A DNA stretch of 39,666 bases from an uncultured beta proteobacterium. Its GTDB lineage: Bacteria; Pseudomonadota; Gammaproteobacteria; Burkholderiales; Rhodocyclaceae. Below the pieces are notes generated by a model that was not told the DNA's origin, ran no database searches, and was given only the letters and a program-made list of their open reading frames with translations. The translations under genes were made by a program, and so were the position numbers. Each line of letters begins with the position of its first letter. Within the stretch, counting starts at the first letter, position 1. Below are positions 1 to 39,666 of this stretch, piece by piece. Where the stretch lies: assembly GCA_903848955.1 (NCBI GenBank), contig CAINHS010000043.1:1-39666 (forward strand), written 5' to 3'.

Positions 1-228
1 GCCGCCGGCTTTGTCGAGCAACTGCTGGTCGAACTCAAGGGCGACCGGAGCGCGCCCGTCGCGCTGATCTGCCGAACCGGCAACCGCAGCACCCAGGTGC
101 AGCGCTACCTGCAAAGCGTCGGCTTCACGCAGGTCTATAACATCAGGGAAGGCATGGCCGGCAGCGGCGCCGGCCCCGGCTGGATCAAGCACGGCCTGCC
201 GCTGGAACCCTGCACAAAGCAGTGTTAG
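1..228 (+). CDS. Rhodanese-like domain protein, C-terminal fragment
   Basis: The window opens inside a gene, and 75 codons are read in frame 1 to a TAG at 226-228. The fragment carries CRTGNRS, the active-site loop of rhodanese-fold sulfurtransferases, with the putative persulfide cysteine at codon 24 (bases 70-72). It is followed by the usual C-terminal part ending in an NIREGMAG-type segment, as in single-domain rhodaneses where this helix closes the fold. Family knowledge suggests sulfur transfer from a thiosulfate- or persulfide-type donor. The true substrate and the N-terminus, including any signal peptide, lie outside the window. It reads toward metH, 95 bases downstream. The domain call is secure, the function is not. 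Confidence 0.8.
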   Translation, partial: AAGFVEQLLVELKGDRSAPVALICRTGNRSTQVQRYLQSVGFTQVYNIREGMAGSGAGPGWIKHGLPLEPCTKQC

Positions 229-231
229 GCA

Positions 232-250
232 GCCCGGCAGTACGCCGGGC
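232..250 (+). terminator. Possible hairpin terminator after the rhodanese gene
   Basis: Arms GCCCGGC (232-238) and GCCGGGC (244-250) form a perfect 7-bp stem with a 5-nt loop, four bases after the rhodanese stop codon. No T-run follows, so it may be a weak terminator or only an mRNA-stabilising hairpin. Confidence 0.35.
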
Positions 251-323
251 CCGCCGCCGCGGCCGCGACGAATGTTAAAATCCGCAGCAATTCAAGCCCT
301 TCGCGCAGCACCGCGCCATTTCC

Positions 324-3300
324 ATGCAAGCCGACCGCAGCACCGAATTGCGCCAGTTGCTGGCGCAACGCCTCCTCATTCTCGATGGCGCCATGGGCAC
401 CATGGTGCAGCGCCACGGTCTGGTCGAGGCCGACTATCGCGGCGCGCGTCTTGCGTCGCATGACAAGGACCTGAAGGGCAACAACGACCTGCTGTGCCTG
501 ACCCGGCCCGACGTCATCGGCGGCATCCACGCCGAGTACCTCGCCGCCGGCGCCGACATCATCGAGACCAACAGTTTCAACGCGACGCGGGTGTCGCAGG
601 CCGAGTACGGGCTGGCCGATCTGGCCTTCGAGCTCAACGTCGCCGCAGCGCGCCTGGCGCGCGAGACAGCGGACCGCTTTTCCACGCCCGACAAGCCGCG
701 CTTCGTCGCCGGCGTGCTGGGGCCGACCTCGCGCACCGCTTCGCTGTCGCCCGACGTCAATGATCCCGGCGCGCGCAACATCACCTTCGATGCACTGGTG
801 GCCGATTACGTCGAGGCCGCGCGTGGCTTGACCGAGGGTGGCGCCGACATCCTGCTGGTCGAGACGGTGTTCGATACGCTCAACGCCAAGGCCGCACTGT
901 TCGCCATCGGGAAGTTCTTCGACGAGGCCGGCCGGCGCTGGCCGCTGATGATTTCCGGCACCATAACCGACGCTTCGGGACGCACGCTTTCCGGCCAGAC
1001 CGCGGAAGCATTCTGGAACTCGCTGCGCCATGCGCGGCCGCTGTCCTTCGGCCTCAACTGCGCGCTCGGCGCCAAAGACCTGCGCCAGCATGTCGAGGAA
1101 CTGTCGCGGCTCTGCGACTGCTTCATCTCCGCCCATCCCAACGCCGGCCTGCCCAATGCCTTCGGCGGCTACGACGAAACGCCGCAGATGCTGGCCGACG
1201 AGATCCGCGAATGGGGCCGGGACGGCATCATCAACATCGCCGGCGGCTGCTGCGGCACCTCGCCCGAGCACATCCGCGCCATCGCCGATGCCTTGCAGGG
1301 CATGACGCCGCGCGTCATCCCGCAGATCGAAAAGAAGCTGCGCCTGGCCGGCCTCGAAGCCTGCAACGTCGGCGACGACAGCCTGTTCGTCAATGTCGGC
1401 GAGCGCACCAACGTCACCGGCTCCAAGGCCTTCGCCCGCATGATCCTCGAAGGCCGCTTCGACGACGCGCTGGCCGTCGCCCGGCAGCAGGTCGAGAACG
1501 GCGCGCAGGTGGTCGACATCAACATGGACGAAGCCATGCTCGATTCGCAGGCGGCGATGGTGCGCTTCCTGCACCTGGTCGGCTCGGAACCGGACATCTG
1601 CAAAGTGCCGCTGATGCTGGACAGTTCGAAGTGGGAGGTGATCGAGGCGGGCCTCAAGTGCATCCAGGGCAAGGGCATCGTCAATTCCATCTCGATGAAG
1701 GAAGGCGAAGCGAAGTTCCTCGAACAGGCGCGGCTGGCGCGGCGCTACGGCGCGGCGGTGATCGTCATGGCCTTCGACGAGCAGGGCCAGGCCGACACCT
1801 ATGAGCGCAAGATCGGCATCTGCCGGCGCGCCTACGACGTGCTGACGGCGGACGGCTTCCCGGCCGAGGACATCGTCTTCGATCCGAACATCTTCGCCAT
1901 CGCCACCGGCATTGCCGAACACGACAATTACGCCGTCGATTTCATCAACGCGCTGGGCTGGATCAAGACGAACCTGCCCTTCACCAGAAGTTCCGGCGGC
2001 GTCTCCAACGTGTCGTTTTCCTTCCGCGGCAACGATGCCATGCGTGAGGCGATCCATACGGTGTTCCTCTTTCACGCGGTCAAGGCGGGCCTCACCATGG
2101 GCATCGTCAATGCGGGCCAGCTGGGCGTGTATGACGATCTTGCGCCCGAACTGCGCGAGAAGGTCGAGGACGTCGTGCTCAACCGCGTCCCCGGCGCCGG
2201 GGACGCGCTGATCGAACTGGCGACGCGGGTCAAGGGCGCCGCAAAGGAACAGGTGGTCGACCTGGCCTGGCGCCAATGGAGTGTCGACAAGCGCCTCGAA
2301 CATGCGATGGTGAAGGGCATCACCGACTTCGTCGTCGCCGACACCGAGGAATGCCGCGCCGCGTTGACCGCAGAAGGCAGGCCACCGCTGGCGGTGATCG
2401 AGGGGCCGTTGATGAACGGCATGAACGTGGTCGGCGACCTGTTCGGCGCCGGCAAGATGTTCCTGCCGCAGGTGGTCAAGTCGGCGCGCGTCATGAAGCA
2501 GGCCGTGGCCCACCTGATCCCCTGGATCGAGGAGGAGAAGAAGCGCACCGGCAGCACCTCCAAGGGCCGCATCGTGATCGCCACGGTGAAGGGCGATGTC
2601 CATGACATCGGCAAGAACATCGTCGGCGTGGTACTGGGCTGCAACGGCTACGACATCATCGACCTCGGCGTCATGGTCTCCGCCGACAAGATTCTGAATG
2701 CGGCCAGGGAGCACGGCGCGCAGGCCATCGGCCTGTCCGGCCTGATCACGCCATCGCTGGAGGAGATGAGCCACATCGCCGCAGAGATGCAGCGTCAGGG
2801 CTTTGCTGACGGAAATGCGGTGCCGCTGCTGATCGGCGGCGCGACCACCTCGCGCGCCCATACCGCGATCAAGATCGCGCCGAACTACGCCGGGCCGGTG
2901 GTGTATGTGCCGGACGCGTCGCGCGCCGTCGGCGTCGTCACCAAACTGCTGTCGCTCGACATGCGCGATTCTTTCGTCACCGAAGTCGCCGCCGACTACG
3001 ACAAGGTCCGCGCCCAGCACGCCGGCAAGAAGGGCGTGCCGCTGGTCTCGCTGGCGGCCGCCCGCGCCAACCGGCCGCAACTCAGCTACGCGCCGGTAAA
3101 GCCGAAGCAGCTTGGCGTCACCGTGCTGAAGAACCTCGATCTCGCCGTGCTGGCGGAATACATCGACTGGGGCCCCTTCTTCCAGACCTGGGACCTGGCC
3201 GGCAGCTATCCGAAAATTCTCGACGACGCCGTCGTCGGCGAGGCAGCGCGCAATGTCTTCAGCGACGGCCGGGCCATGCTGCAGCAGCTCATCGCGGAAA

Positions 3301-3989
3301 AGTGGATCAGCGCCAATGCGGTGTTCGGTCTCTTTCCGGTGCAGGCGATCGGCGACGACATCGTGTTCCATACCGACACAGCGCGCAACACGCCATTGAT
3401 GATCTGGCACGGCCTGCGTCAGCAGCAGGAACGGCCGGCCGGCAAGCCGCAGCAGTGCCTCAGCGACTTCCTTGCGCCCGAGGGCGATTACGCCGGCGCC
3501 TTCGCCGTCACCGCCGGCATCGGCATCGAAACGAAGCTCGCCGGGTTCGCCGCAGAGCACGACGACTACCGCGCCATCATGCTGAAATCGCTGGCCGACC
3601 GGTTGGCCGAGGCCGCCGCCGAATGGCTGCATGAGCGGGTGCGCAGGGACTACTGGGGCTATGCCGCCGGCGAGTCCCTGGACAGCGCGGCCCTGATCGC
3701 CGAAAAGTATGCCGGCATCCGTCCGGCACCGGGCTACCCGGCCTGCCCCGATCACACCTCGAAGGGCGCACTCTTCAGCCTGCTCGACGCGCCCGGCAAT
3801 GCCGGCATGGAGCTCACCGGGAGCTACGCCATGATGCCGGCGGCCTCGGTCGCCGGCTTCTATCTGGCACACCCCGAAGCCCGCTACTTCGCCGTCGGCA
3901 AGATCGGCCGCGACCAGTTGCAAGACTGGGCGCAGCGGAACAATATGCCGCTGGAGGAAGCCGAAAAATGGCTCGCCCCGTTGCTGTGA
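324..3989 (+). CDS. metH: Cobalamin-dependent methionine synthase (MetH)
   Basis: This enzyme transfers the methyl group of 5-methyl-tetrahydrofolate to homocysteine through protein-bound methylcobalamin (EC 2.1.1.13), in the cytoplasm. At 1221 residues it is the full family length. Four modules are seen in order. The homocysteine domain (about 1-330) has the zinc ligands C246, C309 and C310, the last two in [10 protein letters not shown]. The pterin-binding domain (about 350-610) starts with [13 protein letters not shown]. The B12 cap and Rossmann domains (about 650-880) carry DVHDIG, whose H760 is the lower cobalt ligand. The C-terminal reactivation domain binds S-adenosylmethionine. The start codon was chosen because the family's usual N-terminal segment begins there. 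No cobalamin riboswitch fits in the 95 bases upstream. A small hypothetical gene follows after 16 bases and is probably cotranscribed. The call is very secure. Confidence 0.98.
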
Positions 3990-4005
3990 CTCCAAGGAGA
4001 AGCCG

Positions 4006-4458
4006 ATGCAAGATGCAGAACGCCTGAGCTTCAACGACGCCGTGCTGCTGGTCAAACAGGGCCGGCAGGCGGCATTTGCCGCGATGCCGGTATTCGGCGA
4101 CGACGACGATGAACAGACGGAGACCGCCGAAGGCGCGCGCGTCTTCATCCTGCTGCCGGACGAGGAAGAAGGCTGGCAGCTGCGCTTCATCGCCGGGCCG
4201 TTCTTTTCCGCCGCCTATGCCGCCAACGACGTCATCCCCAGGGAAGAGATTCCCGACCGGGTACGCGAACTGCTGTTCGTGCCGACGCACTGCGAGGAGG
4301 ACTGGTTCACCGACCAGTTGCAGGTGCTGCTCGGCAAGCTGACCCAGGCCGCCGGCATCGGCGCACAGATGCCGGACTACGCCGCGCAGGCGGCCAAGGG
4401 CGCGGGACCGGAGGCGGTCTTCCCGATAGCCTTCGTCGGCGCCGGCAAGCCCCGCTGA
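4006..4458 (+). CDS. Hypothetical protein downstream of metH
   Basis: This 150-residue protein has no signal peptide or membrane segment and is probably cytoplasmic. It is acidic, with a run of four Asp near residue 26-29 and DEEE further on. A good ribosome site (AAGGAG, about 9 nt before the ATG) and a 16-nt gap to metH support a real gene cotranscribed with metH. I do not recognise the family. The mixed hydrophobic and acidic pattern looks like a compact alpha/beta domain. There are only two or so cysteine and histidine residues, so a metal site is not obvious. It ends seven bases before the convergent DUF1840 gene. The gene is likely real, and no function is assigned. Confidence 0.75.
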   Translation: MQDAERLSFNDAVLLVKQGRQAAFAAMPVFGDDDDEQTETAEGARVFILLPDEEEGWQLRFIAGPFFSAAYAANDVIPREEIPDRVRELLFVPTHCEEDWFTDQLQVLLGKLTQAAGIGAQMPDYAAQAAKGAGPEAVFPIAFVGAGKPR

Positions 4459-4465
4459 CGCCGGA

Positions 4466-4807
4466 TCAGACGCCCCAGACCACCGGCTTCTTTTTCTTCA
4501 GGGACCACTCCAGCAGTTCCAGCAGGGGCACGGCGCGCTGCGTCAGCGTCACGAACGGCCGCGAACTTTTTGCGCCGCCGCTGCCGGCCGGCTCCGTTTG
4601 CGGCAGGTCCTCGTCCTGCAATCCCGCCCGCTGCTGCTTGTCTTCCTCGATGGCGGCCTTGAGGCGCGCGATCGCATCCGGCAGTTGCTCGACGGTGACG
4701 ATGCCCTTGTCGGTGACGTCCTTGCCCATGATTTTCATCATGCGCTGCGCCACGTCGCCGAACATGATGACGTCGCCGGAGGCGGGAGACTGGAAGATGA
4801 CGATCAT
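4466..4807 (-). CDS. DUF1840 family protein
   Basis: This is a 113-residue cytoplasmic protein. The start was set at 4807 because DUF1840 proteins begin with the short strand seen here (MIVIFQS) followed by SGDVIMFGDVA. A longer reading into the upstream gene would only overlap the hydrolase in another frame. After the first 55 residues comes a charged linker rich in Glu, Gln and Gly, then a C-terminal helix with VPLLELLEWSLKK. The start ATG overlaps the hydrolase stop (ATGA, 4804-4807), which implies translational coupling. The family is widespread in betaproteobacteria and has no known function. Confidence 0.88.
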   Translation of the reverse strand: MIVIFQSPASGDVIMFGDVAQRMMKIMGKDVTDKGIVTVEQLPDAIARLKAAIEEDKQQRAGLQDEDLPQTEPAGSGGAKSSRPFVTLTQRAVPLLELLEWSLKKKKPVVWGV

Positions 4808-5607
4808 GCCTGCAGTTCCTGCAGCCAGTCGAGAATCTGCCGCGCCGGCTTCTTCCAGTCGCGCTCCAGCATCAGGCCGTGGCCCATGCCGGGAAAGATG
4901 TTGGCTTCGATGTCGTAGGTGCGGGCCGTCATTTCCACCAGCGAAGCCGGAATCAGGTGATCGAATTCGGCACCCTGCACCAGCAGAGGCGTGCGCTTGA
5001 CGCGAGCCGCACGCGGCATGCCGAACAGCGACATGTCCCACAGGGCGCGATGCGATTCGGACTGCGAACCCTTGTAATAGCGCTTCAGGTCGTCGAGCGA
5101 AACGGGCTGGGCAAACAAAGCCTCGCGCAGAGTTTCCAGCGATGCCTTGCCGCCGCTCATCAGGCTGTTCAGGTCCTGCATCATGCCCGGCTTGGAGAAC
5201 ATCATGCCCATCGCCGCCGACAACAGCCCTTGCGGCGGCACGGCGCACATCAGCACCGCTCCCGGGGCTTCGTGATCCTCAAGATACTTCTGCACCACGA
5301 AGCCGCCCATCGAATGCCCGATCAGCACCGGCGGCGCCGGCAGCGCTGCGGCAACGGTGGCGACATCCTTGACATAGTCGTTGATGGAAAAGCTGTCGAG
5401 ATGCTTGCGCCCCGGTGTTGCGCCGTGTCCCGACAGGCTGACGGCGTAGGCGGCGTAACCGGCCTCGGCGAAGTAGGACAGAAAGTGTTCATCCCAGCAC
5501 CAGGCCGCGGTATAGGCGCCGTGTACGAAAAGCAGCGGCACCGCCTTGGGCTGGCCGACGGGGAGTTGTACGAGAACCTCGTGCGATTCGAAGCGGGGCT
5601 TATTCAT
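4804..5607 (-). CDS. Alpha/beta hydrolase
   Basis: This 267-residue serine hydrolase has the standard fold. The oxyanion-hole strand FVHGAYTAAWCW is near residue 28. The nucleophile elbow GHSMGG places the catalytic serine at S99. The acid is likely D216 (GAEFDHLIP) and the histidine H243 (GMGHGLML). A cap region rich in methionine lies around residues 130-150. There is no signal peptide, so it is probably cytoplasmic. It resembles the broad esterase, lipase and haloperoxidase-like group, and the substrate cannot be read from the sequence. It is the first gene of a two-gene unit with the DUF1840 gene and is divergent from the DUF2905 gene. Confidence 0.88.
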   Translation of the reverse strand: MNKPRFESHEVLVQLPVGQPKAVPLLFVHGAYTAAWCWDEHFLSYFAEAGYAAYAVSLSGHGATPGRKHLDSFSINDYVKDVATVAAALPAPPVLIGHSMGGFVVQKYLEDHEAPGAVLMCAVPPQGLLSAAMGMMFSKPGMMQDLNSLMSGGKASLETLREALFAQPVSLDDLKRYYKGSQSESHRALWDMSLFGMPRAARVKRTPLLVQGAEFDHLIPASLVEMTARTYDIEANIFPGMGHGLMLERDWKKPARQILDWLQELQA

Positions 5608-5697
5608 TTTGTGTCGGGGAACCGCCCGGTGTGGCGGGCTTCATGGAGCGCTGCTCCGGTAGTATGCGTGTCTTGCCCGATTCTACCGCGCCCCCTC

Positions 5698-5895
5698 ATG
5701 CTGAAGTGGCTGATCGTCCTGTTTGTCGCTGTGTTCCTCGTCGGCCTCGTGCAGCCGGCGCTCAGGCGCCTGATGCCGCTGGGCCGACTGCCGGGGGATC
5801 TGCGTTTCCGCCTGCGCGGCAGGAACTACAGCTTCCCCTTCGCCTCGGCCCTGGTGTTTTCCGTGATCGCCGCAATTATCGGCTGGCTGATTTAG
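5698..5895 (+). CDS. DUF2905 family small membrane protein
   Basis: This is a 65-residue protein with two hydrophobic segments (about residues 4-19 and 49-65) and between them the family's signature [14 protein letters not shown]. The start was set at the ATG at 5698 because family members begin with MLKWLI-type sequences, and the longer upstream reading is antisense to the hydrolase. The last 20 bases overlap the end of the convergent cca gene. The family is an inner-membrane protein of unknown role that is common in proteobacteria. Its ribosome site is weak. Confidence 0.85.
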
Positions 5896-7102
5896 AACTC
5901 ATCATCCGCAGGGCCTCGACGCGAGCCCTGGCGATATTGGCGGGGATGTTCTTCGGCTCGGCGGTGGCCCCGGCAATGACGCCGGCATCGACCGCGCGCA
6001 CCGCAGCCAGCGCTGCTTTCCACTCCGCCGCCGCCGCGTAGTCGCACTCCTCCCAGCCGAGGCGGCCGCGATAATCCGCTTCACAGGCCAGCAGTATCAG
6101 CTCGAAGCGATCCGGCCGGCGCAAGGCATCGCAGCGCTCGAGCAGAGTCAGTTTGGTTTCCGCACGCAATTCGGCGACGCGGTGCATATCGCCGTGAAAC
6201 CGCGCTACAAGACGCGCCACGTCGCGGCAATCGGCCGGCACCCGCAGCCGTTCGCAAACAGGTTCGATCAGGGCCACGCCCTTGGCTTCGTGGCCGTGGT
6301 GGCGCGGCAGGATGTCGGCCGGCGTGCGTGCCTTGCCGAGGTCGTGCATCAGTGCGGCAAAGCGCGCCGGCAGTGCGGCGCCGAGTCGTGCCGCCATGTC
6401 GATCACCATCATGACATGCACGCCGGTGTCGACTTCGGGATGGTAGTCGGCACGCTGCGGCACGCCCCACAGTGCATCGAGTTCGGGCAGCAGGCGCCGC
6501 AGCGCGCCGCATTCGCGCAGCACCGCGAACATCCTTGAAGGCCGCGCCTCCATCAGGCCGCGGGCCAGTTCCTGCCAGACGCGTTCAGCTACCAGCGCAT
6601 CCACCTCGCCCGCGGCCACCATGCTGCGCATCAGTTGCAGGGTTTCCGGCGCCAGCGTGAAGTCGGCGAAGCGTGCCGCGAAACGGGCCACGCGCAGGAT
6701 GCGCACCGGGTCTTCGGCGAAGGCCGGCGAGACGTGCCGCAGCACGCGCGCCGCGATGTCGGCGCGGCCGCCGTGGGGGTCGATGATCGCGCCGGCCGCA
6801 TCGCGGGCCATGGCATTGATGGTCAGGTCGCGGCGGACCAGGTCCTGCTCCAGCGTCACGCCCGGCGCGGCATGGAAGGCAAAGCCGGTGTAGCCCGGCG
6901 CCGTCTTGCGCTCGGTGCGCGCCAGGGCATATTCCTCATGGCTCTGCGGATGCAGGAAGACCGGGAAATCCCGCCCCACCGGGGTGAAGCCGCGAGTCAG
7001 CATGTCCTGCGGCGTGGCACCGACCACCACCCAGTCGCGGTCCTTGAGCGGCAGGCCCATCAGTTCGTCGCGCACCGCACCGCCGACAGCGTAGATTTCC
7101 AT
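5876..7102 (-). CDS. cca: Multifunctional CCA-adding tRNA nucleotidyltransferase with HD domain
   Basis: This enzyme adds or repairs the 3' CCA end of tRNA (EC 2.7.7.72). It has 408 residues. The N-terminal nucleotidyltransferase head has [10 protein letters not shown] and the metal-binding DRD (KDRDWVVVG, around residues 20-28). The [10 protein letters not shown] motif is near residue 110. The neck and body domains follow. An HD phosphohydrolase domain with HDLGK near residue 250 is typical of the longer proteobacterial form, which also has phosphatase and 2',3'-cyclic phosphodiesterase activity. It is cytoplasmic. The end overlaps the convergent DUF2905 gene by 20 bases. The call is secure. 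Confidence 0.96.
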
Positions 7103-7133
7103 GAGCTAAACCGGGAAAGCCGGAAAAGACCTT

Positions 7134-7232
7134 ACCGCAGAGGCGCAGAGGCGCAGAGAAAAGCAGCGCAGAGAAAGACACAGGGCCAATGCTTTTCTCC
7201 GCGAATCCTCTGCGCCTCTGCGCCTCTGCGGT
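7134..7232. repeat. Perfect 25-bp inverted repeat made of a 9-nt tandem unit
   Basis: Bases 7134-7158 and 7208-7232 are exact reverse complements over 25 nt. Each arm contains tandem copies of a nine-base unit (AGGCGCAGA). A second pair of arms, GAGAAAAGC (7156-7164) and GCTTTTCTC (7191-7199), lies inside, so the whole 99 bases could fold into one long cruciform or RNA hairpin. It fills most of the gap between the cca start and the end of the NDUFA9-like gene. It looks like a REP- or MITE-type intergenic element and may also help end transcription. Confidence 0.8.
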
Positions 7233-7260
7233 GAAATTTGCATCCTTGTCATCGTTATGG

Positions 7261-8169
7261 CTAGCGAAGATAGCCCGGCGCCACCATTTCCAGCGGTGTC
7301 GCGACGCGGCCGAAAGGCAGCGCGCAGCCGTTGTCGCAAACGCTGGCGACGCGCATGGAGCGGATGTTGTCGCGCGTCATCGGGCCGTTGGGAATGAACT
7401 CCATGGCCCAGGCCTGCAGCCAGCCGATGGCGGCCGGCAAGCCGATCACCGGGCGCGGGTTGCCCGAAACGGCCGCGGCATAGCTGACCAGCTGGCGCAG
7501 GCTGTATTGCTGCGGGCCGCACAGGTCGTAGGCGGCACCGATGCTGTCGGAGCGCAGCAGGCTGCCCGCCACCGTCGCCACCACATCCTCGATCCACACC
7601 GGCTGAAAGCGCGCGTCGGCGCCGGCCAGCGGGAACAGCGGGGCGATCCGGGCGAGGTCGGCGAACACGGTGAGGAAGGCATCCCCCGCGCCGAAGATGA
7701 CCGAGGGACGAAACAGCGTGAGATCGAGGCCCGCATCCAGCAGCACCGCCTCGCCCGCGGCCTTGGAGCGCAGATATCCGGAAGGCGCGTCGGCCGTCGC
7801 CTTCAGGGCGGAGACGTGCAGCACCCGGCGCACGCCGGCGGCGCGGGCGGCGGCGGCGATCTTGCGCGGCAGTTCGACATGGGCGCGGGCAAAGCCCTGG
7901 CCGTAGGGTTCGCCTTCGCCGCCCTTGAGGATGCCCACCAGGCTGATGACGGCGTCCTGCCCCGCCATCAGGCGCGCCAGCGTCGCCGGATCATGCACGT
8001 CGGCGTCGATCACGCTCACCGTCGGCAACACCAGCAGGTGCTTCGCCCGTTCGCGACGGCGTGTCGGCAGCGTCATCAAGCAACCGGCCGTGGCGGGACG
8101 GCGCGCCAGTTCGCGCACGATGGCCGAGCCGAGAAAACCCGTTCCACCGATTACAAGGATGTTCTTCAC
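7261..8169 (-). CDS. NDUFA9-like NAD(P)-binding protein (atypical SDR, complex I NDUFA9 subunit family)
   Basis: This 302-residue protein has the N-terminal Rossmann motif GGTGFLGSAIV and an SDR-type YxxxK-like site (GYLRSKAAGE) near residue 140. This matches the atypical short-chain dehydrogenase group that includes the mitochondrial complex I accessory subunit NDUFA9. Bacterial members are annotated as NAD-dependent epimerase or NDUFA9-like, with no proven reaction. The start is a GTG at 8169, chosen because the Rossmann strand begins directly after it and GGAGGA lies about 6 nt upstream. The GTG overlaps the slt stop by four bases (8166-8169), so the two are probably coupled. The family call is good and the function is unknown. 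Confidence 0.85.
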   Translation of the reverse strand: MKNILVIGGTGFLGSAIVRELARRPATAGCLMTLPTRRRERAKHLLVLPTVSVIDADVHDPATLARLMAGQDAVISLVGILKGGEGEPYGQGFARAHVELPRKIAAAARAAGVRRVLHVSALKATADAPSGYLRSKAAGEAVLLDAGLDLTLFRPSVIFGAGDAFLTVFADLARIAPLFPLAGADARFQPVWIEDVVATVAGSLLRSDSIGAAYDLCGPQQYSLRQLVSYAAAVSGNPRPVIGLPAAIGWLQAWAMEFIPNGPMTRDNIRSMRVASVCDNGCALPFGRVATPLEMVAPGYLR

Positions 8170-10121
8170 GGCAATTCCTCCACGTTGGTCTCGCCTTGTC
8201 CGCGCGCGCCCACCATGCCGAGCACGGCCTTCAGCGATTGCGGTTTTCCTTCGAACAAGGTGTTGTAATACACGGCGTTGCTCATGACCTTTTTCACGTA
8301 GTCGCGGGTTTCCGCAAAAGGGATGGTTTCGGCGTAGATCGCGCCTTCCAGCGGCTGATCCGCGCGCCACCTGCGGGCGCGGCCGGGGCCGGCGTTGTAG
8401 GCGGCGGAAGCCAGCACCGGATGGTTGTCGAGCGACTTCAGCACCATCTTCATGTAGTTGGTGCCGAGCGTGACATTGGTATCCATTTCGCTGACGCGTT
8501 TCGGCTGGAAATTGCTCAGCTTGATCTTCTTCGCCACCCACTTTGCCGTGGCGGGCATCAACTGCATGAGACCCTTGGCGCCGACCGCTGAGTTGGCGTT
8601 CATGACAAAACGCGATTCCTGCCGCATCAGGCCATAAACCCAACCGTTGTTGAGGGCGAGTTCGTCGGCCTTGGGCAGCACCCGGTCGCTGAAGGGGGCG
8701 ATGTAGCGCAGACTGTAGTTGTGCTGCAGCAGCGTGCGGTCGGCGGTATTGATGGCCCGGTCCCATACCTCGCGGCTCTTGGCGAACTCCGCCGCGGCGA
8801 GCAGGGTCCGGTCATCCATGCCGCGCAGAGACCACGCCCACTCGCGCACGCCTTCAACGCGCATGTCGATGCGGAACAGCGCCAGCGCACGCTGGAAGCC
8901 CGGATTGGCGGCGGCGATGGCCAGTTCCTCGGCACTGGGAGCGCTGGCGCGGGCAGGGACTTCAATGGCGCGGCCGAGTTCCTCGTCGGCGAGGTTGCTG
9001 TAGAAATTGGGCTGACCGGCGATCTTCAGGTAATCCGCGCGCGCCTCATCGGTCCGGCCTTGCGCCGCCAGGGCGCGAGCCCGCCAATAGATCCAGTCCG
9101 CTTGCGCCGAAAGTTTCGGTGGCATGTCGGCGATCGCCCGTTGCACGGCGTTCCAGTCGTGCAGGCGCAGCGCAGCGCGGACCTGCCAGGCCAGCTGTTC
9201 TTCCGACAAGGCCGTGCCGGCGGCATTCCGGTACCAGGCCTGCGCCTCCGGCTGGTGGCGCAGCGCCGCCTGCCAGGCCAGCTGGCCCCAGGCATAGGCG
9301 CGCTCTTCGGCGGTGAATTGCGGCTCGATGCGGGCGAAGCGCCTTGCCGCGTCCTGCGGATCATTCCTTGCAAGGCGCTGCACCGCGAACAAGACCGTTT
9401 CGCGGCCGCCGCGCCGTGCCGCAAAGTTCGCCGGCAGCTTGTCGAGATGACGCGCCGGGCTTTGCGCGATGGCTTCGAGGCCGCGCCCGTCAAAACCTTC
9501 CGCCGCCGGCAAGTAGCCCGCCGCGCTGCGTGCCGCGCCCGCCCGCTTGGCTTCGAGCAGGCGGCGCACGCGCTGCCAGACTTCCTCGACACTCAGGGTG
9601 GAGGCCGCCACCAGTTGGTCGACCAGCGCCTCGCAGGCTTGCGGCAGATCCTGGCCGCTGTTCCACAGCGCACGCACCATGTCTGCGCTGCCGGCGGCCT
9701 GCGCCGCGTAGCAGCTCAGTTCGTTGTCGGGCGCGGCCAGTGCCGGCAGTTCGCGCTGGAAGCTTTCCCAGTCGCGGTTCTTGCCCAGCACGCGCAGCCA
9801 GTCGCCGCGCAATTTTTCGGCGAGATAGGCGCCGGCGTAGCGCGCCAGGTAGTCCGGCACCCCGCCGGCATCGCCATCGTCAAGGCGCAGGCGCAAGGCC
9901 CAGTACTCGGCCCAGGCGTGCAGCGGATGTCCCTGCAGCGCCTGCATCTGACGCCCGAGGCGGACCCGCTCGCCGTTGCGGAAGGCTTCCCGCGCCGAAA
10001 GGAAGGCGGCGTCGCCGCGGTCGGCGAACACCGGCATCGCCGCTGCCGCGACAGCGACCGTAAAGCCCGCAATGACGGCAATTCGCGATAGGGACAGGGA
10101 GGGCTTGGGGTTATAGTTCAT
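8166..10121 (-). CDS. slt: Soluble lytic murein transglycosylase (Slt70-like)
   Basis: This periplasmic enzyme cleaves the MurNAc-GlcNAc bond of peptidoglycan to leave 1,6-anhydro ends. It has 651 residues. The start at 10121 gives a signal peptide of basic residues, a hydrophobic stretch and AMPVFA before the mature part. Longer readings upstream run into the divergent folate gene and lack a leader. A long alpha-helical superhelix (about 50-460) is followed by the C-terminal catalytic domain. That domain has GLMRQESRF (catalytic E502), AVGAKGLMQLMPATA and AAYNAGPGRARRW. Family members have about 620-660 residues. The ribosome site is weak. The NDUFA9-like gene follows with a 4-nt overlap. 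Confidence 0.95.
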   Translation of the reverse strand: MNYNPKPSLSLSRIAVIAGFTVAVAAAAMPVFADRGDAAFLSAREAFRNGERVRLGRQMQALQGHPLHAWAEYWALRLRLDDGDAGGVPDYLARYAGAYLAEKLRGDWLRVLGKNRDWESFQRELPALAAPDNELSCYAAQAAGSADMVRALWNSGQDLPQACEALVDQLVAASTLSVEEVWQRVRRLLEAKRAGAARSAAGYLPAAEGFDGRGLEAIAQSPARHLDKLPANFAARRGGRETVLFAVQRLARNDPQDAARRFARIEPQFTAEERAYAWGQLAWQAALRHQPEAQAWYRNAAGTALSEEQLAWQVRAALRLHDWNAVQRAIADMPPKLSAQADWIYWRARALAAQGRTDEARADYLKIAGQPNFYSNLADEELGRAIEVPARASAPSAEELAIAAANPGFQRALALFRIDMRVEGVREWAWSLRGMDDRTLLAAAEFAKSREVWDRAINTADRTLLQHNYSLRYIAPFSDRVLPKADELALNNGWVYGLMRQESRFVMNANSAVGAKGLMQLMPATAKWVAKKIKLSNFQPKRVSEMDTNVTLGTNYMKMVLKSLDNHPVLASAAYNAGPGRARRWRADQPLEGAIYAETIPFAETRDYVKKVMSNAVYYNTLFEGKPQSLKAVLGMVGARGQGETNVEELP

Positions 10122-10162
10122 CCAGTAGTTCTTATTTACTCGTTCCGGCCCCACGTTAGCAC

Positions 10163-10822
10163 ATGGCTGCTCCCTCTCCGTCCAGCGAACACACCACCGA
10201 TTCCTCCGTTTTTCGCGCTGCGCTGCGCCGCGAAAAGCTGGCCGCACGCATGGAACTTGACGGATCTGCCCATGCCGCGCTCTCGGCGCGGATCGAGGCG
10301 CACCTCGCGACGCTGCTGACGGCGTTGCCACCGCAGACGCTGGCCTTCTGTGCGCCGGTACGCGGCGAGTTCGATGCGCGACCGCTGGCAGGCCTCCTGA
10401 TCAGACGCGGCTGGAATGCCGCGATGCCGGTCGCCGAGGTCGCCGCGGCGCCGATGCGCTTCCGCCACTGGACACTCGCGTCCGCGATGCACAGCGACCG
10501 CCACGGCATCCCTGTGCCCATCGACGGCCCCGATGTCGTGCCCGACATCGTGCTGCTGCCGCTGCTGGCCTTCGACACGCAAGGCTTCCGGCTCGGCTAC
10601 GGCGGCGGTTACTTCGACCGCACCCTGGCGGCACTGGTTCCGCGCCCGCTGGCCATCGGCGTCGGCTTCGAACTGGCCCGCGTCGCCGATATCCGGCCGC
10701 AGCCGCACGACATGCCCCTCGACGCCGTGGTCACCGAGGCCGGCATGGTGCGCTACCCGTCGTCAGTCGGCTTGCCCGGCAGAAGCGCGCCATGCGGACC
10801 ATCAGATTCCGATAAAGGCTGA
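10163..10822 (+). CDS. fau: 5-formyltetrahydrofolate cyclo-ligase
   Basis: This enzyme converts 5-formyl-THF to 5,10-methenyl-THF with ATP (EC 6.3.3.2), in the cytoplasm. The 219-residue sequence begins with the helical RRxKLAAR region. It ends with the family signature FRLGYGGGYFDRTLA (about residues 150-164), which forms the ATP/folate site, and a C-terminal HDMPLDAVVTE segment. It is divergent from slt across 41 bases. The nnrS gene starts six bases after its stop, so the two may share a transcript. The C-terminal 25 residues after RYP are longer than usual and poorly conserved. Confidence 0.93.
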   Translation: MAAPSPSSEHTTDSSVFRAALRREKLAARMELDGSAHAALSARIEAHLATLLTALPPQTLAFCAPVRGEFDARPLAGLLIRRGWNAAMPVAEVAAAPMRFRHWTLASAMHSDRHGIPVPIDGPDVVPDIVLLPLLAFDTQGFRLGYGGGYFDRTLAALVPRPLAIGVGFELARVADIRPQPHDMPLDAVVTEAGMVRYPSSVGLPGRSAPCGPSDSDKG

Positions 10823-10828
10823 CTTCCC

Positions 10829-11986
10829 ATGCACTACGCAACCCGCCCCCTCTGGCTGGTCGGCTTCAGACCCTTCTTTGCCCTGGCCTGCATGGCCGGG
10901 GCGGGTCTGCCGCTGATCTGGGTGCTGATGTTCTCCGGCAGCGTGGTGGCGCCGGCGGCCCTTGCCGTGCCCGCCATGCAGTGGCACGCCCACGAGATGT
11001 TCTTCGGCTTCGGCTGGGCGGTGCTCGGCGGTTTTCTGCTGACCTCGACCAAGAACTGGGTGGGCGTCCGTGGCTACCACGGCGGCACGCTGATGTTTCT
11101 GGCCACGGCCTGGTTGTTCGAGCGGGCCGGGATGGCTTTCGGCGGCGGCTGGCCGCGACTCCTGTTCCTCGTCTCGAACAACCTGTTTCTGGCCGCCATC
11201 GTCACGCTGCTGATGCGCACGCTGATCCGCCACCGTGAGCAGGACAGCTATCGCGACAACGCCTTCTTCCTGCTGGCCTTGCCGCTGTTCCTGCCGGCCA
11301 AGTTTCTGCTGCTCGAAAATTTCGCCGCCGGCACAGGCATGACGCTCGCCCTGTTCCGCCTGGCCTTCCTGATCATGCTCGAACGGACCCTGACTCAATT
11401 CATGAAGTCGGCGTTTCAGCTTGCGCTGCCGCGCATCGCACCGCTCGACCACGCCATCAAGGGATTGGCTCTGCTGCTGGTGTTCGGACACCTGCTGCCG
11501 CCTGCCCTGGCCACCGCCGCGACGCTGCTGCTGGCTGCGCTGCTGGCCGCTCGCTGGCTGCTGTGGCAGCCGCAGATCGCCTTGCGGCGGCTTGACATCG
11601 GCATCATGTACATCGGCTACCTGGCCATCATCGCGCAACTGCTGATCGACATTCTCGCCGGGCCCGGCGGCTACGCTGCGGTCGGTACGGTGGCCGTGCA
11701 TGTCTTTACCATTGGCGTGATGGGGCTCATCACGCCGGCCATGATCGTGCGCATTTGCCGCGGCCACACCGGACGCAAGGTGGCATTCGATGCGCAGGAC
11801 AAGGCGGTCTTGTGGTTGATGCTGGCAGGTTTTTTCCTCCGCGTGGGCGCGCCCCAGCTGATGCCGGCGGCCTATCTCCCGCTGACGGGACTGGCGGCGG
11901 GTTGCTGGCTGGTCTGTTTCGGCATGCTTGGCTGGCGCTATATTCCGTGGCTGATGCTGCCGCGCGTCGACGGCAAGGAACACTGA
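10829..11986 (+). CDS. nnrS: NnrS family heme/copper membrane protein (copy 1)
   Basis: This 385-residue polytopic membrane protein has about 12 hydrophobic segments. It carries the family signatures VGFRPFF near the N-terminus and HAHEMFFGF (H53, H55), plus ARG-rich short loops and a histidine-bearing RxxxGHTGRK segment near residue 310. NnrS proteins are heme- and copper-containing and protect cells against NO stress, usually under NO-responsive (Nnr/NsrR) control. It lies just after the folate gene and before an FNR-type promoter for DUF2249. A second, diverged nnrS sits in the nir operon at 13263-14459. The family call is secure, the precise role is not. Confidence 0.93.
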   Translation: MHYATRPLWLVGFRPFFALACMAGAGLPLIWVLMFSGSVVAPAALAVPAMQWHAHEMFFGFGWAVLGGFLLTSTKNWVGVRGYHGGTLMFLATAWLFERAGMAFGGGWPRLLFLVSNNLFLAAIVTLLMRTLIRHREQDSYRDNAFFLLALPLFLPAKFLLLENFAAGTGMTLALFRLAFLIMLERTLTQFMKSAFQLALPRIAPLDHAIKGLALLLVFGHLLPPALATAATLLLAALLAARWLLWQPQIALRRLDIGIMYIGYLAIIAQLLIDILAGPGGYAAVGTVAVHVFTIGVMGLITPAMIVRICRGHTGRKVAFDAQDKAVLWLMLAGFFLRVGAPQLMPAAYLPLTGLAAGCWLVCFGMLGWRYIPWLMLPRVDGKEH

Positions 11987-12010
11987 GCGCCGCACCAGGT
12001 AGCGGAAGAA

Positions 12011-12052
12011 CTAATCCAGATCAATTACCCGGGCGACTTAGCCCACTATGAT
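12011..12052 (+). promoter_or_regulatory. FNR/Dnr-type promoter for the DUF2249 gene
   Basis: Bases 12011-12024 read CTAATccagATCAA. This matches the FNR/Dnr consensus TTGAT-N4-ATCAA fully in one half and 3 of 5 in the other. TATGAT at 12047-12052 is a five-of-six match to the sigma-70 -10 box. The 22-nt gap puts the box centre at about -41.5 from a start near 12059, the class II activator geometry. The ATG follows at 12083. Confidence 0.55.
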
Positions 12053-12082
12053 CCGGCGCTACTCACCCGACGGAAGCTTGCC

Positions 12083-12346
12083 ATGACCACGATTCAAGTC
12101 CATAACCACACCACGGCCGACGCCATTTACCCGTTCGATGCCCGCGGTATCGCCAAGCGTTTCCGTCACGCCGCCATTTTCGGCGCACTTGACGCACTCC
12201 GCGCCGGCGAGACCATGCGCTTCGTCAACGATCACGATCCCTTGCCGCTGCTGGAGCAACTGCGCGCGCGCTACGCCGACGGTGTCGAAATTGCCTACCG
12301 CCAGCGCGACGCCGGGGGCGTGATGATCGACTTCATCAAGCACTGA
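12083..12346 (+). CDS. DUF2249 domain protein
   Basis: This 87-residue small cytoplasmic protein belongs to the DUF2249 family, which is often found beside denitrification and hemerythrin-type genes. It shows the family's DARGIAKRFRHAAIFGALDAL opening and the FVNDHDPLPLLEQL signature (about residues 48-61). The fold is a TusA-like alpha/beta sandwich, by family knowledge, but the TusA cysteine is absent here. The presumed FNR/Dnr promoter just upstream suggests induction by low oxygen or NO. It faces the nir operon tail-to-tail. A role in NO or metal handling is inference from context only. Confidence 0.87.
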   Translation: MTTIQVHNHTTADAIYPFDARGIAKRFRHAAIFGALDALRAGETMRFVNDHDPLPLLEQLRARYADGVEIAYRQRDAGGVMIDFIKH

Positions 12347-12364
12347 GGCGGCACCGCTTCCTCC

Positions 12365-12393
12365 GCGCCGGCTGCCTGCCAGACGGCCGGCGC
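12365..12393. terminator. Hairpin between convergent DUF2249 and nirE genes
   Basis: Arms GCGCCGGC (12365-12372) and GCCGGCGC (12386-12393) form a perfect 8-bp stem with a 13-nt loop, directly beside the nirE stop codon. It could stop transcription from both sides. No T-run is seen. Confidence 0.4.
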
Positions 12394-13194
12394 CTACGGT
12401 TGGGTTTCGCGGAACCAGCGCAGCTTGCTTTGAAGGGTGACCACGCTGCCGACGATGATCAAGGTCGGCGGGCGCAGTCCTGCGCTCTCCGCCAGTCCGG
12501 GCAGAGTGGCCAGCGTGCCGGTCAGGGTGCGCTGCGACGGCTGAGTGCCCTGTTGCACGATCGCGGCCGGCCAATCGGCGGGCAAGCCATGCTCGATGAG
12601 TTTGCTGCAAAGGCAGGGCAAGCCGGCGAGTCCCATGTAAATCACCACCGTATGTGATTTGCGCGCCAGCCCGGGCCAATCCAGGTTCATGCTGCCGTCC
12701 TTGAGATGGCCGGTAACGAAGACGCAGGCCTGGGCGTGATCGCGGTGCGTCAAGGGGATCCCGGCGTAGGCGGCCACCCCGGCTGCCGCGGTAATGCCCG
12801 GGATGACCTCGAAAGGCACGTCGTCCGCGGCAAGTACTTCCACCTCTTCACCGCCGCGACCGAAGGTGTAGGGATCGCCCCCCTTGAGCCGGACAACGCG
12901 CTTGCCGGACTTGGCCAGGCGCACCAGGAGCAGGCTCAACTCCGGTTGCGGCAGCGAGTGGTTGCCTCGTTCCTTTCCGGCGTAAATTCGCTCGGCGGCC
13001 GGATTGGCCAGTTCAAGGACAGCGCCGGATACCAGGTTGTCGTATACCAGCACGTCGGCCTCGCCTATCAGACGCGCCGCCTTCAGTGTCAGCAGTTCCG
13101 GGTCGCCCGGGCCGGCGCCGACAAGATAGACCCAACCCGGCTTGGCGTGTGCAGTAACTTGGTTTTGTGTCATGGATTTGAAATTTGACGTCAT
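12394..13194 (-). CDS. nirE: Uroporphyrinogen-III C-methyltransferase (NirE type)
   Basis: This enzyme methylates uroporphyrinogen III at C2 and C7 with S-adenosylmethionine to give precorrin-2 (EC 2.1.1.107). The 266-residue, single-domain protein has GAGPGDPELLTLKA near residue 26 and VRLKGGDPYTFGRGGEE near residue 102, both involved in binding. There is no CysG-type dehydrogenase half. Its place as the last gene after nnrS in the nir operon argues that it is NirE, feeding heme d1 synthesis, rather than CobA for B12. Two start codons (13194 and 13173) are possible, neither with a strong ribosome site. The activity call is secure, and the d1 role is inference from context. Confidence 0.92.
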   Translation of the reverse strand: MTSNFKSMTQNQVTAHAKPGWVYLVGAGPGDPELLTLKAARLIGEADVLVYDNLVSGAVLELANPAAERIYAGKERGNHSLPQPELSLLLVRLAKSGKRVVRLKGGDPYTFGRGGEEVEVLAADDVPFEVIPGITAAAGVAAYAGIPLTHRDHAQACVFVTGHLKDGSMNLDWPGLARKSHTVVIYMGLAGLPCLCSKLIEHGLPADWPAAIVQQGTQPSQRTLTGTLATLPGLAESAGLRPPTLIIVGSVVTLQSKLRWFRETQP

Positions 13195-13262
13195 AAGTTT
13201 TTGCCCGCTGTCCGGCGATGCAAACGGCGAGCCGGGGGAACACCCCGGGCCCGGTTTCTTCT

Positions 13263-14459
13263 TCAGCCGGGCTGACCGTCAGCACGAGACCGGATCAGCC
13301 AGGGTGTGTAGCGCCACAGGTAAAGAAGGAAAGCCAGCGTCCAGGCCGTGGCGGCAATCTGAATGCCTGCTGCCGCGGCAAGCGGCAGGGCCAGGAGAGT
13401 AAGCACACGGGTTGCGGCAGCCATCTGAATCAAGCCGTAGGCCGTGACTTCGAACCGGCTGACCTCAAGTATACGGCCGGTGTGGCCAAGTGCGGTGCGC
13501 GTGATCATGCCGAGGATCAGGCTGCCGGTGGCGCCGATGGCCAGCGCATGTACCGGCGCCGACGGCGGCAGCGACGCCACGCCGCCGGCTGCAATCAGCG
13601 CCAAACCAACCGCTATCCAGAGATGTCCGGCATGCAGAATCCACAGCAACGGGGTGTGGCGCGTCGCGGCGGGATTCCAGCCCAGGGTTCTGGCCAGTTG
13701 CAGCAGGGCCGCCAGCGCAGCAACGGGTGCGCCGACAAACTCCGGTGCATTCAGGCTCCAGAGCAAGAGTGCGATTGCGCTGCTTGCAATCGCGGCATGG
13801 TTGAGCCACGGTCGCTGCCACTGGCGAAAGCCTGGCGTCCCGCGCAAGGCGCTGGCCGTGAACGAAGGAATGACGCGGCCGCCAATGATGGTTTCCAGCA
13901 TGACGACCAGGCTCAGCATGAGATGCAGCGTCGTCACCGGGTCGACTGCAATGAACTGCAGGCGGGCCAGATGAAAGGCCAGATTGCTTCCGGCCATGAC
14001 CATGAGCAGGACCGGCAGGAAGTAATTGCGCTGACTGCGGCCGCGCAGCAGAACCCGTCCCAGGGCTGTTGCGGCCGCCGGCAGGAACAGCACGTCGATC
14101 AGCGCGGCAATCAAGCCGCCTTCAAATGCCATGGCGATGCGACCGCACAGCCAGATCAGCGCCAGCGCGGCGAGGGGCTTTCCCGATGGCGTCGGCAGTC
14201 CGGTCCAATTGCGCCCGGCGGTAAACAGGAAGCCGACAACAACGGCAACAACAAAGCCGAACAGCATTTCATGGGCATGCCACCAGAGCCCCGGCAGCGG
14301 CAGCTTGACGAGGCCGCCGAGCACGGCCACCCAGACCGGAACGGCGAGCGCGGCAAACAGCGCGGCGAGCAGATAGAAGGGCCTGAAGCCCAGCGCCCAG
14401 AGCGAAAATGTGCCGGCCGGGATGCGCTGGCGGGGATCATCGAGATGTAGCAGCGCCAT
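13263..14459 (-). CDS. nnrS: NnrS family heme/copper membrane protein (copy 2, nir operon)
   Basis: This 398-residue membrane protein has about 12 hydrophobic segments and the NnrS signatures LGFRPFYLL (about 23-31) and HAHEMLFGF (H61, H63). A C-terminal TRTALGHTGR segment is shared with copy 1. Its start overlaps the nirN stop by one base (TGATG at 14457-14461), so it is translated with the d1-biosynthesis genes. NnrS proteins bind heme and copper and relieve NO stress. Placement in the nir operon points to a role while NirS is making NO. Copy 1 is clearly diverged, so this is not a recent duplicate. Confidence 0.93.
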   Translation of the reverse strand: MALLHLDDPRQRIPAGTFSLWALGFRPFYLLAALFAALAVPVWVAVLGGLVKLPLPGLWWHAHEMLFGFVVAVVVGFLFTAGRNWTGLPTPSGKPLAALALIWLCGRIAMAFEGGLIAALIDVLFLPAAATALGRVLLRGRSQRNYFLPVLLMVMAGSNLAFHLARLQFIAVDPVTTLHLMLSLVVMLETIIGGRVIPSFTASALRGTPGFRQWQRPWLNHAAIASSAIALLLWSLNAPEFVGAPVAALAALLQLARTLGWNPAATRHTPLLWILHAGHLWIAVGLALIAAGGVASLPPSAPVHALAIGATGSLILGMITRTALGHTGRILEVSRFEVTAYGLIQMAAATRVLTLLALPLAAAAGIQIAATAWTLAFLLYLWRYTPWLIRSRADGQPG

Positions 14460-16033
14460 CAGTGGCTTGTGCCTTCCGAGCGGTTGATCTTGTTGTAGAG
14501 GTTGTACTTGCCGACCGGCTTGTCCATCGGGATGCGTTTGACTTCCTTGAAGGTCTCGGCATCAAACACTATCAGCGCGCCGCCGTCGGCGCGGCGCTCC
14601 ATGAGGCTGGCCAGGGCGTAGCGGCCATCGCGGGTGAATTCGACGTGGGCCAGCGTCTTGCCCTTTTCCGGCCGCAGTTCGGCGACCCGTTGCAGCGTGC
14701 TCTTGTCGATCACCTGCAGCGTGTCCTTGTTGCTGCTCATCATCGAATCGACCCAGGCGAAGCGGGAGTTTTCATGGGAACGCGTGAAGAAGCCCGGCCC
14801 CAGCGTGGCGATGCTTGTTATCGTCTGCCAGGTCTTCATGTCGATCACGGTGACCGCGCCGTCCTTGAGGTTCGGGCTGGCCATCACGGTGCGGCCGCGC
14901 CAGTTCCAGGTGATCCCGGAGCCCAGGTGCGGCATGCCGGAAAGCTCGAGATCGGCGATCTTGCGCCGGATGTCGAGATTGACGACCTGCGCCTTGCCCT
15001 GCCGGCTCGCGCCCATGACATTGGCGTAGGTGGCGTCGAAATAGAAATCGTCAAGCGGGCTTTCAAGAAGGGTGCGGCGGGCATTCTGGAAGCCCGTCAG
15101 GGCAATGGCTTCGCCCATCTGGTAGTCGTGCACATAACCGTCGAATATCGGCGCGGCATTGGTGTCGTAGGAGATTTCCCACAGTTCCGCGATGTCCTTC
15201 ATGGCGACGACGAAGCTGCGGCGCGGCGCGGCATCATAGACGGCGGAAACGCGCGAACCGAGCTTGCCGTCGCGGCTGCCGGCCGTCATGACCTTGACCA
15301 GGTTCAGGTCGGCATCCAGCAGTACCAGGCTGTTGGGCAGGTAGTTGGCGGCCATGATCCATTTGCCGTCAGCCGAAACCGCCAGATTGCGGGTGTTGAT
15401 GCCGACGCGGATTTCGACGGTGGTTTTCTGGTTCCAGATATCGAACTTGCTGATCCAGCCGTCACGCGAAGCAAAAAAAACGTAGCGCCCGTCGGCGGTG
15501 AACTTGGGGCCGCCGTGCAGCGCGTAGCGGCTTTGAAAACGATGAATCGGCTCAAGCTTGTCGCCGTCGAGGATGCTGACGTGATGGTCGCCGACCTCGA
15601 CCACCAGGAACAGGTTCATCAGATCCCGGCCCTGCAGCAGCTCATCGGGACGGTCCGGCAGCGATCCTGCCGCGTGATGCACAAGCCGCGAGGCCATGAT
15701 GTCGGCTTCAGTGAAGGCCGGTGGCGGCAATGCGGCGGTATAGATGAAGTCGGCCAGTGCCGCGATTTCATCCGCCTTCAGCTTGTCGGCAAAGCCCGCC
15801 ATCTGGGTCGCGGCACGCCCGTCACGGATGGTTTTCAGCGCTTCCGGCTTGCGCAGTCGCTCGAGGCTTTCCGGCAGCAGCGCCGGTCCCATGATGCCGA
15901 AGCGGTTGGCTCCGTGGCAGCTCGCGCAATGCGTTGCGAACAGCGCAGCGGGCTCGACAGCTTCGGCGGCGGCGGGCGCGACGGCGGCGGTCAGCAGGCT
16001 GAGGGCCGCCAGACAGGGCTTCCAGCCGCTCAT
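14459..16033 (-). CDS. nirN: NirN: cytochrome c / d1-type dihydro-heme d1 dehydrogenase
   Basis: This periplasmic enzyme oxidises dihydro-heme d1 to heme d1 in the last pathway step. It has 524 residues: a signal peptide (to about AAAEA, residue 24), a cytochrome c domain with CASCH (C36, C39, H40), and an eight-bladed propeller like that of NirS. The C-terminus KYNLYNKINRSEGTSH is the NirN ending, whereas NirS ends in HDVY. The start at 16033 makes an ATGA overlap with the nirJ stop (16030-16033), and a longer N-terminal reading lacks sense. NirN also binds and passes d1 to NirS, by family knowledge. The distinction from a second NirS is secure from the ending and the operon position. Confidence 0.92.
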   Translation of the reverse strand: MSGWKPCLAALSLLTAAVAPAAAEAVEPAALFATHCASCHGANRFGIMGPALLPESLERLRKPEALKTIRDGRAATQMAGFADKLKADEIAALADFIYTAALPPPAFTEADIMASRLVHHAAGSLPDRPDELLQGRDLMNLFLVVEVGDHHVSILDGDKLEPIHRFQSRYALHGGPKFTADGRYVFFASRDGWISKFDIWNQKTTVEIRVGINTRNLAVSADGKWIMAANYLPNSLVLLDADLNLVKVMTAGSRDGKLGSRVSAVYDAAPRRSFVVAMKDIAELWEISYDTNAAPIFDGYVHDYQMGEAIALTGFQNARRTLLESPLDDFYFDATYANVMGASRQGKAQVVNLDIRRKIADLELSGMPHLGSGITWNWRGRTVMASPNLKDGAVTVIDMKTWQTITSIATLGPGFFTRSHENSRFAWVDSMMSSNKDTLQVIDKSTLQRVAELRPEKGKTLAHVEFTRDGRYALASLMERRADGGALIVFDAETFKEVKRIPMDKPVGKYNLYNKINRSEGTSH

Positions 16034-17169
16034 GTCGAGATTTCCCCGGTAGTCAGATAGCAACCCGGATCTTCCGCCCAGGGATCGCCGGTGAGTTGTT
16101 GCGCACGCACCCGCGTATTGCCGCCGCAGATGGCGAAATGGGCGCAGCTGCCGCAGCGTCCGCCGACCTTCCGCGGCCTGGCCTTGAGCCCTGCCATCAA
16201 GGGATCGGAAGTGTCCGTCCAGATGGCGGAAAACGGACGCTGGCGCACGTTGCCGAGGGTGTGATGCCACCACATCGTGTCGGCGTGGACATTGCCCAGG
16301 TTGTCGATGTTGGCAACGTTCACGCCGCTCGAGTTGCCGCCCCACTGCCGCAGCTTGGCCTCGACATGGGCGGCGCGCTCGGGAAAGCGCCGACGCACCC
16401 AATGCAGCAGATAGACGCCATCGGCATCGTTGTTGCCGGTGGTGAAATCCTTGACGATGCCTTGCCGCTGGTGGTTCCAGCAGGTATCAAAAAGCAGGTC
16501 CATGGCTTGCCGCGTCATCTGGTGCCGGGCATCGTCGGCGCGGTTGCGGTTGCCGCGCCCGGCATAGTTGAGGTGGGAGAAATAGAAGCGGTCGATGCCT
16601 TCGCTTTCGACCAGCTGCAGCAGAGCGGGGAGGTCGTGAAAATTGTCGCGGGTCAGGGTGAAGCGCACGCCGACCTTCATCCCGGCGTCGCGGCAGAGAC
16701 GAAGCCCGGCCAGCGAGAGGTCGAAGGCTCCGCTCATGCGGCGGAACCTGTCGTGGGTCGGTCCGAGGCCGTCGAGACTGATGCCGACGTAGTCGAAACC
16801 GACTGCGGCGATCCGCGCACAGCGCCCGGCGTCGATCAGCGTGCCGTTGCTGGAGAGTGCCGTAAAGAAGCCCTGCGCCTTGGCACGACCGGCAATCTCG
16901 AAGATGTCCGGACGCAACAGCGGCTCGCCACCGGAAAGAATCAGCGCCGGCACCGAAAAACCCTTGAGGTCATCCATTACTGCAAAGATCTCTGCGGTGT
17001 CGAGTTCGCCGGCAAAATCCTTGTCGGCGGAAATCGAGTAGCAGTGCTTGCAGGTGAGGTTGCAGCGGCGGATCAGGTTCCAGATGACAACCGGGCCGGG
17101 CGGCGAACGCATCGCACCAACCGGGGTCGGCGCCATGATTTCCTGCATGTATTGCGATATTCGAAACAT
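16030..17169 (-). CDS. nirJ: NirJ: radical SAM heme d1 biosynthesis enzyme
   Basis: This is a radical S-adenosylmethionine enzyme that works on 12,18-didecarboxysiroheme to introduce the side-chain changes leading to d1. It has 379 residues and is cytoplasmic. The start at 17169 was chosen because the family begins MFRISQYMQE; 16 extra codons upstream look non-coding. CNLTCKHC gives the CxxxCxxC cluster ligands C36, C40 and C43. SGGEPLLRPD follows for SAM binding. A C-terminal CGSCAHFAICGG region with spaced cysteines holds a second (SPASM-type) cluster. It lies between nirH (86-nt gap) and nirN (4-nt overlap). Confidence 0.95.
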   Translation of the reverse strand: MFRISQYMQEIMAPTPVGAMRSPPGPVVIWNLIRRCNLTCKHCYSISADKDFAGELDTAEIFAVMDDLKGFSVPALILSGGEPLLRPDIFEIAGRAKAQGFFTALSSNGTLIDAGRCARIAAVGFDYVGISLDGLGPTHDRFRRMSGAFDLSLAGLRLCRDAGMKVGVRFTLTRDNFHDLPALLQLVESEGIDRFYFSHLNYAGRGNRNRADDARHQMTRQAMDLLFDTCWNHQRQGIVKDFTTGNNDADGVYLLHWVRRRFPERAAHVEAKLRQWGGNSSGVNVANIDNLGNVHADTMWWHHTLGNVRQRPFSAIWTDTSDPLMAGLKARPRKVGGRCGSCAHFAICGGNTRVRAQQLTGDPWAEDPGCYLTTGEIST

Positions 17170-17255
17170 GGTGCGATTGGATGCCTGATCTCGATGCCGC
17201 GCATTGACCGCCATCAAGTCGCCGGAGGCTAATCGCCTGCGACGCCGCCCGGCGA

Positions 17256-17753
17256 TCAGCCGGAAATGCGCAAGCCGGTCTTTTTGAGTATTTCCGTGCT
17301 GTAAAGAACTTCATGGGCGGCGCAGGCATCGCCCAGCAGCAGCGCGATCCGGGCCGCCTTGGCCTCGACTTCGGCGCGGTCGGGTCCATGCACCATGGCA
17401 AACAGGTTGTAGGGCCACTGCGGCATGCGGCGCGGACGGCGATAGCAATGCGTGACGAAGTCGAGCGCGCCGATCTGCGCGCCGAGGGCGTCGACGCGCC
17501 GGTCGTCGACATTCCACACCGACATGCCGTTGGCGGTGTAGCCGATCGCATAGTGATTGGGTACGGCGCCGATGCGCCGGATCACGCCGCTGTCAAGCAT
17601 CCGCTGCAGGCGCGTCAGCACCTCGGCGGCGTCTATGCCGAGTTCCGCCGCCAACAGATCGTAGGGCCGTGACACGCGTGGCAGCCCGGCCTGGGTTGCC
17701 ACCATCAGGCGCCGGTCGACGGCATCGAGCGCTGCATTTGCCGGATTACGCAC
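17256..17753 (-). CDS. nirH: NirH: siroheme decarboxylase subunit
   Basis: This Lrp/AsnC-fold protein, with the other NirDLGH partners, decarboxylates siroheme to 12,18-didecarboxysiroheme. It has 165 residues: an N-terminal winged helix (about 5-60) and a C-terminal RAM-like domain with THCYRRPRRMPQWPYNLF. The ending ILKKTGLRI is typical of NirH. It starts with GTG at 17753, which overlaps the nirG stop by eight bases (17746-17753). It is cytoplasmic and is not expected to bind DNA, despite the fold. The call rests on order, ending and motif. Confidence 0.9.
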   Translation of the reverse strand: MRNPANAALDAVDRRLMVATQAGLPRVSRPYDLLAAELGIDAAEVLTRLQRMLDSGVIRRIGAVPNHYAIGYTANGMSVWNVDDRRVDALGAQIGALDFVTHCYRRPRRMPQWPYNLFAMVHGPDRAEVEAKAARIALLLGDACAAHEVLYSTEILKKTGLRISG

Positions 17754-18207
17754 GCAGCTTCATCCCGACGAAGTATTCGCGCTCCTTGGGAAAGGCAAAA
17801 ACCGGGAGGCCGGTTGCCTGCTCGATACGGGCAATCGCGTCAGGAATGCCTTCCCGGGTCGCCGTGGCGAGCACGAACCACATGTTGAATTCATGCTCGC
17901 GGCGGTAGTTGTGGGCCACCTCGGGGAAGGCGTTGACCTGATCGCTGACTCGCGCCAGATCTTCATCGGCTACCACCATGGCGGCGAGGACGAAGGCGCC
18001 GCCGGCGCGCTCTATCTGAAACATCGGACCGAAGCGCGTGAGCACCCGTCGCGCCAGCAGGGAATCAAGCCGCGTCAGCAGTTCCGTCTCGCTCAGGCCG
18101 AGCATTTCGGCAACGGCGCGATAAGGTTCGGCGACCAGCGGAAAGTCGCCTTGCATGGCATTTATCAGACGGCGATCGACGTCGTCGAGGGCAGCCGCGT
18201 CATGCAT
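17746..18207 (-). CDS. nirG: NirG: siroheme decarboxylase subunit
   Basis: This 153-residue Lrp/AsnC-fold member of the siroheme decarboxylase set has the conserved AHNYRREHEFNMWFV block near residue 100, with the histidine and arginine residues of the active site. The C-terminus is FPKEREYFVGMKL. The start at 18207 follows family length; a longer reading would run into nirDL. The start overlaps the nirDL stop by eight bases (18200-18207). The two His-bearing blocks resemble the first half of NirDL more than NirH, which is the usual NirD/NirG-like pairing. It is cytoplasmic. Confidence 0.88.
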   Translation of the reverse strand: MHDAAALDDVDRRLINAMQGDFPLVAEPYRAVAEMLGLSETELLTRLDSLLARRVLTRFGPMFQIERAGGAFVLAAMVVADEDLARVSDQVNAFPEVAHNYRREHEFNMWFVLATATREGIPDAIARIEQATGLPVFAFPKEREYFVGMKLRA

Positions 18208-19201
18208 GGGCCATGGCCTGGCGGGCCCCTGCATCGGCAAAATAGCGTGCGCCGCACTGCTTGAAGCGGCGCGTCGAGAACAGCGCTTCGCCGCGGCTGC
18301 CGGCAATCCGGTTCAGGCGCTCGATGACCGGCACAACCGCTTCGCGCGAGCGGCCATGGACCATGCAATACAGGTTGTAGCGCCACTCGGGAGGGCAGCG
18401 CCGGCGCTGGTAGCACAGCGTGACCCCGGGTTCCAGGGCGAGTTGCCGGCCGACACTTGTGATCGCTGCGTCGGCGACGTCGAACACGACCATGGCATTG
18501 GCATGGAAACCGAGTTCGTGATGGCGCACCACGACACCGAAGCGCTTGACCAGTCCTTCCTCCAGCCAGGCCTGCAAATAGCCGAGGACGCGGGCTTCGT
18601 CCATGCCCGCGCGCCTGCCCAGCTCGGCATAGGGGTCGGCCGCCAGAGCCAGCCCCGCAGGCAGCGCCGTCATCAGCCGGCGCTCGGCGGCGTCCGGCCG
18701 GCGCGGCACGACCGCCACCGGGGCCGGTGTCTTGTGCTTGTGTGCGCCGCGAAGGTCGAAGCCAAGATCAATGTGGTATTCGGCCAACAGGGGCAGAGAC
18801 AGTATCTTGCAGCCGGTTCCGCTTTCGATATCGCGCAGCGTCGCCTGCAGTGCCTGCTCATCCGCCGCGGCTACCACGAACCACAGATTCCAGGCATGGT
18901 CGCGCTGGTAGTTGTGATTGACTTCGTTGCGCGCACTGACATATGCGGCGATTTCGTCCAGACGTGCAGCCGGCGCCTGCAGCGCGGCCAGCGTGCTGGC
19001 GCCGATGCGGCGCGGTGCGAAGACAGCGCCGATGCGGCTGATGGCGCCGCGTTGCTGAAGTCGCGACAGCGTCGTCAGCACCTCCGTCTCGCTGGCGCCG
19101 ACTTTCCTGCCAAGCTCGGCATAGGGTCGCGCCGTCAGCGGAAAGTCGCGCTGGAATTCGTTGAGCAAGGCGTATTCAAGCGGCTGCCAGGGCGAGTCCA
19201 T
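18200..19201 (-). CDS. nirD: NirDL: fused siroheme decarboxylase subunits D and L
   Basis: This single 333-residue chain carries two Lrp/AsnC-like modules, so nirD and nirL are fused. The first module (about 1-150) has a winged helix and NHNYQRDHAWNLWFVV. The second (about 170-325) has its own helix-turn-helix and TLCYQRRRCPPEWRYNLY. The linker carries HKHK and Pro-rich residues. Such fusions are known in other denitrifiers. The product of the complex is 12,18-didecarboxysiroheme. The next two genes, nirG and nirH, give the remaining subunits. The ATG at 19201 fits the first winged helix. The call is secure. Confidence 0.92.
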   Translation of the reverse strand: MDSPWQPLEYALLNEFQRDFPLTARPYAELGRKVGASETEVLTTLSRLQQRGAISRIGAVFAPRRIGASTLAALQAPAARLDEIAAYVSARNEVNHNYQRDHAWNLWFVVAAADEQALQATLRDIESGTGCKILSLPLLAEYHIDLGFDLRGAHKHKTPAPVAVVPRRPDAAERRLMTALPAGLALAADPYAELGRRAGMDEARVLGYLQAWLEEGLVKRFGVVVRHHELGFHANAMVVFDVADAAITSVGRQLALEPGVTLCYQRRRCPPEWRYNLYCMVHGRSREAVVPVIERLNRIAGSRGEALFSTRRFKQCGARYFADAGARQAMAHA

Positions 19202-19210
19202 GGCGCGTCC

Positions 19211-20377
19211 TCAGAAGCCGATGCGCGCGGCGCGCGCGGTGAAGAAAATTCCCGAGGGCGCTTCGGCGTCAAGCGTCGCCGTTCGACTCAGGTTGCGGGT
19301 GTCGAACACGGAGACCTTGTTGTCGTCCCGCGCCGACAGCCAGACCGCCTCCCCGCGCGGAGTGAATTCCATGTGCAGGACAGCCTTGCCGGGCTGCAGG
19401 GTGGTCGCCACCCGGCTGCTCAAGGTGTCTATGACTTGCACCCAGCCGTTATCCGGCACGGCAAAATTGACCCACACCTGACGGCCGTCGGGACGGGCGA
19501 TGACAAACACCGGCTGGCCTTTTACCGGAATCCGCGCGACCTCTTGCCAGGTTGCGGTATCGACCACCAGCACCTCGTGGCGACCCACGGCCGGCAGGTA
19601 GGCATTGCGCCCGGCGACGGCCCAGCCACGCAAGTGCGGCATCTTGAATACCGGCAGCCGTTCGCTGCCGCGCCCGTAATCCGCAAGAATTTTGCGGCTG
19701 CCCTGTTCCGTCTGCCACAGATCGAGCAGGGCGACGCCGTCTTCGCCGAAAAGACCGGCGAGATAGTAGCGGCCGTCCGGAGTCACCAGGCCATCATAGG
19801 GTTGCCGTCCCGCCGCAAAAATCTGCGTCGTCGGCTGTTGCGGGTTGCTCAAATCGGTAATGCGGATCTCGCCGGCATCGAACAGCGCGTAGGCAAAGCG
19901 CTGCCCCGGCAGATCGGCCAGACCGACAACCTTGGAGCGCTGCCCGGCACTTCCCCAGGTCGCCGGCACATCGGCGACCAGTTCCAGCGTTTCGGCATCG
20001 AAAGCCTTGATGCCGCCCGGTTCGTAGTTCTGGGCAACGATCAGGCGGCCGTCCTGCGATATGGCGCCGCCGATGCTGTTGCCCGCCTGCATGATGCGGC
20101 GCTCGATCCTTTGCCGCAGCAGATCAATTTTGCTCAGGCCGCCGTCGCGGCCGAACACATACGCATACCGCCCGTCGCGCGAAAAGACCACCGACGCATG
20201 CGACAAATCGCCCAGGCCATCGACCCGGCCGAGAATGCGGTTGCTGCTGCTTTCCACAATCGCGACGCGTCCGGCAGCGCGCTCGATGACCAGACCAAGA
20301 TCGCCGGTGCCGCGCAGCGGGAGCTGGGCACAGCCGGACAGAAGAAGCAGAATGAAGCCGATGAGGCGCGTCAGCAT
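19211..20377 (-). CDS. nirF: NirF: periplasmic heme d1 biosynthesis lipoprotein
   Basis: NirF is a d1-type beta-propeller protein needed for a late step of heme d1 formation and is membrane-anchored in the periplasm. This one has 388 residues. The start at 20377 gives a lipoprotein signal with lipobox LSGC (C16). Earlier codons would spoil the signal. The rest is a repetitive blade pattern (VVFSRDGRYAYVF, VTPDGRYYLAG, RPDGRQVWVN) homologous to the d1 domain of NirS and NirN, without a heme c motif. Its start overlaps the nirC stop by one base (TGATG). Placement between nirC and nirDL is the classic order. Confidence 0.94.
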   Translation of the reverse strand: MLTRLIGFILLLLSGCAQLPLRGTGDLGLVIERAAGRVAIVESSSNRILGRVDGLGDLSHASVVFSRDGRYAYVFGRDGGLSKIDLLRQRIERRIMQAGNSIGGAISQDGRLIVAQNYEPGGIKAFDAETLELVADVPATWGSAGQRSKVVGLADLPGQRFAYALFDAGEIRITDLSNPQQPTTQIFAAGRQPYDGLVTPDGRYYLAGLFGEDGVALLDLWQTEQGSRKILADYGRGSERLPVFKMPHLRGWAVAGRNAYLPAVGRHEVLVVDTATWQEVARIPVKGQPVFVIARPDGRQVWVNFAVPDNGWVQVIDTLSSRVATTLQPGKAVLHMEFTPRGEAVWLSARDDNKVSVFDTRNLSRTATLDAEAPSGIFFTARAARIGF

Positions 20378-20691
20378 CAGCGGCTCTCCTCGGGAAATCC
20401 TTCCTGCAGGCGGCCGGCAATCCACTCCGCATCGGCTTCCGACAACATGGATTTCCACGCCGGCATCGGTGTGCCGGCGCGGCCGTAAAGTATGGTTGCG
20501 GCCATGCTTTCGACCGGCTTTTCACGCAGGGCCTGCGGCGTCAGCGGCGTACCCAGCCCCCCCTTCAGCGTCATGCCGTGGCACGAGCCGCAATCCTGGC
20601 GTACCAGCCGTACCAGCGCCGCCCGGTCGTCGGCATGGACCACCGGAGCGGGCATCAGCATCAGCAAGGTCAGCAGGCTGGAACCGCGCAC
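20377..20691 (-). CDS. nirC: NirC: c-type cytochrome of the nir cluster
   Basis: This 104-residue secreted monoheme cytochrome c has a signal peptide (about 1-20, ending in VVHA), CGSCH (C34, C37, H38) and a distal methionine in the TPMPAW segment (about residue 74). NirC is thought to supply or accept electrons in the periplasmic steps of d1 formation. The start codon is GTG at 20691, chosen because the signal peptide needs it and no ATG lies upstream. It begins eight bases after the nirM stop, next to a weak ribosome site. Confidence 0.88.
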   Translation of the reverse strand: MRGSSLLTLLMLMPAPVVHADDRAALVRLVRQDCGSCHGMTLKGGLGTPLTPQALREKPVESMAATILYGRAGTPMPAWKSMLSEADAEWIAGRLQEGFPEESR

Positions 20692-20698
20692 GACAGAC

Positions 20699-21013
20699 TT
20701 AGAGCTTGAGGATCCAGGCCACTACGGTCTTGACATCGGCGTCGTTCAGCTTTTCGACGGCGTTGGGCGGCATCGGTATCGGACCCCAGACGCCAACCCC
20801 GCCCTTGCGTACCTTGTCCGCCAGTTTGGCTGCGGCATCGGCCTGGCCCTTGTACTTCGCGGCGACATCCTTGTAGGCCGGGCCGACGAGTTTCTTGTCC
20901 ACGGTGTGGCAGGCGGTGCAGCCGCCTTTTGTCGCCATTTCCAGATTTGCCATGGCCGGCGCTGCAACAGCGCCGGCGAATCCGGCAACGACGAGCAGTT
21001 TGATGAGTTTCAT
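20699..21013 (-). CDS. nirM: NirM: cytochrome c-551 electron donor to nitrite reductase
   Basis: This 104-residue small soluble cytochrome c carries electrons to NirS in the periplasm. The signal peptide ends near PAMA (residue 22). GCTACH (C32, C35, H36) binds the heme, and the distal methionine is in GPIPMPPN. Two in-frame ATGs exist. The one at 21013 was chosen because GAGGAG stands 7 nt upstream, and the ATG at 21019 would be too close. It lies 61 bases after the nirS stop. The identification as c-551 type is secure. Confidence 0.93.
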   Translation of the reverse strand: MKLIKLLVVAGFAGAVAAPAMANLEMATKGGCTACHTVDKKLVGPAYKDVAAKYKGQADAAAKLADKVRKGGVGVWGPIPMPPNAVEKLNDADVKTVVAWILKL

Positions 21014-21074
21014 GCGCATTCTCCTCTGTCGGCAATGCCTGCCTGCGTTGGCAGACAGACATTGCCAGGGTCAA

Positions 21075-22865
<1,791 letters not shown>

Positions 22866-22885
22866 CTATGCGGACGTCACTTTCC

Positions 22886-22899
22886 TTGATTCGAGTCAA
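22886..22899 (-). promoter_or_regulatory. FNR/Dnr-like box upstream of nirS
   Basis: In the nirS direction the sequence reads TTGACTCGAATCAA, a strong match to TTGAT-N4-ATCAA-type boxes. It is centred 99 bases before the nirS start. Sixteen bases including it are identical to the box at 29675-29688. No good -10 box is visible at the class II spacing, so the true start site is unclear. Confidence 0.65.
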
Positions 22900-23024
22900 G
22901 TAAAAAAACAATCGGACCCGGATGCAATGGCGCCGTTTGAGACAGGACACCGCGGCCGGCAACGGCCGGTTCCCGGCCGTACGCGCCATAGTCGTCCGCA
23001 GAATCGCCGGGCAGCCGGCCTGAC

Positions 23025-23042
23025 CGGCTCCGGTCGGAGCCG
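23025..23042. terminator. Possible hairpin beyond the DUF1318 gene
   Basis: Arms CGGCTCCG (23025-23032) and CGGAGCCG (23035-23042) pair perfectly, though the loop is only two bases unless the top pair opens. It lies 37 bases past the DUF1318 stop and before the nirS promoter region. No T-run follows, so the terminator role is uncertain. Confidence 0.3.
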
Positions 23043-23078
23043 CAGCTGTCTATCGGCCGGGGAGAGACGGCCCTGCCG

Positions 23079-23504
23079 TCAAGGCTTGCGGTCCCACTTG
23101 CCTTCAGCGTCGCGCAGCCACCAGCCGCTCTTCCACTGCTGGTTCCAGCGGCTTCGCATCAGCTGCCACACTTCGGGCTGTGCTTCCCGCCTGCCGTTGC
23201 CATCGGCAATGGCGAAGATCAGGGTCTTGCGCTCGGCGTTTTCCTGATCGATGAGTTTTTCAGCGATCTGGCGCTTGGCCAGCGAGAACTTGACACCGTC
23301 GCGCAGGTAAATCAGGCCGTCCTGGCCGAGGCCGATCTCGCCCGCCTCGTAAAAACGCACCAGGCGTGAAGAGCGTTGCGCGATGGAGTGGCGGGTGATG
23401 ACCACCGGCGGCGTGCCGATATCCAGGTTGATGGCCGGCGTGCCGGGCTCCGCGGCCGGGACGGGAAGGGCGAGGCAGGCAAGCAGCAGTGCGATTCGTT
23501 TCAT
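23079..23504 (-). CDS. DUF1318 (YdbL-like) periplasmic protein
   Basis: This 141-residue exported protein has a signal peptide (MKRIALLLACLALPVPAA). The mature part carries the YdbL-like pattern: a YEAGEIGLGQDGLIYLRDG segment, then ENAERKTLIFAIADGNGR and a C-terminal WWLRDAEGKW. The start at 23504 has AAGGAAA upstream. An alternative ATG at 23525 would overlap the SCO1 stop (ATGA). YdbL-like proteins often travel with AsmA-like partners, but here the partner is SCO1. Its function is unknown. Confidence 0.72.
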   Translation of the reverse strand: MKRIALLLACLALPVPAAEPGTPAINLDIGTPPVVITRHSIAQRSSRLVRFYEAGEIGLGQDGLIYLRDGVKFSLAKRQIAEKLIDQENAERKTLIFAIADGNGRREAQPEVWQLMRSRWNQQWKSGWWLRDAEGKWDRKP

Positions 23505-23521
23505 CAGGTTTCCTTTGGGTT

Positions 23522-24103
23522 TCATTTGCCGGCCAGCAGCAGTCGCAGATCGGCGGCAATGTTGTCGGGCTTCTCGCCGTGGCGCACCAGCAATCTCAGC
23601 CGGCCCTGCGGGTCGAAGGCATAGCTGCCGGTGGAGTGATCGATGCTGTAGCTGCCGGGGGTCGAACCCGGCTGCCTGGCGTAGAACACCTTGAAGTCTT
23701 TGGCCACGGCCGCGATGCCCTGTTCGTCGGCATACATGCCGAGAAAGCCCGGATCGAACGCCGGGACATACTGGGCCAGCAAAGCCGGCGTATCACGCGC
23801 CGGGTCCACGGTGACGAACAGCACCTGCACCCGCCCGGCATCTTCGCCGAGCAGCTTCATGGCATCGCGCATGGTCGCCAGGGTGGTGGGGCAGACATCG
23901 GGGCACTGCGTATAGCCGAAGAACATGACCACGGCCTTGCCGCGGAAATCGGCGAGACGGCGCGGCTGGCCGCGATGATCGGTGAGACTGAAATCCCTGC
24001 CCCAGTCAGCCGTCGAAAGATCGGTGGAGACAAAAACAGGCGGCTTGGAACATCCGCCCAGGGACAGGGAAAAACACAGCAACAGGGCCGGTAGCAGCTT
24101 CAT
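23522..24103 (-). CDS. SCO1/SenC family copper-delivery lipoprotein
   Basis: This 193-residue thioredoxin-fold lipoprotein has lipobox LGGC (C18). The copper-binding CPDVC (C67, C71) and H156 (SIDHSTGS) are the three SCO1 ligands. SCO1 proteins carry copper to the CuA site of oxidases or keep its cysteines reduced, at the outer face of the inner membrane. It is divergent from a heme-copper-like protein (start 24190), with 86 bases between, and is followed by the DUF1318 gene. A second SCO1, differently anchored, sits at 29685-30563. The family call is secure, the client is unknown. Confidence 0.92.
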   Translation of the reverse strand: MKLLPALLLCFSLSLGGCSKPPVFVSTDLSTADWGRDFSLTDHRGQPRRLADFRGKAVVMFFGYTQCPDVCPTTLATMRDAMKLLGEDAGRVQVLFVTVDPARDTPALLAQYVPAFDPGFLGMYADEQGIAAVAKDFKVFYARQPGSTPGSYSIDHSTGSYAFDPQGRLRLLVRHGEKPDNIAADLRLLLAGK

Positions 24104-24189
24104 GGTAGACAGAGCGGGGGGTGGTCTGCGCGGTGTTCAGTGTAGCATCCGGCCTTGCAGCACACTTTCACATCTTTCGCGGGGCAATA

Positions 24190-25521
24190 GTGAATTCGCA
24201 TATCATCACGGTTTCCGGGGGCTCGGCCCAAAAGCTTGCCAGAGCCTGGTTGTGGTTGGGGCTGATGGCTCTGATCGGTTCCGGCCTGCTGGCCATCCTG
24301 CTGGTGCTGTCGCGCACGCCGGGCATTCAGGACGTGTTCCCGCTGAAGGATTTCTTCCGCTCGGCGCTGGTGGTACACGTCGACCTCTCGGTGGCGGTCT
24401 GGTTCATGGCCTTCGCCGCCGTCATCTGGAGCGCGCTGGGCCGTGACGGCGCCGCCTGGCTGGGTTGGAGCGGCTTCGCGCTGGCGGCGGCCGGCACCGC
24501 GGTGATGACGGTGTCGCCCTTTCTGCCGGGCGCCGACCCCGTGCTCAACAACTACATTCCGGTATTGCAGCAGCAGGTGTTCTACGCCTCGCTGTGGATC
24601 TGCGGCGCCGGTTTCAGCCTCGCCGTAGTGCGCGCGCTGATCACCACCTGGCCGCGACCCTTCTTCGGCGCTCCGCTGCAGCTCGGCGCCTTTCTCGGCG
24701 CGGTGGCGGCTTTCCTTGCGCTGGCGGCCTTTGTCTGGTCCTGGGCCATGGTGCCGAGAATCGAAGAAAAGATTTATTTCGAAGTCCTGTTCTGGGGCGG
24801 CGGGCATACCCTGCAGTTCCAGCACGCACTGCTGCTGGCGGTGGCCTGGCTGTGGCTCGCCGCGCATCTCGGCCACCCCTGCGCGGCTTCGCCGCGCGCG
24901 CTGTCGGTGATGTTCTGGATTGCCGCTCTGCCGCTGGTGATGGTGCCGCTGATTTATGTCACGGAGGATCCCGGCTCGCTGCCGCACATGGAGCTTTTTG
25001 CCAAGCTCATGGTCTGGGGTCATCCCTACATGGCACCGCTGATTCTGGCCGGCTTCCTCAGCCTGTGGAGCGCGCGCAAGGCAGCCCCCGGCCCGGCCAA
25101 GTCGGCCTTCATCGCCTCGTTTTCCCTGTTCGCCGTCGGCGGCGTGCTGGCCTACATGATTAAGGGCGCCAACGTGGTGATTCCGGCGCATTACCACGGC
25201 TCCACGGTCGGCGTCACACTGGCCTTCATGGGACTGGGCTATGTGCTGTTGCCGCAGCTCGGCTTCGGCGAGGTGAAGGGCCGCATGGCGCGCTGGCAGC
25301 CTTATGTGTATGGCGGCGGGCAGTTGATTCACGTTGTCGGCCTGGCCTGGTCCGGCGGCTACGGCGTGCAGCGCAAGGTGGCCGGCGCCGAGCAGGCGCT
25401 GACCACCCTGCCGCAGAAGCTCGGCATGGGCATGATGGGGCTGGGCGGCCTGATTGCCGTCATCGGCGGCATCATGTTCGTGCTGGTCTGCCTCAAGGTC
25501 ATGGTGCCGCGGCGGCGGTAA
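24190..25521 (+). CDS. Heme-copper oxidase-like subunit I with altered CuB site
   Basis: This 443-residue membrane protein with about 12 helices aligns in pattern with heme-copper subunit I. H63 (VVHVDLS) and the pair H334/H336 (PAHYHGST) match the heme ligands, and H206 (GGGHTLQF) matches the first CuB ligand. The usual HH pair is replaced by I255-Y256 just before TEDPG, and the cross-link Tyr position (+4 from H206) is F210. The start is a GTG at 24190, chosen over a longer reading without membrane pattern. It could be a non-canonical NO reductase or a heme-only electron protein. The gene is divergent from SCO1 and convergent with the cytochrome b-reductase. The family call is good, the activity is unknown. 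Confidence 0.82.
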   Translation: MNSHIITVSGGSAQKLARAWLWLGLMALIGSGLLAILLVLSRTPGIQDVFPLKDFFRSALVVHVDLSVAVWFMAFAAVIWSALGRDGAAWLGWSGFALAAAGTAVMTVSPFLPGADPVLNNYIPVLQQQVFYASLWICGAGFSLAVVRALITTWPRPFFGAPLQLGAFLGAVAAFLALAAFVWSWAMVPRIEEKIYFEVLFWGGGHTLQFQHALLLAVAWLWLAAHLGHPCAASPRALSVMFWIAALPLVMVPLIYVTEDPGSLPHMELFAKLMVWGHPYMAPLILAGFLSLWSARKAAPGPAKSAFIASFSLFAVGGVLAYMIKGANVVIPAHYHGSTVGVTLAFMGLGYVLLPQLGFGEVKGRMARWQPYVYGGGQLIHVVGLAWSGGYGVQRKVAGAEQALTTLPQKLGMGMMGLGGLIAVIGGIMFVLVCLKVMVPRRR

Positions 25522-25561
25522 GGGAAGCCCGCACAGGGCAGGTCGCCATTCCATTCACCGC

Positions 25562-27472
25562 CTACCCCTTCGGCTGCAACGCCAGAGAGCGGGCCGAAAT
25601 GGTGAAGGCATCCGAGAAGCACATGCCCTCCTCCGCGCCCTGATTCTTCAGCGTCGGGAAAATCGCTTCGACCATTTTCACCGAGCCGCAGGCGTAGATT
25701 TCATGGCCCCTGAGGTCGGGAAAATCTTCCAGGATGGCCTCGTGTACCAGCCCGGTGCGCCCGCTCCAGTTGTCCTCCGGCGCGGCGTCTGACAATACCG
25801 GAATGAAGTGGAAGTTGGCGTGCTCGCGTGCCCAGCCCAGGGGCAGGTCGGGCAGATACAGATCCGCCAGTTTGCGCACGCCCCAGTAAAGATGGATCTG
25901 ACGCTTGAGTCCGCGCCGGAAGGCATCCTCGACCATGCTCTTGACCGGGGCGAAACCCGTGGCGCCGGCGACGAAAACGATGGGGCGTTCCGATTCGCGC
26001 AGGGAGAAATCGCCCAGCGGGCCTTCGAAACGGACGCTGTCGCCCGGCTTCATCTGCTCGAAGACATGCGTGGTGAACAGGCCGTCCGGCATCAGCCGGA
26101 TCTGCAGTTCCACCAGTTCGGGCTGGTGCGGCGGATTGGCGAAGGAGAAGGCGCGGCGCTGGCCGTCGTCGAGGATGATGTTGATGTATTGGCCGGCCCT
26201 GAACGGGATCTGCTGACCTTGCGGCAGCCTCAGCAGGATGCGCATGACATCATGGCTGAGCTTTTCCATGGTCGCCACACGGGCCGTGTATCGGCCGATG
26301 GCGCGGGCTGCGGAGGCCTGGTATTCGATCTCGACATCGCCGAGCGCGGTGGCGCAGCACAGCAGCACCTTGCCTGCCGCGCGCTCCCCGGCCGAGAGTG
26401 CATCAGGCTGATACAGGCCGGGGTCTACATTGCCGCTCAGAACGGTGCATTTGCACTGGCCGCAGCCGCCGTTGCGACACTCGTAAGGCAGGTCGATGCC
26501 TTGTCGCAAACCCGCATCCAGCAGGGTTTCGTCGAAACGGATGGCGACGGTCCGCTGGTCGGGATGGAAGGTGACGGCAGCCTCTGCCTTGGCGCCACCG
26601 AGGCGCTTGGGCGGCAGCCACGGCGTGAGGAACAGCAGCAGCGTCAAGCCCGTCACGCCGAACCAGAGATACAGCGGGTTGATGACATAGACCAGGGCCA
26701 GTACCGGCATCTGGAACCAGTCGAACTGGATGTTGGTGGGCACCACCAGCATGTCCGCCTCGCCGCCCTGACTGACAATCGGCTTGACCAGGGCCAGCGC
26801 GATGAACATCAGAGTGACGGCGACGGCGATCTGGCGCGGCGGGTTGACGTGGGCGCGCGGCACGCGCTGCACATGCACCCAGGCGATAACCCCGGCTATC
26901 AACGGCGCGCCGAGGTGGATGAAGGCGAGCAGGGTGAACAGCCGGCTGGTGACGTTTTCCTGATAGATGAAGTTGCGGATCAGGGTGCCGTTGAACATCG
27001 GCAGCACGTCGAACCACTCGGCGGTCGCCACCACCACGAACTGCGCCAGCTTGTCCCACACCAGCATGAAGCCGTTGAGGCCGGAGATATATACCAGCCA
27101 GATCAGGGCGACGCCGGTGACCCAGGAAAACCAGCGGAAGCCGCGGTAGCGGTCATAGGCGAAGTGCCGCAGCAGATGCAGCATCATGGTCAGGATCATG
27201 CCGTCCGTGGCGTAGCGATGCACGCTGCGCATGATGCCGCCGGCCCACCATTGATTGTGGGTGATGCGTTCCACCGAGCTGTAGGCGTCATGCACGCCGG
27301 TATCGGCAAAGATGTAGAGGTAGATGCCGGTGCCGACCAGCAGCCAGAACTGCCAGAAGGTGATGGTGCCGAGGTGGTAGAAGGGATTGGTTTTTTCGCC
27401 GAAGGCGGCGTTGAACAGGCTCTCCGCACGCATGAAGAACCAGCGCACGAGCGTTTGAAGGAGATTCAGCAT
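25562..27472 (-). CDS. Cytochrome b fused to 2Fe-2S ferredoxin and FAD/NAD(P) reductase
   Basis: This 636-residue protein joins three modules. Residues 1-290 form a diheme cytochrome b with ligands H85/H99 and H186/H200, each pair spaced 13 residues, and a Qo-type segment IQFDWF (248-253) in place of PEWY. Residues 300-385 form a plant-type 2Fe-2S domain with C332, C337, C340 and C372. Residues 395-630 form a ferredoxin-reductase-like domain with the FAD motif RAFSFAN (440-446), GATGFAPV and YACGSVKM. It would pass electrons between NAD(P)H, FAD, 2Fe-2S, b hemes and quinone. The start at 27472 begins the cytochrome module and has a weak ribosome site. It is the last gene of the 29584-25562 operon. 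Confidence 0.88.
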   Translation of the reverse strand: MLNLLQTLVRWFFMRAESLFNAAFGEKTNPFYHLGTITFWQFWLLVGTGIYLYIFADTGVHDAYSSVERITHNQWWAGGIMRSVHRYATDGMILTMMLHLLRHFAYDRYRGFRWFSWVTGVALIWLVYISGLNGFMLVWDKLAQFVVVATAEWFDVLPMFNGTLIRNFIYQENVTSRLFTLLAFIHLGAPLIAGVIAWVHVQRVPRAHVNPPRQIAVAVTLMFIALALVKPIVSQGGEADMLVVPTNIQFDWFQMPVLALVYVINPLYLWFGVTGLTLLLFLTPWLPPKRLGGAKAEAAVTFHPDQRTVAIRFDETLLDAGLRQGIDLPYECRNGGCGQCKCTVLSGNVDPGLYQPDALSAGERAAGKVLLCCATALGDVEIEYQASAARAIGRYTARVATMEKLSHDVMRILLRLPQGQQIPFRAGQYINIILDDGQRRAFSFANPPHQPELVELQIRLMPDGLFTTHVFEQMKPGDSVRFEGPLGDFSLRESERPIVFVAGATGFAPVKSMVEDAFRRGLKRQIHLYWGVRKLADLYLPDLPLGWAREHANFHFIPVLSDAAPEDNWSGRTGLVHEAILEDFPDLRGHEIYACGSVKMVEAIFPTLKNQGAEEGMCFSDAFTISARSLALQPKG

Positions 27473-27528
27473 AATCGTTGTCCGCGGCGAAGGGTGGAGG
27501 GTTTCGTTCGATGTTGTCCGGCGGCGGC

Positions 27529-28026
27529 CTACTGGAAGAACAGGCCGCCCTTGTCCGGATTGAAGTCGATCACCAGCACCTGCGCCGGCTTGAGCGTGAC
27601 TTGGGCTTCCTTGATGTAATTGAAGCCGGGGTTGACCAGGTTGTCGTTCATCTTCACGGCGATCCGGTAGCTGCCCGCCTTCACCTCGAAGCGCTTGTAA
27701 ACGGTGGACACGCCATCCTTGGAGAGCCCGGTGGGATGCATCACGGCTTCGAACATGGGCTTGCCGTCCAGTTCCAGTTGCAGCCTGATATCGGACCGCT
27801 CGCGCGGGCACTCCAGCGGTGCGCGCATGTTGGGCGGCAGTTTGGCCAGCTCGTCGGCGCTGCGCTTGCGGCACTCGCGGCCGCCGAGGTGGCTCATCGA
27901 GAGCTTGATCAGGGCGACGTCGTCGCCGATCTGCCGATACACGGGCGAGGTGGCGAAGTAGCCGATGAAGGCGGCGAAGGCGCCGTACAGGACGATCTGG
28001 CCGACGATGGCGGCGGGCTTAGGCAT
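27529..28026 (-). CDS. Hypothetical membrane-anchored protein between the two cytochrome b fusions
   Basis: This 165-residue protein has one N-terminal hydrophobic segment (about 8-27) and then a mainly beta-strand periplasmic-type domain, judging by the alternating pattern. Cysteines stand in GGRECRKR and PLECPRE. The start overlaps the stop of the upstream fusion gene by eight bases (28019-28026), and the next gene starts 56 bases downstream, so all three are probably one operon. I do not recognise the family. A structural or accessory subunit of a membrane complex is inference from position. Confidence 0.78.
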   Translation of the reverse strand: MPKPAAIVGQIVLYGAFAAFIGYFATSPVYRQIGDDVALIKLSMSHLGGRECRKRSADELAKLPPNMRAPLECPRERSDIRLQLELDGKPMFEAVMHPTGLSKDGVSTVYKRFEVKAGSYRIAVKMNDNLVNPGFNYIKEAQVTLKPAQVLVIDFNPDKGGLFFQ

Positions 28027-29584
28027 GATGATTTTTTCTCCGGGAATAGGTGGGCGGTCGGCGACTGGCGGCCATCCGGGTTTCGAGCTCGGTTCTGAAT
28101 TCCGTTACGGCAACCAGAAGTTGCCTGCTTTCGCTGCGCGATGCCGGCACCAGTCGCAGCCGGTCCTGCGGCACGAGCTCGCGCAGATGCGGTTCGCGCC
28201 TGTGGTCAAGCCGCTCCTGCGTCCATTGCATGCCGAGACGGAAATCGCAGCCGCCGTCGCGGCAGCCGGTGACGACGACGCCGTCGGCGCCGCTGCGCAG
28301 TGCATATTCGATGAACGAAGGCGGCAGCATGCCGGTGCACAGCAGGCTGATGGCGGCGGTGTCGGCAGCATCCAGGCTGCGCACATCGACCCCGCGCTCG
28401 CAGCCGAAGACGACCAGCTTGGTGGTGCCGCCGAGACCGGCGAGGCGGGCTTCAAGTTGCCGGCGCACGGCGTCCACCGGTTGTTGCGGCATGTCGATGC
28501 CGGTCACCAGCCTTTCCTGACTGCGGAAGGGAGTCGATGACGGGCAGGAGCCGGCGCAAATGCCGCAAGCGGCGCAAAGCCCGGGATCGACGACGGCGAT
28601 CCGGTGGCCCGGCTTGTCGGGATGCCCCGCCATGGTGACCGCCTCGTAGGGACAGTCGGCGTGGCAACGGCCGCAGCCGTTGCAGTTGGCGGCATCGACC
28701 AGGGCGACGGGCTGCGCCTTCGGTCGCGGCAGCCAGGGCAGGACGAAGAGCAGCAGCGTGGCGCCGAATATCAGCGCCCACACCGCCGCCGGCGAGGTGA
28801 CGTCGGTCAGCGGATGGATGAACAGGATGAACCAGTCCAGCGGCAGGGCGGCAGGCACCAGCGACAGATTCGCCGGCGCCTGGCTCAGCGCCGGCTGGAT
28901 CGCCGCCAGCGCCAGAAGGCTGGCCAGAGTTCCCAGCATCAAGTTCCGCGACGGCAGGTAATCCACCCGACTGATGCGATTGACATGAGCCCAGAGGCCG
29001 AGGATCAGCATCAGCGGAATGCCGATGTGGATGAAGACGAGGATGGTAAAGAAGCGGTCGTTGATCGAATCCGGCGCGAGGAAGTTGCGCGCCGTCGGCT
29101 CGTTGAAAAAGGGCAGCCAGTCGAGCAGTTCGGTGGTGGCGATGGCGGAGTACTGCGCCACGCGGTCCCAGACGATCCAGTAGCCGCCGATGCCGGAAAT
29201 ATAGGCAAACCAGATCAGCGGCACGCCGGTGATCCAGGAATAGAGACGGAAACCGTAGTAGCGGCCGCAGGCCCACTCCCGCAGCAGATGCAGCATCATG
29301 ACCAGGACAAAGGCATCGGAGGCGTAGCGGTGCAGGCTGCGCAGTATGCCGCCGAGATACCACTGCTGCTGCGACAGGTGGCCGATGGAGCGGTAGACGC
29401 CGTCGATGCTGGTGTCCAGCACCGCGTAAAGGTAAAGCCCGCTGGCCACCAGCAGCCACAGGAAATACAGCCCCAGGGCACCCAGATGGCGCAGGGGATT
29501 GTCGGTGCCGCCGAAGAACGCGTCGAAGAAGATCTCGCTGCGCTCGAAGAGGGTTTGCGCGTTGCCGCGCAAGCTTGCGTACAT
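28019..29584 (-). CDS. Cytochrome b fused to 2x[4Fe-4S] ferredoxin and MvhD-like module
   Basis: This 521-residue protein has modules in order. Residues 1-285 form a diheme cytochrome b with ligands H85, H99, H186 and H200 at exactly the same positions as in the 25562-27472 protein, plus PLDWF (248-252) at the Qo motif place. Two 4Fe-4S sets follow, C301/304/307/311 and C337/340/343/347. The last domain (about 388-480) is like MvhD, the small iron-sulfur subunit that links hydrogenase to heterodisulfide reductase, with C395, C416, C441 and C446. Electron flow between low-potential donors, b hemes and quinone is inferred. It is the first gene of its operon, with an FNR-type promoter upstream. 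Confidence 0.9.
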   Translation of the reverse strand: MYASLRGNAQTLFERSEIFFDAFFGGTDNPLRHLGALGLYFLWLLVASGLYLYAVLDTSIDGVYRSIGHLSQQQWYLGGILRSLHRYASDAFVLVMMLHLLREWACGRYYGFRLYSWITGVPLIWFAYISGIGGYWIVWDRVAQYSAIATTELLDWLPFFNEPTARNFLAPDSINDRFFTILVFIHIGIPLMLILGLWAHVNRISRVDYLPSRNLMLGTLASLLALAAIQPALSQAPANLSLVPAALPLDWFILFIHPLTDVTSPAAVWALIFGATLLLFVLPWLPRPKAQPVALVDAANCNGCGRCHADCPYEAVTMAGHPDKPGHRIAVVDPGLCAACGICAGSCPSSTPFRSQERLVTGIDMPQQPVDAVRRQLEARLAGLGGTTKLVVFGCERGVDVRSLDAADTAAISLLCTGMLPPSFIEYALRSGADGVVVTGCRDGGCDFRLGMQWTQERLDHRREPHLRELVPQDRLRLVPASRSESRQLLVAVTEFRTELETRMAASRRPPTYSRRKNHHA

Positions 29585-29646
29585 GCTCAGGGTGGGAAAT
29601 TCCGTAAGGCCGCTGCTAGCAGACGGATGTCGACTATTAGCGCTTG

Positions 29647-29688
29647 ATGATATGCAAGCCGGAAGTTTTCCGACTTGACTCGAATCAA
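29647..29688 (-). promoter_or_regulatory. FNR/Dnr-type promoter of the cytochrome b operon
   Basis: A box at 29675-29688 reads TTGACTCGAATCAA on the plus strand. On the minus strand a -10 box TATCAT (five of six) lies at 29652-29647, with 22 bases between. This puts the box centre at -41.5 from a start near 29640, the class II activator arrangement, and leaves a leader of about 55 bases to the ATG at 29584. The box overlaps the end of the SCO1 gene. Confidence 0.68.
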
Positions 29689-30563
29689 CCGGATTGAATC
29701 CCGTCGTCGCCGCGATTCCTCATGAAGCTGAAAGCCAGCCAGATCATGAAGATCATGAAGCTGATGAAACCGGCTATCTCGAAATACAGCGCATAGTTGG
29801 TCCGGTATTTCCCGGTGACCGGGTCGTAGACCGAGCAGAGGATTCTGACCCGGTCGGCGATCTCCGCCAGGGTGCCGGTCTGCGGCGGAATTGGGGCGCC
29901 GGTGATCATCGCCTTGAGCGGTTCGGCCAGGTCTGCGGCGGTGAAGCTCTCGCCATAGACCTGCCTGAATATCCTGCCCTCGGCGTCAACGATGGTGACC
30001 TGATTCAGGTGGTCGAAGCCGGCGCTCGTAGCGACATAGCTGAAGCCGAAATCCCGCGTCAACTCGTCGACGATGGCGGCGGCCGGGCTGAGGAATTCCC
30101 AGTTGGGCAGATGGATACCGTACTGGGTGGCGAAGCCTTTCATCGCCGCAGGCGAATCGAAGGGCTGGTTGAAGCCGATGCTGACGATGTTGAAACGGTC
30201 CGGCCCGAGCACGTCGAGCGTACTCTCGACCGCCCGTTGCAGATTGCGCGTCGTGGTCGGACAGACATGGAAGCACGCGGTGTAGACGAAATTCACCAGC
30301 AGAGGCTTGCCCCGGTATGCGGCAAGCGACGTCGGCCGCTCCTGCCGGTCGAGCAGGACATGGTCGCCGACGGGCTTGCCGACCACGCCCTGCGAAAGCT
30401 GCAGTGCGGCCTTTTCGTCGAGCGTGGTGAGAGTCAGGCCGCTACGCGCGCCCTGCGGACGTTCAACGAGCGCGGGAGCCGGCGCCTTGTCTGCTGCGGA
30501 CTGGACGCTGCCCGCCGCAAAGACCAGAACTGCCGCAGCTGCGGCACGAATGAAGGGATGCAT
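29685..30563 (-). CDS. SCO1/SenC-like protein with C-terminal membrane anchor
   Basis: This 292-residue thioredoxin-fold protein has an N-terminal signal peptide (to about residue 23) and SCO1 ligands C97 and C101 (CFHVC) and H185 (GFDHLNQ). About 100 residues follow, with a hydrophobic helix near 257-283 and a basic cytoplasmic tail. Most SCO1 proteins are anchored at the N-terminus, so the C-terminal anchor is unusual. The ATG at 30563 was preferred; a GTG at 30566 is one codon earlier. It follows cyoE by 18 bases and precedes the cytochrome b operon promoter. It probably delivers copper to the CuA or CuB site of the nearby heme-copper enzyme. Confidence 0.86.
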   Translation of the reverse strand: MHPFIRAAAAAVLVFAAGSVQSAADKAPAPALVERPQGARSGLTLTTLDEKAALQLSQGVVGKPVGDHVLLDRQERPTSLAAYRGKPLLVNFVYTACFHVCPTTTRNLQRAVESTLDVLGPDRFNIVSIGFNQPFDSPAAMKGFATQYGIHLPNWEFLSPAAAIVDELTRDFGFSYVATSAGFDHLNQVTIVDAEGRIFRQVYGESFTAADLAEPLKAMITGAPIPPQTGTLAEIADRVRILCSVYDPVTGKYRTNYALYFEIAGFISFMIFMIWLAFSFMRNRGDDGIQSG

Positions 30564-30581
30564 CACAAGCCGGGCGGCGCA

Positions 30582-31472
30582 CTAGAAACGCGCGTCGATG
30601 ATGGCGGCCGTGAGCACCAGGGTCAGCTGAGCCAGCGAGGCATGGAAGCAGGTCATGGCGGTTGCGCGGTTGGTGTTCTTGACCAGACGCCAGGCCTTCT
30701 GGATGAACAGGAAGCCGCCGGCAGCCGCACCGGCAAAGTAGATGGCGCCCAGGCCGAAGGCCAGCGGCAGGAACGACGCGGCCACCAACAGCAGAGTGCT
30801 GCCGAAAATGGTTTGCGCTGCGCGTTTGTCGCCTACCACCAGAGGCAGCATGGGCACTCCGGCCGCGGCGTAGTCATCGCGGTAGGCGATGGCCAGGCTC
30901 CAGAAGTGCGGCGGCGTCCAGAGAAACAGCACGAAAGCCAGCGCCAGCGGCACGGCACCGAGATGCGGATCCGCGGCGGTGGCTCCGGCCAGCACCGCCC
31001 AGCTGCCGGCCAGGCCGCCGAACACGATATTCAGCCAGGTGCGGCGCTTCAGCCATACGGTGTAAACAACGGCATAGAAAAATGCGCCGAGAAAGACAAA
31101 CAATGCAGCTACTGCATTCAGCGCAAACCATGCGGCGCCCACCGACAGCACCATCAATCCGACGATCGCCACCAGCCAGATGGGCCCGTGGCGGATCTCC
31201 CCGGTGGCAAAAGGCCGGTTGCGGGTGCGCGACATCAGGGGATCGGTGTCGTACTCGTAATACTGGTTGAAGGCGCCTGCGCTGCCCGAGGAAATCAGCA
31301 CGGCCAGCATCAGTGTAATGAACTGCGCCGCGCTCAGGCTGGGACCGCTGCTCACCGCCAGTCCTGCCAGCGCGGTGAAGGTGATGACGACGCCGATGCG
31401 CAGCTTGAACACCCCCATGATGGCACGGAAGGGGAAGCCTGAAGATCGGGTCGGGGGCAGCGTCGATTCCAT
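30582..31472 (-). CDS. cyoE: Protoheme IX farnesyltransferase (heme O synthase)
   Basis: This enzyme attaches a farnesyl group to heme b to make heme O (EC 2.5.1.141) in the inner membrane. It has 296 residues and about nine hydrophobic segments. The prenyltransferase motif NQYYEYDTDPLMSRTRNRP is near residue 70, and YRDDYAAAGVPML is near residue 190. Length and motifs fit CyoE/CtaB. It stands between the eNOR-like subunit genes (behind a double hairpin) and the anchored SCO1. Together with ctaA (34299) it indicates that a local heme-copper enzyme uses heme O or A. Confidence 0.95.
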   Translation of the reverse strand: MESTLPPTRSSGFPFRAIMGVFKLRIGVVITFTALAGLAVSSGPSLSAAQFITLMLAVLISSGSAGAFNQYYEYDTDPLMSRTRNRPFATGEIRHGPIWLVAIVGLMVLSVGAAWFALNAVAALFVFLGAFFYAVVYTVWLKRRTWLNIVFGGLAGSWAVLAGATAADPHLGAVPLALAFVLFLWTPPHFWSLAIAYRDDYAAAGVPMLPLVVGDKRAAQTIFGSTLLLVAASFLPLAFGLGAIYFAGAAAGGFLFIQKAWRLVKNTNRATAMTCFHASLAQLTLVLTAAIIDARF

Positions 31473-31519
31473 CGGATGTCGGTTGGATAGTGTCGTTGCA
31501 GTTATTGTCGCTGTTTAAT

Positions 31520-31562
31520 CCTGCTTGAATCGGGCCTGTTTGCCAAGCCCGATTCAGGCAGG
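31520..31562. terminator. Large hairpin after the eNOR-like subunit I gene
   Basis: Arms 31520-31535 and 31547-31562 are reverse complements over 16 nt except for one mismatched position, with an 11-nt loop. It sits between the subunit I stop (31612) and the cyoE start (31472). It is a probable transcription barrier or processing site, with no long T-run. Confidence 0.55.
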
Positions 31563-31564
31563 CT

Positions 31565-31584
31565 CCCCGCACCGGAGTGCGGGG
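31565..31584. terminator. Second hairpin after the eNOR-like subunit I gene
   Basis: CCCCGCAC (31565-31572) and GTGCGGGG (31577-31584) form a perfect 8-bp stem with a 4-nt CGGA loop, 27 bases past the subunit I stop on the minus strand. It is the nearer of two successive hairpins and a likely terminator. Confidence 0.6.
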
Positions 31585-31611
31585 AATCCTTGCCGCCGGA
31601 TCAACCGGTGA

Positions 31612-33309
31612 TCAGCTGAGCCCCCAGACTTCGGACAGGTACTTCCAATTCACGAAGTAGTAGAGCACAAAACACACCAACAGGGTGATTGCCAGAACCA
31701 CGGTACCCGGCACGTTGGTATGCTCTTCGCTGCCGGTGGCGGAAGCCGCTGCAGCAGCCGTCTGATCCGGAATCGGCGTCGGCTTGTCGGAGGTCGCGCC
31801 GCCGTCAAGCTTCTTGCCGAACAGCAGCGAGCCGACTACCAGCAGGATCCACAGCCCGCCACCGACGACTGCGATCACGCCGAAGATTCCGGTCAGACCC
31901 ATCATCAGGTATGCGGCACCCGGCCATTCATACTGGAACGGCGCGCCCGAGAAGGCCATGTCCCAGTGACGGCGGGAAACGCCCAGGGTGCCGGCGCCCA
32001 TCATCACCAGCGACAGCACGATCATGCTGATGCCGTACAGGTAGGGCTGGATCTGGCACAGCTTGGGGAAAATCATTTCGCGCTTGAACAAGGTCGGCAC
32101 CAGCAGGTAGGTGACGGACATGAAGGCCAGCGTAGTGCCGACGACGACCGTGGCATGGAAGTGACCCGGCACGTAGAAGGTGTTGTGCATCAGCATGTTG
32201 ATCTGTTCGGTTCCCAGCACGACGCCCGAGATGCCGCCGATGAAGCCGAAGCCGACCAGGGAAATGAACATGCCGGAGAACACCGGATTGCCCCAGGGTG
32301 CCTTGCGCAGCCACTCGAACAGGCCGTTGGTGAAACCTTTCCTGCGCTGCGCCGCTTCGATCGCCCCCGGCACGGTAAAGCCGTGGATCATCGAGGCCAG
32401 CACCGCGAAGTACATGAAGTAGGAGGTATTCAGCACCTTCCACTCCGCGCTCATGCCCGGGTCGGACAGCAGGTGATGCGCGCTGGCCAGTTGCAGGAAC
32501 AGGATGTAGAGCAGGAAGGCGAAGCGCGACACTTTCTCGGACAGCGGCTTGGCACCGAAGGCCACGGCAGCGACCAGATACCAGATCGCGACGTGGGCCG
32601 AGACGTTGATCTGCTGCGAGGAGTGACCCAGCGCCCACCAGACCATGCGATACAGCTGCGCATCGATTTCCTTGATCCAACCCATCGACCAGGCGAAGGT
32701 CGGGATCAGGATCGCGGCGCCCGAAGCGATGGTGAACACGGCGATGATCGCCGCGGTCATGGCACCGAAAGTCACCAGCGGAATCGATCCCGTGTAGGTC
32801 TTTTCCCGCTTCGCCACCACCAGCGTGCCGAAGAACACGCCGCAGCCGATCAGCGCGCCTACCGCGAACAGGATGATGCCGAGGTAGAAGTGCGGTGCGG
32901 CCTGCATCGGCACGTAGGACGTGAACATCACGCTCGACCCGCCCTGGAAGATCGCGACGTTGGTCATGATGCCGCCGACCACCATCAGCCAGAACTGGAC
33001 CCACGCCAGCGCCGGCGTGGCAATCCGGCATCGCAGCAAGGTCGAGGAAGCGAAATAGAGCACGGCCATCTCGAAGAAGATGATCCACAGGATCAGCATG
33101 TCGATGCCGTGGGCCGTCAGGATCAGGTAGAACTGGTCTGCCGGCAGCAGCTTGATCGCCGGCCAGCGCGTCAGGATCACCAGCAGGGCGGTGATGCCGC
33201 CCACCAGCAGCCACAGCACGCCGGCTACGGCATTCCAGCGCATCAGCTTCTCGGCCGCCAGATCGAATTGCAGCCCGGTACGCGGGCAGGTGCGGTAAGT
33301 AGTTGCCAT
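31612..33309 (-). CDS. Heme-copper oxidoreductase subunit I, probable eNOR-like NO reductase
   Basis: This 565-residue protein has about 14 hydrophobic segments. Heme ligands are H67, H383 and H385, and CuB ligands are H229, H278 and H279, all present. The canonical HPEVY motif is GHSSQQ here, so the Tyr that cross-links to the CuB His (+4) is Gln (Q233). Loss of this Tyr argues against a normal oxygen reductase, and Gln there is the trait I recall for the eNOR family. It is encoded with a CuA subunit and a 47-residue membrane protein, near cyoE and ctaA. NO reduction is inferred. The superfamily is sure and the family likely. Confidence 0.85.
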   Translation of the reverse strand: MATTYRTCPRTGLQFDLAAEKLMRWNAVAGVLWLLVGGITALLVILTRWPAIKLLPADQFYLILTAHGIDMLILWIIFFEMAVLYFASSTLLRCRIATPALAWVQFWLMVVGGIMTNVAIFQGGSSVMFTSYVPMQAAPHFYLGIILFAVGALIGCGVFFGTLVVAKREKTYTGSIPLVTFGAMTAAIIAVFTIASGAAILIPTFAWSMGWIKEIDAQLYRMVWWALGHSSQQINVSAHVAIWYLVAAVAFGAKPLSEKVSRFAFLLYILFLQLASAHHLLSDPGMSAEWKVLNTSYFMYFAVLASMIHGFTVPGAIEAAQRRKGFTNGLFEWLRKAPWGNPVFSGMFISLVGFGFIGGISGVVLGTEQINMLMHNTFYVPGHFHATVVVGTTLAFMSVTYLLVPTLFKREMIFPKLCQIQPYLYGISMIVLSLVMMGAGTLGVSRRHWDMAFSGAPFQYEWPGAAYLMMGLTGIFGVIAVVGGGLWILLVVGSLLFGKKLDGGATSDKPTPIPDQTAAAAASATGSEEHTNVPGTVVLAITLLVCFVLYYFVNWKYLSEVWGLS

Positions 33310-33321
33310 CTAGGACTCCCC

Positions 33322-33861
33322 TTATTTCACGTAAATACGGCCAAGCATCGTGTGATGACCGATGCCGCAGTATTCGTTGCAGACGATGGCATAGGTGCCC
33401 GCCTTGGTCGGCGTCATCTTGACCACATGCTCATAGCCGGGAATGACCTGGATGTTGATGTTCACCGGCTGCAGCGAGAAGCCGTGGTTGTAATCAACCG
33501 ATGACAGGTGAATCTTGTAGGTCTTGCCCGCTTCCAGTTCAAGAATCGGATACCAGGACCACAGGCGTGCGAGCAGGTAGGCTTCGTTCTTCGCATTCGG
33601 CCGCACCACCGGAATGTTCAGCTCGGTCTCGGTGCGAATGGTGTTTTCCTTGACGAATGCATCCGTCTTGGCCGTGTACATCTCGGTCGTCGTCCGGTAA
33701 ACCTCGTTCGATAGATTCTGCTTACCGTTGATGTGCCAATAGACCATCATGACGAACATGATCATGGCCCAGACGAAAGCGATGCCAATCCAGGCCCACT
33801 CTTGTCCGGCGATCGGTTGTTTCCACCACAACCGCTGTGAAGGCGGCAGGATTGCACTCAT
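33322..33861 (-). CDS. CuA-containing subunit II of the eNOR-like enzyme
   Basis: This 179-residue protein has one membrane helix (about 22-43) and then a periplasmic cupredoxin domain. The CuA ligands are complete: H126 (YNHGFS), C161, E163, C165, H169 and M172 in VCNEYCGIGHHTM. It would accept electrons from a cytochrome c or cupredoxin and pass them to subunit I. It is shorter than standard CoxB, which has two helices. The gene ends 12 bases before subunit I and starts 28 bases after the small membrane protein, so all three are one operon. The 47-residue protein may replace the missing second helix. Confidence 0.9.
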   Translation of the reverse strand: MSAILPPSQRLWWKQPIAGQEWAWIGIAFVWAMIMFVMMVYWHINGKQNLSNEVYRTTTEMYTAKTDAFVKENTIRTETELNIPVVRPNAKNEAYLLARLWSWYPILELEAGKTYKIHLSSVDYNHGFSLQPVNINIQVIPGYEHVVKMTPTKAGTYAIVCNEYCGIGHHTMLGRIYVK

Positions 33862-33889
33862 CTTATTCTCCCTGTTTGACTGGATTGCT

Positions 33890-34033
33890 TACTTTGCGAG
33901 GGGGACGCTCATGATGTCCACGACGCCCCACAAGATGTAAATGAGGCCGGGAGACGCTACCCCCAGGAACAGGAGCAGAAAGTGGTTGTCCAGCAGCTTC
34001 TGCATGAATGGAACATCATCGTCGTTAGCCATG
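33890..34033 (-). CDS. 47-residue single-helix membrane protein, first gene of the eNOR-like operon
   Basis: The ATG at 34033 reads 47 codons to TAA at 33890. A GGAGG lies 8 nt before the ATG, a strong ribosome site. The N-terminus is acidic (MANDDD), followed by one hydrophobic helix (about 17-40) and a short polar end. It sits 28 bases before the CuA subunit gene. It looks like the small helical subunits (IIa or similar) found in other heme-copper oxidases, where they fill the place of a lost subunit II helix. No family match can be claimed. Confidence 0.75.
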
Positions 34034-34146
34034 CACCTACCCTCCCCGGTTAGCCCCGCTGGCGCGAGATCAATTGAAACAAGCGATCGCCGCTCCTTGG
34101 CGGAGCAACGTTGGGAGAAGACTAATCGGGTCGCCGCGGAAAAAAA

Positions 34147-34160
34147 TTGATCTGAAACAA
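34147..34160. promoter_or_regulatory. FNR-like box between the eNOR-like operon and ctaA
   Basis: TTGATctgaAACAA matches TTGAT-N4-ATCAA at nine of ten positions. It lies in the divergent 265-base gap. At the class II spacing only weak -10 boxes are seen on either side (TAGTCT and AACACT), so which gene it serves is open. Confidence 0.45.
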
Positions 34161-34298
34161 TTTTGGAATCGACAGGTAATGAAACACTGCCGCCGCCTGT
34201 GCGCTCATGAACGCCGCGGTGTCGAAAATTTGCCGGGTCTGTCGTATGCTTGGCGAATTGACAGTTCTTTACCTGTTTTCCTATCTCCGGGATATCCC

Positions 34299-35345
34299 AT
34301 GCAACAGCACGCTCGTCGAAACATCGCTGCCTGGCTATTGATTTGCAGCGCCATGGTGTTTGCCACGCTGGTCGTCGGCGGCGTCACCCGGCTGACGCAT
34401 TCCGGGCTCTCCATCGTCGAATGGCAGCCCATCGTCGGCACGATTCCGCCGCTCAACCAGACCGAGTGGCAGGCCACCTTCGACAAGTACAAGCAGACAC
34501 CCGAATATCAGAAGGTCAATCACCAGATGGCGCTCGACGAATTCAAGGGCATTTTCTGGTGGGAGTATTTCCATCGCGTGCTGGGCCGCACGATAGGTCT
34601 GGTATTCCTGCTGCCGTTTCTCTGGTTTCTGGCGCGGCGCCGGATCGACCGGCCGCTGGCCCTCAAGCTGGCAGGGATATTCGTGCTCGGCGGCATGCAG
34701 GGCGCGATGGGGTGGTACATGGTGAAAAGCGGCCTGATCGACGACCCGCGCGTCAGCCAGTACCGGCTGACGGCCCATCTCTCGCTGGCGTTCGTCATAT
34801 TCACCGCGATGGTGTGGGTGGCGTTCGGCCTGCTTGCCGAACGCACGCGCCAGGTTACCAATGCCGCCCTCGGCAGGCTGCAGCGGACCGGATTCTGGCT
34901 GGCGCTGTTGGCCTTTTACATGATCGTCAGCGGCGGCTTCGTCGCCGGCATCCGCGCCGGCAAGGCCTACAACAGCTTCCCGCTGATGAACGGCGCCTTC
35001 GTGCCGCCGGAGATCTTCATGCTCGAACCGTGGTACCTCAACTTCTTCAACAACATGGCGACGGTGCAGTTCGATCATCGTCTCGGCGCATGGCTGCTGG
35101 CCTTCCTGGTACCGTGGTTCTGGCTGAAAATACGATCCTCACCGGTGCCCGCAGGTGCCCGCCGCGCCGCACATCTTCTGGTGCTGGCGTTGTCGCTGCA
35201 GATCGGACTCGGCATATCCACCTTGCTGCTGGCGGTTCCCGTGGCCCTGGGTGCGGCTCATCAGGGCGGAGCGATGCTGTTCCTCGGCGTCGTGCTCTGG
35301 CTGAATCACGAATTGCGGGTGAGAACGGACGGCTACGATTCCTGA
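34299..35345 (+). CDS. ctaA: Heme A synthase (COX15/CtaA family)
   Basis: This inner-membrane enzyme oxidises heme O to heme A (EC 1.17.99.9). It has 348 residues in eight helices. Conserved histidines stand in [24 protein letters not shown] and AAHQGGA, the usual heme ligands of COX15. The start at 34299 fits the first helix. A longer reading from upstream covers the promoter region. It is divergent from the eNOR-like operon and is convergent, with a four-base gap, with the PatB gene. With cyoE it suggests local heme A production. Confidence 0.94.
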
Positions 35346-35349
35346 CCCG

Positions 35350-36522
35350 CTACCGGCGACCGGTGGCCCGACACAGCCTCGCCAGCGCTTCCTCCAGCAG
35401 CGGACGCCGCGTGCCGAAATTGAGCCGGACAAACCCCGGCGCGCCGAAATCGGCGCCGTCGGAAAGCCCCAGGCCGTGCTGCTCGAACCAGCGCGCCGGA
35501 TTGTCGATGCCGTGCCCGGCAGCGAACTCGCGCGCATCGATCCAGGCCAGGTAGGTGGCCTCCACCGGCAGCATCGAGAGCCCCGGGGCGGCGGCGACGG
35601 CGCGCTCGACGGCGCGCAGATTGCCGCGCAGGTAGTCGAGCAGATCCGCCTGCCAGTCGTCGCACAGCGTCAGCGCCGCTTCGGTTGCTGTCAGGCCGAG
35701 GGCATTTACGTGGGGCACGATGCCGCGCATGGCGTGGCAGAAGTCGCGCCGCAGCGAACTTGAAGGAATGATGGCAAAGGCGCAGCCGAGTCCCGGAATA
35801 TTGAAGGTCTTGGACGGCGCCATCAGGGTGATGCTGCGCGCCGCCGCTTCCGCGCCGAGCGTGGCGAAGACCCGGTGCCGGCACGAGGGCGACAGAATCA
35901 GGCCGTTGTGGATTTCATCCGAACACACCACCAGATCGTGCTTTTCGGCGAGCAGGGCGACCTGCCACAGTTCGTCCTCGTTCCACACGCGCCCCGTCGG
36001 GTTGTGCGGATGGCAGAGCAGAAAGAGCCTGGCCCGGCTGCTGCCGAGGACGGCGTCCAGCGTCGGGAAATCCCACAGCCAGCCCTCGCCGTCACACAGC
36101 AGCGGCACCTGCACCACGCGGCGGCCGGAAAACTCCGGCGCCGAAAGAAACGGCGGATAGATCGGCGTCGCCGTAGCGATCGCATCGCCCGCTGCGCCGA
36201 CCGCGCGGCAGGCGACATTGAGACCGGACACCAGCCCCGGCAGCCAGACGATCCAGTCGGCATCGATGCTCCAGTCGAACTTGCGCCGCAGGTAGGCGAC
36301 CACCGCGTCGGTCTGGCTCGCGGTGGGCTGGTTGTAGCCGAACACGCCATGCCCGATGCGGCGGCGCAACGCCGTCAGCACCGGCGGCGGCGCGGCAAAG
36401 TCCATGTCGGCGACCCAAAGCGGGATTATGTCGGTGTTGTGCCCCCGGGCGTCGACGTACCTCGCCCACTTCACGGAATCGCTGCCGTTGCGGTCGACGA
36501 CCGCGTCGAAGTCAAAAGTCAT
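35350..36522 (-). CDS. patB: PatB/MalY-type PLP-dependent cystathionine beta-lyase
   Basis: This 390-residue fold-type I aminotransferase-like enzyme cleaves C-S bonds of cystathionine or cysteine conjugates. The pyridoxal lysine is K238 in APSKTFNIPG. HPHNPTGRVW (171-180) and CSDEIHNGLI (200-209) bind the cofactor. The N-terminal RNGSDSVKW and WVADMDFAAPP motifs are those of MalY/PatB rather than of MetC. It is cytoplasmic. The link to methionine formation with metH at the other window end is only thematic. The substrate in vivo is unknown. Confidence 0.92.
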   Translation of the reverse strand: MTFDFDAVVDRNGSDSVKWARYVDARGHNTDIIPLWVADMDFAAPPPVLTALRRRIGHGVFGYNQPTASQTDAVVAYLRRKFDWSIDADWIVWLPGLVSGLNVACRAVGAAGDAIATATPIYPPFLSAPEFSGRRVVQVPLLCDGEGWLWDFPTLDAVLGSSRARLFLLCHPHNPTGRVWNEDELWQVALLAEKHDLVVCSDEIHNGLILSPSCRHRVFATLGAEAAARSITLMAPSKTFNIPGLGCAFAIIPSSSLRRDFCHAMRGIVPHVNALGLTATEAALTLCDDWQADLLDYLRGNLRAVERAVAAAPGLSMLPVEATYLAWIDAREFAAGHGIDNPARWFEQHGLGLSDGADFGAPGFVRLNFGTRRPLLEEALARLCRATGRR

Positions 36523-36684
36523 CCTGGAACACCGGGCCGGTCATCATCATCCTCATCGTCGGGCAATGCAGTCCGGGCAGGCCTGCACAGTCGCATGATA
36601 GCGTCTTGCGTCGCACCCGGCGCAGGCTGCGGTGAGCGCCCGTTTGCTATCATGGCCGCTCCAGAATCAAGCTCCCGCGCCCTC

Positions 36685-37578
36685 ATGACTGCCATCCGGC
36701 GAAACCTGTGCGTGTTGTTCGCCGATGTTGCGGGCAGCACCCGCCTCTATGAAAAACTCGGCGACGCCGAAGCGCTGCGCGCCATCGGACGCTGCTTCGG
36801 ATGCATGCAGCACGCCGTGCTTTTCTACAAGGGACGGGTGATCAAGACTATCGGCGATGAAGTCATGGCGGTTTTCGACAGCGCCGCCGACGGCATGCTG
36901 GCGGCATCGGACATGCAGCAACGCATCGACAGCCTGCCGCCGCTCGGCGGCATGAAAATGGCCATTCGCGTCGGCTTCCACTTCGGCCCGGCCATCGACG
37001 AAAACAACGACGTCTTCGGCGACACGGTGAACGTCGCGGCGCGCATGGCCGAGTTGGCAAAGGCCGGCCAGATCGTCACCACCGAAGCCAGCGTCGACCT
37101 GCTGCCGGAGCTGCTGCGGCGCCGCACCCGGGATATCGATTCCCTCACCGTGAAAGGAAAGGAAATCGATATCCGCGTGCATGAGGTGATCTGGCAGGAA
37201 AACATCGAGCTGACCATGAAGTCGGAAAGCATGGTCGCGGTCGACTCAACTCAGGCAAGGGTGCGACTGCGTCACGGTGCCGATGAAATCGTTCTCAGCG
37301 CGGAACGGCCCGCCGTTTCCCTGGGTCGCGACCTGATGTGCGACATCGCGATTCGCGACGGCAGCGCCTCGCGCAATCACGGCAAGATCGAGCGTCGCCG
37401 CGACAAGTTCGTGCTCGCCGATATCAGCACCAACGGCACTTACGTGACCTTCCAGGGCGAAGCGGAGTTCCTCCTCAAGCGCGAGGAGATCATTCTGCGC
37501 AACCGCGGCCGCATCGTCTTCGGCCATGCCTGGCGGTCCGCCGCTGACGAGACGCTCGAGTTCGTGGTCGAAACCTGA
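36685..37578 (+). CDS. Class III adenylate/guanylate cyclase with C-terminal FHA domain
   Basis: The 297 residues form two modules. Residues 8-180 are a class III cyclase domain with metal aspartates D14 (FADVAGST) and D58 (TIGDEVMAVF) and the VFGDTVNVAARM signature. Residues 200-297 are an FHA phosphothreonine-binding domain with SLGRD, SASRNH and STNGTYV. It would make cAMP or cGMP in response to a phosphorylated partner. There is no membrane segment. The start at 36685 matches family N-termini, and an ATG at 36652 is possible. Neither has a clear ribosome site. It is divergent from patB and convergent with ilvA. Confidence 0.9.
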   Translation: MTAIRRNLCVLFADVAGSTRLYEKLGDAEALRAIGRCFGCMQHAVLFYKGRVIKTIGDEVMAVFDSAADGMLAASDMQQRIDSLPPLGGMKMAIRVGFHFGPAIDENNDVFGDTVNVAARMAELAKAGQIVTTEASVDLLPELLRRRTRDIDSLTVKGKEIDIRVHEVIWQENIELTMKSESMVAVDSTQARVRLRHGADEIVLSAERPAVSLGRDLMCDIAIRDGSASRNHGKIERRRDKFVLADISTNGTYVTFQGEAEFLLKREEIILRNRGRIVFGHAWRSAADETLEFVVET

Positions 37579-37648
37579 TCGCTTCCCGGCACGGACTGCT
37601 TGTGCGTCGAATCGATCGCCCGAACCCTCGTCTGCACCCGTCGCCGCC

Positions 37649-39154
37649 TCAGCCGAGAAACAGGCGGTAAGCCGGATTCTTCGATTCATCCCAGAAGCGG
37701 TACCCCAGGCTCTTCAGGAAGACGCGAAAGTCTTTCATTTCCTGCGGCGGCACCTGCATGCCGACCAGCACACGACCGGTATCGGCGCCGTGGTTGCGAT
37801 AGTGGAACAGGCTGATGTTCCAGCCGGCGCTCATCTTCTCGAGGAAATGCATCAGCGCACCGGGGCGCTCGGGAAACTCGAAGCGGTAGATCAGCTCGTT
37901 CCTCACCTGCGGCGCATGGCCGCCGACCAGATGGCGGATGTGCAGCTTGGCCATTTCGTCGTCGGTGAGATCCAGCGCCGGATAACCGTTCTTCTCCAGT
38001 TGCCGCACCAGCCGGGTCGCTTCATCACGATTGGCAACCTGCATGCCGACAAACACATGCGCCTCGCCGGTATCGTGAAAGCGGTAGTTGAACTCCGTGA
38101 TGTTGCGCGCGCCGATCAGCGCCATGAATTTCTTGTAGGCGCCCGGCTTCTCCGGCAGCGTCACGGCCAGCACGGCCTCGCGCTGCTCGCCGACTTCGGC
38201 GCGTTCGGCGACAAAACGCAGGCGGTCGAAATTCATGTTGGCGCCCGAGGCCACTGCCACCAGCGTCTTGCCCTGCACACCATGCCGGTGCGCCCAGACC
38301 TTGGTGCCGGCGACGGCGAGTGCGCCGGCCGGCTCGAGGATCGAGCGCGTATCTTCGAACACGTCCTTGATCGCGGCGCAGATGGCGTCGGTATCGACCA
38401 GCACCATTTCATCGACATATTCGCGGCACAGGCGAAAGGTCTCGGCGCCGACGTATTTCACCGCGGCACCGTCGGCAAACAGGCCGACCTGTTCCAGGCG
38501 CACCCGCCTGCCTGCAGCCAGCGAACGGGCCATGGCATCCGAGTCCGCCGCCTCGACGCCGATGATCCTGATCTGCGGCCGCAGGCGCTTGATGTAGGCC
38601 GCCACCCCCGAGATCAGGCCGCCGCCGCCGACGCCGCAGAACACCGCGTCGATCGGCTCCGGATGCTGGCGCAGGATCTCCATGCCGATGGTGCCCTGCC
38701 CGGCGATCACGTCCGGATCGTCGAAGGGATGCACGAAGTTGAGCTTCTGCTGCTTTTCCAGTTCCAGCGCATGGGCGTAGGCGGCGTCATACGATTCGCC
38801 GGCCAGCACCACCTCGCCGCCACGCTTCTTCACCGCGTCGATCTTGATCTGCGGCGTGGTAGTCGGCATCACGATGACGGCGCGGATACCGAGCTTTTGC
38901 GCCGCCAGCGCCACCCCCTGGGCATGGTTGCCGGCCGAGGCGCAGATCACGCCGCGCTTGCGCTGCGCCGGCGTCAGGCGAACGATCTTGTTGTAGGCAC
39001 CGCGCAGCTTGAAGCTGAACACCGGCTGCATGTCCTCGCGCTTGAACAGCACGCGGTTGCCGATCCGCGCCGACAGAATCGGCGCCGGCTCCAGCGGCGT
39101 TTCGATGGCAACATCATAAACGCGGGCATTCAGAATTCGTTCGAGATAGTCCAT
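37649..39154 (-). CDS. ilvA: Threonine ammonia-lyase, biosynthetic (IlvA)
   Basis: This enzyme deaminates threonine to 2-oxobutanoate, the first step of isoleucine synthesis (EC 4.3.1.19). It has 501 residues. The PLP domain has FSFKLRGAYNK (K49), ASAGNHAQGVA and the phosphate-binding CGVGGGGLISG. Two ACT-like regulatory repeats follow (about 325-500), where isoleucine and valine act in this family. The start at 39154 (MDYLERIL) is the usual one, and an earlier ATG would run over the divergent gene. It is cytoplasmic. The call is secure. Confidence 0.97.
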   Translation of the reverse strand: MDYLERILNARVYDVAIETPLEPAPILSARIGNRVLFKREDMQPVFSFKLRGAYNKIVRLTPAQRKRGVICASAGNHAQGVALAAQKLGIRAVIVMPTTTPQIKIDAVKKRGGEVVLAGESYDAAYAHALELEKQQKLNFVHPFDDPDVIAGQGTIGMEILRQHPEPIDAVFCGVGGGGLISGVAAYIKRLRPQIRIIGVEAADSDAMARSLAAGRRVRLEQVGLFADGAAVKYVGAETFRLCREYVDEMVLVDTDAICAAIKDVFEDTRSILEPAGALAVAGTKVWAHRHGVQGKTLVAVASGANMNFDRLRFVAERAEVGEQREAVLAVTLPEKPGAYKKFMALIGARNITEFNYRFHDTGEAHVFVGMQVANRDEATRLVRQLEKNGYPALDLTDDEMAKLHIRHLVGGHAPQVRNELIYRFEFPERPGALMHFLEKMSAGWNISLFHYRNHGADTGRVLVGMQVPPQEMKDFRVFLKSLGYRFWDESKNPAYRLFLG

Positions 39155-39201
39155 GACGGCAGGGCGGAAGGGGTCGCTGAAGGCAAAGGGTAACATGCGT
39201 C

Positions 39202-39642
39202 ATGGACTTCGCTTTCACCGCAGAAGCAGGCCTGGCCGGCCTGTTTATTTCCAGCTTTCTCGGCGCGACGCTGCTGCCCGGCGGCTCGGAGGCGGTGCTG
39301 TTTGCCTTGATCCTGCTGCACCCGGAACAGGCGGCAGCGGCGCTGGTGCTGGCGACTGCCGGCAACACGCTGGGCGGCCTGAGCACCTACGCCATGGGCC
39401 GCTGGCTGCCGGCGCCGCAGAAGCCGGCCGGGGCGGACGCGGCGCGCAAGGAAAAATACCTCGCCGCCCTGCGCCGCCATGGCGCAGCGGCACTGGCGCT
39501 GGCCTGGGCGCCGCTTATCGGCGACGCGCTGTGTGCCGCCGCCGGCTGGCTGCGGCTGCCCTGGCTGCCCTGCGCGCTGTGGATGGCGACCGGCAAAGCG
39601 GCGCGCTACGGGTTGGTGGCGGCCGGCGCCGGGATGTTCTGA
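39202..39642 (+). CDS. YqaA family (DedA-like) membrane protein
   Basis: This 146-residue inner-membrane protein has three or four hydrophobic segments. The family's FISSFLGATLLPGGSEAV opening and GNTLGGLSTYAMGRW motif mark the YqaA subgroup of DedA/VTT proteins. Members are half the size of DedA. The role is unknown, possibly lipid or ion transport as in DedA. It is divergent from ilvA, with 47 bases between. The remaining 24 bases of the window hold nothing recognisable. Confidence 0.9.
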   Translation: MDFAFTAEAGLAGLFISSFLGATLLPGGSEAVLFALILLHPEQAAAALVLATAGNTLGGLSTYAMGRWLPAPQKPAGADAARKEKYLAALRRHGAAALALAWAPLIGDALCAAAGWLRLPWLPCALWMATGKAARYGLVAAGAGMF

Positions 39643-39666
39643 GCCGAGATCCGCAGAAAATATCCC

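Follow-up and report, generated by a model that had tools for sequence, protein, structure and literature searches.

In the window, by which we mean the whole 39,666-nucleotide stretch of DNA analysed here, a cytochrome b fused to iron-sulfur and MvhD domains (F) and a small protein encoded beside it (M) form a core unit with an eNOR-type heme-copper reductase, a second cytochrome b fusion (B) being optional. B and F probably feed the reductase with electrons drawn from the cytoplasm, or else take part in its assembly. The explanation that we prefer, though tentatively, is that F and M could be devoted to supplying an NO reductase of the eNOR type with electrons across the membrane, with B as an optional second input.

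B, M and F are encoded by the final three of seven co-directional genes on the minus strand, the heme-copper reductase coming first. HCO2 (33322..33861) is its cupredoxin subunit II, with the CuA-type motif CNEYCGIGHHTM (Pfam COX2 23.8 bits, cut-off 22; TIGR02866 CoxB below its cut-off), and HCO1 (31612..33309) is the eNOR-type subunit I with the active site GHSSQQINV (Pfam COX1 222 bits). These are followed by a CyoE/CtaB heme O synthase (30582..31472; TIGR01473 264 bits, above the cut-off of 210), a SCO1/SenC-family protein, that is, a copper/thiol chaperone (29685..30566; PF02630 45.5 bits), F (28019..29584, 521 aa), M (27529..28026, 165 aa) and B (25562..27472, 636 aa). M sits between the two fusions, its gene sharing 8 bases with the end of F. 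The single operon with a membrane-anchored protein between the fusions, as originally described, holds. Moreover, the order HCO2-HCO1-CyoE-SCO-F-M is repeated in named Pseudomonadota loci (80 of the 515 confirmed stretches from one scan of genome contigs), with B either ahead of or behind F-M; strains such as Comamonas granuli and Ramlibacter lithotrophicus are represented in the named set. A CtaA heme A synthase gene (34074..35345, plus strand; NF045570 333 bits, short of the 550 cut-off) is divergent from the operon. On the other side lies a heme-copper subunit I paralogue without two of the three CuB histidines (24121..25521, plus strand; Pfam COX1 35.3 bits, cut-off 34.8), adjoined by a second SCO1/SenC protein (23522..24103, minus strand; PF02630 146.5 bits). 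In many other loci this CuB-less paralogue is co-directional with F-M. No RNA element was found in the window at gathering score.

Judged by its sequence, the reductase is a candidate NO reductase of the eNOR type. HCO1 was aligned to the Thermus ba3 oxidase (E about 1e-41), which fixes the active-site position: Gln233 (H+4) replaces the cross-linked Tyr in 61/61 rows, window included, and the heme and CuB histidines H67, H229, H278, H279, H383 and H385 are present in all 61. The available passages of PMC8756737 give a Gln at this Tyr site as diagnostic of eNOR. Also, as for eNOR, the gene of the cupredoxin subunit II is found directly upstream of HCO1, and the HCO2-type form of the CuA motif occurs in 61 of 64 HCO2 frames. 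A search of the window's genome with PF00115 returned only one aa3-like protein, one cbb3-like protein, the eNOR-type subunit and the CuB-less protein, and neither cNOR nor qNOR was found there in one Pfam search. A cd1 nitrite reductase (Cytochrom_D1) is encoded in the window, together with what are probably other nir genes. In this host, NO would be the final electron acceptor. The reductase as a partner of the fusions had been missed in the original prediction.

The association of F and M with this reductase extends well beyond the window. In a class survey of 369 genomes, F was found in 34, M in 35 and the eNOR-type reductase in 34; F and HCO1 occur together in 33 genomes, with one genome holding each alone (Fisher p about 8e-45, a value that overstates independence because the surveyed genomes are related). 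M occurs in every one of the 34 F genomes and in one more, and all three mismatches among F, M and the reductase fall at contig ends. Moreover, in the five Accumulibacter genomes with a reductase-free F-M-B locus, the reductase is encoded elsewhere in the genome (5/5). Two relatives of the same genus (G006, 99% complete, and G009, 81%) possess F and give no HCO1 match, which speaks against electron supply but is perhaps due to F being within 1.3 kb of a contig start in both. With respect to B, the co-occurrence of both fusions in other genomes was borne out, since a B-type cytochrome part adjoins F in 22 of 22 same-genus relatives with F (24 searched) and 36 of the 47 full-flank named loci have B within 7 kb of F and in the same orientation. 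However, the pair does not behave as a unit: F occurs without B in nine of these 47 loci, and the class survey detected B in at least 2 of the 33 other F genomes, where the B counts are lower bounds, 3-4 candidates per genome being scored for long queries. A mobile or viral origin was considered and rejected, as no phage match and no relative among viral contigs were found. Three plasmid records match: one covers 94% of F with 45% identity, the other two cover about 30%.

The domain architectures proposed for the two fusions stand, every domain scoring above its Pfam curated cut-off. In B these are Cytochrome_B (27-201), Fer2 (304-376), FAD_binding_6 (397-489) and NAD_binding_1 (500-604), giving a cytochrome b followed by a BenC/NqrF-like 2Fe-2S, FAD and NAD(P) reductase; in F they are Cytochrome_B (34-201), a 4Fe-4S dicluster domain (300-349) and FlpD/MvhD (409-501; 53.2 bits, cut-off 22.3). 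His 85, 99, 186 and 200 stand at the same positions in both proteins, as two pairs 14 residues apart, and this is not a coincidence because these two modules are paralogous, with 44% of positions identical across query residues 10-290. These histidines and the Fe-S and MvhD cysteines are invariant in 41/41 B rows and 50/50 F rows, including C395, C416, C441 and C446 of the F MvhD domain (50/50), which we take to be its cluster ligands. The aligned rows were hand-picked (40 of 52 for B, 49 of 76 for F and 53 of 75 for M), with the window added to each. The suspicion of a frameshift or assembly artefact is dismissed, since near-full-length B and F are found in 52 and 76 of the 80 named loci, respectively, and both frames are open in the window, where B starts at the ATG at 27472 instead of the GTG further upstream that opens the program-made ORF. 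In two relatives the genes are interrupted, B lying in two frames in L037 and F being broken in two, with a stop, in G024; both were kept unmended. One relative has, within this operon, the same cytochrome b joined to a flavodoxin-FAD-NAD reductase, a point in favour of electron supply, although this diflavin fusion may be a misassembly because it comes from a single MAG with an exact repeat. The tree of the 95 cytochrome parts is unrooted, and its rows L076 and G034 are almost identical in sequence.

The model of F shows six helices of membrane length, and its membrane part has a fold match to the cytochrome b of complex III. By homology, His85/186 would ligate heme bL and His99/200 heme bH in F. 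The Lys/Arg counts, taken raw whatever the loop length, favour a cytoplasmic placement of the soluble modules. Also, an Asp-Trp pair of B and F aligns with the bc1 Qo motif and is invariant in 41/41 B and 50/50 F rows; Asp-Trp-Phe aligns at the PEWY-type Qo position, as defined by a template of three bc1 sequences that themselves lack the Glu. Asn replaces the motif Asp in one relative (L010), an observation that was counted against electron supply, as was the lack of B near F in many genomes.

M is modeled as an N-terminal helix followed by a beta-sandwich (AlphaFold2 pLDDT 93.7) and is predicted to be membrane-anchored and periplasmic. It matches no Pfam or NCBIfam family, a comparison of its fold with the PDB gave nothing confident (best E 0.017), and no solved relative was found by sequence. 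Cys52 and Cys73 are present in 77/77 rows, Met67 in 74/77 and His46 in 72/77. A relationship with FixH/CcoH was rejected, the hhalign probability being 0.1 against 17 FixH rows of low diversity, with two unrelated controls equally empty (0.0).

In the electron-supply explanation, electrons of NAD(P)H would enter B through FAD and 2Fe-2S, whereas in F a low-potential Fe-S or thiol-type partner would dock on the MvhD domain. From there, electrons would pass to the n-side heme bH (His99/200), to bL (His85/186) and to a p-side quinone-like pocket with the Asp-Trp motif, and then, perhaps through M, to the CuA subunit of the reductase and finally to NO. It is rather unlikely, although conceivable, that the whole constitutes a respiratory unit of a new kind, in which cytoplasmic NAD(P)H and an Fe-S donor of low potential directly feed an eNOR-type reductase via fused bc1-like diheme cytochromes b (F and B) and a copper-binding periplasmic M, by-passing Rieske/bc1 and using exchangeable input modules on one cytochrome b chassis. 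Against electron supply, CuA usually accepts electrons from cytochrome c, and a dedicated donor is not needed because HCO2 keeps the CuA motif.

Alternatively, F and M could be biogenesis factors of the reductase, F sending cytoplasmic electrons across the membrane and reducing periplasmic Cu(II) or disulfides so that SCO and M load CuA/CuB, in the manner of CcoG. F-M may be assembly proteins because the assembly factors SCO and CyoE sit between the reductase and F; F and M come after both in most loci, and their near-constant company with the reductase is what one would expect of an obligate assembly factor. Moreover, the cysteines of M together with its near-invariant His46 and Met67 would form a plausible copper or disulfide site, and CcoG also uses two [4Fe-4S] clusters and has its gene set beside oxidase genes, according to the available passages of PMC7558416. 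Nonetheless, the Pfam scan of F and M revealed no FixG/FixH-type family, M has no profile similarity to the low-diversity FixH set, and copper reduction needs neither a quinone-type motif nor an NAD(P)H-linked paralogue. We regard this possibility as somewhat unlikely. That the reductase consumes oxygen, with F-M-B serving the respiration of oxygen or the redox balance and not NO, is improbable given the Gln in place of the active-site Tyr (61/61 rows) and the cd1 nitrite reductase of the same window, even though genes for heme O and heme A synthases lie alongside and the ba3-type oxidase transcripts of Accumulibacter might come from the F-M-B operon (Camejo et al., PMC6446978, in part).

A similarly small probability is assigned to B, and perhaps F, working in reverse as a quinol:NAD(P)+ oxidoreductase that re-oxidises quinol under anaerobiosis, as proposed for Accumulibacter. 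Accumulibacter loci do carry B, and the quinone-like p-side motif is conserved, but by established energetics the transfer from ubiquinol to NAD(P)+ is strongly uphill and a p-to-n flow opposes the membrane potential. In addition, the reductase part of B resembles NADH-oxidising families of the BenC/NqrF type, and the linkage to eNOR would be left unexplained. The original prediction joined B, F and M in one stand-alone membrane enzyme that would reduce quinone, perhaps with bifurcation, its donors being NAD(P)H and a low-potential compound of the ferredoxin or thiol type. Adjacent genes, a common cytochrome b and two cytoplasmic modules agree with this, and the linking of a transmembrane diheme b to a module for NAD(P)H or with Fe-S clusters in the cytoplasm is also a part of that proposal that survives. 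However, the B/F pair as a unit is not supported by the loci and genomes counted above, F-M follows the eNOR-type reductase nearly perfectly, the Pfam scan gave no flavin domain in F, and no evidence was found for bifurcation or for such a stand-alone NAD(P)H/ferredoxin:quinone complex, which makes it highly improbable.

The reduction of NO yields the greenhouse gas N2O. According to the available part of PMC6446978, Accumulibacter genomes possess nirS, lack norBC and only rarely have norZ. An eNOR candidate was found in 7/7 Accumulibacter genomes searched, and in the window's genome. F and M, whose occurrence mirrors that of the eNOR-type reductase nearly perfectly, could be markers for it, and the Accumulibacter 'quinol reductase' gains a new testable context, that of NO reduction and not of the TCA cycle.

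Among known systems, the eNOR nitric-oxide reductase was reportedly described by Hemp and Gennis in 2008 and by Murali in 2024. The reductase of the window shares with it the Gln that replaces the Tyr in subunit I, the subunit II gene directly upstream and the occurrence in Proteobacteria, but here it is tied to F, M and often B, partners that do not appear in the available passages of PMC8756737 and PMC11388526. The F-M-B set, or F-M as eNOR partner, has no description in the literature searched, a search outside of which the main eNOR paper lies. Compared with the cytochrome b of bc1/b6f complexes, the four-His spacing is the same, the first four helices plus two are present and the position of the Qo motif seems recognisable; however, the last helices are missing, Asp-Trp stands for Glu-Trp and cytoplasmic redox domains are fused. 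Then, F has neither the eight helices nor the b6 plus subunit IV arrangement with a Rieske partner, and no Rieske domain was found among the operon proteins scanned. Table A3 of PMC8756737, in the part available, gives for the Chloroflexi MAG ORF RME88945.1 an F-like domain set of cytochrome b6, ferredoxin-type and FlpD and, in addition, a cytochrome c (C1) domain; this table listing was counted in favour of electron supply. Residues 293-502 of F match 571-770 of HdrA2, its C-terminal, MvhD-like part (7e-24, below the family cut-off), although F is fused to a membrane cytochrome b and, by the Pfam scan, lacks the HdrA flavin domain. CcoG is a cupric reductase with two [4Fe-4S] clusters that serves cbb3 oxidases beside CcoH. 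F-M resembles this CcoG/CcoH pair in the succession of a two-[4Fe-4S] membrane protein and a one-helix beta-domain protein, but no sequence similarity was found, and F carries ligands for two hemes of the b type.

Garcia Martin reportedly described in 2006 a 'novel quinol reductase' from Candidatus Accumulibacter. The B of Accumulibacter loci, which combines a cytochrome b with Fe-S and NAD(P) domains, matches that reported description, and B is probably this enzyme. The available passages of PMC4930944 name it, propose it for the anaerobic TCA cycle and draw no tie to eNOR, F or M. Given this probable identity of B, the initial statement that no such enzyme had been described is only partly upheld. 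Finally, residues 307-624 of B match BenC over nearly its length (204 bits, below the NCBIfam cut-off of 430), and B differs from the BenC/NqrF-type reductases by its fusion to a cytochrome b.

Seven co-directional genes run along the minus strand of the window from position 33861 to 25562, in the order HCO2 (cupredoxin subunit II, 33322-33861), HCO1 (eNOR-type heme-copper subunit I, 31612-33309), CyoE, SCO, F (28019-29584), M (27529-28026) and B (25562-27472), with F and M overlapping by 8 bases and M and B separated by 56 bases. The two fusions agree in domains and heme ligands with the original prediction: F joins a cytochrome b to 2x[4Fe-4S] and MvhD domains, and B joins one to 2Fe-2S and FAD/NAD(P) reductase domains.

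One scan of named genomes yielded 80 loci, each with F, out of 515 confirmed stretches, and neighbors were counted in the 47 whose flanks reach 6.5 kb or more to either side. M stands beside F in all 47, HCO1 lies within 6 kb in 41, SCO and CyoE are near in 41 and 38, respectively, and a same-strand B is found within 7 kb in 36. Among the six without HCO1 inside 6 kb, two (L096 and L103) carry it further upstream, and the remaining four, all from Accumulibacter (L046, L049, L058, and L059), have F-M-B away from the reductase, as does an Accumulibacter locus with short flanks (L048); HCO1 is encoded elsewhere in the genome in all seven cases searched, these five and two control genomes. Eleven of the 47 loci lack a near B; since one of them has B on the opposite strand (L093) and another in two frames (L037), B is missing from the locus in nine. 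In the alpha- and gammaproteobacterial loci L036, L094, L095, L098, L102, L105, L106, L108, and L110, where no B was found, a hemerythrin-family gene follows M.

A survey of 369 genomes of the class, chosen regardless of F and counted with the window's own genome, found F in 34, HCO1 in 34, and M in 35, with F and HCO1 together in 33 (Fisher p about 8e-45, computed as if the genomes were unrelated). The mismatches are F without HCO1 in G255, HCO1 without F in G304, and M without both in G139, where the contig ends 510, about 20, and 185 bases past the gene, respectively, on the side expected for the missing gene. Also, at least two further genomes, both with F, hold a B-type fusion, which lies far from F amid unrelated genes in G122 and is divided between two contigs in G381. 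Within the genus, F was found in 22 of 24 relatives (in two pieces in G024), a B-type cytochrome part lies within about 1.5 kb of F in 22/22, being cut by a contig end in two, and a search of 31 genomes, the window's among them, found HCO1 in 25. Neither F nor HCO1 was found in G013 and G020 (97% and 70% complete), and G006 and G009 (99% and 81% complete) have F and no HCO1 match; in these last two, the contig starts 656 and 1236 bases away from F, so the upstream genes are off the contig. G408 and G410, searched for HCO1 only, gave none. That F, M, and HCO1 have almost the same distribution across genomes indicates that F-M works with this reductase.

Among solved structures, HCO1 is closest to ba3-type oxidases (E about 1e-41), followed by a caa3-type chain (1.8e-6). 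In all 61 HCO1 rows spanning at least 500 residues, window included, a Gln occupies the position of the ba3 cross-linked Tyr and the six metal ligands are retained. A COX1 family search of the window's genome (99.97% complete) returned four proteins and no cNOR or qNOR. Three carry the active-site motifs GHPEVY, GHNAVGFF, and GHSSQQ (HCO1), by which we take the first protein to be aa3-like and the second cbb3-like. The fourth is a CuB-less subunit I paralogue (24121-25521, plus strand), which keeps the heme ligands H66, H337, and H339 and one CuB histidine, H209, and has Tyr-Val aligned where the CuB His pair stands, with the Tyr in 48/48 rows (alignment numbering). This paralogue is present in 29/34 genomes with F versus 17/335 others, and in many other loci it is read in the same direction as F-M. 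The window also encodes a cd1 nitrite reductase (Cytochrom_D1) and, judging by their sequences, further nir genes, near which lie two presumably NnrS-like membrane proteins (10829-11986, plus strand; 13263-14459, minus strand). Besides NirS (21075-22793), a second protein, presumably cytochrome c/cd1-like (14459-16402, minus strand), adjoins a radical-SAM gene taken to be NirJ-like.

The model of F contains six membrane-length helices (pLDDT 88), and Lys/Arg counts average 2.0 to 4.0 per loop on the N-terminal side versus 0.5 to 2.0 on the other, without normalisation for length; this favors a cytoplasmic location of the Fe-S and flavin modules, near heme bH. When profiles are aligned with three cytochromes b of bc1 complexes (probability 98.5 and 99.0%), the conserved Asp-Trp of the last external loop falls on the Qo motif, P-L/V-W-Y in those three proteins. 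Both residues are invariant in 41/41 B and 50/50 F rows, as are the Fe-S cysteines, and an Asn replaces the Asp in L010. M (165 residues) has no Pfam or NCBIfam match; its model shows one helix and a beta-sandwich (pLDDT 93.7). Cys52 and Cys73 are conserved in 77/77 rows each, Met67 in 74/77, and His46 in 72/77, and M may hold a copper or disulfide site.

F-M would supply electrons to the eNOR-type reductase, a reading we hold tentatively and prefer over assembly because a respiratory input agrees with the presence of heme ligands, a motif of quinone type, and a paralogue linked to NAD(P)H. Against a dedicated supply, the CuA motif of HCO2 is intact and a cytochrome c could serve it. Moreover, assembly genes adjoin F, as if F-M were assembly factors of the reductase, which we consider rather unlikely. 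The likeness of B to BenC/NqrF suggests NAD(P)H oxidation as its natural direction. For the electron bifurcation originally suggested, no specific evidence was found.

The cytochrome parts of B and F are paralogues (44% identity), and their equal histidine positions are thus explained by common descent. An unrooted tree built from 95 cytochrome parts places B in a single group (93/81; set apart by one branch in 90% of bootstrap trees) but not F. On this unrooted tree, B looks like an offshoot of the F-type cytochromes. The cytochrome parts of Gallionellaceae F (L103 and L107) group with B and not with other F, perhaps through gene conversion between neighbors. A genome with HCO2, HCO1, CyoE, F, M, and the CuB-less paralogue (G196) also encodes, downstream on that strand, a protein that joins a cytochrome b to flavodoxin, FAD, and NAD domains (diflavin reductase; L117:3675-6224, minus strand). 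For 876 bases its cytochrome part is identical to that of the neighboring F (L117:10653-12530, minus strand), apart from two mismatches among the first three bases, and the flanks are unrelated; gene conversion, recent duplication, or misassembly may account for this. Of the two genomes searched from this taxonomic order, the other has neither fusion.

In the quinol reductase of Accumulibacter, reportedly described by Garcia Martin in 2006, a cytochrome b/b6 is said to be fused to NAD(P) and Fe-S domains. In the sections of PMC6446978 on this point, norBC is absent from all its Accumulibacter genomes and norZ is present in few. Among the matches listed for the literature from 2019 on, none was a paper on both eNOR and Candidatus Accumulibacter. 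The eNOR passages of PMC8114936 name no F-M-like partners, and FlpD appears in one table line in the excerpts of PMC8756737. It is not certain that the link of F-M to eNOR is new, the literature compared being without the PNAS 2024 eNOR paper. PMC4930944 mentions a novel quinol reductase for most Accumulibacter genomes, and PMC2289847 mentions "a novel cytochrome".
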